A DNA stretch of 64,000 bases from Sabellastarte sp. h YS-2021 (taxonomy: Eukaryota > Annelida > Polychaeta > Sabellida > Sabellidae). The stretch's first letter is position 1. Every line of letters starts with the position of its first letter. The notes under the pieces were generated by a model. The model was not told where the DNA came from and searched no databases. It saw only the letters and a program-made list of their open reading frames with translations. A program made the translations under genes and the position numbers. Shown piece after piece: positions 1 to 64,000 of the stretch. The stretch lies in the NCBI GenBank assembly GCA_964017235.1, contig OZ024935.1:7998001-8062000 (forward strand), written 5' to 3'.

Positions 1-1117
1 TCACTGATTTACATTAAATGTTACCAGAGTTGTTATGTTCAAACATAAATGTCATTTTTGAATCATCTTGAGGTGTGCTCTGCAAGCAAAGAATTTGAAA
101 GAAAGGGTTCTTTGAATGCAGTGTTTTCTTTTGCAAACACTGCTCATCAAGTATTTCTCATAATAAGAGTTTTTCAAATCTAACTCATCCTAAAGTGAAT
201 AAATATGAGAATTGTTTGATAACAGTGTATATTCCACAGATAATATTTACTGATAATAACATATTTTTCAGCATTTAAAAAACTTTTCACAGAATTAGAC
301 AGAAATATATCTATCATTACAAAATTTACAGCACATAAGTGGCTTCGTATAGAATTCTCATAAATTCTCCAAGTAGTCAGGTCATTCTTAAATAGAATAA
401 ATATGGGATCTATTTATTTTTAATTGTAAATATACCAACTGATATATTTGTGATATTTTATCCATGTATGGCGTAATCTGAAGCATTTTCAATAAAATTA
501 GATGTATAAAGTATCCTGTCAGTTTTATTTCTGTGTTAAAATTACCTCTCAAGTTTACGCCAAATTGTAATAGAAAGTAATAGAAGTAACAGATGACAAA
601 GTAATAGTAATAGATTTAAAATTTTAAAACATAATAGTAATAGATTGAAAATTTTCAAATGTAATAGTAATAGATTGGCTGTAATTGATTACAAGTCTGG
701 TCTTGAGCCACACTGGCCTTTAATAATAACAGAGCCTCACAAAATATTATGGCCCATGGGTGGTGGAGAAGTTTTTGCCATTTGGACCTACCTCCAAAAA
801 GTGTCTCAGACCCCATCCATTATCCAGTCCACATTTGGACGCATTATCCCTACCAACTACCAGAGGGGGTTATGGGTTTTTAAAATTTCCCAGTTGTAAT
901 TATGGGGCTCCAAGCCTTGCTTTCATGTACTAAAATGTGTAATAAAATTTCCCAATCTGTGTGTCACTGTGTTCTGATAATGTAACGTTTATACTACCTT
1001 TGACCTCAACATAAGGTCAGGGAAGATATGTCTTTTAACCACATATGATACCATAGATGTTAACTTGTAATATGTCGCCTTTGTCCTTTTATCTAATGGT
1101 TGGGATTGAATCCACAA
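1..1117. other. AT-rich stretch, no gene recognised
   Basis: No convincing coding region or RNA gene. A short reiterated TAATAGTAATAGATT-like motif lies at about 541-680. An 84-codon ORF at 645-899 has no recognisable motif and overlaps this simple repeat. Confidence 0.6.
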
Positions 1118-1484
1118 ACTAAGTAAGCAAGTAAGTTAAAATTAAAGTGCAAAAATACTTACGTGTTATGCTGCATTATTAAAAACTACTAAATACATTT
1201 ACTAATATTTACAATAATAAGCAAAAGTATATATACAAATAACAACAAACAACAAATGGCCAAAAAAAGACAAAGAAAAACAACATAAAAGAAATGACAA
1301 GAATAAAGACGAGAGTAAAAAACCAACAAACAACAAAGAAAACAAAATGTAAATATAAAACAGAGACAAAGTATGAAAATATCACAGCATAATTCTAACC
1401 AAGATTAGATTAAACAAATAAATTAACACAAAGGACAAAAGATAAAATAAATCAATAAAAAATTTTTAAACAGGCCACATTCTT

Positions 1485-1950
1485 TTAAATAATGTATGAT
1501 ATTACAAACATTTTCGTTGTATCTATATTGCTATAATATTTTATTCTAGTGTCACGCAGGTTGATACGGTCTAATAAAATATGTTTGACTGTATCACGAC
1601 AATGACATGGAATACAGTAGTTCATCTCTTTACCTTTTAGCAGGTAACTGTGTGTGAAATAGGTGTGTCCTATATGGGCTCGAGTAATTACTATTTCCTC
1701 CCTACGAGATAAACCGTCCAAACATAAAAATCTTTAACAGTAGGGTTTATTTGGAATAGTTTGTAATCCAGACATGCATTCCATTGAGCTTGCCACTTTT
1801 GTTTTAAAACACTATTTACATTTACTTTCAAGTCTGTATAGGGGATTTTCAAGTCTAGAACATTAAAATTCAAGGCCTGTTTGGCAAGCTCATCTGCTTT
1901 TCCATTGCCTTTATGCCTATGTGAGTTGGAACCCAAGCTAAAACAACTTC
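1485..1950 (-). pseudogene. LINE RNase H end and C-terminal domain
   Basis: The frame at 1936-1691 contains HRHKGNGKADELAKQAL, the final helix of a retroelement RNase H (the N-x-x-A-D-x-L-A-K signature). The overlapping frame at 1721-1485 has RAHIGHTYFTHSYLLKGKE followed by CIPCHCRDTVKHILLD, the conserved tail after RNase H with a partly retained Cys/His pattern. The two parts lie in different frames. They form the 3' end of the element's ORF2. Confidence 0.8.
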
Positions 1951-2753
1951 TTTATTTACTGGCAATCGTTAAAAAGTTTTAAAGCATCTTGAATAAAAGG
2001 ATGATCACAGTTGTTGCTATCAAGAGCTTAAAAACTAGATAAAGAATCAGTGAATATGATAAAACAATCCCAATCACAATTTTTATAATAGTAAAAGCCA
2101 TTGTGATGAGTCTGCAATTCAGCTGTGAATATACTAGCATTGTCAGGAAGTCTGACCTAGGCACTGAGGTTATTAGATATACCCGCTGCAGCAACCCTAT
2201 TTTCTGCCTTCAATCTATCAGTATATATAGCCCTATGGTCAGGATTACAACTTTTCAACTGAGCAAAGAGACTTTGAAAAAGACAATCATCACCAAGATG
2301 TTCCTTTTGATGGGTGAGATATAAGTATATGTGAGGCTTCTGCACAGTCCAAGGTGGGTCACCTGGCATTGACACAGTCTGAATTAAATCCAACTGAGGA
2401 CAGACAACAGACAAATGTTCCTCTACATAATGCCCAAACGATCTTTTGTAGATGGTTTCTTATCATACAAATTATAATACTGGTCATTAAAAAACATCAT
2501 AAGCTGGATTGTCAGGATTACTTCTCAATTTCAAAGCATACTGAACATATCACCTATGAAACCTGAGATATAAAGGAGGTTCATTTGCCCCAACATACAA
2601 GCTTGCATTGGAGAAGTCCTGAAGGCTCCCAGGCATATTCTTAAGCCCTGGTTGTGCATGGGTTCAAATTTCATAAGATATGACTTACAAGCAGAACTAA
2701 AACAGCACAACCATATTCCAATCTAGAATTAGCAAATGAACAATAAAGTCTCA

Positions 2754-3255
2754 TTAAAACACTTCTATCTGATCCCAATCCATTTTGGCAACAACTCTCA
2801 GTAAGTTCATGGCTTTTTCACATTTCTGACAAATATAATCAATGTGTGCCTTAAAATTCAGTTTATTGTCAAATATAACACCAAGAAACTTAGTTTGTGA
2901 AACAACAGGGTTTTGTGAATCGTATGCTGTTAATGTTGGGTCTGGATGAAGTTTTCTTTTATTGCAGTTATGCATACAAAGAGTATGCAGTTTTGGTTCT
3001 AGAAAATTTAAAACCATTTTCATCAGCCCATTTTTCTACCGTATTCAAACACAACTGAAGTTGCCTTTCTATTGAAGCCATATTCCTAGAACAACAACTG
3101 ATTGAGACATTGTCAACAAAAAGAGATTTTTCAAAACAAGATGGAATGACATCAGCAATGCTATTAATTTTTAAAATGAACAAAGTAATTGAGAGGATGC
3201 TACCTTGAGGGACACCCATCTCTTGCTCATGTAAATCAGAATAAGTAGACCCCAA
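2754..3255 (-). pseudogene. LINE reverse transcriptase palm/thumb remnant
   Basis: Two overlapping frames (3255-2968 and 3023-2754) carry the RT motif GVPQGSILS, then a palm box read as FVDN in place of the usual YVDD, then LNTVEKWADENGFKFSRTKT and FLGVIFDNKLNFKAHIDY. The loss of the second aspartate in the catalytic box, plus the frameshift near 3000, means the enzyme is inactive. The order and wording of motifs fit RNase H-bearing LINEs. Confidence 0.85.
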
Positions 3256-4129
3256 ACTCTAAAAACTTTGTGTGATGAAAAATTCTGAATAAGCATAGGC
3301 ATTTGTCCCCTTAGGCCTGCTTTATGAAGATCTCTAATAACACCATGCTTCCATACAGTATCGTATGCTTTCTCTTAATAAAAAAATATGGAGGCTACAT
3401 GGTTGCATTTTAAAAAAGAGTCTCTAATAAAAGATTCAGGTCTAATTAATTGGTCTGTTGTAGTTTGACCTTTTCGAAAACCACTTTGATATTTTGTTAA
3501 AATATTATTTTTCTCAAGGAACCAAACTAATCTAGTATTGGTCATTCTTTCCATGGTTTTGCATCAACAACTCGTCAGAGATATGAGATGATAACTGGAT
3601 GAGTTTTTTAAGTTTTTCCTGGATTAGGAATAGGTATTACAGAGGCCTCTTTCCAGTATTCAGGGATTTCACCTGAAGCCCATATACCATTAAATATATC
3701 AAGTAACACCATAAGTGAGTCTCTTGGTAGATGCTTAAGCAGTTGGTAATGAATTTCATCTGGAGCAGTGGCTGTGTCATGAGACTTTTTCAGAGCATCA
3801 CAAAGTTCTCTAATGGTAAACTGTACATTGTAGTTTTCAGAGTTGTCAGTGTCAAAATCTAGGTTTTCTATTTCTGCTTTCTCTTGATATTTTGAAACTT
3901 TGTAGAGTAATTGTTGCTGCTGGAATTTTTGCTAATTTCTTGAGCCAACCTATTTGCTATATCCACTCTTTCTGTTATTATTGTCCCATCATTATTTTAA
4001 AAATGGTGTATTGTGGTGTTACTCTGTTTCCCACTTATTTTCCTAATCATTTCCCATACCTTCTTTGCTGGTGTCTTTACATTTGGTTTGATACATATTC
4101 GTGCCATGATTTAATTTTATTTTCTTTAA

Positions 4130-4582
4130 TTATTTTACGAACATTGGCTGGACAGTTTTTATATTCATTGATGCTATCTGATGTATCTGATTTGCACGGC
4201 ATTTATCCAATACATTTTGACAAGCTTTACCAACTTTTTTGCATTCACTGTTGAACAATGGTTTGTAGCTACCAGTGGACTGTCCAGTTGACTTTGGCAC
4301 GCATTTTGTTGCTATATCATTTAATTTGTTTAAAAATGTGGGAAACTTTTCTGTTGAGTCAGTGAAACTATGCCTATTAATATCAAGAGAACACTGTAGT
4401 TTGAATTTTGGCCAATCAGCCTTTTTAAGATTCCAACGAGCAACATTGTCCTTAGGTATACTCTTAACTATATACATTAAAATAGGAAAATGGTCACAAA
4501 CACACTGATCAGAATGAACTTGCCATGTAAAATCAAGAAAAACAGATGCAGAACATAAAGACAAATCTACTGGGAAGCGCTG
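4130..4582 (-). pseudogene. LINE endonuclease C-terminal region (fragment)
   Basis: The frame runs from about 4582 down to 4130. It contains DLSLCSASVFLDFTW and then CDHFPI, matching the end of an APE-type endonuclease, where the conserved SDHxPI box sits. This is followed by the usual linker (RWNLKKADWPKF) before the RT. The N-terminal catalytic half is missing, so the copy is 5'-truncated. The frame ends at 4130, and RT fingers resume in other frames at about 3.3-3.9 kb (for example SGEIPEYWKEASVIPIPNPG, readable with frame changes). No product is expected. Confidence 0.75.
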
Positions 4583-4590
4583 TCAGATTT

Positions 4591-4709
4591 AAAAGGGAAA
4601 ATCCAGACCTTTCCCTTTTAGACCTTAAATTTTGCATTATGCAGGGTTTTGGTGCAAATTTGGAAATTTCTTTCAAGAAAAATGGCAGTTTCATGCAAAA
4701 ATTTGCACC
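4591..4709. repeat. Two adjacent perfect inverted repeats
   Basis: AAAAGGGAAA (4591-4600) pairs with TTTCCCTTTT (4610-4619) across a 9-nt loop. GGTGCAAATTT (4651-4661) pairs with AAATTTGCACC (4699-4709). They sit between the truncated LINE and the 48-bp satellite. Confidence 0.75.
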
Positions 4710-4784
4710 ATTTGAGACATTTGCCAAAATGACGCAAGTGAAAAAACTCAAAATGTCATCATAAAAACAGCATATATCCACCTG

Positions 4785-6780
4785 GAAAAAGGGTGCACCC
4801 TAAGCACGAAAATGGCAAATTTCATCCTTTTGTAAATTTCCTCTTTTTGTAAATAGGGTGTGCCTAAACACGAAAACTGCAAAGTTACACTTTCTGTAAA
4901 TAGGGTGTACCCTAATCACAAAAATGGCAAATTTCATCTTTTTGTAAATAGGGTGCACACAGAAACTGCAAATTTACTCTTTTTGTAAATAGGGTGTGCC
5001 CTAAACATGAAAAATGCAAATTTCATTTTTTTGTAAATAGGGTGCACCCTAAACATGGAAACTGCAAATTTCGTCTTTTTGTAAGTAGGGTACACCCTAA
5101 ACACGGAAACTGCAAAGTTACACTTTCTGTAAATTGGGTGTGCCCTAAACACGGAAACTGCAAGTTTCATCCTTTTGTAAATAGGGTGTGCCCTAAACAC
5201 GAAAACTGCAAATTTCCTCTTTTTTTAAATAGGGTGTGCCCTATTCACGAAAACTGCAAACTTTATCTTTTTGTAAAAAGGGTTCACCCTAAACATGAAA
5301 ACTGCAAATTTCCTCTTTTTGTAAATAGGGTGTGCCCTAAACACGAAAACTGCAAATTTCCTCTTTTTGTAAATAGGGTGGGCCCTAAACACGAAAACTG
5401 CAAATTTCCTCTTTTTGTAAATAGGATGCACCCTAAACACGAAAACTGCAAATTTCATCTTTTTGTAAATAGGGTATGCCCTAAACACAGAAACTGCAAT
5501 TTTACTCTTTCTGTAAATAGGGTGTGCCCTAAACACGAAAACAGCAAATTTCTGGCTTGTGTAAATAGGGTGCACCCTAAACAGAGAAACTGCAAATTTC
5601 CTCTTTTTGTAAGTAGGGTACACCCTAAACACGGAAACTGCAAATTTCATCTTTTTGTAAATAGGGTGCACCCTAAACACGAAAACTGCAAAGTTACACT
5701 TTATGTAAATAGGGTGTGCCCTAAACACGGAAACTGCAACTTTCATCTTTTTGTAAATAGGGTGTGCTCTAATCACAAAAATGGCAAATTTCCTCTTTTG
5801 TAAATAGGGTGCACCCTAAACACGAAAACTGTAAATTTCATCTTTTTGTAAATAGGGTGTGCCCTAAACATGAAAACTGCATATTTCATCTTTTTGTAAA
5901 TAGGGTGTACCCTAAACACAGAAACCACAAACTTCTTCTTTTTGTAAATAGGGTGTGCCCTAAACACGAAAACTGCAAATTTCATCTTTTTGTAAATAGG
6001 GTGTGCCCTAAACACGAAAACTGCAAATTTCATCCTTTTGTAAATAGGGTGTGCCCTAAACACAAAAACTGCAAATTTCATCTTTTTGTAAATAGGCTGT
6101 GCTCTATTCATGAAAACTGCAAACTTTATCTTTTTGTAAAAAGGGTGCACCCTAAACACAGGAACTGCAAATTTCCTCTTTTTGTAAATAGGGTGTGCCC
6201 TAAAGACGAAAACTGGAAATTTCCTCTTTTTGTAAATAGGGTGCACCCTGAACACGAAAACTGCAAATTTCATCTTTTTGTAAATAGGGTATGTCCGAAA
6301 CACAGAAACTGCAATTTTACTCTTTTTGTAAATAGCGTGTACCCTAAACACAGGAACTGCAAATTTCATCTTTTTGTAAATAGGGTGTGCCCTTAACACG
6401 AAAACTGCAATTTTACTGTTTTTGTAAATAGAGTGCACCCTAAACACGAAAACTGCAAATTTCATCTTTTGTAAATTGGGTGTACCTTAAATACGGAAGC
6501 TGAAAATTTCATCATTTTGTAAATAGGGTGTGCCCTAAACACGAAAACTGCAAATTTCCTCTTTTTGTAAATAGGGTGTGCCCTATTCACGACAACTGCA
6601 AATTTTATCTTTTTGTAAAAAGGGTGCACCCTAAACACAGGAACTGCAAATTTCCTCTTTTTGTAAATAGGCTGTGCCCTAAACATGAAAACTGTAAATT
6701 TCATCTTATTGTAAATAGGGTCTGCCCTAAACAGACAGTGAAACTTCAAATTACTTCTTTTCTAAATAGAGTTTTATTTA
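4785..6780. repeat. 48-bp satellite array, about 41 units
   Basis: Consensus unit pieces are GGGTGTGCCCTAAACACGAA, then AACTGCAAATTTCATC, then TTTTTGTAAATA, 48 bp in total. Many units carry the perfect palindrome GGGTGCACCC. Because 48 is a multiple of 3 and the unit lacks stops in several frames, long ORFs appear on both strands: plus frames read as 16-residue units such as CPKHENCKFHLFVNRV, minus frames as FRAHPIYKKMKFAVFV. Units diverge at both ends (4785-4990 and 6720-6830), typical of satellite edges. There is no start context, splice site or domain, so I do not call a gene. Confidence 0.95.
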
Positions 6781-6784
6781 CCTG

Positions 6785-8199
6785 AAATACAAAACTGCAA
6801 ATTTCATTGTTTTTGTTAATAAAAAAATAGAAAGAAGCAATCGTTACTTTTATGAATAGGAAATACCAAATCAAGATAACTGCAAACATTCACTAATCCT
6901 AATCACAAAATGCATTGTTTGGATGCATTTTTTGTACAGAAAAAGAAAGATAAGAAAAAAGGAGCACTAGTGTTCATTTTCTAAGAAATTAACATTTGAC
7001 AACAGTCTAAAACTTTCCAAACTTTGGTAAGTTAAAGAGACGCAAGGAAAAGTTTAGAAACCAAATACATATTGAAAGTATATAAGAAACAAGTTTGTCC
7101 TGGGGAAGTGGTTCCATTGGAAAATTTTGAGCAAACACTTCTTGCTTTAGCAAAACACTTGTCAGGAAGGCTCACCTAGTTGTAGTGCTTGAAAACTCTT
7201 TCTTAAAATCAGCTTTATTGGACTATATTTTACTTTCTCATCATAACAAATTTGAAATATTTAGATCCACTATGTCTGTGTGCAGATTTTCTAATGGCCA
7301 ATAAGCTTATGACCACAAAGAGGGAGGCCTATTTCACAGATGACACTATCCCCAAATACATTATACACACACTGATTGGTATTTATAACATGGATGTGGC
7401 TTCAAAATGAATGGACTGACAATAAAAAACAAGTAAAATCTTTATGTAAACTTTGTTACATATACAACTGAGCAAAACTTTTAGACAATTATTCAATTAT
7501 AATTATAGATGTAAAATATATTTAGCAAATAACTAAAAGCAACTGTCAATCTAAAGAGCAAAATAACTTGCCACTGATAAGATGAAAAGCAGACATTTAT
7601 TACAAGAAAAAAAATCATGTTACTTTAAAAAAAACTAGACTTATGCAATATAAGGTGTAATTATATATTCATTATATGAAAAACACTCATAGAACACAGA
7701 CCTCCAGCAGGTCACTGTCTCAGACAATTTGGGTTTTATTGTATCCTGTACATCTATATTCAGGATTAATGAACAGATTGTTATTTTACCATTATTCATG
7801 TGGGTAATACCTGATTAAGGAAAGAAGTAATTATTTTGGGGGAAAGATCCAGATAATATTCTTTATAGAAAGAAATTCTGAATTTCTGGTGATATTACTT
7901 CAAAACTGATTGGCTATTATCATTTTATGTGGGAAAGGCCTGGCTCAAAGAAGGGATTACACTTTGAGACAGACATTTTTATGTGATTAGCATCTAGCCT
8001 AAAGAAGAAGTCACATTTAGAAGCAGACAAAGATAATATAGTGGATACAAAAAATCCCAAATATTTGGAAACACTTCCCCATTCTGCACAGTTTGAGAAA
8101 TTTTAACTTTCATTGTAACTTTATTCTATGCACTGACATTACAGTGTTGCAAGTGACACAATTTCATAAGCCTTTATCCAATTACACTTAACTTTAACG
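6785..8199. other. No gene seen between two repeat blocks
   Basis: AT-rich sequence with decayed edges of the satellite at the left and the start of a dispersed element at the right. I see no splice-bounded exon, RT or other motif on either strand. Confidence 0.55.
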
Positions 8200-8204
8200 G
8201 GAAA

Positions 8205-9216
8205 AATAGCATCAGAGATGCCCGTACCCCACAGCCTAGGGAAATATTTTTAACACCTGTATCAGTACAAAGTTCAGGATACTTTCAGAGCACTGTCAGT
8301 TATAAAGGTCCAAACAATGCTTAAATAGAGAAAATAATGTCGAAGAGAAAGATAATGCAGGTACTCTTTATCTACATCAGGCATTGCCGAATTATAGTTT
8401 AGATGTTTTGAATATTACCATGCATGCAGAAGTGGTAATACATTCAATGAATGATTATGTGTGGTGTTGGAGCAAAATCTGTGGCTCACTTGATGAAATT
8501 CCATCTGTTACAATGGGAAGTTGTAAAAGTAAAATTCTTAATGAATTCTAATATGACTTTAACAGTGCTTAATCTGCATCAAAAGACATACACAAAGGTG
8601 CAACAAGATTTTAAAGTTCAAGGTCACTACAACAAGGTCAAAGGTCAAATCAAGGTCAGACCATAATACTGCACACCTACAACCCTTAACCAATGTCCCT
8701 GCCAAGCATAAACTTTCTTACAACTTATAGTTTCTGAGATATAGCCCGGACAAGATTTTATAGGTCGTCAAAGGTCAAATCAAGGTCACACCATGAAGTT
8801 TCACACCTACAGCCCCTAACCAATGTCCCTACCAAGTATCAACTTTCTGCACCTTACGGTTTCCATGATACAGCCCGGACAAGATTTTATAGGTCAAGGT
8901 CACTACAGCAATGTCAAAGGTCATATCAAGGTCAGACCATGACGTTTCACACCTACACCCCCTAACCAATGTAGATATAGCCCAGACAAAATTTTATAGG
9001 TCAGGTCACTACGGCAAGGTCAAAGGTCAAATCAAGTTCACACCATGACGCTGCACACCTACACCCCCTAACTAATGTCCTTACCAAGTATCAACTTCCT
9101 ACACCTTGCGGTTTCCGAGATATAGTTTGGAGAAACTTTTTCCTGCCGCCCGCCCACCCATCCGGACACCATGGGTGAAAACAATACCCAACAGCCCTAT
9201 AGGACTGTGGGGTAAA
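8205..9216 (+). repeat. Dispersed element with terminal inverted ends and internal ~145-bp tandem units (copy 1)
   Basis: It begins near AGCATCAGAGATGCCCG followed by TACCCCACAGCC (8226-8237) and ends in ACTGTGGGGTAAAAA, so the ends are inverted (TACCCCACAGCC against GGC/ACTGTGGGGTA). The middle holds about four units of ~145 bp rich in AGGTCA words (ACACCTACACCCCCTAACCA, then CACCTTGCGGTTTCCGAGAT). The left half (about 8385-8580) is almost identical to 25826-26018. No coding capacity, so a non-autonomous MITE-like or Pearl-like element. Further copies lie at 25573-26682, 28039-28100 and 36885-37025. Confidence 0.8.
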
Positions 9217-9333
9217 AATGATTTACCTTTAGTCAGATCAATGTATAACTTTTTAATTTAAATTGAACAAAATGTATTTTGAGTGAGGACTTTTCTCCAT
9301 TTCCCCACCTAACAGCATATTCCAAATGTCACT

Positions 9334-10245
9334 TTACTCCACTAATAAATAAATTTGTCTTGTGGAGCATATCACGTTCCCTATATGTTTTCTCAGAACC
9401 TTTAACCATACTTTCTTTATGGACCCCACATTTGCATCACACAAATTACCTCCAACAAATTTCATAAGATATATAATTACTGTAAAATACCAGATTTTTT
9501 GCAATATTTCAAAAGCTATTGGAATCATAAGATAAAGCCTGTTTTTGACAGAACATGTTTTTACCACTCCTTTAAAAGATGACCTTTTCTTACTTTTTGC
9601 TTTCACACTTGGAATTTGTTTTTCACTATTGAGGAGATTTTGTAGTTCCTCAGGAATTATGCTTGTTGATGGCAGAAAAGTATTTATAGAATTTAGAACT
9701 TGCTTTGGTAATTTGGGAAGAGACCATATATTGTCAATACTACTGTACTTTTTTAATTTTTGTGGATTACTTTGGAATTCTTTGATATTGTTTTTAAAGG
9801 TTGTCCACCATTGCATCTGCACTCATTCATTACTAAATAATATTTTCCACGAATCCAGATTTTTAAGAAATTTTTCGCAATTGATATGCTCAAAGTTTGG
9901 ATGAATTAAGTTTGGCTTGCCAGAAGGTATTGAATGTAAAAGCGATTCATTTGTGATTTTCCATGACTGATCAAAACTACCTTTGTATGAAACCTTCACA
10001 TTGTAGTCTTTATCTTTAAAAAATCTAAAATGGAGGGGTTTAGAATGTTGACTTATTGTGTTCAAATGGGGTTCAAGCCACTCTTTGATGTCAAACAAAG
10101 CCTTTATCTGGTGGCAGTCAGGTAGAATTGCTTTTAATTCTGGAAGTGTCTCTGCCTCTTTAGTTCTTAATGTTTCAGCAATTCTGCTAAAACCAGCATC
10201 TATATCTTCATGTGTGTGCCCCACATAAAGGAAAGATAAGTGCAC
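9334..10245 (-). CDS. Gene A exon 7, GHTHEDID box and C-terminus, in-frame TGA
   Basis: The acceptor TTTTTACAG precedes 10245. It reads VHLSFLYVGHTHEDIDAGFS, then a variable region, and in FSNE meets TGA at 9825-9823. The same frame continues sensibly as VQMQWWTTFKNNIKEFQ and onward to a stop at 9336-9334, including a basic KAKSKKRSSFKG stretch. The family normally extends past the point of the TGA, so this is probably a nonsense mutation, with readthrough or a sequencing error as alternatives. A possible donor (GGAGTG|GTAAAA near 9570) would end the exon earlier. Confidence 0.8.
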
Positions 10246-11459
10246 CTGTAAAAAGAAAATTACACATTTAATACCTACAAACCCTTTAGGATTTCATCTT
10301 TATATATTCAAATTTGCACTACTTGAAGAAATAAGAGGCAGTCAAGTTCCAGAAAGGTTAGTTGAATGAGAGAAATTATTTGTGTATAAACATGATCTAG
10401 ATAAAGGAAATGTAGTATTGTATTAACTTTTTTATTTTCTGTACCTTATGCAGGACCACATAATAAATATATGATTCAATCACATCAGTGCTTGATTGGA
10501 TATCATTCCCATCTTGTATGGGTTTACATTATTATATAACAGCACCCTACACTGTTTAGATTACACTTAGTATCACAGCATTGTTATAGGAAATTTCATT
10601 ATATATATGCAGTGTGACTAAACAAAGAGAGATAAAAGAAGTAACACACTGTTTTCACATATAAACAGCACAGCTGCTAGGTGAGACATACTTGCCAAGA
10701 CTCTTCATTACAAGGGATCAAATGGCAAAAATATATGGTGTGGAGGGATGTAAAATGTGCTGTGTAAAATATGTTATAAACACACCATAAAAACCCCACT
10801 ATAAAAAACCTCACTCTCAAAATGACAAGAGGCATAACAAACCATGCTCACAGACACTAGACTCAGTGTTAAAAACACTGAAAATTTCTTGGTAAGGTTT
10901 TTAAAAAGGTGTAGTTTGTGATTTCAGTTATATTTTAAACTGCTCCGATGAGGGGATTTTAGGATCCCCATTATTATAAGTCTGGCCAGTTTAGATTTTT
11001 ACAATATTGAATTAGTTACACAGAAAATCATAGAGAGAATAGTGCAAAAGTACAGAAAATAAGGAAAGTGTGCATGCTCGTCATATGTTACAACACAGCT
11101 TTTTCATGAAGCTGCTACATGGCATCATATTATTTGAGCACTAAAAGAAGGCTTTACAGGAAAAACAAACAACTGGGGTTGTAGACACCAAAGCACGGTT
11201 GTGCCATCAATATCATGGATGTGATCCGGCAGCAAATTTCAAGTTTATTATTAGTTGGTAAAAAGGAATTGTATTCTGTGACCCTGTGGTGTAGATGGAC
11301 AAAGTATTTACCCATGTATAGATAAAGGGTAGTATTGCACCAAAATAGTTATATCCCTTTTTAGGTAGAGGTAAAGAGTAACAACAAAGAACAACATGTG
11401 TGTGAGAACACTATATTTGTTTGAATTTAAGAGAAATTATATTGACATTACTACTTTCT
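10246..11459. other. Gene A intron, no feature recognised
   Basis: AT-rich sequence without recognisable exon, RT, SINE box or tandem repeat. Confidence 0.5.
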
Positions 11460-11464
11460 CTTAT

Positions 11465-11775
11465 TTTCAAGACGGTAGTCATTCCAGCCCTCTTGTTTTT
11501 CCAAATACACCAATTTTGTAAGCAACCTAGGCTAGGTTGTGTCATGCCACCCTGTTAAGTGTCAAATCATTTGGCAGATGCATCTTTCAATTAGAGTCCG
11601 GAAATGGATTTTTGTTTTTCGAAATGGCACCAATTTTGAAAGCATCTAACCTAGCTGGTGCGCTACCTTTAATTTCAAATCGATCGGTGTAAGCGTCATT
11701 GGGGTCGAGTCCGGAAACAAATTGTTGATGGACAGACGTATATCAGACACATCAATATAATAGGTGGGTTGGTTA
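11465..11775 (+). repeat. Pearl-like element (two diverged core repeats)
   Basis: Two ~130-bp units both contain CACCAATTTTG-AAGCA, a CTAGGTT/CTAGCTGG segment and GAGTCCGGAAA. The end reads GATGGACAGACG and then AGACACATCAATATAATAGG followed by TGGGTTGGTTATAT. The same 3' end appears at 29.74 kb. Pearl elements of bivalves have tandem cores followed by an ACGG-type tract; the assignment is by resemblance. Confidence 0.55.
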
Positions 11776-11850
11776 TATACCCAAAGAACATTCTTCTTCT
11801 GAAAGTAGCAAAAAGGATAGAAAAATGAAAATAGACAACCAACAACTTAC

Positions 11851-11964
11851 TTCTGTAAATATTTGCAAACGAATTAATAATTCACAGAAACCCAGAACAT
11901 ATTTGTTTTTGTTCTCCCGGAAGCAGTTGTCAGCTTGTATGTACATCACAGGAGGTAAACATCC
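11851..11964 (-). CDS. Gene A exon 6, ADNCFRENKN box
   Basis: The acceptor TACATTTAG precedes 11964; the donor GAA|GTAAGT follows 11851. It has 38 codons, phase 0 at both ends. It reads GCLPPVMYIQADNCFRENKN and then KYVLGFCELLIRLQIFTE. The YIQADNCxRENKNKYV string is the most conserved part of the family; its aspartate is a candidate catalytic residue if the fold is RNase H-like. The exon is intact. Confidence 0.9.
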
Positions 11965-12139
11965 CTAAATGTAAACAAAAAAAGCAATATGAAAATCAAA
12001 GACAAAATCTTTCAGCAGGGCAGCACATCTGGTAACCCGGTCATATGTTTTCTGAAGCCATCAGCGGTAACTAAAAATGGTGTTAAATAGGTAATAATTG
12101 GGAATTTATATGATCACATTACTTTGTTATTAAATATAC

Positions 12140-12780
12140 CCTTACTTTTGACATTGGGCCCCTTGTTCAAGGTCAAATGAGGATAGCCAAACTTAAAAGT
12201 GCTTATAACGGGCTTATTATTTTTGGCCTTAGCTTTGCATATGATGCCCCGAGGATTTGGAATGACCTCCCTGATGATGTACGCTCAGCTAAATCTCTCT
12301 CCTCATTCAGAAAAAAGTTGAAAACTTACCTCTTTGAAAAAGTTTACCCATCCTAGATTATCCCTAGTTTTCATTTTGTCTTCTCCGTGGTGTCGACCCC
12401 TGCAATGTCCCTGATTTAACGATTACTATCTCTGATTTTGGCTTTCTTCATCTTAGAGTCTATCATTAGATAGAGATTAAGCGCTATAAAAGTACTATTA
12501 GAATTAGAATTAAATTATTGGTCCTAGAGGTTTGGGATGGTAAACCAGTCTATAGGAAATCATGGGCTGGGAATCTTTTGGTGTAGTCGGATTTGACTTT
12601 GGGCCCCTTGTTCAAGGTCAAACAAGTATAGCCAAACTTAAAAGTGCTTATAACTCGTTCATTATTGGTCCTAGAGGTTTGGGATGGTAAACCAGTCTAT
12701 AGGAAATCATGGGCTGGGAATCTTTTGGTGTGGTCGGATTTGACTTTGGGCCCCTCTTTCAAGGTCAAACGATGGTTCAC
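12140..12780 (+). repeat. 144-bp tandem repeat, interrupted by a LINE end
   Basis: Units contain GGGCCCCTTGTTCAAGGTCA, then AGCCAAACTTAAAAGTGCTT, then CTAGAGGTTTGGGATGG and CATGGGCTGGGAATCTTTTG. The spacing between equivalent points at about 12605 and 12749 is about 144 bp. A related array in the opposite orientation is at 52555-53035. The LINE fragment at 12215-12512 sits inside one unit. Confidence 0.8.
12213..12512 (+). mobile_element. L2/CR1-like LINE 3' end
   Basis: It encodes the last residues of a CR1/L2-type ORF2 (PRIWNDLPDDVRSAKSLSSF, then RKKLKTYLFEKVYPS-stop) followed by a 3' UTR with GTCGACCCCTGCAATGTCCC and ending AGCGCTATAAAAGTACTATT plus an AGAATT repeat. This is the same tail architecture as the element ending at 58140. 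A possible 6-bp target duplication ATTATT flanks it. Confidence 0.8.
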
Positions 12781-13189
12781 TAGCTTTGGTGAGTTGTCTT
12801 TCTGGTGGATACAAATTTGCATCGGTTCTCTGATGCGTAGGTCTAGTTTTTTATTTATTTCTCATGCATACAAAGCACAAAGATGACATAAGTGGGTCAA
12901 TTACCAAAAAACAAGAAAAACCAGAAAGAACACATAGTAATACGGATGAACTAAGGAACAAATTTAGATACAAATTATTGTAATCCAGCCACTGTTTTGC
13001 AACTGGTGCTAAAACATTTATTAATTTAATTATAAGAAAATACTTTGCCACAAACAGAAAAAAATAATAAACAGGTTATGACATACAAACGTTTGTCAAC
13101 GTATCAACGTAATCAAATCTAAACAGAGATGTTGCCAAATGACTATTTTGCAGCTTCAATAAATGGTGTATGATGGCAAACTTCACAAA

Positions 13190-13316
13190 CTTTTGAGAGA
13201 TCCTCAGTAATCTAGTGGTAAGCAAGTTCAGCACCTAATCACAGGCTGTCACCTCTCTGGGTTTGACTCCCACAAGTGACAATGCTGAGGACCAATATTA
13301 CCCTGGCTGTTGAACT
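13190..13316 (+). mobile_element. tRNA-derived SINE head
   Basis: An A-box-like CTAGTGGTAAGCAAG is followed by a B box GGGTTTGACTCCC (consensus GGTTCGANTCC). The body continues to TTACCCTGGCTGTTGAACT, where a TIR-bounded insertion begins. It is SINE-like rather than a functional tRNA, since there is no cloverleaf. Confidence 0.55.
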
Positions 13317-13783
13317 GGGGCCCGTTTCACGAAGCCTCTTTTGTTTTTTCTTTCCTTAAAGTAAAGGAAGGGGATTTTTAATCTTTGGCAAGGCTTCCCT
13401 TTAATCCTGTTTCACACATCCTCCTTTATTCCACCTTATCAAAGATTTAAGATATTTTAATAAAATTTTGTAAACTGCAGATTGGATGTGATTATATTTT
13501 GAAAATTTTTTTTTTATATATTTTATTTTTCTCTACAAAAAAGAAACACATACAACAACAGTTTACAATATTTAAAGAGAGGACTTACAAGTCAAAAGGT
13601 GTAAACAATTAGCTAGCTAGTTCAGAAATTTTAACTAGTTTTCTAAAAAGCATACATATATTGTTACCCTTTAACTAAATAAAGACATCATTCCAAACTT
13701 AAATATACTGGCATAAGATTAATAAGGGAAAATTAAAACAAAATTATAACAAAGTCAGGATGAGGAAGCAAGTTCATATTTTG

Positions 13784-15130
13784 TTATATATTTGTGAAAA
13801 GATTTACCCAATGAGTCCATCTTTTGTGAAAGATGTCTTGGAAACCATTCATCTCTGATAAAAATCTATGTTCATTATACAAAGACTTAATTTTTCTTTG
13901 CAAATAAAAGATATTTAGATCAAGTTTCTTTTTAGAACACCAATAAATGTAAAAACGAGTAACCATAAGAATAAAATTAGCAGCCCAAAATTTTTCATCA
14001 TATGTGATATATCCAAGTATCTTTGTTGTGTCATTCAATTCAAGATATATGCTGGTACGATTGGTGACCCATTGTTTTACATTAGCCCACACTTCCAAAG
14101 CCTTATCACATTCGGCAAATAAATGATTTACTGTGTCTTGAGAAGCACTACATAAATGACACATGTTATAATCTTGTATTTTGACCTTATTCAGATAATT
14201 ATTTGTGTCTAAAATATTATTTATAATTCTATATTGGAACCAGATGAATTTGTTATCTTGAACTGATTTACAGCATACTTTGTAGACATTGCTCCAGAAA
14301 TTTGGTTCAGAAATATCCACTAAATTCATCCACTTTGTCCAGGCTGTGGGATTTTCCACATTTTGCATGAGTACATTGTAAAAGTCTTTGCAACCTTTTT
14401 TGGCTTTTGAAAGAATCTGCAGATGAAATGGGTAATTCAGCTTCGTATAGGTAAAAGTGTCTCCTAATTTAAATTTGTCAATAAAATTTTGAACAAGATG
14501 TTTAACTCTGAAGTAATTTAGTATATTAATGTTAAAACTGTAGCATTTTATCAGGTCTTTTATAGGTTTTACTTTACCATCTCTATCGGTAATATCACCA
14601 ATCAGGGTTATTCCATTTTTATACCAATTTTGAAAAAACAGAGGTTCTTTTGTAATCTTTGAATTATACCAGAAACAAGTGTTCATTATGTCAAAATTGC
14701 TGTGACATTGTTGTTTTGTACAAAGTAATTGCCAATTCTTTATTACATCAGTCCAAAAGGTACTTAGTGATTTCAATATCAGAATTTCCCACCATTGATT
14801 TCCAAGACAATATTTGTTTGTACTTAGGTACATTTTTTTAAATAATATTAACCATTGACAATAAGTCTGGAAAAATATTCTTCTTATCCAAGTAATTTTT
14901 AATGATTTGATAAATTGATAAACATTGACCATTTTCAAACCACCTTTGGAATAGTCACCACAAATAGTAGCTCTTTTAATCTTATCTGGTTTATTGTTCC
15001 AGAGAAATTGAAAAAATAAGGTGTTCAGCTTACGAATAAAGTTTTCTGATACTGGTAAAACCAAAAAGATATGGATAAATTTAGATAGTATCAAACTTTT
15101 CAAAACAGTTATCTTCCCAATAGGGGTCAA
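13784..15130 (-). pseudogene. L1-like RT C-terminal half with zf-RVT domain
   Basis: An uninterrupted 448-codon frame starts at MTPIGKITVLKSLILSKFI. Motifs in order: the FFQFLWNNKPDKIKR block (residues ~40-55), the GGLKMV motif (~65), and a zinc-binding-type MCHLCSASQDTVNHLFAEC (~320-345) ending with W. It is the C-terminal part of ORF2; the intact length suggests fairly recent insertion, but upstream frames are broken. Confidence 0.85.
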
Positions 15131-15149
15131 TCTTCTTACTTTCCAATTT

Positions 15150-16146
15150 TTAGCTGAGTTTCGGCTTTATTTAGAGCACTATTTAGGTTTGTTTCAGGCA
15201 TTTTAGCCAGGTCAACATTAAAAGTTATTCCCAATAATACAAATTCTGATTTTCCCCAATCAAGATTCACAGAAACTTTTAATTTATCTTTTGAATGCTT
15301 CTGTCTTCCTATCTATATGACCTTTGTCTTTTCCCTGTTCATTTTCAGCCCTGAGAAATTACCATAGATCTCTAAAGTATTCAATGCAGCCTGTAAGGAG
15401 TCTTGTGAACCATCCAATATAAGGGTTGTGTCATCTGCAAACTGTGTGAGCTTAAATTTGTGGGTAAATAATTTAATCCTACAACATCTGGGTTAAGAAT
15501 AAGCAATAGTGCTAAAATTTCTGCTCCAAATAGGAAGAGGTATGGAGAAAGGAGATCACCTTGTTTACATCCACGTCCGATATTTATTGGCTCAGAAAGA
15601 AAACCACATTGCAAAACATAAGCCTTTGTGTCGTTATTGAATAGTTTAATCCAGTTAATAAATTTTTCACTGAGACCAAAGAAGTTCAGAGTTTTGTATA
15701 AAAAATTCCATGAAATAGAGTCGAAAGTTTTTTTCGAAATCTATTAACATAAGAAGTGCCTGTAAATTTAGATTTTCTGTTGTATGGATGATATCATATA
15801 TTAATCTAGTGCAGTCACTCATCTGTCTCCCTGCTATAAATCCCTTTTGAGTTTTTGAAATGATGTTATCTAAAATAGATTTTATTCTCATGGCAATTAC
15901 ACCAGATGCTAATTTATAGGTAGTACACAAAAGAGAGATTGGTCTCCAGTTCTTCATTTGAGTTCGGTCTTTATTCCCTTTTGGAATGCATGTTATGATA
16001 CTCTGTCGCAAGGTAGTTGTTAGCTTGCCCTTCAAAAAACAGCAATTTATGGCATTAGTAACAAAATATTTGAGTTTGGCCCAAAAAATTTTAAAAATTC
16101 GGTTGTTATCCCATCCCATATTTTGCAAATTAATACAGTAGGTCAC
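15150..16146 (-). pseudogene. L1-like RT N-terminal half (frame-broken)
   Basis: Fingers and palm: RQSIITCIPKGNKDRTQMKN, WRPISLLCTTYKL, QKGFIAGRQMSDCTRLIYD, and ALLMLIDFEKNF (motif A, the aspartate retained). After a frame change GCKQGDLLSPYLF follows (motif B), and in yet another frame FADDTTLILDGSQDSLQA with FADD (motif C). A stop codon lies after TKVI (about 15315). It is truncated at the N-terminus just before the fingers, with no endonuclease. Confidence 0.8.
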
Positions 16147-16256
16147 ATGACAATTTTTTACACAAAGTAAGTGAGGGACACTTTATGTTAAGGAAACTCC
16201 ATGGATATGTTTCTCACTTCAAAAGTTTGAACATCAATTTTTCTAATCAACCAAAT

Positions 16257-16500
16257 TTTTTTTTTTTTTTTTTTTTAGATTTGATACAACATTTATTCAG
16301 CATTGGTACTCAACAGTCCTTACATAAAGAATATGACAGTTGTTTCTCCCCAGCATCCTAATTTCTATGTAGTTAATGGAATAAAAAAATTGATTAATTA
16401 TGTCACCCAGACAAAGCTGGGCATGATAGGTGATAACTAAATACACTATTATTTTGATGCATTTCTAGGGCAGGACTGGAACAAGAAACCTATTATGTTG
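16257..16500 (-). pseudogene. Retrocopied 3' UTR with poly(A)
   Basis: A run of ~20 T (16257-16276) is, on the minus strand, a poly(A) tract preceded by GAATAAATG about 20 nt upstream, i.e. an AATAAA signal at normal distance. The preceding minus-strand sequence has no ORF and looks like a 3' UTR. This is the signature of a processed retrocopy made by LINE machinery. The source gene is unknown and the 5' extent is uncertain. Confidence 0.45.
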
Positions 16501-16575
16501 TGACCTTTGCCTTTAATTTCAGGTTCAATTTTTGACTTCATATTCTAACATTTTTGCCCTTTTCATAGCTTACCC

Positions 16576-16740
16576 ACCATGGCTAGGTGGGTAAGTATAC
16601 TTGTCAAGGAGCACAGAGGATCTGGGTACAAATCCCAGGTACATGTAAATATACATAGATACAAATGACGGTCTTCTGTTTTTAGGTCCTATCCCCAGGG
16701 GCAGGCAACATATTTAAAACATGCTTATTATTTTAATAAA
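16576..16740 (+). mobile_element. tRNA-derived SINE fragment
   Basis: An A-box-like TGGCTAGGTGGGTAAG and B box GGGTACAAATCCC, followed by GACGGTCTTCTGTTTTTAGG and CCTATCCCCAGGGGCAGGC. The body matches the SINE at 42783-43110 (GGCCGTCCTCTGTCATTGG, then CCTATCCCCAGTGGCAGGC). Confidence 0.65.
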
Positions 16741-17628
16741 TTCCACTGTCAATGAGGTTGATGCACTGATATGTTAAAGCTCCATTTCTTGTCTCAATCC
16801 ACAATATCTGGAGTTTCAGTGTCTTACTGTTTCTGAAAATGTTAAATCATTAGAAAGGGACATGACATTTGTTTGCTATTAATCTCACTAAAAAGGAAGC
16901 AGATTGAATGACTCCATCTTCCGTAGGTTTAAACTTAATTTTGCTGAAGGGTCTCTGTAATATTTACAAAGTAGTTTTCTATCACAGTCAAACTTGCAGT
17001 GAACTGGGCTATTTTATCCAGTCCTGATAAGTTCTTTCTTTTTATTTTTATGATTTTTGGGGGGTTTGAACCAATTAAATTATATTATTCCACACAGAGG
17101 TGTGATATGTGGTCTAAACAAGAGATGATTGAACTTTTGTATCAATCTGAATACATAATCTTAAAGAAAAGGTGTTCTTCTGCAATTTTTACAACAAATA
17201 AGACAAAGTTTATAAGGCTTTTTATTGGGTATTGGAGGATGTCTGTGATCAACCAAATTGTATGAAATAAACAGCAAAGCATTGTTTGTGGATGTAGGTT
17301 CGACAATAATGTTTCAAGTTCTCTATATTTAGGTGGATTCATCTTAAAATCTTCGTTAAAGTTAACAAACATTCCTTGAAGGACACTTCCTTAAATCTAA
17401 GGTCCTCAGCTTCCTTGAAATTCAAGGGAGTTTTTAAGGTCTCCTTTAAGGAAGGAGACTTTGTGAAACTGAGATTTTTTAAAGGAGCAAGAAAATCAAT
17501 GAAATTCTAGAATTTAAGGTGACCTTTATCTTAAGGAGGCTTCGTGAAACTGGCCCTAGGACATAAAACCATAACTTTGATCTTTGACAAACTTATGAAT
17601 TGTCAATTGCTATTTATCATTTACTCAC

Positions 17629-17790
17629 CTTAGGTTTGGCCAGACGGGTAATGATTCGGAGCATAACATTCATAACTAAATTAGGATCATGCTTGAAATC
17701 CTGCAAGTCTAAGTAGTTGGTGAAAAGACTCCGCCCATGGCACAACACCCCAGTCAGATGAGTTTGCAACATATCTACAGGGCTCATACT
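17629..17790 (-). CDS. Gene A exon 5, core region (HLTGVLCHG, KHDPNL)
   Basis: The acceptor ATTGTAG precedes 17790; the donor AAG|GTGAGT follows 17629. It has 54 codons, phase 0 at both ends. It reads SPVDMLQTHLTGVLCHGRSL, then FTNYLDLQDFKHDPNLVMNV and RIITRLAKPK. The THLTGVLxHG and HDxNLxxNxxL strings are family hallmarks that sit between the IDGMDQ box and the ADNC box. Confidence 0.85.
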
Positions 17791-18185
17791 CTACAATATA
17801 CCATAGATTTCATCACTATTTCGATAAAATATGAATAAAATTCAGCTGGAATACAATTGGTATTTATAAAATGAGCTGCCTTGACTAAGGAATGTTGGAT
17901 TTTTTTCAAATATGGCCATGTCCTCATTATGGTACATGTTACTTATCCTTACAATATAGGATGACATCTGCATGGCAATGTTAAATAAAATTTGAATGCT
18001 GATCAAATGGATTAACACCAATGCAAGTTACCTTAGGCAGTGATAATGGACAGTGTATGGAGAAATATTGTCAATTAGAGGCATTGTAAAAGAATTCAGT
18101 TATGTGTTTGAAATTTAATTAGTGGGAAAGTTAAGAACAACTACATATACCTGATCAAAAGATTGCAAGTACAATACTCAATTTT

Positions 18186-18335
18186 ACTCGACATTCTATA
18201 GAATAGAATAGAAACATTTATATAGCACAAAATTGATACAACATCCTTTGATGTGCTCGAGATCAAAAAGGGAAAGTCCAGGGATGTATCAGGTCGAGAT
18301 CCAAAAGGAACACATGGCCCCTTGGTGAACCAACT
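18186..18335 (-). mobile_element. LINE 3' tail (CR1/L2-like)
   Basis: On the minus strand it reads GGATCTCGACCTGATACATCC, then TTTTTGATCTCGAGCACATC, then TATCAATTTTGTGCTATATA. It aligns with the tail of the LINE at 58020-58140 (GATGTCGACCCATGCCTGTC to TTTTGCGCTATATAAATCC). It ends in a short TTCTA repeat. Confidence 0.65.
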
Positions 18336-18339
18336 CGTA

Positions 18340-19385
18340 CAACTCTTACTTGTGTAATAGCCTACATTTAAAAAAAACCTGGAGGGTTAATTAAAAAATT
18401 TTTAACATAAAGAAGTATCTTAATGCAGTCGAATAACTGGAGTTGGTATTGATAAGTAAAATTCACTTGAAAACAGATAAGCATCAGTGAATGCATTGCT
18501 TGTTTAGCCCTGGCTATGGTAATGATAATATGTTACTCATTCAAAAAATAAGTTAAAAGCACCTAACTAACATCTATTTCTCAGTAATGTCAGTAATTAT
18601 ACCATATTATTATAGTTAGCAAGAATGAAATGCAGTACTGGTGTATTGTTATAGGTAATACATAACCCACTTTGGGGATTATTTCCACTTACAAACTTGT
18701 AATACTTGATTCCAATAAAAACAGCAATGATATCAGAAAATAGGAGAATTCCATTCAAACTAAGGCTGAGCATTGTTTTATTATTTTTACTGAAATATAT
18801 TTCAAAACCCACCTTTGCTTTTCGTCCAATCATGTGTGGAATGTTAGTCTTTGCTGTAAGGATTAACAATATCTTAAAAATTAACTTCATCCAGATTTAG
18901 ATATATTATTAATACATGTAATAATAATTATATATGCTCATCTAGAAATATTAAGCATCTACAAAGTATATATAAATAAATTGAATCCTGTAAGTTACAG
19001 TTTTTGATTAAGAGTAGTACTTTACAATACATATTTTATTTCGAAGTAAGTAGATTTTTATAATATTAGTAGAATGTAGCCAGAGAATATACAGTATATA
19101 CATATATCAGTGACAAATTACAAATTATGTAATGTTGTTGTCCATGGAAATATACATTAGGCCATCACTAATTCTCAATAGCAATTGAGAGGGTGTAACT
19201 TCTAACTTCTCCTGGGGCTGTGTTTTATGACAGCCAGATTTTGAATCACCTTAATCCCCAAATTGAGGGGTGTAACATGTAACTGCTATATAATACACCC
19301 CTCTAGGAAGGGTGTGAAATATGGACTTAGGCTGGAGTGGTACAAACAGTAAAATGGGCAGTATACATATTATTATTTCATTACA
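18340..19385. other. Gene A intron, no gene recognised
   Basis: AT-rich. Two diverged copies of ATTGAG(A)GGGTGTAAC-T-TAACT lie at about 19182 and 19263 beside a GGGGCTGTGTTTTATGACAG segment, suggesting an old repeat. ORFs at 18597-18900 on both strands lack motifs and splice support. Confidence 0.45.
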
Positions 19386-19389
19386 TGCA

Positions 19390-19425
19390 CTGATCCATTC
19401 CATCAATCAGTAGCAAGTGAGGAAG
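19390..19425 (-). pseudogene. Possible gene A exon remnant (LLLIDGMDQ)
   Basis: On the minus strand the sequence reads WLPHLLLIDGMDQ and then CM-stop. The family carries a xxIIDGMDQ box exactly between exons 4 and 5, and this lies in that interval and on the right strand. No good splice border is visible, and the 3' end of a tyrosine-recombinase retroelement begins close by, so it may be a cut exon or chance. Confidence 0.3.
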
Positions 19426-19544
19426 CCAATAAGACCAATGCTTTTATAACAATGCTTGGAGTTTATTAAAATAAAGTTAAAACAATGTTACATACATTCT
19501 GTACACACACCAATTGTTAACACTATCAAGTTAAAGACACCAGT

Positions 19545-19930
19545 TGCAAATACTTGACATTTACCAATTTAGTAACCCTATGATGAGTGTATAAATCTCC
19601 AATATCAATTCTTTGCACTACTAAACAACAAATTTAGAAGAGCTACTACCCAGTTACAGCTGACTGCTACTAAGTAATCCTCATTACTACTAAGTTACAT
19701 CAGTATTAGTATCACTACCAGTTACACACCAAAGTAAAGTACTTGCTGACTACTAATCTAATGACTTATCAAAGAATCAAGTGTATAAATGTTCATTAAC
19801 AAGACCTGTACAACTACTATTAACAAACTTAGTTGAGCTATTACCTAACTGCATATGCTTGTATGTTAAAGTTAAGTAATCCTCATAACTACTAGGTTAC
19901 TGTGTACAACACCAACTATGCATATCAGGT
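19545..19930. repeat. Diverged ~200-bp direct repeat at the 3' end of the retrotransposon
   Basis: AACAAATTTAGAAGAGCTAC...AAGTAATCCTCATTAC (about 19627-19690) recurs as AACAAACTTAGTTGAGCTAT...AAGTAATCCTCATAAC (about 19823-19885). Ngaro-like elements carry split direct repeats near their 3' end, so this may be part of the terminal structure. Confidence 0.5.
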
Positions 19931-20093
19931 TATATAAACCACTACAGTTGTCTGTATATTTGTGTTAAGACATCAGGCTGGTTTAAATGTAACACCCAAC
20001 TATTTAATGCGTTGGCCAGTGGCTTTTAGCATGCAATGAATATGTACTTTGACAGTCAAGAGTTAAAGGTCAGGCTGTGTGACCTTGTAAAGG

Positions 20094-21110
20094 TCAGAAT
20101 GTATGAATATCTTTGTAACAAAAAAGACCCCAAACCCCAAGCATTAGTGTATCAAGTTTTGGAATGTATGAGGTAGTAGTAGGTGTTGAGTTTAGATATG
20201 TCCATACTGCCTCGCTTTTCCAATTTCCATGTTGTTTTATGTTTTCTAGGGCCACATTACTGTCAAAAGCCAAAGAAGCGCCACTTCTACGAAAGGAATG
20301 AAAAGTGAAGTGACTAGGGTTCAAACCCATGGTTGCAATACATGTTTTCAAAAAGGAACAAGCATTAGATGCAATAAGTGGCACTATTCCTTTCTTTGCA
20401 TGAATTTGAAATAAAGGTTGATCAGGAGTAATGTCTCTCTTTTTCAGCATATTTTTTAAAGCCAGTACTGGACAAATGAGGACATTTTTTAATTCTGGCA
20501 ATTGCACTACATGGTACTGACCTGAATTTTGCATATTTTTAGCACATGTTACGATAATATGAGCCCCAGGTTTACCCCAAACAACATCATTCACTGTGAA
20601 ATATCTTGTCCTATCAAATGACCCTGTGTGGGTGGTAACAGGGAAGCCAACCGAAAGAAGCCAAAGTACGCCACTAAAAAAAGCACTTTGTAGGTGACCC
20701 CATTATAGTATTTTTGCACTACCTTCATCAATTTCTGCAACATACTTATGGAAATAACACCTTTAACTTTGATATTCATTCTGGCATTCATCTGCACTGA
20801 TTTCAACAGCAACTGAACTTTTCTACAACTCAAGGCCGCTAATGGCCAGTTAAACAAGGCAAAGAAATGCTTTAATACAGATACATTATTTCACAGAGAA
20901 CAGGCTTTAAAGTTCTTTTGTGCAAGAAATTCAAGATACAATACTATTGTGTTCATACTGTATGGAGGTGTTAACCCCATATATATCACAAACGCCAGGA
21001 ACAGCTTGAACGTAGCAGTGTAGGCAGCAGAAGTCCTGGGTCGTAGACCTGCTTCTATTCTTTTGTGTGCTTGACCAGCAAGTGTTCTCACAACAGGAGA
21101 TGCTATGAAA
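20094..21110 (-). pseudogene. Tyrosine recombinase of the retrotransposon (split frames)
   Basis: The SAM-like N-terminal domain is at 21091-20891 (RIEAGLRPRTSAAYTATFKL, then FLAFVIYMG). The next frame, 20857-20591, contains FLVAYFGFFRLASLLPP, with the first catalytic Arg. The last, 20594-20094, contains FTFHSFRRSGASLAFD (HxxR) and IKQHGNWKSEAVWTYL (His/Trp and the Tyr nucleophile), the canonical R-H-R-H/W-Y set. The domain order is right, but two frame breaks interrupt it. It would insert the circular cDNA by strand exchange without target duplication. Confidence 0.8.
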
Positions 21111-21239
21111 ACAGAAATAACGACAAGGCAGTACCAAGAGTATACAACTTGACAAGTTTGTCAAAGAACTTAGCCAACTTCCTCTCAAATTTCAAAATTT
21201 GGAATAAACATACTATTTGTACTGTATGCCACTGACAAC

Positions 21240-21550
21240 TCTTCAATATTGCCACAATACTATCATTATTATTGTGTTCATATACTGGCCAACGTGACAG
21301 AATATCTGCATAATAATTGTCCTTGCCCCTGATGTGTTGAACTTTAAGGTTAATATTAAACATTGCTGTGTATAGCCAAACCGATCTAACTGTGGCCATT
21401 AGTAAAGAATCTCTCATTTTATTATTATTAAATGCATTGACCAGTTGTCACACCAAATAATAATGCTTTTATCTTGAAACAACTGGGACCACATACGTAT
21501 AGTAACCAATATATTTACAGCTTCAAAATGGACTATTGATCCTGCTATCC
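21240..21550 (-). pseudogene. RNase H portion of the retrotransposon (frameshifted)
   Basis: After the RT frame stops, the minus strand reads GSIVHFEAVNILVTIRMWSQ, a helix with a conserved Glu, then KSIIIWCDNWS (the DN box). A further frame change gives NNNKMRDSLLMATVRSVWLY and then HIRGKDNYYADILSRWP, the terminal RNase H box with its Asp. Two single-base shifts separate the parts, so the copy cannot make full-length pol. Confidence 0.75.
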
Positions 21551-22819
21551 TTAAGAATTCAGGAATTTCACAAAATAGACTAGATCTTTGTACTTTGCCC
21601 CTACCCCAGTTAAACAGGCATCCACATATATATTTTCAGTAAATTTTGGCTGCTGATGAATATTAACAATACCATTGAAATCTTGCAAAAATACTGTAAA
21701 CCAACGTATATCTTTGAACATGTCAATTGGAATAGAATATTTACCTTTTGCTGGACAACTACGTAATACTTTTAAGATTCTATTAATGAACAACCTGGCT
21801 GGCTTCACACAACGATGTATATATATAAGCTTGCCAACTAACTTTTGCAGATCATTTTTGCTAGCATGTTTTTTAGTGAGCCAAAAATTACATAATTGCT
21901 TTATTTCATTTAATTTTTCACATGGAATCTTTAAAGTTCCTGCACTTGCATTGATTTCTATACCAAGACACGTAACTATATGGCTTGGTTCCTCAACTTT
22001 CTTACTATTTAAGGGCAAACCTACATACTGCAATAAATTTTTTAATGCCAAGAAATGATTATTTGCTACTTGAGGGGGGGCTACCCCAATATAATCATCC
22101 AAATAGTTTATTAACCAAACATTACGTTTACGTAACGTTAACGTAATTGCGTCTGTACACATCTGGCACATGGCCGCTCCCGTCTTTAGGCCAAAGGGAA
22201 CCCCTACGTCAACGTACGTGACGTCATTCCATTTTAAACCCAATAAAGGGTAAGGATAAGGGTCAACTCTTAGATTTCGAAACGCTCGCTCCAAATCTAC
22301 TTTAAATAACATGGCTGAAGGGCCTAACAACTGAATACGTTCTACAACCTGATCTATGGTTGGGTATTTCAAAAGAAATGGTATATCATCATAGATATCT
22401 GAAGGAACACAACTGTTCACACTATTGCCCTGAGGCCATGACAAATCTACAATAATTCTAACACCTCCATCCGGTTTATCTCTAGCCATCAATGGAGAAT
22501 AGTGTATATCTTTAAAAGGTGGTTTATCGAATGGTCCAAACATAGCTTGCTTTTCGACTTCAACTTTAAAATACTTTGCAACCCCTTCAGGCTTTTGTAT
22601 AGCAGACAAATGATTTTCATCAAAATTTTTAAAATTAAATATTGAATAATCAACACCCAAGGGGAAACCAAACTCTAGGTACTCCACTAGATTCGGTATG
22701 TCATAATTACATAATACTTGTCGGCATGCTTTGATATTCAAATCTGAAAAGACAGGTATACGGGCCCCTTTATAATTTGGACAACCGTAATTTTTGACTA
22801 TTGTATGAATTTTATTCAA
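21551..22819 (-). CDS. Reverse transcriptase of Ngaro/DIRS-type element
   Basis: A 422-codon frame. Order: GFPLGVDYS (N-terminal extension typical of this order), HYSPLMARDKPDGGVRIIVD (fingers), LFKVDLERAFRNLRVDP (motif A), VPFGLKTGAAMCQM (motif B), WLINYLDDYIG (motif C, YLDD), CLGIEINASAGTLKIP (thumb), and LVGKLIYIHRCVKPARLFIN. It ends in IYVDACLTGVGA, the first strand of RNase H with its aspartate, then a frame break. All catalytic aspartates are present. There is no ATG at the start (TTG at 22819), and the frame is open upstream to the C7 tract near 22861. Confidence 0.9.
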   Translation of the reverse strand: MNKIHTIVKNYGCPNYKGARIPVFSDLNIKACRQVLCNYDIPNLVEYLEFGFPLGVDYSIFNFKNFDENHLSAIQKPEGVAKYFKVEVEKQAMFGPFDKPPFKDIHYSPLMARDKPDGGVRIIVDLSWPQGNSVNSCVPSDIYDDIPFLLKYPTIDQVVERIQLLGPSAMLFKVDLERAFRNLRVDPYPYPLLGLKWNDVTYVDVGVPFGLKTGAAMCQMCTDAITLTLRKRNVWLINYLDDYIGVAPPQVANNHFLALKNLLQYVGLPLNSKKVEEPSHIVTCLGIEINASAGTLKIPCEKLNEIKQLCNFWLTKKHASKNDLQKLVGKLIYIHRCVKPARLFINRILKVLRSCPAKGKYSIPIDMFKDIRWFTVFLQDFNGIVNIHQQPKFTENIYVDACLTGVGAKYKDLVYFVKFLNS

Positions 22820-22842
22820 ATATATTGCTTTATTCTGGCAAT

Positions 22843-23682
22843 CTATATGTGAATTCTTACTAGGGGGGGTAGACGTGTTTCGTCATGGTCACAGGCATAA
22901 AGCCAAACTCTCGCCTTTCTACTATCCGTATTTAACTGCATTATACTAGAGACCTTTATGTTCTGATCTACAAAATTTTCCTTGCTGCTAGCATCATACA
23001 TAACAACTTGGTCGATACAATCATTTGTGTGGAGGATTTGATCCCTCCCCCCTTCCCTTTGTACCACATTATCACTAAAACTTAAACTAAGATTGCTTAT
23101 ACTATTCATTTTTCGACCGTGAGGTCCATGTTGCTCTGTTAACTGACTATCATATAAACTGTGACTGCAGCCAGAAGGGGAACACATGGCAATGTTAGTA
23201 TGATAAACAGACAGGTCATCATAATCAAGTGAAGAATACTGACCCGTAGTAAAGATGCATGACAGACAACTCACCTGGCCACTCAATGCAACATGCACTC
23301 TAGTACATGTACTGTTAGTATTACAACCATCTGCCCCACCCCCGGGCTCACAGCCACCCATATCCATGATACTGTTATTACTCTGAACTAAATCATATTT
23401 TTGATTTAAAGCAAAGCTGTTACTTAAACCTGTACAACTTCTATCTATATACCGTTGAACTGTGGATGTTTTCTCCACCAATGTATTAACACTAAATTTA
23501 CTATGGGAAAAACTGCTTTCAGCAATTCTCATAGGACGAGAATGACCAAATAAATATGTATACACCTTGTCATTCCATTGATAATTTATATTATACGTAC
23601 TATGTGGTACCTGATTTATATTATATTGCGACCAACCTTGACCTCTTGACCATTGTAAACCGTAATTTTGCTTATTACACAA
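22843..23682 (-). CDS. Linker ORF upstream of RT, joined by a C7 slip site
   Basis: The 280-codon frame has no ATG at its left edge; the first residues follow a TTG. It has no domain I recognise; it is rich in Ser, Asn, Gly and Cys. It ends LPPLVRIHI-stop. On the coding strand the sequence at this point is CTACCCCCCCTAGTAAG. A one-base backward slip in the C7 run changes the reading to PSKNSHIDCQNKAIYLNK, which runs directly into RT. So this segment is probably the N-terminus of the pol protein, joined either by programmed -1 frameshift or by repair of a one-base insertion. Confidence 0.6.
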   Translation of the reverse strand: MCNKQNYGLQWSRGQGWSQYNINQVPHSTYNINYQWNDKVYTYLFGHSRPMRIAESSFSHSKFSVNTLVEKTSTVQRYIDRSCTGLSNSFALNQKYDLVQSNNSIMDMGGCEPGGGADGCNTNSTCTRVHVALSGQVSCLSCIFTTGQYSSLDYDDLSVYHTNIAMCSPSGCSHSLYDSQLTEQHGPHGRKMNSISNLSLSFSDNVVQREGGRDQILHTNDCIDQVVMYDASSKENFVDQNIKVSSIMQLNTDSRKARVWLYACDHDETRLPPLVRIHI

Positions 23683-23710
23683 AATTTTAGGTTGTTTATA
23701 ACAAATACGG

Positions 23711-24712
23711 CTAAACTTTCTGCTCTTTTTTGTTACTGGAGGCGTTATCAGTTCTATTCACCCCTTGACTGTTTTTATTTCTCAAGCATTTTGTAAGTGG
23801 GTGATCAAATTTCTTTCCAGTTTCCTTCAGGCAGTAACTACAACAGTGTTGGTACAAAACACCCCCTGATACATGATCATTATCTAATCTACAGAAACCT
23901 TTGTTAAAATGTACACAAGCCTGAGTATTTCCTGTAGTACCACTGACTTTTTGGTTCTGTACCAATCTCTGAGTGTACCTATTCTTTATCTTTTCTAACA
24001 CCTCTAATTGTTGCCAATCGGCCCTCCCTCTCTCAATTTCCTGCAATACTGCTGCATGTGCACGCTTTGCTGTTTGAATATTAAGTTCTATTGCATCTTG
24101 CATTAATAAAGCATAATACTGTAGCATATTATCCCTTATACCATTGTTTTTCTCTTCTAACACACAATACAGAAAACCTTGAACCCATTGCTCATTGGTC
24201 AGTTCGTCATAAGTTGGCTGTTTGCTACCTATTTGGATTACACAAAAATCCTGAGGCCAATTTACATGACTTTTCACTTTTGCTACACCTGCCCAGAATC
24301 TACCAGATTTAAGAGAGGAAGTTGGCTTACCTATCTCGCCTCTTGATACGTTTTGGTATTCATTCAAACGCCTGGCTACCTCAGCTTGTATTTTAGAATC
24401 TGATCTCAACACCTCAAACGATGGCAGCTTGTCAGGCTTGGCAACCATAGGTTCCTGTTTCGAATGCTTTGGGGAGCTCTGGGCTGAGGGAACAGCTGAT
24501 AGGTCGTGTATGCTAGTCTTCTCTTCCTGCCTACGCAACCTCTCATCTTGCTGTTTTAACTGGTCACCCATATTCTTCACTGCTTCCAGCAACGTGTCCA
24601 GCTTCTGTGAGACGCCAGTATCATTCGCCCCACTAGCAATTGACACATCAGGAATTTTTTCAGCAGCTGAAGTCTGGGTACCATTTCCAGCCTTTTTCCC
24701 ATTTTTCCCCAT
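23711..24712 (-). CDS. Gag-like ORF1 of tyrosine-recombinase retrotransposon
   Basis: 333 residues starting at MGKNGKKAGNG (ATG at 24712), uninterrupted. Residues ~40-75 form a coiled coil (SQKLDTLLEAVKNMGDQLKQ, then QDERLRRQEEK). Residues ~135-260 are a helical capsid-like region. Near the C-terminus is a zinc-binding cluster, ACVHFNKGFCRLDNDHVSGG followed by HCCSYCLKETGK and HPLTKC, of the C-x-FN-x-G-x-C...H...H-x2-C-x2-C type seen in DIRS-order gag proteins of invertebrates. Expected role: binding and packaging element RNA. The ORF ends with KKEQKV; the next frame begins within 30 nt. Confidence 0.8.
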   Translation of the reverse strand: MGKNGKKAGNGTQTSAAEKIPDVSIASGANDTGVSQKLDTLLEAVKNMGDQLKQQDERLRRQEEKTSIHDLSAVPSAQSSPKHSKQEPMVAKPDKLPSFEVLRSDSKIQAEVARRLNEYQNVSRGEIGKPTSSLKSGRFWAGVAKVKSHVNWPQDFCVIQIGSKQPTYDELTNEQWVQGFLYCVLEEKNNGIRDNMLQYYALLMQDAIELNIQTAKRAHAAVLQEIERGRADWQQLEVLEKIKNRYTQRLVQNQKVSGTTGNTQACVHFNKGFCRLDNDHVSGGVLYQHCCSYCLKETGKKFDHPLTKCLRNKNSQGVNRTDNASSNKKEQKV

Positions 24713-25572
24713 TCTGAAAATAGAATAAAATTAATTTCCACGAATACAGTTCGGAGTCGAGAGAAACGAATAACAAAATAAAATTCGAAGTAAACTAAAA
24801 GAATACTAGTAAATAAAATCGGTAAATTAATAAAATTAAAAGTTTCTCTCAATCCCGGTCTGTATTCCAATTTTCAGAGCATTCACGTGCACAAGCAACA
24901 TGAACCTCACAGCAATGTGTACTGGCCACTACATAGCCTTATATAATGGAATTTGGCGGGAGTTCTATACATGTGGTCGACAAACTCAGCCATTGACCTC
25001 CAGACAAATTCTCATGAATATTCATGAGGGAATATTAGTTCAATTCTAAATATAAATTCCTTGTCCTAAAACCAAGGCAGTGTACTACCATATTCCATAA
25101 AAATTTAGAACTCCCTTGCTACTGAACAGGTGTGCAAACTATCATTCGCCTCACCCATCAGATCAGGCTTAAATATCTGGATGGCTGGGACTTTGCTAGG
25201 TCTTGTTTCTTATAATAGTATTTCCTTTCATTCCTGTAAAAATACAAGTACATTCTTATTTCATGTAATTTTAAATTTGTGTCCATATGTAATGAAGCAA
25301 ATGAACTTGGGATAAAATTGTATTTAAACTAATTCGTGAAACAGTATGAATTCAGTCTAATTACTTATGATTCTGGTTTGACAAATTATTATCAAAATCG
25401 TCATAATGCAACCCTACCTCAACAAGACCACTACATAAATTCTATCTTTATCGGATCTGCCTCTGTCAGATCATAGCTTAGAGCCACATGTAAATGCATC
25501 TGATAAACCAGTTCATTCCTATAATAGATTCATTAACTGAATACCAAACATATCAGAAAATAACAGTTTATG

Positions 25573-26682
25573 AAAAAATAGCATCAGAGATGCCCGTACC
25601 CCACAGCCTGGGGAAATATTTTTCAACAACATGAGATATAGAAGTAGTGTAACAGTACAAAGTTCAAGATACTTTCAGAGCAGTGTCAGTTATATTAAGG
25701 TCCAAATAATGCTTAAGTAGAGAGAAAATAATATCTAAGGAAAAGAAATGCAGGAAAAAATGAAGTATTAATACAAGACAATTCAATAATAAAATGACAG
25801 CATTTATCAGTAAACCAAAAATTGCCGAATTATGGTTTGGATGTTTTGAATATTACCCATGCATACAGAAGTGGCAATACATTCAATGAATGATTATGTG
25901 TGGTGTTGGAGAAAAGCCTGTGGCTCACTTGATGAAATTCCATCTGTTACAATGGGAACTTGAAAAAGGAAATTCTTAATGAATTCTAATATGACTTTAA
26001 CAGTGCTTAATCTGCATCAGCAGACAGACCGAAAGGTGTAACAAGATTTTAAAGGTCAATACAGCAAGGTCAAAGGTCAATCAGTGTCACACCATCATGT
26101 GGTACACCTAAATCCCTCAACCAATGTCCCTACCAAGTATAAACTTCCTACACCTTACAGTCTCAGAGATATAGCCTGGACAAGATTTTATAGGTCAAAT
26201 CAAGGTCACACTATGATGTAGCACACCTACACCCCCAACCAATGTTCCTACCAAGTATCCACTTCCTACACCTTACGGTTTCCGAGATACAGCCCGGACA
26301 AGATTTTATCAGTCAAGGTCACTACGGCAAGGTCAAATGTCAAATCAAGGTCAGACCATGACGTTGAACACCTACACCCCCTAACCAATGTTCCTAGTAA
26401 GTATCAACTTCCTACACCTTACGGTTTCTGAAATACAGCCCGGACAAGATTTTATAGGTCAAGGTCACTATGGCAAGGTCAAAGGTCAAATCAAGGTCAG
26501 ACCATGATGTTGCACACCTACACAACCTGACCAATGTCCCTACCAAGTATCAACTTCCTACACCTTACGGTTTCCGAGATACAACCCGGACAAACTTTTC
26601 CCGCCACCCGCCCGCCCTCTCATCTGGACATCATGGGTGAAAACAATACCCCGACAGCCCTTAATGGCTGTGGGGTAAAAAT
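25573..26682 (+). repeat. Dispersed element with internal ~145-bp units (copy 2)
   Basis: The same family as 8205-9216: it starts AGCATCAGAGATGCCCG then TACCCCACAGCC and ends GACAGCCCTTAATGGCTGTG followed by GGGTAAAAA. The end forms an imperfect hairpin (ACAGCC...GGCTGT). It has about four internal units with CACCTTACGGTTTCCGAGAT and GCCCGGACAAGATTTTAT. Non-coding. Confidence 0.85.
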
Positions 26683-28036
26683 GGAAACAAAATGGCACCA
26701 GAAGTGCAAATTAGCATTTACTGCTCACACAATGAGCCAGATTTCATGAAAATTCTAGCCTATGTATATAGCCTATGTATGTAGGGACAAATGCTAGCCT
26801 ATGTATAAAATACCATAAAACTGGTTGTGTTTCTTCATAGCAAGATGTTTCTAAATCAACTTATCACTATTTTATTTGTTCCTGTCCATTTCACAACCTC
26901 GACTGTTTCAAAACGGCCATTTCAAAACCTTATTTGGTTTCAAAATGGCTTGGCTGTTTCAAAACCTAACTGATCAGAGTTACTTAAAGGTCTAAGAAGC
27001 ATTTTTAGACCATTCATTAATAATTACATATACATATGAAAATTCAATTTCTGTAAAAATAAGATGTGTCTGGACAAGGTTACATGGAATATTCATTCAC
27101 TTTCTGTGGATTTTTACAACTGTAGCCATTATTTTTACTTGATTACTCCCATAAAAAGTAGTAGCCTTGACATCACAGGTTCATGACAATGTAAACAAAC
27201 TACCATTTTATAAGTCTTTTAATACATACATATATATTTAAAACATTGCACTTTCTGCTTTAATGTAGTTTATTTGTTTAGAAGACACCAGTCTGCCACA
27301 GTAAATTTGAGAACATATTTTATATTTGGTTGAAATTGTTTCGGATAAAATTTTTTTGAGAAATAGGAAGCAAGTTGGATAAAAATCACAAATGATGCAG
27401 TCAATGAGGTTCAACTCTGAGATGAAGTTTTATAGTTATTTTTTTTCAATTTTAAAAACTAATTATTGCTAGGAGATGAAACGAATACAACATAAATCGC
27501 TTTAGAACTGGGCTTCAAGCAAGGATAATCATATATGTTCCCAAATTAGTTCAGAACCTTCCCACCAAAACAATAAACAATGCTTTCATAGTGTACATAA
27601 TGCGTCTAGCCATCTACAGTTCCCCCAAAACATTTCCTTTTTCTCTGTCTCAACAAAGGCTTAAATTGAGAAAAAATGTTACAAACTTTTTTCCAAAACT
27701 TAAAATTATCCAAAGTTAAGTCAAAAACTATTGAACTACTACCTTAAGGAAAACCCATTATACACTGAATTATTTCATGAACTGCTAACATAAAAGTTAG
27801 AACTACAAGCCTTAGGATTCTTTCAGAATAAATTCAATAAATTTAACTAAAATAGCATGAATTTTGTAAATGACTTATGCAAATGAAAACAAATTTTATA
27901 TTTTGATTTTACTTTACATCATACCTTACCTTGATAGAAGTACCGGTGATTAAAGGCAAACATCAGTATCCAATACATTTTAATGACAACTTTTAAATTT
28001 GTCAACAATTTTTCGTTTTATGTAAATTTCTAACTT
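26683..28036. other. No gene recognised (gene A intron)
   Basis: AT-rich. Short repeated words TTTCAAAAC(GG/CT)CC occur near 26890-26965. A GT donor-like CAAGGTAAGG on the minus strand near 27935 lacks a usable acceptor. Confidence 0.45.
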
Positions 28037-28038
28037 GC

Positions 28039-28100
28039 TCATCTGGACACCATGGGTGAAAACAATACCCCGACAACCCTTAAGGGCTATGGGGTAAAAA
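28039..28100 (+). repeat. 3'-end fragment of the 8.2/25.6-kb dispersed element
   Basis: CTCATCTGGACACCATGGGT followed by GAAAACAATACCCCGACAAC and GGGCTATGGGGTAAAAA, matching the last ~60 bp of the copies ending at 9216 and 26682. Confidence 0.8.
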
Positions 28101-28476
28101 GTATAGTAGCAATTGTATATTAGTGCCATTACGAATTTGTAACAATTGACCTCAAATTTATTTGTTTTTTTTAAAACTGCCATTGGTTTCAAAATGGCAA
28201 GTAACATATTCACAGATATGGTGACATCAATCCCAATTACTTGTACTCATCACACACCTTCAATTTATTATGTCCAGATATTATTCATCAAATTAATTAC
28301 ACATGATGACATATGATATAATTAAAACTACAATGAGTACACTGAAATTATCTGGAGTTGAAAAGAACAACACAAGTTAAGGTTTATTATGGATGATCTT
28401 GCAATCATATAGATGATCAACAACCATAATTATGTGGATTCCTCCACATCAATTTTAGTATCAATGGTGAACTTAC

Positions 28477-28598
28477 ATTTGTCTTTCATTGTGTTCTTCA
28501 AGAAGGTATCTTAAATGCTTTCTCTGGTCATGATCTCTTGTGCGCTCAAACTGTCTTTCAAGACTTGTGCATTTAGTACACTTGGAGAAACTGTTTGT
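28477..28598 (-). CDS. Gene A exon 4, CxxC segment
   Basis: The acceptor TTATTCAG precedes 28598; the donor AT|GTAAGT follows 28477. It reads in phase 0 from exon 3: TNSFSKCTKCTSLERQFERT, then RDHDQRKHLRYLLEEHNERQ. The FSKCTKC motif followed by a charged helical stretch is the standard block between the N-terminal region and the catalytic-like core of this family. The exon ends in phase 2, so the next exon should begin with one base completing the codon. I could not find that exon with confidence. Confidence 0.75.
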
Positions 28599-29364
28599 CT
28601 GAATAAAATGGTACAAACAGCCTTGATGTAAATGTTTGAACAAAAACACTTCAGTGTTTTATTTTAAATTCTATACTTTGTACTTTGTATCAGGAAATTT
28701 TTTAAAGGAAAAAGTCACTTCAGCTCTTATATACCCTACCTTTTATCAAGGCATACACATTGATAATTCAGGAATATGAACCATACTTAGTTTCATTTGT
28801 TTTCCTAAAAGGCAAAAACCAAATATATGTGTACATATATTCTGCACCTACAACAAATACATTGTTGCAGAACTAGATTGTGTAACATTTCAATCAATTA
28901 AACTAAGTGGGAAATACACGGGTAATGCATGAAAATATTGCCCTTTCCCTTATGAAATATAACAAAGAGTGTAAAGGTAACCTTCTGCTGGTCTACATTT
29001 TGCACAATACATTTTGTAAGTATTAGTTAAAAAGTATAATGTTACATATTTCATGGTTTTACATTGAACCAGATGTGATATGAAGTCAACTTTTTTAACA
29101 TAATGAAATAACATCTTGGAGATGACAGTTTTACAATTTGGACACCTTGGCCATCAACCTATATACACACAAGAGGGTCAGAGATGCCCCAAAAGGCGGG
29201 TTGTGCAGGCAGCAATAAGGTTAGCAACTGCTGTAATTAAATTTAGAAACAAGAAAAGAAATGTTAGGTCATCCAGTTAAGGTAAATGTGTAGAAAGGTA
29301 AAACCTGTAATCTGGGTTACATTATTGTGTCTATGCCATACTAAATATAGGAATGAAACTACGA

Positions 29365-29775
29365 ATGTACGGAATTACACCAATTTTGAAAGCAACTTAG
29401 CTATGATGGTGATCTATCTCCCTGTCAATTTTTAATTTGATTGAACAAAGTAGTTTCGAGTTAGAGCCCAGAAACAGAAATGTTGACGGACAGACAAACA
29501 GATAAAAAACGGACCAAAGAACGGACGGAATTACAGTAATTTCGAAAACAACTTAGCTATGATTGTGATCTATATCCCTGTCAAGTTTGAATTCAATTGA
29601 ACAAAGCATTTTCAAGTTAGAGTTCTGAAAGGGAAATGTTGATGGACAGACAAAAGACGAACAAATAAACAAATGGAAAGTGTTTTCAAGTTAGAGTCCA
29701 TAAACGAAAATGTTGACGGACGGACAGAAAAACGACGGACACATCAATCTAAGAGGCGGGTTGGTTACAAGTAAC
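29365..29775 (+). repeat. Pearl-like element with three core units and ACGG tracts
   Basis: The units carry CACCAATTTTGAAAGCAACT, AGCTATGATGGTGATCTAT and CAAGTTAGAGTCC. They are separated by GGACAGACAAACAG and GACGGACGGACAG-like tracts. The end (GGACACATCAATCTAAGAGG, then CGGGTTGG) matches the element at 11.46-11.78 kb. No coding capacity. Confidence 0.65.
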
Positions 29776-29809
29776 ACGCCTAAAATGATATAACCAATGT
29801 GTTGGTTAC

Positions 29810-30417
29810 CTTTTTGATCTTCAGGTGGACATGTTTTTTCCACATTGTTTGAAAAGTAGAACGGCATAACTGCTGTTCCATTTCTTCTGCCATTTCTTCA
29901 CTGTACTTTTTCCAAACATTTTGCTTCCTAGTTTTATAGGGTAATAGTATGTCTTCTGTATGTGGCATCCTGTCACCATAACTCCTGGAGTATTCTTGGA
30001 ACCAGTGCATTGCTTTGCTGTAAGTGGAACTTGGTAGTTGACTCCTACTGCTGCCAGCTGATATAGCCCCATCTTTATATTTTGCCATATACTTGTAGAA
30101 GAAGCTTTTACTTAGTCCATATGCACTACAAAAAGCTTTGGAACATACTTTAAATCCATAATCAGTAGGCCATTCTACATTGCTACCCAAGTTACGTCCC
30201 ATTGCTTTGTCATAGAACCACTCAACTCGACTTGGAAAAGGTCGTATCCAAAAATTGTACCACATTCTTGTAAATGAATCTTGTTCAAATAGCCGAATGC
30301 AGTTCTTGGGACAGCACCTTGAATTGGTAGACCTCACATCATCCATACTTGTTTTTTTGTGAAACAGTAGTATCAATGAGGGCTTTTTGTTTCTCCCAAG
30401 AGGTCTGAACTTGTCAG
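29810..30417 (-). CDS. Gene A exon 3, N-terminal conserved region
   Basis: The acceptor TTTTTAG precedes 30417 and the donor AAG|GTAACC follows 29810. The 608-nt exon starts in phase 1 (an Ala codon is completed from exon 2) and encodes DKFRPLGRNKKPSLILL, then VRSTNSRCCPKNCIRLF, a YDKAMGRNLGSN segment, CSKAFCSAYGLSKSFFYKY (helix-turn-helix-like, the 'C..xF...GLS...' block of the family), a Gly/Ser linker, and HTEDILLPYKTRKQNVWKKY. Cysteines C/CC at the start may bind metal. This matches the usual N-terminal half of the family, where a DNA-binding role is plausible but unproven. Confidence 0.75.
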
Positions 30418-31391
30418 CTAAAAATATTTTAGAAACAAGTTAGACTTTCTATCTGGCATGGTAATGTTGCATTGTTATTTTTTTTCATGTACACATACTT
30501 CTATCTAGTCCATTGATAATATGACACAGCACAGATTTAACATTATAACCACACATTCTAGGTTTCATATCAACTTATCAATTCAAAGTTACCTTATTCA
30601 GATTTGGATCTACAATGAAAATTTCCTGGATGATAAAAATGGACACCATATCTACACAATCAATATCAAGATCTGAAATCTGCTTAGAATAAAAGGTACT
30701 CTGATATATTTTTTTTATTTTTCATGCAAATTTACTTAAAATTACTGACACGTAAACTAAGTTTAATCAATTTTTTCCTAACTTGGTGTTTATTTTGGAT
30801 TGAGTTTTATCAATACAGCTACAACTTTATGGTTTCCAGCTAAAACTGTAGTCTCCACATTCTTAACACCCCTAGTGTCACTTCAAAGCTGTGGCTTGAC
30901 CAGTTATGTGGTGATCCAAGTGTGTATCAGAAAACAAGGAAAAAATTATTGGGTTGTAACTGATCTTTCTCAAACCATAGTGATTTTGTAATTTGCCACT
31001 GATAATTGAATAAGTAATTGTAATTGATCAAACTAATTGACTCCAACGCTGCCTTCAGTAAAACCAGGTAGGGGGATAAAATTGGTTATTCTTGATTACT
31101 GATGGGGAAATACTACATGAAACAATGAGCCCTGTTCAATCCCACTGATCAACTTGCGAACTCATTACTGTTACATGCATCTCATCTTTTTTTACATTTT
31201 AAGTCAGAATTTAACAGTCATTTTATTTAAACATGCACCTTTTGACAACTTATTTGTTTTTCTCACGAATATCAATCTATGGACTCAGTATAACTCTCAA
31301 AGAAATATTTAACATCTGCTCTGATTCAATAAGAGTCAACCCAAAGAAATTAACTGGTCTCAAAGCCAGGTTAGAAAATCATGTAGCTCAC

Positions 31392-31760
31392 CATGAATTC
31401 TGGAAAACTTCACAGGTACAAAATCCAACTCCTCTATGTCCACCGCTGTTTCCATATCAGTTATTTCTTCAGAGTCACAGCTATAACTGTCTGAGAGAGT
31501 AAAATGTTCCACTGCAACATTTTTAGCATTTTTGGGTGTAGAGCAGAATGGAACACATCTGGTTGTTGCGATTTAACAGGTGCTTTATAATTATCAAATG
31601 CAAAAATGTCCTGTGGATCAGTTCCTGTGCTGCTATTTATTGAAATTCCAAGATTATCCTCGGGTACTGTATTTAAGGAAATCCCCAAATTGGTGTTATT
31701 CTGACTGATAGAATCACCAAGATTATATCCTTGTTCATCCTGTGGGCTGTCAGCTTCATT
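31392..31760 (-). CDS. Gene A exon 2, acidic low-complexity region, one-base frameshift
   Basis: The acceptor TTTTAG precedes 31760. The exon reads NEADSPQDEQGYNLGDS through an Asn/Ser/Asp-rich stretch to KSQQPD. Sense then continues in another frame: VPFCSTPKNAKNVAVEHF and SDSYSCDSEEITDMETA, then EELDFVPVKFSRIH. The exon ends at G|GTGAGC. Its length is exactly divisible by three, although entry phase 0 and exit phase 1 require one more base, so a single-base deletion near 31560 explains both the frame change and the phase at the next join. The region is probably disordered. No known domain. Confidence 0.6.
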
Positions 31761-32072
31761 CTAAAACAAAACAAAGCATTACTTTGCTGAGTTTATACAT
31801 TCAAAGTATTAAGATTGGTGTCTACAACAAATTTGGATAAAGTTTATTTAGCCAACAATGCCATCCTAAAAATATTAACCATTTTTAGTATAAATCTAAT
31901 GAGGGTAATATTTTTTACAGAATTTTATTACAATTTCTTTTCCTGTATTAACATTAATGTCTGCTGTCTACTTCTTCAAATGTACAAACAAAATGTACAT
32001 AAGGGATGAAAATGTAATGTTATTTTACAATTTACAACCCCAGTGAGTGATTGAAGACACAATAGATATTAC

Positions 32073-32150
32073 CTCTGATGCTTTCTTTGGAGTCCCAAAG
32101 CAGCATAACATGCAACTAATAAAGAGAAGCAAAACAAGTACTTCTTTCAT
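32073..32150 (-). CDS. Gene A candidate exon 1 (signal-peptide-like)
   Basis: ATG at 32150 opens 26 codons ending at a GTAATA donor. The frame upstream is closed by a stop a few codons before. The peptide is strongly hydrophobic (MKEVLVLLLFISCMLCC) and then FGTPKKASE. It joins in phase 0 to the exon at 31760. It could be a true N-terminus, a secretory signal of a different transcript, or the 3' part of a longer exon read by chance. The rest of gene A looks nuclear or transposase-like, so a signal peptide is unexpected. Confidence 0.35.
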
Positions 32151-32159
32151 CTTGAATGC

Positions 32160-34469
32160 AAATTGTTGTGATCCAAAAATATAAACACAGTCTCATGAAA
32201 CAGATATGATACATAAAAATTTATCAATCTATATACAATGTAAGATGCTCTCTGAACTTCAAGTGAGTGTAAACACTGGCCAATATGCAATGAACTGATG
32301 AACTGTGATACAGGCATACACTCTAGGTGTTTTTTACATAATTCCCTGTAACCCAACTCAGATGGATTAGATGCATTTATCTCTACACAAGGTATTTAGT
32401 TGCATGTCTGTTTTGATAACCTGGGTGCTATGTGTAGGATGCAGAACTGGATCAGCTGTATACCTTCCTGTATGTTAGAAAAGTTGTGGACTAGATCTGA
32501 CTAAAGGGTTAATTCAAGTAAAAACATAGCCTTGATGAAGGTTCAAGTTTCTTTGCCATTCACGAAAGTTTTCAGTTCAGATAATGGAGTTTTAGTTTCT
32601 ATAATGTACTCACACATGTACTGACTTTTAAAAAAAACCAAACAGCTAATATCTGTGTGCATGTGTGAAAAGATATGCAAATTTGAGCCTTAAGCAAAGG
32701 CTAGTAAAAACACATATTTCAGCTATTAATTCATCCATAAGTATACAAACCAAAAATAAAACTCACAGGAGAAAAGTTTGCAATGTTCAAAATCATTTCT
32801 TGAAGCTTTAAAAATATCCTCCTGCTTCATTTGAATATTTGATACCCGATTTCTTTATGCTAAGTCAAAACATAACCCATCTTTGCACCTACACTGCTGC
32901 ACTGTAAATGGTTTTCTCAGATCTCTCTTGTTCTCTTTCTACATTTTTTTCTAATATATTTCAATATATATTTATTTCTACTTCATGAAAATGTGGAATA
33001 AATAGAGAAAAGGGTATCAGTATAATAATATTTATAATATAACTTTGCTTATTCCACATTGTGAGATAGTGTTTAGAATTTTTCTGCTAATTCCATCAAA
33101 AGATTTACTTACAGCCCAACTTATATTTTGCCTTAATAGTTTTTATTTCTAAAATTATGTATTCATTGCTCAACCAATGCTTAGAACTTGAGGTTTTTTA
33201 CTCTTGCGCTTTGATTAGGCAACTGGATTAGATTATTTGCTTATTGTTGGAAGGCTCTTGTTAAGTTAATTTGTTTGGCTATTGTGTGTGGCCTGATAAA
33301 GTTGTCTTTTGTTCTAGATTTCTTTAGGGCTTGATTTGTTTCATTTGTGCTTGATTGACTAACAAAGCTAACAGGATTAATTGGTAATGTTGAAACACTC
33401 TTATATGGTGTTATAGAGTGATAATTTCTTCCATAATGTTACATAATTTCCTTTCATTTTTATATTTTAAATGAAAGCAAATTTGGTAACATCAATGTAA
33501 ATGGTTTATGCTATTTTCCTAGCAAAAATCATTCTTGAAGAATTTAACCTGTAACATTATCAATGTAATTGGTTTATATTATTTTCAAAGCAAAGGTCAT
33601 TCTTGAAGAATTTCATTATCTCAAGTTGGACTGTACAAATAATATGAAAATGGACTTAGTATTACACAGAATATTATATAAAAGTACTATGACATGCAAA
33701 TAGGACAACAGGTTAGAAATTATATTTCTTTTAAGTGTTTAGATGACAAGTCACAGCTTAGTTTGTCATGTGAGTTCATATTGTGATATAAATATCAAAT
33801 TAACAAAAAGACAATGCATAGATTGTCTAATTAACTAATCACTCACTAATCATGCAAATCAATAAAAGGAAACACTAACAGTAGATAAAACAAGAACCCC
33901 AGGTGAGAAGCCACGGTGGCTAAAAGCTTTGTACATAGTTGCATGTAAGGTTCTGGCAAGATTCCAATCAAAGGTTTGTGGTTATTAATTTCAATCAGCC
34001 ACTAGTCTTGTGAACACAAATCAACAACAATGGTTTGTTTGGTTTAGACATTTGTTTCTGAATTACTGAAAAGTCACTCTAAAAAGAAATTGGAAATTAC
34101 ATCACATACAGTAAAAATATTTATCAAAGGATTAGAGTCATTGTCTCTGAGTTTCAATGCTTAATTTGAGAATGTGTATACCTGTTGAGCTTCACTTATT
34201 TCATAAATATAGCAACCATACAGAAATCCACCAAAGGATATAAAATATGGCAGAGAGGTAACATATAGTGAATGCACTTGTCATGCATTACAACCCATAT
34301 ACATTTTATGTGTGGGTATAAAATCTCTGCACTATTCCAAACATTCTTCCTTTTTGACAATTCCTTCTTTCTTTCTGGTAGAAGTTTGTTCACAGATCTC
34401 ATTCATTGAGGCTTAATCTCCAGTGTATCTCACTGTGAAAACCTGATGAAAATGATGTACAAAGAAAAA
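32160..34469. other. No gene recognised upstream of gene A
   Basis: AT-rich sequence between the 5' end of gene A and a dispersed repeat. It could hold a promoter, but I see no defined site. The ORF at 34196-34402 (minus) has no motif. Confidence 0.45.
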
Positions 34470-34745
34470 ACTCCTTTAGCGCTCGATGATAGGAGAGGGT
34501 TATTCTGATCAGTTTGTCTCTGTTTGTCTGTGCACCGTTTAGCCCTTATAACTAAAAAACTCCAAATTTGATGTAATTTGTTTGAACAGTAAAGTCAGGA
34601 GAGAATTTTTTATTTTTAATTAGGCATGTACATCGAAATCCAATTGTACTCATCACATACATAAATCAATATATTGTTTTCTGATGATGTCATTACATAA
34701 TGATGTCACAATGCAATTGTCATTGTGAGGTCACAAACACTGTTT
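34470..34745 (+). repeat. Dispersed repeat, one arm of an inverted pair
   Basis: TAGCGCTCGATGATAGGAGA, ATTCTGATCAGTTTGTCTCT and GATGATGTCATTACATAATG. The reverse complement of the same family is at 39330-39910 (CTCTCCTATCGTCGAGCGTT; CATTGTGACATCATTACATA). Confidence 0.75.
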
Positions 34746-34799
34746 GTGATTCTTGTTGTTCTTTGTTGAAGGTATTTCTTCTTATTTTCGCTCATTTTG

Positions 34800-35400
34800 A
34801 AGTAGCAATACTATTGGACTGACTGTGAATTGGTATGAAGAAGTATGTGTCCTTGAAGTCTAGGGAGGTGACCCACTCCCCTAGCTGTAGGGAGGTCCTT
34901 ATTGTCTCTGGGGTCTCCATCTTGAATGACTCTGTGTTTAGGAAGGTGCTCAAAGTACTCAGGTCCAGGATAGGTCTCCACCGGTTGTTGGGTTTGGGTA
35001 CCAAAAATAGCAGGTTGTAAAACCCCAGTGAGTTTTGGTTTGCTACCGGTTCCACTGCATTTTTGTTTGTCAGCTGATACAGTGCCTTGAAAAGGTGGAA
35101 CTGTCTTTCTGGGTTGACATATTTGCTTATGACCATTGGTGACCTGGTTAGGTTGGGTCTGAACCGGAAGGGGAGGGTGTAGCCCTCTCTCAGTATTGTG
35201 ACTACTTTTGGACTCGAACCTAGAGCTTCCCATTCCTCCCAAAACTGCTATAGCCTTGCCCCTACAGGTGGATTCATGACAACAGTTGGGACATTTGTGA
35301 CAGTATTTGCAGAACTCAAGTGACCTATACAGGAAACATTGTTCACATGCTTTATTTCTATATAGATTGTAACAATAGTTGGGATTTATGCCCTTTTATT
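34800..35400 (-). pseudogene. DIRS1-like retroelement fragment (Cys-rich gag end and RT N-terminus)
   Basis: On the minus strand a cysteine-rich segment comes first (KACEQCFLYRSLEFCKYCHK, then CPNCCHESTCRGK), then with a frame change LREGYTLPFRFRPNLT, FYNLLFLVPKPNNRWRPILD and FKMETPETIRTSLQLGEWVT, then SLDFKDTYFFIPIH (motif A with Asp). This is the start of a DIRS1-type RT; motifs B and C, RNase H and recombinase are absent. Upstream minus frames to 35836 may be more gag remnant. The family differs from the element at 19.4-25 kb, which has VDLERAFRNL at the equivalent place. Confidence 0.8.
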
Positions 35401-35841
35401 GTGGCAACTGGGTGACAGAGTGAACATTTGCAACAAAAGAGTTTACATGTAAAAATACAGTCTCGCTCTTGCTGGTCACGGGTGAAGGGTTCAAACCTTG
35501 CTTCTGGCCAGATACATGTACAGAGTCCTTCACTCCGGCATCACTTAAAACACAGTAATTGTCATTTATTCTTCTTTGAACCCTTGGCCTGCTTTTGGGT
35601 GAAGTTTGAGGCTTTGACACGATCTTTCTGTCTTATTTGCTGGTCTCTAATCTGTTTCCGTGCTGGTGTAGTGGGCTTCCGGTCTGGCTGATGCGTTGAT
35701 CTGCCACTTCAGGAAACTTATGGGTGAAAACGTCCAGGCTTCCTGTGTGTACTGCCAGAACGCCTTTACTCACTACCTGAGATTTCATCTTCATCCTTGA
35801 CCAGTAAATTGTCCGGAAACAGTGAATGAAGAGCAATCTTA

Positions 35842-36345
35842 TAACTAAAGATAGAACAGAATTGGACTTTCTGATGGATTAGACTTTCTGATACAGGGGA
35901 ATCAGAAAGTCCAATCCATCAGAATTTCAAATCTTGATAACAGAACTTCCATTTTCGTACCTCAGAGCAATCTCATACTAATGATAGGACAGAATTGGAC
36001 TTTCTGATGGATTAGGCTTTCTGATACAGGGGAATCATAAAGTTCAATCCATCAGAATTTCAAATCTTGATAACAGAACTTCCAATTTCATACCTCAGAG
36101 CAATCTCACACTAAAGATAGAACAGAATTGGACTTTCTGATGGGTTAGACTTTCTCATACAGGGAATCAGAAAGTTCAATCCATCAGAATTTCAAATCTT
36201 GATAACAGAACTTCCAATTTCATACCTCAGAGCAATCTTATACTAAAGGTAGAACAGAATAGGACTTTCTGATGGATTAGACTTTCTGATACAGGAGAAT
36301 CAGAAAGTCCAATCCATCAGAATTTGAAATTCTGATGTCAGAACT
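35842..36345. repeat. 133-bp tandem array, each unit with a 24-bp-stem hairpin
   Basis: Four units start at equivalent points 35869, 36002, 36135 and 36267. In unit 1, TTCTGATGGATT-A-GACTTTCTGAT (35869-35892) pairs with ATCAGAAAGTC-C-AATCCATCAGAA (35901-35924) around an 8-nt loop, one mismatch in 24. Units 2-4 keep the stem with a few changes. Decayed copies continue to about 36480. Confidence 0.9.
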
Positions 36346-36469
36346 TCAAATTCATACCTCAGAGCAATTTTCGCATTCAATAGCAGGATTGGACTTTGTG
36401 ATGTCAAAAAGTCCAATTGGACTTTCTGATGACAGGATTTGAAAATCTGATGGATTGGACTTTCTGACA

Positions 36470-37450
36470 CAACATATATATGTCGTGACAGAACATAAAA
36501 TCTGATAGAATTTAAAATTCTGTCAACAGAACTTCAAATTCTAAGTTCTGTCGACAGAACTTAAAATCCTTGGATTTCATTGGTTTGGAGGGATTTGAGG
36601 TTCTGTCGACAGAACTTAAAATTTTGTTGAAAGGACTTAAAATTGTGCTTATATAAATGTAATCAGATTAATAAAGTATAATATATTCATTTTAAACTTA
36701 TGGGTGATATGCACCATTAAACACATACATTATTCACTGAGATTAGCACTGCGATTGTAGACAAAAAACCAGCAAGCACCAGGCAGGACCAGGCTGACCC
36801 TGGCACCTCTTTATCAATTTTGAACTCCAGCTGTTTTTCTTCTTAATATTTTAATGTACATGTAATTTGGTTAATTGGACAAGCTACAGCTTGACCTTTA
36901 TTTGACTTGGTAGGGACATTGGTTGAGACTTGTAGGTGTGCAATGTCATGATGTTTACTTTTGATCTTACTGTAGTGACTTTGACCTTTAACATTTTGAG
37001 ATACAGGCATCTCTGATGCTATTTTATACTAGTTTATATTACACCTGTGAGTTTCTCTTGTGTTAAGTGTCCAATATCTTTCACAATTAGCCACTTTGTG
37101 ATTTTGACCATATATAGAAGTTTTTTAGCACATTTCCAAAGAAATCCTTTTACATTTATTTCAACTAAAATGATAATAACTGAAAAAATACACACCAGAA
37201 ATATAGAAATGAAAAGTAACGATGTTAAACATTCAGTACAAGTACTAAGCCCCCATTAAAATGTAATATACTCACTCATTGTAAATGAAGTTAAACTGAA
37301 TATAGAGAATCATCATTTTATCAGGATTTTAAGTTCTGTTGACAGAACTCAGAACTTTAAGTTCTGTCAAGATCTTTTGACAGAATTTTAAATTGTGTTG
37401 ACAGAATTTCAAATCCTGTCGACAGAACTTAGAATTTTAAGTTTTGTTGG
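36470..37450. repeat. Dispersed GTTCTGTCGACAGAAC palindromes
   Basis: A perfect 20-bp palindrome AAGTTCTGTCGACAGAACTT at 36543-36562, a 16-bp copy at 36600-36615, a core CTGTCGACAG at 37416-37425, and degenerate versions (TTCTGTTGACAGAAC near 37335, TTCTGTCAACAGAAC near 36517). No gene. Confidence 0.8.
36885..37025 (-). repeat. Minus-strand fragment of the 8.2/25.6-kb dispersed element
   Basis: The reverse complement contains AGCATCAGAGATGCC, AGGTCAAAGTCACTACAG and GGTGTGCAAT-type words in altered form (ATTGCACACCTACAAGTCTC, AACCAATGTCCCTACCAAGT). Confidence 0.7.
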
Positions 37451-38399
37451 CAGGTGACTTAAAGGTGATTTATAAGCCCACAAGGGCTGGGAAGAAATCT
37501 TAAAAGTTTTCTGTTATACATATTGTGAAGCATAACCTCAAGTCACAAAAATAAAGAATTCTTATTCTGTTGAAAAGGTCTATATATCCCCTTGAATTTG
37601 GTATAGGGCATATAAATATTTTGGGGTGAAACATGTTATGTCCTTATGTTGGTACTTGGAGTAGACACAGCTTATTTTTGTAAAGCTTTACCTCAAGTCA
37701 CAAAAATAAAGAATTCTTCTTCTTCTATCAAGAAACTGACACCAAGCCTGGTCCAGGTCCTGTTTATACAAGATAATTAATGCATGCTGCTAGGGGTACT
37801 TCAAAGAAGAGGCTGAGCATCAAATCTATTGCTCTCAGAGTCACTTGTGTTCTAGAACTGTAACAAACTACAGAGAAAACCGTAACAATAGATCTAAAGT
37901 CTTCATACACTGCCAACTTCCTAAGTATTTATTGCTTACTATTTGAAATTGCATACTCAAGATTGTATAGTAATTGAACTGAAGTTTACAGGTATTTCTT
38001 ATTGTTTTACAATTAAACACAAGTTTAATTCTAATCCTTTAATTTCAGATATTTACATGAACATGGTATTATAATTTATGAAAATACAAGTTAGTACATG
38101 AAGGTCTCAGTGAAGTGTGTGGGAATCTTTCTACATTTTAATCTCCAAGGTATATTATAACAACATACAGGATATCTGGTCACTGACACTTTAAAATAAT
38201 GAGAGGGATCTGGAAGATCATATTAGCCTGGATAATGGCTCTAAAATGTTTAACATCCACAACATCCTCCTTTTTTTACAAAAGAATATGAAAACTGTGA
38301 ATCAGTAAGTATAAAATGGTAACTTTGTGTTATTACTATAAAGATAAGGATTATGTTAAGATTGAAGTACATTGTTATATATAATATTGTAGTAATTAT
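37451..38399. other. No gene recognised
   Basis: Two short direct copies of CCTCAAGTCACAAAAATAAA plus GAATTCTT lie at 37540 and 37692, suggesting a small tandem duplication. Otherwise nothing. Confidence 0.5.
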
Positions 38400-38640
38400 A
38401 TGAACTATTGTATAAATATATTCAGTTTCAATACTAGGGGAGTAGCTAACAGAACAAAAAGAGTAGTAATATTTCTGTGGCTAAAAGCAAAAGGGCAGTG
38501 CATATTATTATTTCAAGAGTGTCACTCAAATGCCAATCAAAAAAATATTTGGAAACGAGATTGGGATGGAGAAATCTTCTTTTTTCATGTTGAATCAAAT
38601 TGTAGGGGGGTGCTATCTCAGTTTCAAACAAGATGCACTC
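38400..38640 (+). pseudogene. L1-like LINE endonuclease N-terminal fragment
   Basis: Reads IFSFNTRGVANRTKRVVIF, then LFQECHSNANQKNIWKRDW and then GEIFFFHVESNCRGVLSQF. This matches the first ~80 residues of an APE endonuclease: the N of the N-x-RG box and the QE-H box with its catalytic Glu. The frame then drifts into non-matching sequence. It may come from the same L1-like family whose ORF2 C-termini lie at 13.5-16.1 and 46.1-48.0 kb. Confidence 0.65.
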
Positions 38641-38719
38641 AGAGAGAGCAAAACGCTCGACTCAATGTGACCTGTCTCACAAGTGTTTTAAAGTATAACA
38701 CACAACCACCATGTTGACA

Positions 38720-39329
38720 TTTCCAGATACTTTGGAGGTTTATTGGTATCCAGAATATTAACTGGATCTTTCCTAAACTGTAATCACTCCTTTCCATGGC
38801 TAGCCCGGGTAGTAGCCCCTTCTTTCTACTTAAAATTTAACATCAAAATTTATTCATTACTTTTGAAGAAATATCAAGTAGAAAGCTAAAATCATCAAAA
38901 TACATTGAAGTGGGACATTGAAAATTCATGATTTTTTTGTATGTAAAATATGATCCAGGTCTTTCCCAAAAATTAGTGAGTTCTTCCTTTGACCAGGTCC
39001 TACCAACAATTGTTTATAAAGGTCTGCCCATTAGTTCTGAAGTAATCTAAACACCAAAATCAGAGAGACAAAGAGACAGAAAAGCACCCAAAAACATAAA
39101 TTCCTGGTAGAGGTAAAAATATTGGTTAAAAGCCAATTCTTGGTGAAAATCACTCAGGGTAAATTTTTTTGTGATGGACTGTCAAGAAATTGAAACAAAA
39201 AAAGAAAACAGACATAAATAAACATGACAAATACACCACCTCCCTCTTTATTATCTTTATGTCAATTTAAAGACATAAATTTAATGAGAAGAAATATTAT
39301 TACTTGAAGACAGCATGTATCACAAGCTA
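38720..39329. other. No gene recognised
   Basis: AT-rich, no motif on either strand. Confidence 0.5.
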
Positions 39330-39910
39330 GGGTTTGTGACCTCACAATGACAATTGCATTGTGACATCATTACATAATGGGATCATCAGATTTCTCTCTA
39401 TATGCCCAATTGAATCATTATTTGTCAAGTTGGACCCCTCATCTTGGTTAAAGTTTTTTGAACAGTAAAATTGTAAATGCTGTGTTTTAATTTTTTCTTT
39501 TCTTTTAAGAGACATTTAAAAATTGCTAAAAAAGCATAAAAACAGAAATTAAAAAAAACTCTAGATTTGACTGGTATTACAAGTTCTACACAATACACTC
39601 ACAGCCACAGAAGAAACATGAGTGGCTACAAATTCATGAGGAAGAAATCCTGTCATGATATTGATTTTTGAAGACAAGCAGGTTTCACTGTATATGCCCA
39701 ATTAAAAATTTAAAAACCTGTCTCCTGACTTTAATTTTCAAACACATTACACCAAATTTGGAAGAATCCATCTGTACCCCATGAAATACCTGCCCACCGA
39801 ATTTGGAAGAATCTGTCTGTACCCCATGAAATACCTGCCCACCAAATTTGAGCACAGACAGACAGAAACAAACTGATCACAATAATCCTCTCCTATCGTC
39901 GAGCGTTAAA
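39330..39910 (-). repeat. Dispersed repeat, second arm of the inverted pair
   Basis: The reverse complement of the family at 34470-34745, longer here. It contains a ~61-bp tandem duplication (CCAAATTTGGAAGAATCCAT ... TACCCCATGAAATACCTGCC, repeated at about 39760 and 39797). Confidence 0.75.
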
Positions 39911-40851
39911 AATCTAGATGTTAATATAGACTCAACCACAATTGATACAGGGGGCACATTTTAGTTATTAGATTGCAGAGTTAGCAATATAAATGCATTT
40001 TGTTAGATCTTTATGCTCTCATTACAGGTAAAAATCTTGAGCAAAATAACTTTAGCAGCTATGATCATTCTAATCCTGATCAAGATTGGACTACTTTCTT
40101 CTTTCTTGCCATCTGCAGAGTAATATACAACTTGATATCCTACTAAGCATAAAGTCTGATTAGACTTTTACACAAATGATTTTAATTTTAGAACATGCTC
40201 CAAAAATAGGAAAAGGTCTTAGGAAGCTTAGTACTAGGATGCTATTTGATCCTGATTATATTAGTTTAAAATGGACATCTTGTATGAGAGAGCAGTCAAT
40301 TGCAACCACAAGACACATGACACATAATGGGCTGTTAGTTACATGGTTTTCAGATAACATAAACATTTTCAGCGGGAACAGATTAGCCCTCAGTTAGAAT
40401 TGAGGGGTTGGGATGGCATTATTCCTAGGACTGCCGCCATTTTCAGACTTTTTCTGTGAATGTGTAAATCAAGTGTGTGTAGTGGTGAGGAGATCTTTAT
40501 CATGTCAGAGATACATGCTGAGCCAATGGACCCCACTGGCATGTTTTGCATGCATACCTACAAGAGAGTCCAGATGAGTTAAGGGACACACTCAGATTAC
40601 ACAAGCAAAATGTGTTTATTTTATCTGTGTGGCAAGATAGGTCAGTCTGTTCCCCTACTATGAGCTTAATTGAGATCAGATAAGACTGAAAGTCAAATAA
40701 TGGACTTGCATTTAAACAAGAATATGCAATGTAGTGGGGGCCTTTGTCTCACCACATTTAAAGTCATACTGTTACACTGTGTAAAAGTGGAGTGTTTTCT
40801 GACAATTTTGGGAACATTTAAATTTTGTATTGTGGAATCACTGCAACTATA
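39911..40851. other. Region upstream of gene B, no definite feature
   Basis: No assured promoter element. ORFs at 40176-40397 and 40670-40852 have no motif I recognise. GACTGCCGCCATTTTCAGAC at about 40430 could be 5' UTR or promoter-proximal sequence, but nothing proves it. Confidence 0.4.
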
Positions 40852-40968
40852 ATGGATGCAGAGTGGCATTTAAAAGTCAGTGACTATCAGTTGTTTGTGA
40901 CTTTGGATGATAGATCAGATCTAGTTGAGAACATTGAAGCTTCAAAAAACAAAACAGGAGTTATGGAG
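40852..40968 (+). CDS. Gene B exon 1 (start exon)
   Basis: ATG at 40852 opens 39 codons to a strong donor, ATGGAG|GTAAGA. The peptide begins MDAEWHLKVSDYQLFVTLDD and continues RSDLVENIEASKNKTGVME. No known domain and no signal peptide. It ends in phase 0, whereas exon 2 needs one base from the left, so the direct join is out of frame by one. Either a small exon is missed between 41000 and 41860 or the join has been damaged. Confidence 0.6.
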
Positions 40969-41875
40969 GTAAGATATATTCAAAGCATTTTGTGATGAAC
41001 AGTAATATGTTTTTTATGCAGTTATTTAATGTTTAGATTTAAATAGTTTACATTTCACATAAAAGATATTGGGTGTATTAACTGTAGTAGAACACTCAAA
41101 TGTCTAGTTAGGTTTGTTAATTTAACCTTTCAGATAAAACACATCTAAATAGACAATAAGTAAAATCATTTCAGACTTTCTTTTTGAAGAAAATAATTAT
41201 GTTTAACTACAAGGCTCATAAATGAACAGCTAACCTGATTTTTAAATGTTCAGAAAAACAATATAACTGGATACTTATGTTTAAACTGTATGTATAACCT
41301 GAAAGATAATGGAGACTTAACAGTTCTGAGGTGTTATTTATATTCAGAGGTCAGTTTTACTTGAACAGTTTAAAGTCCACAGCTTGTATCAGGGGTGACC
41401 TAAGCGCCTCTCCACCCAAATTATTTGTTCTAATTTTTAAGCTGTACACAGTAAAATACAGTTTGACATATAAGCTCTCCTACCCAAGAGAGCACACTTT
41501 AAAGTGATGATTATAAATTAGAAGGGATATGAAAATCCCACTGGGGAAAAACAAGTAAAACAGTAAAAATAGTTGTGTCACAATCCTAATGACCTAAAAT
41601 TATTTTTATTACATGTAACTGCATTAATTAGATGGGAGTTTGGGGGTGACAGCATCTATGTGCTTGTGTTCTAATTTTCATCAGATAGAAGTTGCAGTAT
41701 TGTTTACAAAACTGGAATAAGTGAAAAGAAAAGATTCATTGATATATAAGTAGGATTTGTACAGTATTCTAGAAAGAGTAGGTTTCTCAACAGTGGTGTT
41801 TTTTGTGGTAAATCAGTCCAATTAAAATTTCCTGAACTGAAAATATTATTTTTTATTTTTTAATAAAATTAATAG

Positions 41876-42025
41876 GTTTACACTTCAAAACAACATCTAC
41901 AGCTGGTCCTAAAAAAGCTAAGTTTGACTGTGCTCAAACAAGGGAGTACTTTGAGGGAAAAAGAAAATCAAGGACCCTGTTCTATGAAGCATGGCTGAAG
42001 CTGAAAGATCAACTTAGACAAGCAG
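41876..42025 (+). CDS. Gene B exon 2
   Basis: The acceptor TTAATAG precedes 41876; the donor CAG|GTAACT follows 42025. The best frame reads LHFKTTSTAGPKKAKFDCAQ, then TREYFEGKRKSRTLFYEAWL, then KLKDQLRQA. Its basic and aromatic composition (YFEGKRK, LFYEAW) supports this frame, and only this frame continues into exon 3. The alternative frame that would match exon 1 has a stop inside the exon. Confidence 0.65.
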
Positions 42026-42117
42026 GTAACTGTTGCTTTTACATTTGTGTTTGCTTGGAAAACCTTTAGCTTCAATTTAAGATAGACTGTGATAATAAGC
42101 AACACTGTAAGATTGAA

Positions 42118-42142
42118 TATTTATATATATATATATATATTT
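42118..42142. repeat. (TA)n microsatellite
   Basis: About 10 TA units in gene B intron 2. Confidence 0.9.
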
Positions 42143-42782
42143 TATTGGTTAGGTATGAACATTTTTGTTCAAACATATTTCATATGCAGTTTAACTTCTT
42201 TTCACGCTGTTACATACAGTGTCCCTGTATTATAAAGTCTGTTTCACGAACATTAAGTATACCACTTTTTCCACTGTCATCCAAAATAAAAATGAATCAA
42301 ATCAAACAGTAGAGAATATTTGTCCAGATTAATGCCAAACAAATATTGAAAAATTTAACAATTATTGTCTAAATTTATATGTAATAATACAAATAAAAAA
42401 TTATTTTGTCTAACCCCATTTGACAAAAAAATCATTGAAAATAAGGTATTTAACAGTACTTTTATTTAAAAGCTCTATGGAAAATGTTAAATATAAATGT
42501 AAATATGTCATGGTAAAAAGTCCAATTAACTGTTATGTACTTTTATTTTATTTCATGTTTCTGCAAAAGTGACCCACACGCAATTGAAGTAAAAGGTTTT
42601 GATCTGAAAAGTTACTACATGTAATTGTTCTCTCTAATAACTGACTTTATCATTATTTTATAAGCACTTTAAAACATGGTGGTTCTCAAAATAGGGAGCA
42701 TTCATGCAACATAGATTTATTTGCATTGTTACTAGTGTCTTTTCTAGTGGTACTGAGAAATGAATGTAAGTGAATATTTATC

Positions 42783-43110
42783 TGCAACTGTGGCCTAACG
42801 GGTAGCACACTTGTCTAGGAACTCTGAGGCCGTGGGTTCAAACAGAGATTCAGGCAGATACATAGTGGCTTGGATGACCACTTAAAATGGCCGTCCTCTG
42901 TCATTGGATCCTATCCCCAGTGGCAGGCTAAAGAACCTCAAGGACATAAATGGTCATACTTGAGCCTCTGTCTTTCAGTTAGGGGAAAATCAGTTACTTG
43001 TGAGTTGGGGCTGTACCTGTGCAGTCAGATAGGTTAAATAGCGCTTTGAGTCCTATAGTATATGAAAATATTGCGATGAGTATAAATACACAATACAATA
43101 CAATCTATTT
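42783..43110 (+). mobile_element. tRNA-derived SINE, near full length
   Basis: A box TGGCCTAACGGGTAGC and B box GGGTTCAAACAG, 45 nt apart; then GGATCCTATCCCCAGTGGCA and AGTTGGGGCTGTACCTGTGC; a tail GTTAAATAGCGCTTTGAGTC and an ACAATACAAT repeat. The AGCGCTTTGAG tail is akin to the AGCGCTATA/GCGCTATATAAAT ends of the LINEs here (12512, 58140), as expected if SINE and LINE share the 3' end used for priming. Confidence 0.8.
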
Positions 43111-43116
43111 GTTCAG

Positions 43117-43248
43117 CCCCACAAGCTGGTGCTTTTGAAATACCACACACAGCCAACATGTCAGCAGACTGTGACATAACTAACACTTCTGTTGAGTCCA
43201 AGATGCTGGAGAGTAGTTTGCATGAGTCATTACAGAAGCATTTGTTTG
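43117..43248 (+). CDS. Gene B exon 3
   Basis: The acceptor TTTGTTCAG precedes 43117; the donor TTTG|GTGAGT follows 43248. It enters in phase 1 (Ala completed) and reads PQAGAFEIPHTANMSADCDI, then TNTSVESKMLESSLHESLQK and HLFG. Thr/Ser-rich, probably a flexible linker with a short helix at the end. Confidence 0.65.
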
Positions 43249-43442
43249 GTGAGTATTCTTTAAATTCTAAGACATTTTAATACATTGAAAAGTTTATCAG
43301 TAATATACTTTGGAAAGGTATATAAATTCTGGGTATTTGCTATTATAAGATTAACACCTATGGATCACAGTTTGCTAAGCTAAAGAATACATGGAAAGAA
43401 TGCTTTGTATCACTAAAATGGTTCAATAGAACCATGCGTAAA

Positions 43443-43685
43443 TTGTGTGTATTATTTATTTATTTGGGGTTTAACGTCACTTTCAACACTGTACAGGTCA
43501 TATCAGGACAGGTAGTTGGAAGGGCAGAGGAAACCAGTACATAGAGTTCGTTAGGGTTCTGTACTGTAAACTGCCGACCAACGGCAAGCAACTACCAGCT
43601 TTCCCACTGGAGCCCGTGCAGGGATCGAATCCCGGCCTCAGAGGTGGGAGGCGAGAGTGTTACCACTCTGCCACCGTCGCCCCCA
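43443..43685 (-). mobile_element. tRNA-derived SINE (minus strand)
   Basis: On the minus strand: GACGGTGGCAGAGTGGTAAC (A box TGGCAGAGTGGT), then GGCCGGGATTCGATCCCTGC (B box GGATTCGATCCC), a unique body (GTAGTTGCTTGCCGTTGGTC) and the tail GTGACGTTAAACCCC followed by an AAATA repeat. Internal promoter boxes are well conserved. Not a functional tRNA. Confidence 0.8.
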
Positions 43686-43689
43686 AATT

Positions 43690-45957
43690 GTGTGTATTAA
43701 GATTAGAATATAGTTTTATAGCCATACTACTGAATCTTTCTCAGTCAAATCACAGCGACCATAAAATTTCCTTCAGTTACCAAGGTTTCCTCGTGAAAAG
43801 GATACACCTCTTAAAATTTTAGTGTTCTTCTTATAAGAAGAAAATGAAAAGTGTAAATGATATAAATGTAATTTGTCAATCTATATGTGCTCTGTAATCA
43901 TAAAAATCAATTACCTCTGCTTGACTAAATTTTCTCTGAATGCTGAAATGATACTTACTATATAGTGTAATAACTTTTTAAAGGGTCAATGCAATGAATT
44001 AATTTTACAATCTAATTTGCACTCCAGATATTTCAGGGATTGTTCTTGAGCCCAAAGAACAGACACACAACATCCCATATTTTAATTTATACACAAGTTT
44101 ATCTCCGCATTTCTGCCTTTTCAACAAGTAGGCTGTTAAAGTATGTCAGGTCAGAGCAGAAATACACCACATTAGAACTTGAACACATTTTAATCTCATA
44201 AAATATATTGGGAGGTAGTAGGAAATCACTTGTGGAGAGTCTAGAAAGTAAGTCAAATTCCCTGTAGGGGTCAAACTGGGGTCATAAAATAGCTGATTTT
44301 GTGTTTTTGCCTTATGTCTCCTTTATTAATGCTCATACAGCTTTAGAATGTATTAAGATGTATTATTAATTGTACAGTTATATCAATATACATTACAGTT
44401 TATATCAATATACATGTGTACTATTATAAAGACAACCTCTGTTTAAATAATTAGGCAGCCTGTCAGGGGCGCTTACTTGTTTTCATGTAAGTTCTGCTGA
44501 TCACCACCACCGGATTATGGTCTCCCTTGAATAACTTCTTGTCATTTCAAATGTTTCTTTCCTGCTTATCTTTTTTTAAAACTATAGAGACGGGAAAAAT
44601 TTTGGAGATACTTTGTGGAGACCTGAAACTTTACTTTTTCCATATCTAACGTATATTGATATTGAAGTAGTTCAAAAAAAGACTCTTACTACCTTATGAT
44701 TTAAATATTAATGATGTTATGGCCATTTTAAACTTAAAATGTAGGGTTTTCAGTCCTTAACTCAGTTAATGCTAAAATGTTTGAAATAAAACTTGTGACA
44801 TTTATAAAGGTTTGCAGAAGGGGCATTCTCATTTTATGGTCACCTTAAAGATGCAATATGCATGAAGTTATGGTCACCTTACAGTGAAAAAAGGAAAAAC
44901 TTGCAGTGAAATTATAGAATTTTTAATCTCCAGCTATCATACTATTAAACTGATCTCAGTTAAATTTTGCTTATTAAAGATTACAATAGGGAAATTGTTA
45001 TTTCATATCCACCTTGGACTTCCAATACAAGTACCATCATGGCCATCTTGAAGTATAAATGAGGGTTTTCAGCTCCCAACTGACTTACTGTTCAATGACA
45101 TCAGTTCCACGTAACACATTGATTAAGCTTAAGGATGATTTTTAATGACCTTTTTACTTAAAATTCCTGTATTTAAGAGACTTTGGTCATCTTAACATAA
45201 TAAATATATAGTTTTTGCTCCCTCCTCATTTATTTTAAGACTTTTTAAAACCACACCTGCCACATGTATACTTAAAACAAAGTTTCTGTTATCTGGCAAA
45301 GCTAACCTCGTAGTGTTTTTGAAGTTATGGCATATTCAAAGAAAAAAATTGAGGTATTTAACATGCAGTGATGTGTTTATTAATATATTGTAGCTGATCA
45401 GTGTTCATATAATATAAATTCCCAATTTTAAGCACATTAAAAAACATCCCACATTTTCTGATTCCATTCTTGTGGAATTGTGTGGATCGAACTTTTCCTT
45501 TTTAGAAAAAAAACTTAAATTCAGCTTTTCTTTAGCAGCAGGAGTTGTTGATCTAGCTACTTATTCACATACACTATGTAAATTGGTCAAATATATAGGC
45601 TTGACTTCTTTCACAAGATAAGATGACTGGAAAAATCTTTCTCATAAACAGTTTTTCCTGTATAGTATATTGTGTATCTCCAGCTAATTGAAAAGGAATG
45701 GGTTCTGTTTTTCCTTCCTCTGTATTTGCTATTTTGTGATATCTATCTTGAGGCAGATTCATGGAAGTCCCACTCACTCACTGATGGGGTAGTGATGCCC
45801 CACTGTGCTTTGGGTGTTAACATATGTGTGTAAGATAATGTGTCACTGAGTGAAAAAGTTGATAAGGGATATTAAGAAGTATTCATTTCTTTTCATCAAG
45901 TGATATGCTTACAACTAATCTTTTTTTGAGGTAAATAATTCAAACAAGGACATTTAT
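43690..45957. other. Gene B intron 3, no gene recognised
   Basis: AT-rich. Repeated phrases such as TATGGTCACCTTA (44836, 44872) and ATATCAATATACAT (44380, 44403) hint at small old duplications. No exon or TE protein seen. Confidence 0.45.
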
Positions 45958-46083
45958 CTTTAGGTTCATGGTGTATTTCGTGCTTTTTATGTTATTGTGT
46001 TTTATTGACAGTTTTATTATGATATTTGTAATTTGCACATGGTTTATTTTGCATTTTGTTTTCTTTGTTGTTTGTTACTTTTT

Positions 46084-48005
46084 TTTTTATTCATATAAAC
46101 AACATACATAGACAAATAGTAGTACAATACATACATTACAATTGAACATTACACTACATACAGTACAATAGAATACAGTAGCTACATTACATTCTACTAC
46201 ATACATTACAAGAACAAACATGGCTACCAGATAAATTTTATTTCAAAGGGGGTTACTGTTAAATATTAAATTAAATTTTTAAATTTTTTAAACTTTTTTA
46301 AATAGTCTGGATTAGGTTTGCAATAAGCATCCATTTCCTTTTAAACTTTTCTGTGGAGTCTGTTATGGCATGGAGGTAAGATTGTTCATCATATACACGC
46401 TTGATGTTAAGTTGTAATGCTTTAAAACTAGGTTTACGACCATCTTTTAGACATAGAAACAAATATTTTTTTGTAATAAGAATAATGGCATTTAAAGAGA
46501 ATGGGATAGAGCCACGATCTTTAAGTCCGAGCAGTAGTGTTTTTTATCAATATTTAAAAATGAACCTGCTTCATTTTGAATCCAATTTCTTAGTAAAATC
46601 CATATTTCAGTGGAATACAGGCATTCAATAAAAATATGGATTATAGTTTCGGGCATATTTTTGCACAGGCGGCAGTGATTATTTTCAGATTTTTTTATCT
46701 TATGCAGCAAGACTTTTGTTCCCAATATACTATGAATGATTCTATATTGTAGCCAGATTATATGGTTATCTAGGATGGTTTTGAAGCATATTAAATGTAT
46801 ATTTTGCCATTCTTTGGGTTATAAATTGATTTGAAGTAACTGTTCCCACTTTTTTGTGTGTAATGGACTATCTTGGTTTTTTTGTCTTAGCACATCATAG
46901 AAGTCTTTACAACCTTTTTTTGACTTATGTATTAATGATAGTGTTGCAGGCCATATGGGTTTTTCTGGTATTAATTTTTTACTGTTGGTACCCTGTGTTT
47001 TTATCAATTTTCTTAAACCTGACTGCAGCCTATAATAATCAATAAAATGAAGGTTAACACGATAATTTTTTCTCACTTCCTCTAGGGTAAGCATGTTGCC
47101 ATCCCTATTGCATAGGTCTATTGCGTAGATGATCCCCACCTTATGACATTGTGCAAGGAAAAAAGTTTCATTTGAGATAATTGGATTATACCACAATGGA
47201 CAAGTGAGACATGACTGAGCAGAGCCCATTTGATTATGCAGTACTGTTTTCCATATATACAGAATATCCGCCCAAAATTTGTTTGAAGTTTTGTCAATAA
47301 TCGTTGCACAGTAAAGTGATCCCATATGTAATAGCTTCTCCAGTGATTTTATATTATATGTGCAAAGAAGCTGGTAATCAGAATTTGGATTTTGGATTAT
47401 TCTTCTTGGCCATGTTAGTTTAAGGGCTGATATTTGATTTTTGTGTTTTGATGTCGAGCATTTTTAAGCCCCCTCTGCTGTAGTCCAAGCACAAAGTATT
47501 TCCCTTTATTTTATCTGGTTTTTTATCCCATATAAATTCAAAGAATAACTGCTCCATTTTCTTTATAAACTGATCACTAGGGTCCGGAATACATAGGAAT
47601 AAATAGTTCAATTTAGATATTATAAGGGATTTCAGGACGGCTATCTTTCCTATAGGTGTCAATAGGTGTCTTTGCCATTGGGAAAGTGATGATTTTACAT
47701 TAATCAAAATTGGTTCATAGTTTAGACTGGGAATTTGTCTCAGGTCCACTGTAAAATTGATACCGAGTAGTGAAAAATTGTCGCAGCCCCAACGTAGTTC
47801 TTTGTCCACTTTCAGTTTAACTTTGGAGCCTTTGTTTCTCCCAACCCAGACTATTTGCGTTTTTTCTGTGTTAATCTTTAAACCAGAAATACTTCCAAAA
47901 ATTTCCAGCACATTGAGTGTAGCTTGGAGGGAGTCTTCAGTACCATCTAATATAATAGTGGTATCGTCAGCAAACTGTGTGATCTTTATCTGCATCTTTA
48001 TGATC
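46084..48005 (-). mobile_element. Nested L1-like LINE, 5'-truncated, with 41-bp target duplication
   Basis: The minus-strand element is inserted in the outer 3' UTR. The sequence starting TTTATTTTGCATTTTGTTTT is repeated at 46043-46083 and 48006-48046, 41 bp identical. The 3' end is at a T-run (46079-46088). The coding part covers RT motif C through the zf-RVT domain. It is the same family as 13500-16150. Confidence 0.9.
46492..47995 (-). pseudogene. L1-like ORF2 C-terminal half in three frames
   Basis: 47995-47420 has ITQFADDTTIILDGTEDSLQ (FADD motif C), LLTPIGKIAVLKSLIISKLN, FFEFIWDKKPDKIKGN and then DYSRGGLKMLD. 47325-46819 has the connection region (KGCKDFYDVLRQ). 46725-46492 has CRLCKNMPETIIHIFIEC (zf-RVT). 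Two frame changes separate them. The 5' truncation falls just before motif C. Confidence 0.85.
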
Positions 48006-48369
48006 TTTATTTTGCATTTTGTTTTCTTTGTTGTTTGTTACTTTTTACTTTAGTCTTTATTCTAGTCATTTCTTATAATGTTGTTTTTTTGGTCTTTTTG
48101 GCCATTTGTTAATTGTTATTTGTATATGTACTTTTGCGTATTACGGTCAATATTAGTTAATGTATTTGTTAGGTTTTAATAGTGCAGTATAACACGTAAG
48201 TGTTTTTGCACTTTAATTTTAAACTTACTTACTTACTTACTTTAGGTTCATGGAAGTAGAACCTTGTGGAAAGAATGCCTTGTCTGTTTTGAGAGAATGG
48301 AAAAAGCCTTAATAATATATAAAAAACCTTGTGCTGTCATGATGTTCAGATAGAATCATGTGTGAATTA

Positions 48370-48690
48370 AAATGTGTATTGACATATCAATATACTAGAA
48401 ACAAAGTAGAACAAGTAAGAAAACTGACATCTAAGATAACACATTTTGTGCAGTACAGCAGTGTGTGCAAGGATGGGTTCATGCTGTGATGGGCTTTCAT
48501 GATATTCACATATAGTCATGTGTGAATTAAAAATGTTAACAATAACATCTGACAACATGACTTTGTGTATTGAAATATCAGTATACTAGAAACAAAGTAG
48601 AAACAGTAAGAAAACTGAGATATAAGATAACACATTTTGTGCAGTATAGCAGTGTGTGCAGAGATGGGTTCATGCTGTGATGTAGCATAA
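48370..48690. repeat. Two-copy ~191-bp tandem duplication
   Basis: GTGTATTGACATATCAATAT at 48374 and GTGTATTGAAATATCAGTAT at 48565; both continue ACTAGAAACAAAGTAG, ATAACACATTTTGTGCAGTA and ATGGGTTCATGCTGTGATG. Diverged by a few percent to the eye. Confidence 0.85.
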
Positions 48691-48959
48691 ACAAATCTAG
48701 GGTCAAAGGTTCAAATGAGGCAGGCTCTCACTTTCCAAGCATCAAGTGAAGATTTTAAACATTACAAACTTGTGTGTTTTTAGTTTTGGTTTCTATCATG
48801 TTTAATGTGTGAATGAATTAATAGTTGAAATATATGCTTTCAGTTGAATTGATTGGCCCTTTAATTGTTAATAATTTTTTGTATTTGTATTTTCTTATTC
48901 CACAACAAAGGCATTGATTAACTTGTTGCTTTATAATGGTAGAAACATACACCTTCTTC

Positions 48960-49690
48960 AGAATCAATCCAGGTTGACAAGGATTGAGGGTTGAAGCAGA
49001 TTGTGAGTTGAGTGTCCACACTACAGAGTGTAACCTGGATAGAAAAGTGTCAAAAACTGAGAAAAATAAAGCCTCCAAATTTAAAAGAATCCATATTAAA
49101 ATTGTTTAAATAACAATTTTTTTAATATGATAAAATTAATGAAGATTTACAAGATTCCAATGTGATGTTATATGTCATACAGTTATACAGCTCATTAACT
49201 TTTATATAATCAACTTAACAGAAATTTTATATATTAAGACTGTGTCACTTTTTCAGCAACAGACCAATGAGAATCTTTTGAAATAGTTCTGCCTTTTCAA
49301 TTATCTCACCACAGTTACAAATATTCATATACTTTATGTCAAATTGCAATCATATAATAATCACACATCAATCACTTCTGGTGACATTTGTGTCATTTAT
49401 CTACCCTGCTAATAAAGAATTAAGAAATATATACATTAAGTTAAGAAGTTAATTCAAGGCAATATGTCAATTGGTTAGAGTAACAATACAATCAACCCTG
49501 TCAACCTGGATTGAGAGGGTTCACACTACAAAGGAGGCTGAAGCAATCTGCTTTAATCTATCTCTTTAGAAGGGTTGAGATTTACCCGAATCAGCTCAGA
49601 TTGTGACTTTTGAATTTGTGAGCATTCACACCAAATCCCAATCTGCTTCAGTCTGTGTCAACCTGAGGTGAATCACTAGCCTGAACACAC
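48960..49690. repeat. Related short repeats in opposite orientation, intron 3
   Basis: CCAGGTTGACAAGGATTGAG with GAAGCAGATTGTGAGTTGAG (48968-49008) resembles the reverse complement of CAATCTGCTTCAGTCTGTGT and CAACCTGAGG (49640-49675). GTCAACCTGGATTGAG also occurs at 49499. Probably a MITE-like family; ends not defined. Confidence 0.45.
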
Positions 49691-49918
49691 AGTATTTCCC
49701 AATATCCAGTCAGTACATTAGACTTATGAAGTGGATAACAAACAGGGACACACTCAACAGAAAGCACAACTAAGATGAACTACATTTAATAGTTGTATTA
49801 TCATGTCAGTTTGTGTCAGTTTTAATCCTGTTAATCTGTTGTTCTTAATTTAATAAAGTTTGTTGAAAAAGTTGTATTAGGTAGTCAGTACTTTAAATAA
49901 AACACTAAATTAAAAAAT

Positions 49919-50003
49919 TGATGGGCAATTTTCCTACCCATCACTTTAGCTGATGGGCAATTTTCCTGATAGGGTTCACTTGATGGGCATTTTTCCTGAG
50001 GGT
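49919..50003. repeat. Short tandem GATGGGCAATTTTCCT, three copies
   Basis: GATGGGCAATTTTCCTACCC, GATGGGCAATTTTCCTGATA and GATGGGCATTTTTCCTGAGG, in gene B intron 3, just upstream of exon 4. Confidence 0.85.
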
Positions 50004-50217
50004 TTTTTTTCGTACAGCCCAAACTTAGGATCCTAAATTGGGCTAGTAACAAACTTAAGATTGGCAAGATCTTATATTTTGCTTCAACAATTACAGAAAT
50101 GATTGTTGGTTCAGACATTACACGGAATTCTTGAAAGTTATAGTTATGGCTCCATTCATGTATTGAAAAATAAATTGATTATATGTATGTGTAAAGGAAC
50201 ATGTTTTCCTTCAACAG

Positions 50218-50743
50218 ATGAAATTATTGAAGTCCCAATTTCATGTCTGGTTGAACCATCCTCCTCGCGACTTCTGCGAGTTGCTGAAGAATGTCATGTT
50301 GCTGATTTGAAGGAAGAAATGATGTCCAACAAAATGAAGACAGCTTTGTTAATTGGACACTTGCCAAATGTTCAGAGAAAAGATTTAAATGTCCACCAAC
50401 TCAGGTCAGGGAACTACTGTATAGAGATTCTAGCAGGGAATCATAGAAGAATAGCACTGCAAGCAATAAGAAAGGAGACATCAGACCAGTTTTAAGAGAT
50501 GTGGCCAGTCATTATATATGCAGGGTTAACCGAGCAACAGGCATTGCGCATATCATACAGGGAAAACAAAACATTGAACTTTGCTAGGCCAACGACACTG
50601 CAAGACGAAACAATATTGTTTCGTCAGTGCCTGCTCTTGATCACTGCTGTTACCACAACAATAGGGAGAAAAGAAAAAGAAAGATGCTACAGTGACATAA
50701 GAGCCATCGCAGGGTACAAGGCGCATTCACATATTTTTCCTAA
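50218..50743 (+). CDS. Gene B exon 4, ParB-like segment with in-frame TAA
   Basis: The acceptor TTCAACAG precedes 50218, and phase 1 from exon 3 gives GDEIIEVPISCLVEPSSSRL. Further on are LIGHLPNVQRKDLNVHQLRS and GNYCIEILAGNHRRIALQAI. TAA at 50493-50495 follows SDQF; the same frame continues EMWPVIIYAGLTEQQALRIS, then YRENKTLNFARPTTLQDET. The GNHRxxAL box and a following LTEQQAL...REN box have the spacing of ParB/sulfiredoxin-fold proteins, where the Arg box binds phosphate or NTP; the assignment is by motif only. TTTTAAGAG may be a mutated TTTAAAGAG (F-K-E). The donor TAA|GTAAAA or a stop at 50747 ends the exon. Confidence 0.7.
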
Positions 50744-50920
50744 GTAAAACAAATCTTGTAAATAATTATCCCAGTGGTCTGGCATGGATTTATTGTGGCA
50801 GTTACTGGTCATAACAACTTATTCTCAACTGAGTAAAGTTTTTGAAAAACTGACATTTTAATGTTTCTCAAAATCTAAAAAAATATCTCGAGAATGCATT
50901 TTTCCTATTGAAAATATAGC

Positions 50921-51844
50921 TCATGTACTCTCTTTCCTGTTTGTCCAGTTTGGGTTGCATGGCAGGGCTTTGGCTTCTATTTTTGCTTGAAGTGCAGAGT
51001 TTGCTTGAAGAATTCTCTCAGCTATTTTGTTCTTTCCTGCTTGCTGTGCTTTTGCATATTGATAAGCATGCTCAGCTGATTTATGCATTATCCCAAAAAC
51101 TCTAAGCTCACAGGGAAAGAAGTTGCTTAGAGGGTTTTCTTTGACCGAAAATACAGTAACTGTCTTGTGTGGTTGCTTGGCAGTGCCAGAACATTTAGGG
51201 TCTCCTGGCCTGTGACTTTCCATCTTGCACACAACACAAACTTGCTCATTTGTGCACTGTGATCTGAAGTGTCCTTCCTGTAAGCAATGTGTGCACTTGA
51301 TCACTGGTTTTGGTTGCCCTCTGTGATAGATGCGTACTTTAGAGTCCCCAATCCAGGTAACTCTTGGCAATGGATCACTGAAACTGTCAACAAAAACTGT
51401 TCGATCGCCGTTTAACCATTCAGTTAACTCATTCTGATCATTTCTAGCCTTTGCATATTCAACTGGTGACCTCAATTTTATCCCTTGTGTCATTAAGTAC
51501 TTTTCAACACCCTTGTTTCCTTTTGAAATAGGCAAGTCTTTTATGGTAATTTTCATTATATTTTCATCAGTTTCTCCAGGGGCCAATTTTGCTCTCACTG
51601 GGTTGTTGCTAAAAACACCCACTCTCTGTTCCCTGATCACAATCCCATTGGCAAGTAGAGTCATCCTTGATTCATGATTCTTTGTGTAAACTCTCCACAC
51701 CATACCTATTCTTTGCACTCCAAGTAAACATGACCTTTCAATAGAGTCACATATTGCCACACACAGCTCCACTTCTTTCAGTGTCTTGAAATTAGGAATT
51801 TCCATAGCTCTTATAAACACAGGGGCCACATTTGGCAGCTCCAT
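50921..51844 (-). CDS. Retroelement ORF1: zinc-knuckle protein fused to a NADAR domain
   Basis: 307 residues from ATG at 51844. Residues 1-180 are a gag/ORF1-like region (FVDSFSDPLPRVTWIGDSKV, RIYHRGQPKPVIK). Zinc knuckle 1 is CTHCLQEGHFRSQC (184-197, CX2CX4HX4C); knuckle 2 is CVVCKMESHRPGDPKC (203-218, CX2CX4HX6C). From ~230 to the end is VTVFSVKENPLSNFFPCELR and MHKSAEHAYQYAKAQQAG, matching the first half of NADAR (YbiA-like N-glycosidase acting on ADP-ribose-type or riboflavin-intermediate substrates), with the PLSNFxPC and SxEHAYQ boxes and the Glu (268). A stop after CNPNWTNRKEST cuts the domain where family members continue with a W-x-R-x-x-VM box; a small frameshift is likely. It lies antisense in a gene B intron. 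No RT is adjacent. Confidence 0.75.
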   Translation of the reverse strand: MELPNVAPVFIRAMEIPNFKTLKEVELCVAICDSIERSCLLGVQRIGMVWRVYTKNHESRMTLLANGIVIREQRVGVFSNNPVRAKLAPGETDENIMKITIKDLPISKGNKGVEKYLMTQGIKLRSPVEYAKARNDQNELTEWLNGDRTVFVDSFSDPLPRVTWIGDSKVRIYHRGQPKPVIKCTHCLQEGHFRSQCTNEQVCVVCKMESHRPGDPKCSGTAKQPHKTVTVFSVKENPLSNFFPCELRVFGIMHKSAEHAYQYAKAQQAGKNKIAERILQANSALQAKIEAKALPCNPNWTNRKEST

Positions 51845-52554
51845 TGTTCTCTTGTGTACACTTAATTAATTAACTTTCAGTCTGATTATTTATCACAGTA
51901 TAAAACTGGTTGAAATGTCAAATTTTAAACTTCAAAAATCAGATAATTTAATCTTCTTTTCAGTACAATAGAAGTATCTTCTTATTCTATATTAAACTAT
52001 AAACCTTATTATCCAAAAAAGTTCCAGTTGTTTTGTTGTCACTTCATGTATTTTAAACAAACTATACAGAGTGACAAAAACAGGTCTTCTGTACAGAATA
52101 CCTTGACCTTCATCGCTCGCATATAGCTCATGTACGCTTGCATGAAACTTTTTATCAAATCTCTATGAACTTTCGAAATTCCGGATTTCATTAGGTTTCA
52201 AAGACCAGAAAACCAGTATTTTCACAACCGATCTGATCACTAATATTTTACTATCTTAACATTGTACTTTGTTTGGCCTTAAAATTGAAGATACTTATTA
52301 CTACATTTTAATTGCTAAAAATTGTCAGCATGTGCTTGAAAGTTTGCCGATATATTTTGATGTTATGATCAAACATGGTATTTAGAGCCAAGAGTTTAAA
52401 AACTAAACGTGCTTTTCTTAGTATTTTCAGATTTAAAAGTTCCAACAATTCAGTATTTCAAAAGTATAAGAGATAACTAGACTTATGCTGCTCGCTTTAT
52501 TGTGAGCCAGCGGTGTATTCCTGAACATAACAAACCTGTAGAAGGAATAATAAA

Positions 52555-53035
52555 AGACATAGAAGCTGAAGATTCCTGAAGTTATAAGCATGTTTAAGTT
52601 TGGCTGTCCTGATTTGACCTTGAAGGAGGGGTCCAAGGTGAAATGTTACCAAATCAAAAGATTCCCAACCCATGATTTCCTATATGTTGGTTTCACAACC
52701 CAAACCTTTAGGATGATTAAGAAGTGAGTTATCAGCACTTTTTAAGTTTGGCTATGCTCATTTGACCTTGAAGGAGAGGCAAAAGGTCACATCTGACCAC
52801 ACCAGAAGTACATGATTTCCTATAGGTTAGTTTAATATCTCAAACCACTAGGACCAATAATAAGCGAGTTATAAGCACTTTTAGGTTTTGCTATGCTTGT
52901 TTAACCTTGAAGGAGAGGCCCAAGGTCAAATCTGAGCACACCAAAAGATTCACAGCCCATGATTTCCTATATGTTAGTTTCACATTCCAAACCTCTATGA
53001 CCAATAATAAGTGAGTCATAAGCTCTTTTAAAATA
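52555..53035 (-). repeat. 144-bp tandem repeat (minus orientation)
   Basis: About 3.5 units containing AGTTTGGCTATGCTCATTTG, ACCTTGAAGGAGAGGC, CCATGATTTCCTATATGTTA and CAATAATAAG(T/C)GAGTTATAAGC. This is the reverse complement of the array at 12140-12780. Confidence 0.85.
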
Positions 53036-53404
53036 GTTTTCAAGTGATTTACTCAACAGTGAGAACGTCAAAGTAGCTATTACTCAGCTATGCAGTGAGC
53101 TACAGGTCTGTAATTTTACTATGTTACAGCTGACCCAAAAGAAGCTGAATATCATATTTAAACCAAATTCTGTAAATGCAATAGTTTTCAAGTTACAAGT
53201 CAAAGTTGAACGCAAGAAAATCTCTGCGGATGAGGCTGCGGATGATGACCTTGCATGATCCATAATATCCCTGCTTTTCCGAGATATAATTACAGTATAT
53301 TTTATTTTGCATACTATACGACTGCTCAATAAATATACTGTTCAAACTCTTACAATATAATTAGATATAGCTATTTGCTTATTTGGCTCTATTATTATTT
53401 ATAG

Positions 53405-53622
53405 ACAAATTCAGAAATCAATTCAAAGGCTAGAATACAAACAAAGTTAGCCAGGTCATCTGAGGCAGTATGGAATAAACTGAAAACTGTCTTTGCCATG
53501 TGGGACTCTAGTGCCTTGAAGGTAAGTGGGAAATCTACCAGTATCCCACAAGGCGTTTTCAAGACATTTCACAAGATCCCAGATGAAGAGAAGCTCACAG
53601 CTTTGGACATGCTGATTGCCAA
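53405..53622 (+). CDS. Gene B exon 5
   Basis: The acceptor TATTTATAG precedes 53405; the donor CCAA|GTAATG follows 53622. It reads TNSEINSKARIQTKLARSSE, then AVWNKLKTVFAMWDSSALKV, then SIPQGVFKTFHKIPDEEKLT and ALDMLIA. It ends in phase 2 and joins exon 6 as Asn. An internal AAG|GTAAGT near 53521 is a perfect donor too and could give a shorter isoform. No known domain. Confidence 0.6.
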
Positions 53623-54436
53623 GTAATGAACGGTTGGTAATTTCATCAACAAATGCAAGGAAATGAATTAAAAATGGTGAGTTCAAGGTCCCCATAGTAA
53701 TGTTGTGCTATTAATCTATGATATAGTTGAATAAAAAGCTTTTGGGAACACAAACCACTATTTATTTTATTTTAACTGTAGTTATTTAAATGGGTGTACA
53801 ATTATTCAGTCATTGTCTAAACTAGTGTAGAAATATTTTTATCTATCAAATATCATTGTTTTGTATCTGTTTATTTTATATTCACTTAGACATGCACCCT
53901 CAAATTTTATCAATTTAAATAAGAAATGCAAGTAAATGATTATGCTAGGAAGATAAATCAAATATTACATTAAAACAAGGATAATAGACTCAAATCACCA
54001 CAAATATAAACAAAATATAACTTAAATGCTTTTCACAAATGTGTCCATCACTACATGCTTTACATGCTCTCACTTGTGACTGTCTGAGGTGTCAATCACT
54101 TTGACAACCATGGGGCACCCTGTTTTTCTGTTTATTTTATATGTTTGAATTTATGATCACTTTTGTGATTTTAACCAGTGAATTTACCAAATTTTTACAA
54201 AATAGATTTCTAGTCTTTGTAACAAAGAGTATAACAAAAAAGATGAGTTTTAAAACTATTGGTTGTACTTGAATTTTATTGATCAAAGCTCAGTAATGAA
54301 CCAGGAAAAGATAACACCAAAGTTTGCACACATGGTCCCAGAAACAGTAACTGATCAGTTATTTTATAACTCAATTTTTGTAAACTTAAATCTAATATCT
54401 GGGTTAAACATATCTTTTAATGAATATCCAAATCAG

Positions 54437-54530
54437 TGCTGCAGCAGATGAATTAGTGGATGAAGATGATACTGAGTTAGAAGAATTGAAAGCAGTAGGA
54501 CAAGAAAACACAGGTTCTCCTTCAGACAAG
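54437..54530 (+). CDS. Gene B exon 6, acidic
   Basis: The acceptor CCAAATCAG precedes 54437; the donor AAG|GTAATT follows 54530. It reads AAADELVDEDDTELEELKAV and then GQENTGSPSDK. A run of Asp/Glu suggests a disordered acidic region. Phases fit on both sides. Confidence 0.65.
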
Positions 54531-54756
54531 GTAATTAAAAATGTTCTATGTTGATAGAATTGAAAGAAAACAATTGCAGTACATGTACATGCTTTGAAAA
54601 TAGAAAACTCCCTTGTCAGTATATTAATTCAGGAAAACATTAAATCAAGAAAACCATCAGAAACTAAGAAATTAAAAATATAACATTATTAGATTGAAAG
54701 GCACAGTGCACTTGTTAATACATGTATATTATCCTAATTTCTGCATTTATTTACAG

Positions 54757-54834
54757 ATGTGCCATGCTTGTACATTACACCTGGCTGAATGTGAAAGAAA
54801 AGAAAAACAGATTCAAGACTTGGTCATAATCTGA
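54757..54834 (+). CDS. Gene B last exon, CxxC and helical tail
   Basis: The acceptor ATTTACAG precedes 54757. In phase 0 it reads MCHACTLHLAECERKEKQIQ, then DLVII, then TGA at 54832-54834. CHAC plus a heptad-like helix (LHLAECERKEKQIQDL) suggests a short coiled-coil tail. A CR1/L2-like LINE begins about 150 bp downstream. No obvious polyadenylation signal is assigned. Confidence 0.6.
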   Translation: MCHACTLHLAECERKEKQIQDLVII

Positions 54835-55126
54835 TTGCCCAAAAGGTTACCCTCATTTGATCTAGTGGATGTATCATACATTTTATTACTTAACAAATTT
54901 AAAGTGAAAGGAAAGACATTATCAGGAATTTGGGGGTTTTAACATTTATTAATATGAAACGTTTAGTGGACAGAAAAAAAAAACAAGCAAGTTTCAAAAA
55001 AACAGTTATCAGGCTTTTGAAATTATCTCCATTCAGATTAGCACTGAGGGTGATAAAGATGTTATATTTCATGTAGTCTATAGGCCCCCAAATCTCTCAA
55101 AGTCGCAGTTCCTAGACGAATTTGGC

Positions 55127-55627
55127 ATGTTCCTCGAAGGTGCTGCTTTATCAGGCTATGAAAATATTCTCCTTGGTGATCTTAATTTTAATCTGGATAA
55201 ACATGACACCTGGACATTGAAATTTTATGATATCCTTGAGCAATTCAGTTTTACACAACTTGTCAATACACCCACACATATTCAGGGTCATATTTTGGAT
55301 GCTCTATGTGTGAGGGATTCCTTCTCCTGGGCCATTAGTCCCAAAGTTATTGGGGGACTATCAGACCACCAGGCAATCATATTCAGCTTTATCTTCCCTG
55401 TCAGGGAATCCTGTAAGTTTCAATGTGTTCCCATCCGTAAAATTCACAAGATAAATATTTCAGATTTTAGAATGGATATCCTGAAATCCGACCTCATTAG
55501 ATGCCCATACAAAACTGCCAGTCTTCTCAGTCATCAATACTTTAATACTTTGAGAAGCCTTCTTGACAAGCATGCCCCAATCATGAAGAAAAATATACCG
55601 AGGCATGCCGAGACTTCTCCTTGGTGA
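55127..55627 (+). pseudogene. LINE endonuclease C-terminus, first copy of the duplication
   Basis: The frame has LLGDLNFNLDKHDTWTLKF (GDLN box), ALCVRDSFSWAISPKVIGGL and SDHQAIIFSFIFPV (SDH box), then RADG-like linker sequence. It ends at the duplication junction near 55617 because the 448-bp unit shifts the frame by one. Confidence 0.85.
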
Positions 55628-56064
55628 TCTTAATTTTAATCTGGATAAACATGACACCTGGACATTGAAATTTTATGATATCCTTGAGCAATTCAGTTTT
55701 ACACAACTTGTCAATACACCCACACATATACAGGGTCATATTTTGGATGCTCTATGTGTGAGGGATTCCTTCTCCTGGGCCATTAGTCCCAAAGTTATTG
55801 GGGGACTATCAGACCACCAGGCAATCATATTCAGCTTTATCTTCCCTGTCAGGGAATCCTGTAAGTTTCAATGTGTTCCCATCCGTAAAATTCACAAGAT
55901 AAATATTTCAGATTTTAGAATGGATATCCTGAAATCCGACCTCATTAGATGCCCATACAAAACTGCCAGTCTTCTCAGTCATCAATACTTTAATACTTTG
56001 AGAAGCCTTCTTGACAAGCATGCCCCAATCATGAAGAAAAATATACCGAGGCATGCCGAGACTG
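55169..56064 (+). repeat. 448-bp tandem duplication within the LINE
   Basis: TCTCCTTGGTGATCTTAATT at about 55168 recurs at about 55616, and both copies run on to CATGCCGAGACT. I see one difference (ATATTCAGGG in copy 1, ATATACAGGG in copy 2). The length is 3n+1, so the duplication breaks ORF2. Confidence 0.95.
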
Positions 56065-58016
56065 GTTTCATGAACTGTGACATCCTCAAAGCAAAACGAC
56101 TCAAGAGGAAATATGAGCGGGCATGGCATTGTGAAAACTCAGCCAGTAATCGTAGCCGATACCGGGCTGCAATCAACCACTATAATTTCCTGTTAGAGAA
56201 GTCCAAATGCAATCATTATTCCAACATTGTGGCTGAAAACCAAGGAAATCCCAAAGCTCTGTGGAACTGTTTCAAAAAGATCTTACACAGGTCCTCTGCT
56301 GCTGTTCTACCAGACTACACAAATAAAACTGACCTTGCGAACACTTGCTGCAAGTTCTTCTATGACAAAATCCTCAAGATAAGATCCACACTGCAGTCAT
56401 CAATACCATCTTTAGTTACTAGACCCAACCCCACTAAAAATACTCTGTCCTCTTTCACACCTGTGTCTGAGGAAGAACTACTCAAAATTCTAAAGTCCTC
56501 ACCGTCCAAATCATGTGACCTTGACCCGATTCCGATGTCACTGGTCAAGGAGTGTGCTGATATTCTCATCACCCCCATCACTAAAATTGTAAATTATTCA
56601 ATCACAGAAGGTAGTTTCCCCAACTGTTTTAAGATGGCATATGTCACTCCCCTTCAAAAGAAGCCGAGCCTTGATAGAAATATCCTCAAAAACTACAGGC
56701 CGGTGTCAAACCTCAACTTTATATCTAAACTTATTGAGAAGGTGGTGGCAAAGCAGCTAAATGAATTTATTTCGCACGAGGGGCTCTTAAATGTCAACCA
56801 GTCTGCTTATAAGAGTTCTCACTCCACTGAAACCACATTGTTGAAGATTCAAAATGATATAGCTCTCTCAGTGGACTCAGGAAAGGCAGTGGCCCTAACA
56901 TTATTAGACCTATCAGCAGTGTTTGATACGATTGATCACTCTCTTTTATATGACTGCTTGCATGACTGGTTTGGTCTAGATGGTACTGTTTTGTCATGGA
57001 TCAAATCGTATCTTTCAAACCGTAAACAAAAAATTAAAATAGGTGATAGTTTCTCTGAGGCGGTAATTCTCCCTTTCGGAGTCCCCCAAGGCTCTGTACT
57101 GGGTCCTCTCCTGTTCACCCTCTACAATGGTCCCCTCAGTCAAGTTATTTCAAAATTCAATGTTACTCATCACCTATATGCCGATGACACCCAGATCTAC
57201 CTAGCAGTTGACTCCAGGAATTTTGACTCTAGCATGGAAGAGCTGACCGAGTGTCTCAAGTCTGTACAGGAATGGATGGATGGTGTCAAACTAAAACTAA
57301 ACCCAGAAAAAACTGAATTTATCACTATAGGTCAAAAAGCCATCAGAGAGTCACTTGCACCAAATTTTCCTGTTCCACTCCTCCAAAACAATATCTCTCC
57401 GTCGGTGGAAGTAAAAAACCTGGGTGTTATTTTCGACTCAGACAACTCCTTTGACAATCATGTTGCCAAGGTTTGCAGAGCATGTTACTATCATCTTCGT
57501 GATTTGCGACGAATTCGCAAATTCCTTGGAGTTGAGACAGCAATACTTGTGGCAAACACTATGGTCAGTAGTCGTCTAGACTACTGTAACTCTTTACTCT
57601 ATGGGGTAAGCAAGTCCAACATAGCCAAACTACAGAGAGTCCAGAATGCTCTTTGCCGTGTCATCTTCAGACTTGACAAAATGAGTCATGTTACACCCTT
57701 TTTGAAAAAACTCCACTGGCTCCCAATTCAACATCGCATCCTGTTTAAGTACAACGTTTTGGTATTCAAGGATATTAATCCTTCACAGCCCCCGTATCTT
57801 TCAGCTTTAATAAGATCGAGCAGTCTCACTCGTGACAACAGGCTATCTATCTCCTCAACCCACCCTAATAAGCACATAGGAAGGCGTGGCTTTGCAGTAG
57901 CTGCACCAGCCGAATGGAACAAGCTGCCACAGACTGTCAGATCTCAGCAAACAATAGATGGTTTCAGAAGCCAGCTAAAGACCTACTTGTTTAGGCTGGC
58001 ATACCCCCCACCTTAG
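55605..58016 (+). CDS. LINE ORF2: endonuclease C-terminus and reverse transcriptase
   Basis: An 803-codon frame, uninterrupted. The endonuclease end (GDLN, SDHQAI) is at residues ~7-75. Then come an RNA/DNA-binding-type linker, RT fingers with LLKILKSSPSKSCDLDPIPM and KNYRPVSNLNFISKLIEKVV, motif A LLDLSAVFDTIDHSLL, motif B PFGVPQGSVLGPLLFTLY, motif C HHLYADDTQIY (YADD) and thumb KNLGVIFDSDNSFDNHV. The C-terminus reads PAEWNKLPQTVRSQQTIDGF and RSQLKTYLFRLAYPPP, standard for CR1/L2. The catalytic Asp residues are present, so this part could be active, though the N-terminal endonuclease half is missing. The annotated start MPRLLLGDLNF lies in the duplication, so it is not a natural start. Confidence 0.85.
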   Translation: MPRLLLGDLNFNLDKHDTWTLKFYDILEQFSFTQLVNTPTHIQGHILDALCVRDSFSWAISPKVIGGLSDHQAIIFSFIFPVRESCKFQCVPIRKIHKINISDFRMDILKSDLIRCPYKTASLLSHQYFNTLRSLLDKHAPIMKKNIPRHAETGFMNCDILKAKRLKRKYERAWHCENSASNRSRYRAAINHYNFLLEKSKCNHYSNIVAENQGNPKALWNCFKKILHRSSAAVLPDYTNKTDLANTCCKFFYDKILKIRSTLQSSIPSLVTRPNPTKNTLSSFTPVSEEELLKILKSSPSKSCDLDPIPMSLVKECADILITPITKIVNYSITEGSFPNCFKMAYVTPLQKKPSLDRNILKNYRPVSNLNFISKLIEKVVAKQLNEFISHEGLLNVNQSAYKSSHSTETTLLKIQNDIALSVDSGKAVALTLLDLSAVFDTIDHSLLYDCLHDWFGLDGTVLSWIKSYLSNRKQKIKIGDSFSEAVILPFGVPQGSVLGPLLFTLYNGPLSQVISKFNVTHHLYADDTQIYLAVDSRNFDSSMEELTECLKSVQEWMDGVKLKLNPEKTEFITIGQKAIRESLAPNFPVPLLQNNISPSVEVKNLGVIFDSDNSFDNHVAKVCRACYYHLRDLRRIRKFLGVETAILVANTMVSSRLDYCNSLLYGVSKSNIAKLQRVQNALCRVIFRLDKMSHVTPFLKKLHWLPIQHRILFKYNVLVFKDINPSQPPYLSALIRSSSLTRDNRLSISSTHPNKHIGRRGFAVAAPAEWNKLPQTVRSQQTIDGFRSQLKTYLFRLAYPPP

Positions 58017-58136
58017 TTATACCCTGGCGGGCGCTTTTTAGATGTCGACCCATGCCTGTCCCTGGACTCTCCCTTCTTGGACTCAAGCGCATTAGAGGAT
58101 TTGTATCAATTTTGCGCTATATAAATCCTACTATTA

Positions 58137-58140
<4 letters not shown>

Positions 58141-58190
<50 letters not shown>
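58141..58190. repeat. (TA)25 microsatellite at the LINE 3' end
   Basis: A pure TA run of 50 bp directly after the GCGCTATATAAAT end and a short ATTACTAA. The LINE ended in a short repeat that has probably expanded. Confidence 0.95.
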
Positions 58191-58191
<1 letters not shown>

Positions 58192-59024
58192 TCCTGGATT
58201 CATCATTAGGTAGACACTTCGGTGTAAATACACCACCTTAGGTAGACATTTTACTTAGGTAGACATTTTCGTGTCTACTTAATGTTTAGACCTCTGAAAA
58301 ATTATTTTGGGTTGACTTAAAAATGACAAGTGTAGTTTCATCCCATTCTTTGGTAGCTATAATTTTAATAAAATCATTTTGTATTTCAAATTTTCATGAA
58401 GTAAAGCAACAATAACAACTCAAAGTTTTGAAGTGTATATTTTCCTTAAGTAGACAGTGTGTAAAAACCTCACTTAAGTAGACATAAATTAAATTTAAAA
58501 TATTTAAAAAGTTAATAGTGTATATGTAAATTATATTTATACTGTGGGGTAAAGAATTTTTGAAAGCATCATTTAAACTTTGTTTTAAGTTTTTCCCTCC
58601 ATATATAAAAAAACTAGAAGACACATACTTTTTTCATGCCAAATATACATTTTGAACTAAATGTCTGCATGTGTACATCGTACTTGTGTACTCATATATA
58701 GCTGCAACATTACATTCATGCATGATAAATTTTCTTGTTTCATCTTTTTGGCAAAAGAAAGATGTCCCATTATTTTTTGATTTGGCGATTTTCCATAGTT
58801 GTTCATGATCCTAATATTAAGATAGCTAACCTCAATTTCCCAGTATAATTATCTATTAACGAGCATTCTTCATAAAAGAATGAGCCATTTGGAGTTTCTT
58901 TCATAAAAAACGTTCAAACAGTAAATATATTACATGGGTTTTAACAAAGCCTTTGATTTCTCAGTATTAATAAATTAGGCAATTTTTATGTTGATATTTT
59001 CTGGTCATCATTTTACTAACTCAT
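58191..59024. other. No gene; short TAGGTAGACA repeats
   Basis: TTAGGTAGACATTTT recurs at 58207, 58240 and 58255, with TTAAGTAGACA at 58448 and 58474. Otherwise AT-rich sequence before the minisatellite. Confidence 0.6.
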
Positions 59025-62000
59025 TCTCACCACTTACTAATTCCCACCACTTACTAAGTCGTTCCCACCACTTCCTAAGTTGTTCTCACTTACAAACTAA
59101 TTCCCACCACTGACAAAGTCATTCCCACCACTTACTAAGTCGTTCCCACAGCTAAGTAAGTCATTCCTACCACTTACTACGTCATTCCCACCACTTACTA
59201 AGTCGTTCACACCACTTACTAAGTTGCTGGAACAAGATACTAACTGGTAACTACTAGACAGTAGGTCCTTCTGTATTCAATCATACTCATCCCTTGCTAT
59301 TTCCTTCCCCTCATATACTAACTTATTCCAGCCCCTTTGCTAAGTCATTCGAACAACTTACTTAGTTGTTCCCACTGAATAACTCATTCCCGCCACTTAC
59401 AAAGTCGTTTCCAGCATTTACTAAGCTGTTTTTACCACTAGGTAAGTCATACACATCACTTACTAAGTCGTTCCCACCACTCCCTAAGACGTTCCCACCA
59501 CTTAATAAGTTGTTCCCTCCAATTATTAACTCATTCCCACTGCTTGCTAACTTGGTCCTAGCACTTATTAACGCATATCCACCTCTTACTAAGTCATTCC
59601 CACCACTTAATAAGTCATTCCCACCAATTATTAACTCATTCCCACAACTTACTAATTCATTCCAACCACTTACTAAGTTGTTGGAACAAGATACTAAGTG
59701 CTTACCACAAGACAGTAAATCCTTGTGTTTTAGTCATACTCATCCCTTACTAACTTTTTTCCCCACTTAATAACTTATTCGCGTGATTTACCAAGTCATT
59801 TAAACAACTTACTAAGTCGTTCCCACTAATTATTAACTCATTCCCACCACTTACTAACTCATTCCTACCACCTACTAAGTTGTTGGAACAAGATGCTAAG
59901 TGGTTACCACAAGACAGGTAATCCTTGTGTTTTTAGTCATACCCATTCCTTACCAACTTGTTCTCCCACTAACTAACTTATTCCCACCACTTACTAAGTC
60001 GTTCCCACAACTTACTAAGTTGTCCCTACTTACTAACTCGTTTGCACCACTTACAAAGTCGTTTCCACCACTTGCTAAGTTGTTCCAAGCACTAAGTAAG
60101 TCATACCCAGCACTTACTAAGCCGTTCCCACCACTTACTAAGTCATTCCCACAACTTATTAAGATGTTCCTACCAATTATTAAATCATTCCCACCACTTA
60201 CTAACTCATTCCAACCACTTACTAGGTTGTTGGAACAAGATACTAAGTGGTTACCACAAGACATGTAATCCTTGTGTTTTCAGTCATACTGATTCCTTAC
60301 TAACTCGTTCCCCTCTTACTAATTTATTCCTGCCACTTACTAAGTCGTTCCCACGACTTACTAAGTTGTTCCTACTTACTAACTCGTTCCCATCACTTAC
60401 AAGATCGTTTTCACCAATTACTAAGTTGTTCCAAGCATTAAGTAAGTCATACGCATCACTTATTAAGTCGTTCCCACCACTTGCTAACTTGATCCCAGTA
60501 CTTGTTAACTCATTCCCACCACTTACGAACTCATTCCAGCCACTTACTAACTCGTTCCCATCACTTGTTAAGTAATTCCCACCAGTTAAAAGTTGTACCA
60601 CAAGATATTATGTTGTTGTCAAGATTATCATGGTATGACACATACAAAGAAATAGCCGGTACATTGGTATTGAAGCATAATTTAGTGACTTTTGGGAATG
60701 ACTTAGTATGTTGTGATACTGATTTGCTAACTCATGGGAATTAAAATGCTTGTGGTAACAACTTGCTAAATTGTTGTGGAAAGAACTTATTATCTTGTGG
60801 GAAGGACTTTCTATCTTGTGGGAACAGCTTACTCTCTCATGGTAACAAGATAAAAAATCATAGGAAAACAGTTTTCCTATAATTTTTATCTCGCTACCAA
60901 GAGATAGTAACTCATTCCCACAAGATAGCAAGTCATTACCACAAGATAATAAGTCGTTCCCACAAGTCAGTAAATTGTTACCACAAGATACTTAGTTGTT
61001 CCCTCGAGATCTTTCATTCCATACCATACCTAACTGACCTTAAGGGAACAACATAAAATCTTGCGGTAGCAACTTTTTAACTTGTGAGAATGACATAATA
61101 AGCGGTGGGAATGAGTTAATAAGTGGTGGGAATGAGTTAGCAAGTGGAGGGAATGACTATGCAAGTGGAGGGAATGAGTTAGCAAGTGATGGGAACAAGT
61201 TAGCAAGTGGTTAGAACAAGTTAATAAGTGGTGGGATCAAATAAGTAAATGGTGATAATGAGTTAGTAAGGGGTGAAAACGCAAGGTTTTGCTATCTTGT
61301 GATAACCAATTGGTATCTTGTTCCCACAAGTTAGTGTCTTGTTCCTATAAGTCAGTAGCTCATTTCCATGACTTAGTATCTCATTACCACAATTTACTAA
61401 GTTGGGAAATGACTTAGTATATTGTGGTAACAAACTTCTTCCCATGACACAGCAAGTCATCCCCAATAAGTTACTAAGTCATGCTATGATGCCAATGTAC
61501 AGGCTATTTCTTTCAATATCAAACCTTACTGACCTTGAAGGAACAACATAAAATCTTGTGGTAACAAATTTTTCATGGTGGAAATAACATAACATACTAA
61601 GTGGTGGGAATAAGTTAATAAGTGGTGGGAATGAGTTAGCAAGTGGTGAGAACGATTGAGCAAGTGGTGGAAATGCCTAAATAAGTGGTGGGAATGATTT
61701 AATAAGTAGTGGGACTGACTTAGTAAGTGGTGGCAATGAGCTACTAAGTGGTAGGTACAACTTTGTAAGTGGTGGAAACGAGTTAGCAAGTGGTTGGAAC
61801 AAGTTAATAAGTGGTGGGAAAAAGTGATGGGAACCAGTCAATGAGGCATGATTGGTGGCAATGAGTTAGTAAGGGGTGGGCATAAATGAAAGCACAAGAA
61901 TTTCCAACCTTGTGCTAACCAATTAGTATCTTGTTCCAACAAGTTAGTATCTTGTTCCCACAAGTGAGTAACTCATTCCCATGACTTAGTTTCTCATTAT

Positions 62001-64000
62001 CACAAGTTAGCATCTCATTACCACCACTTACTAAGTTGGGAGAATGACTTATTATCTTGTATTAACAATGTGCTAACTCAATCTCATTACTCCACTTACT
62101 TAGTATGGGAAACAACACAAGTATCTTGTGGTAACGACTTGCTAACTTGTGTTAACAAAATAAAATAATGAAACCCAAACAGATCTATATCCCTTCCTAG
62201 ACTCCTTAAATATTAAGTCATTGGACAACCAAATGCTATTTAAAAGTTCATATGAAATGCACAATAATTAGAAATTTTAACAAAACAAACACCAATTTGC
62301 TTAATGTTACATAAAGAATGATTTTCAGCAGAAAAATAAACTGGATATATTTAGTGGAATTTGCCCCTAAATATTTTATTTTCAAGGTATCGTTCATAAA
62401 GTTTCCAGTTAAATTGGGAATGACTTGCTAACTTGTGAGAATGACTCGTTAAATTGTGGGAATGACTTGCTATCTTGTGGGAACAACTTGCTAACATGTA
62501 AAAACGACTTGCTATCTTGTAAGAATGACTTGCTAATGTGTGGGAATGACTTGCTTTCTTGTGGGAGTGACTTGCAAACTTGTGGGAATGACTTGCTATC
62601 TTGTGGGAATGAATTGCTAACTTGTGGGACTGACTCGCTATCTTGTCGGAATGACTCGCTAAATTGTGGAAATGACTTTCTATCATGTTGGAACAAATTT
62701 AACTTGTGAGAACGACTTGCAAACTTGTGGGAATGACTTCCTAACTTGTGGGAATTACTTGCTATCTTGTGGGAACAACTTGCTAGCTTCTGGGAATGCC
62801 TTGCTGTCTCATGGGAACAACTTGCTAACTTGTAGGTACGACTTGCTGTCTTGTGAGAACAACTTCCTAACTTGTGGGATCAACTTGCTATCTTGCTAGA
62901 ATGACTTGTTGGAATTACTTATCTTGTGGGAACAATTTGCTATCTTGTGGGAACAACTTTATAACTTGTGGGAATGACTTGCTATCTTGTGGGAACAACT
63001 TGCTAACTTGTAGGAGCGAATTGCTATCATGTGGGAACAACTTGCTAACTTGTGAGAATGACTTTCTATCTTATTGGAATAAAGTTAACTTGTGAGAACG
63101 ACTTGCAAACTTGTGTGAATTACTTGCTATGTTGTGGGAGCAACTTGCTAAGTTCTGGGAATGCCTTGCTATCTCATGGGAACAACTTGCTAACTTGTAG
63201 GAACGACTTGCTGTCTTGTGACAACTTCCTAACTTGTGGGATCAACTTGCTATCTTGCTAGAATGACTTGTTGGAATTACTTGTTATCTTGTGGGAACAA
63301 TTTGCTATCTTGTGGGAATGACTTGCTAACTTGTGGGAATGACTTACTATCTTGTGGGAACGACTTGCTAATTTGTGGGAATGACTTACTATCTTGTGGT
63401 AACAATTTTCTAACTTGAGAGAATGACTTAGTATCTTATGGTAATGACTTACTAATTGGGAACAAGATAAAAAATGATAGGAAAACAGTTCTATGTCCCT
63501 TCCTGGGCAATGTACAATGTACAGGCAATTCCTTTGTATATAATACCTAACTTACCTTGAGGGAGCAACATAATACCTTATGGTAAGAACTTTTTAACTG
63601 TTTTTAACTGTAAGACTTAATAAGTGGTGGGAATGAGTTAATAAATGGTGGAAACAAGTTAGCATGTGGTGGGAGTGACTTGGCAAGTGGTGGAAAGAGT
63701 TAGCAAGTAGTGGGAAAGACTTAGTAAGTGCTGTGAGCAACTCAGTAAGTGGTGATAACAACTTAGTAAGTGTTGGGAATGACTTAGTAAGTGGTGGGAA
63801 TGAGTTAGTAAGTGGTGGGAACAGATAGCAAGTGGTGGGAATGACTTAAAAGTGGCGAGATTAGGAACGAGCTACTAAGTGGTTGGAACGACTTAGTAAG
63901 TGGTGAGAATGAGATAGCAAGTTGTGGCAACTAGTTAATAGTAGTGCGAGTGACTTAAGAAGTGGTGTGAACAAATAATTAAGTGGTGGGAACGACTTAC
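59025..64000. repeat. 21-bp minisatellite field with orientation switches
   Basis: The unit in 59025-60600 is TCCCACCACTTACTAAGTCAT (21 bp). In 61080-61260, 61570-61850 and 63610-64000 it is the reverse complement, AAGTGGTGGGAATGACTTAGT. In 62410-63430 it is a sister variant, TTGCTATCTTGTGGGAATGAC. Mixed blocks lie between. Interspersed longer modules recur: ACAAGATACTAAGTGGTTAC with CAGACAG/CCTTGTGTTTTTAGTCATAC (59225, 59690, 59885, 60235), and AGGGAACAACATAAAATCTTG (61035, 61535, 63560 in variant form). Frames of SFPPLTK or CGNDLLS repeats are by-products of the 21-bp period. The array runs off the right end. Confidence 0.95.

Follow-up and report, generated by a model that had tools for sequence, protein, structure and literature searches.

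What kind of gene joins retroelement-like zinc knuckles to part of a NADAR domain, and why does its reading frame stop inside that domain? This question is raised by a locus in the window, the whole 64,000-nucleotide stretch of DNA analyzed here, in which the original prediction had placed an open reading frame (ORF) at 50921..51844. A frame call found the ORF at exactly these coordinates, on the minus strand, which the prediction had left unstated. The coding frame runs from 51844 to 50924, with the stop codon ending at 50921, and counts 307 codons from the first ATG or 314 codons from stop to stop. This length exceeds that of the longest open frame in every shuffle, both of the window (100 dinucleotide shuffles, at most 181 codons compared with the 314 observed from stop to stop) and of the 1192-bp insert described below (500 shuffles, at most 192 codons, none of the 500 reaching 314).

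Given its 34.5% G+C, a CpG observed/expected ratio of 0.28 and several retroelement fragments, we take the window to be eukaryotic and probably from an animal genome. When a second copy of the ORF was sought in the window, only the self match and one 33-amino-acid match at an E value of 2.7 were obtained. No reverse transcriptase (RT) frame follows the ORF, and the minus strand holds no frame of at least 100 codons between 48053 and 50921, in a scan that covered open frames of this length.

Zinc knuckles and the region preceding them

The two CCHC knuckles predicted at residues 184-218 were recovered by pattern match, knuckle 1 at residues 184-197 (51254..51295, minus strand) with the spacing CX2CX4HX4C and knuckle 2 at residues 203-218 (51191..51238, minus strand) with the spacing CX2CX4HX6C. 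Scanned in six frames with the knuckle pattern, the window yielded three matches; besides the two knuckles, there is a match in the same stretch on its opposite strand. Knuckle 1 also matched Pfam zf-CCHC (E 0.0092; 16.5 bits, under the cutoff of 20.8), and retroviral nucleocapsids in the PDB matched the knuckles weakly (best E 0.17, in a sequence search with the whole frame up to E 1). The scores are weak, yet both CCHC motifs are complete.

The region ahead of the knuckles, residues 1-183 (51296..51844, minus strand), had no Pfam match up to E 1, capsid included, and AlphaFold2, run on the single sequence without an alignment, gave an unusable model with a mean pLDDT of 35.5. By eye, we take this region to consist of two RRM-like units, which is an impression. 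The available text of PMC4120745 and PMC3905857 defines type I LINE ORF1 proteins by an RRM directly before the CCHC knuckles. Our frame resembles these Jockey-like proteins, which combine one or more RRMs with CCHC knuckles, in that its knuckles follow a region read as RRM-like by eye, and it differs from them in adding an enzyme domain after the knuckles. Of the two defining parts, the CCHC knuckles are present; the RRM drew no Pfam match, and the pLDDT of the model was too low. That a LINE ORF1 can contain an enzyme is known from the ORF1 proteins with an esterase domain (PMC3905857), which differ from our frame in that the enzyme is an esterase and not NADAR and in that, according to the excerpt of that paper, none of the RepBase ORF1 proteins of this kind has an RRM.

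The NADAR half-domain

The original prediction had claimed similarity to NADAR and proposed a profile search as the check. Several profile and alignment routes agreed in finding the N-terminal half of a NADAR (YbiA-type) domain at residues 229-305 (50930..51160, minus strand). PHROG 1017 matched residues 225-306 at E 5.4e-13 (profile positions 4-88 of 170). NCBIfam TIGR02464, the riboflavin-intermediate YbiA-type N-glycosidase, matched at E 3.1e-7 with 30.8 bits, under its cutoff of 73.7, and Pfam NADAR matched residues 235-305 at E 7.8e-5 (profile positions 9-90 of 163) with 23.4 bits, under its cutoff of 35.1. L001, a complete NADAR on an IMG/VR contig, is 36% identical to the ORF over 77 columns (E 3e-6 against the window), and a profile of three viral NADARs matched the ORF with an hhalign probability of 95 and an E value of 2.9e-8 in a single comparison. 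PHROG 1017 itself carries no function label; we read it as NADAR through L001, because L001 passes the TIGR02464 cutoff (83.0 bits against 73.7) and scores 148 bits on PHROG 1017. Judged by profile match, the segment can be assigned to the NADAR superfamily (YbiA type), with TIGR02464 and Pfam scoring below their curated cutoffs.

The Pfam, PHROG and NCBIfam matches all break off mid-profile, and when the window was searched with the C-terminal half of the L001 NADAR, no match had an E value below 0.67, so "half-domain" was the right word for what the prediction had seen. Its fusion to the knuckles is likewise borne out, since both lie in the single 307-codon frame. NADAR chains in the PDB were reached only with a profile built from the ORF and the three viral sequences; sequence searches of the PDB with the whole frame (up to E 1) or with the NADAR piece alone (up to E 10) returned no NADAR chain. 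The half-domain also matched terminase small subunits weakly (Pfam Sf6_terminase, 0.074; PHROG 1482, 0.025), which we attribute to chance.

Up to the break, the three viral NADARs have 25 invariant columns, and the ORF keeps 16 of them, including S-N-F, G-I, E-H, Q, K, A-K, W and K (among these E258, H259, Q262, K265 and W300). The nine that are lost include the arginine after the A-K pair, which is isoleucine in the ORF. E. coli YbiA (2b3w), PHROG 1017 and L001 share this N-terminal half with the ORF, the E-H-x2-Q-x2-K motif being found in L001, and differ from it in having the complete domain and no knuckles. Residue roles in an oomycete NADAR, including those of E43, K50, W89 and E125, are described in the available text of PMC11543638. 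We took chain 8bau to be this protein on the grounds that five named residues fit one constant offset and that the code is mentioned once in the paper; mapped by hand through this chain, E258 falls on E43, K265 on K50 and W300 on W89. The glutamate and lysine largely conserved across the superfamily (E88/K95 of E. coli C7 and E43/K50 of the oomycete protein) are present, by this hand mapping, as E258 and K265. Among the ADP-ribose contacts R79, W89 and R93, the hand mapping finds the tryptophan kept as W300 and lysines (K292 and K304) at the positions of R79 and R93, as in L001. The second acidic residue (E125/D171) and the entire C-terminal half are absent from this copy, both E125 and W133 belonging to the missing half. 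Because the second half of the active site is missing, the copy should not be a working hydrolase. The prediction of a NADAR enzyme holds as regards the identity of the domain and probably does not as regards an active enzyme in this copy, which looks like an insertion truncated inside NADAR.

With an 80-amino-acid NADAR piece, tblastn found no match in phage and plasmid collections. A scan of genome contigs yielded 21 stretches that fit a pattern, none of which was confirmed. Among viral contigs, the whole frame had a single hit, which was confirmed and is L001; the knuckle piece had nine, none confirmed; two fixed-gap DNA patterns found none; and the L001 NADAR as a query had six, three of which were confirmed, one being L001's own contig. 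No protein combining knuckles and NADAR was found in the viral and genome contig collections, which hold few or no animal sequences.

The probable insertion and its origin

The locus is flanked by a perfect 15-bp direct repeat, ATATAGCTCATGTAC. The window contains this 15-mer just twice, at 50914-50928 and 52121-52135, and the opposite strand lacks it. The copy at 52121..52135 lies on the 5' side and that at 50914..50928 on the 3' side of an inserted segment of 1192 bp (50929..52120, minus strand), and we presume the pair to be a target-site duplication. The insert consists of a 276-nt leader (51845..52120, minus strand), presumably a 5' untranslated region, and of the first 305 codons of the frame with one further base; the NADAR domain breaks off one base before the repeat edge. 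Codons 306 and 307 and the stop (50921..50929, minus strand) have eight of their nine bases within the repeat, that is, in target DNA. Near its start, at leader positions 18-39, the leader harbors an imperfect 22-nt palindrome (20 of 22 positions matching). A structured leader was rejected on an overall fold z score of 0.05, and a known RNA family on the lack of any Rfam match in 48000-56000.

In 3000 paired shuffles (50860-50960 against 51845-52500), a 15-mer was never shared, a 14-mer was shared in 0.2% and a 12-mer in 1.6%, figures that serve as a guide and not as a formal test, the repeat having been spotted by eye before the shuffling. Direct repeats of at least 14 bases lying 0.5-2.5 kb apart were also listed, with low-complexity pairs dropped (339 of 431 kept), words occurring more than 20 times dropped and starts inside the arrays at 4900-6500 and 58500-63500 omitted. 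Among the pairs so listed, the 15-bp pair is the only one between 48300 and 58500, the others being located in an array near 4800, at 26632-28183, at 35714-37416 and at 45958/48240. The two copies are identical at 15 of 15 positions, which suggests that the insertion is not old. The 3' end of the insert is devoid of poly(A); a hand count gives 12 A among the final 22 bases of the insert. A target-site duplication, 3' truncation, no oligo(A) and an A-rich end, all found here, are the features that define tailless retropseudogenes in the available part of PMC5322556, which documents for mammalian L1 that retrocopies may lack both the tail and the 3' end, bear target-site duplications and arise from priming at internal A-rich sites. 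As we read it, the insert has the anatomy of a tailless retrocopy that was primed internally during target-primed reverse transcription, as in mammalian L1.

The insert is probably a tailless retrocopy in which the 5' end of a LINE-type RNA is preserved and the 3' part is missing, comprising the leader and 305 codons of an ORF1 with an RNA-binding part, two CCHC knuckles and NADAR. A LINE reverse transcriptase would have nicked the target, priming would have occurred internally, where an A-rich stretch of the RNA falls in the part that codes for NADAR, and copying would have continued to the 5' end of the RNA. The domain would thereby have been cut and the frame would run into target DNA, which would have supplied the last two residues and the stop almost wholly. 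In favor of a LINE origin, the NADAR domain breaks at the edge of the repeat, and the window holds LINE fragments closest to L1 among solved RTs, one of them likewise with a perfect 14-bp direct repeat close to its ends (45958 and 48240). Against it, neither an RT nor an endonuclease is attached to the copy, the link to a reverse transcriptase being one that we infer, and LINE insertions are often truncated at the 5' end, according to the excerpt of PMC4120745, whereas this insert lacks the 3' end.

Other template RNAs could also account for the repeat and the truncation, since tailless copies also arise from mRNAs (PMC5322556, available part), and the insert might be a retrocopy of a host mRNA, with LINE machinery having copied a cellular or domesticated CCHC and NADAR gene that does not belong to an element. 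NADAR proteins are present in many invertebrates (PMC11125620, in excerpt), and no RT ORF is linked to the copy; the intronless state of the insert is not decisive between element and host mRNA, because a copied mRNA would be equally intronless. The published precedent, however, is of NADAR in LINE ORF1 proteins (PMC12477816, in excerpt), and CCHC knuckles are a stock part of LINE ORF1 proteins in the available text of PMC4120745 and PMC3905857, so that we regard a host mRNA as an unlikely source. Less likely still is that the frame represents the first coding exon of a resident gene, with the remainder of NADAR in later exons and the direct repeat present by chance. The frame is intact, and a GT stands at the break (minus strand, ...AAAGAGA followed by GTACAT), but the match to a splice donor, judged by eye against the consensus, is weak, the C-terminal half of a complete NADAR gives nothing better than E 0.67 in the window, and the repeat sits at the break, with 0 of 3000 shuffles sharing a 15-mer. 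A spliced gene was rejected as the first choice on account of the weak donor site and the lack of a second NADAR half in the window.

The original prediction had called the product a Gag-type retroelement protein, and the retroelement-like character of the knuckles stands, the likeliest parent being a LINE ORF1 rather than an LTR-element Gag. We consider the Gag of an LTR retroelement with an acquired NADAR highly improbable. Its knuckles do weakly resemble retroviral nucleocapsid (best E 0.17), but no repeats of at least 40 bases flank the insert in 44000-60000, and hence there are no LTRs; no RT frame follows the insert, and Pfam finds no capsid in the N-terminal part. Integrases leave flanking repeats of 4-6 bp, compared with the 15 bp seen here. 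NADAR is carried by Ectocarpus Gypsy elements, a point in favor of an LTR parent, though there it is located in Pol (PMC12477816, in excerpt).

LINE fragments lie near the insert. On the minus strand, the end of an ORF2 at 46492-48037 has human L1 ORF2p as its best solved relative (5e-20; R2, 0.28) and also has a zf-RVT match. Its distance from the ORF would suit one 5-kb element, but it was rejected as the rest of the NADAR element, as it has its own perfect 14-bp repeat near its ends and the minus strand is free of frames of at least 100 codons between 48053 and 50921; the NADAR-bearing insert ends inside ORF1 at 50929, without an ORF2, and the 46492-48037 fragment is taken as a separate insertion. 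The LINE ORF2 fragment delimited by these perfect 14-bp direct repeats, at 45958 and 48240, spans 45958-48253 (minus strand) and contains a 41-bp exact repeat (46043-46083/48006-48046) and, at its high end, a run of TAAG units, and it suggests a rearranged or twin-primed insertion. The borders of the LINE at 46492-48037 are unclean, in that the repeat spanning 48006-48243, which is 86% like 1116-1359, overlaps the 14-mer by four bases.

Elsewhere in the window, one part of a LINE fragment at 13784-16182 scores 1.7e-8 with L1 and 0.0013 with R2, and its part at 13787-15166 has no PDB match. A plus-strand LINE at 54953-58016 combines a match of endonuclease type with a long frame for RT (RVT_1, 3e-33); a 449-bp segment of its endonuclease part is duplicated in tandem (55167-55615/55615-56063, 99.8%), and there the frame is interrupted. 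Its frame at 55587-58013, by eye not L1-like, still scores 1.1e-11 with L1 and 1.3e-8 with R2. Being closest to L1 is weak evidence of clade, since L1 and R2 were the only LINE enzymes to arise among solved structures and the frame at 55587-58013 also favors L1.

The remaining features are of other kinds. Two adjoining plus-strand frames at 50103-50747 have no Pfam match up to E 0.1 and, with the motif '..ILAGNHRRIALQAI..', may be remnants of a decayed ParB-like protein. A minus-strand series at 20094-24730 includes an RT (RVT_1, 4.4e-11) and a frame without a Pfam match that we take to be tyrosine recombinase-like, presumably pointing to a possible DIRS/Ngaro-type element. A frame at 9826-10293 matches DUF7869 (E 1.6e-31) and is perhaps part of another mobile element. 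The repeat arrays at 4786-6617 and 59000-62900 are open in several frames and encode repetitive peptides, likely a chance effect of tandem repeats. An interspersed repeat at 52580-53032 and 12144-12770 has sub-repeats of ~140-147 bp and recurs in the opposite orientation elsewhere in the window.

Candidate function of the parent protein

A LINE ORF1 parent, the reading that we prefer, has published counterparts. In the excerpt of PMC12477816 (2025), YbiA-family NADAR domains appear to be part of the ORF1s of oyster Tx1 LINEs, which independently supports the joining of NADAR to a retroelement protein, Ectocarpus Gypsy elements have NADAR at the N terminus of Pol, and a role in RNA-intermediate processing is suggested for the domain; L1-Tx1 elements are reported from 35 mollusc species in the available part of PMC10294476. 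With the Pacific oyster Tx1 ORF1 (PMC12477816), our copy shares a YbiA-family NADAR in a protein of the animal LINE ORF1 kind, and it differs in keeping the 5' part only, with no ORF2 and no RT. The Ectocarpus Gypsy elements described there likewise fuse a retroelement protein to a YbiA-type NADAR and differ in being LTR elements of a brown alga in which Pol, and not ORF1, bears the domain. The ORF suits the published pattern of NADAR in LINE ORF1 proteins and is therefore another example of a known combination.

NADARs remove ADP-ribose from guanine, an activity kept in eukaryotic members, and act as antitoxins of DarT1 (PMC11543638, available text), and their role in eukaryotes, animals included, is called unclear in the excerpt of PMC11125620. 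The ORF1p of an intact parent would cover the RNA of the element, and NADAR would act on the nucleic acid held beside ORF1p, stripping ADP-ribose from guanine of the RNA or cDNA or clearing another N-glycosidic lesion. Removal of ADP-ribose would shield the intermediate from a host ADP-ribosyltransferase, and the clearing of ADP-ribose adducts from the retrotransposition intermediate is the most likely candidate function. The parent domain may alternatively take part in RNA processing or clear reactive riboflavin intermediates, in the manner of metabolic YbiA. If the truncated copy is expressed in the first place, it would do no more than bind nucleic acid. A bolder picture, which we regard as a long shot, is that of an animal LINE ORF1 chaperone with a built-in guanine de-ADP-ribosylase that erases a host ADP-ribosylation defense directed at retrotransposon RNA or cDNA, with 3'-truncated copies of this kind that could be expressed as enzymeless knuckle proteins and so disturb the parent element.

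The window contributes one further, truncated example to the pattern published in 2025 (PMC12477816, in excerpt). A NADAR inside the RNA-binding protein of a retrotransposon would mark nucleic acid ADP-ribosylation as a hurdle for mobile elements in animal cells, and it offers a concrete protein for assay.
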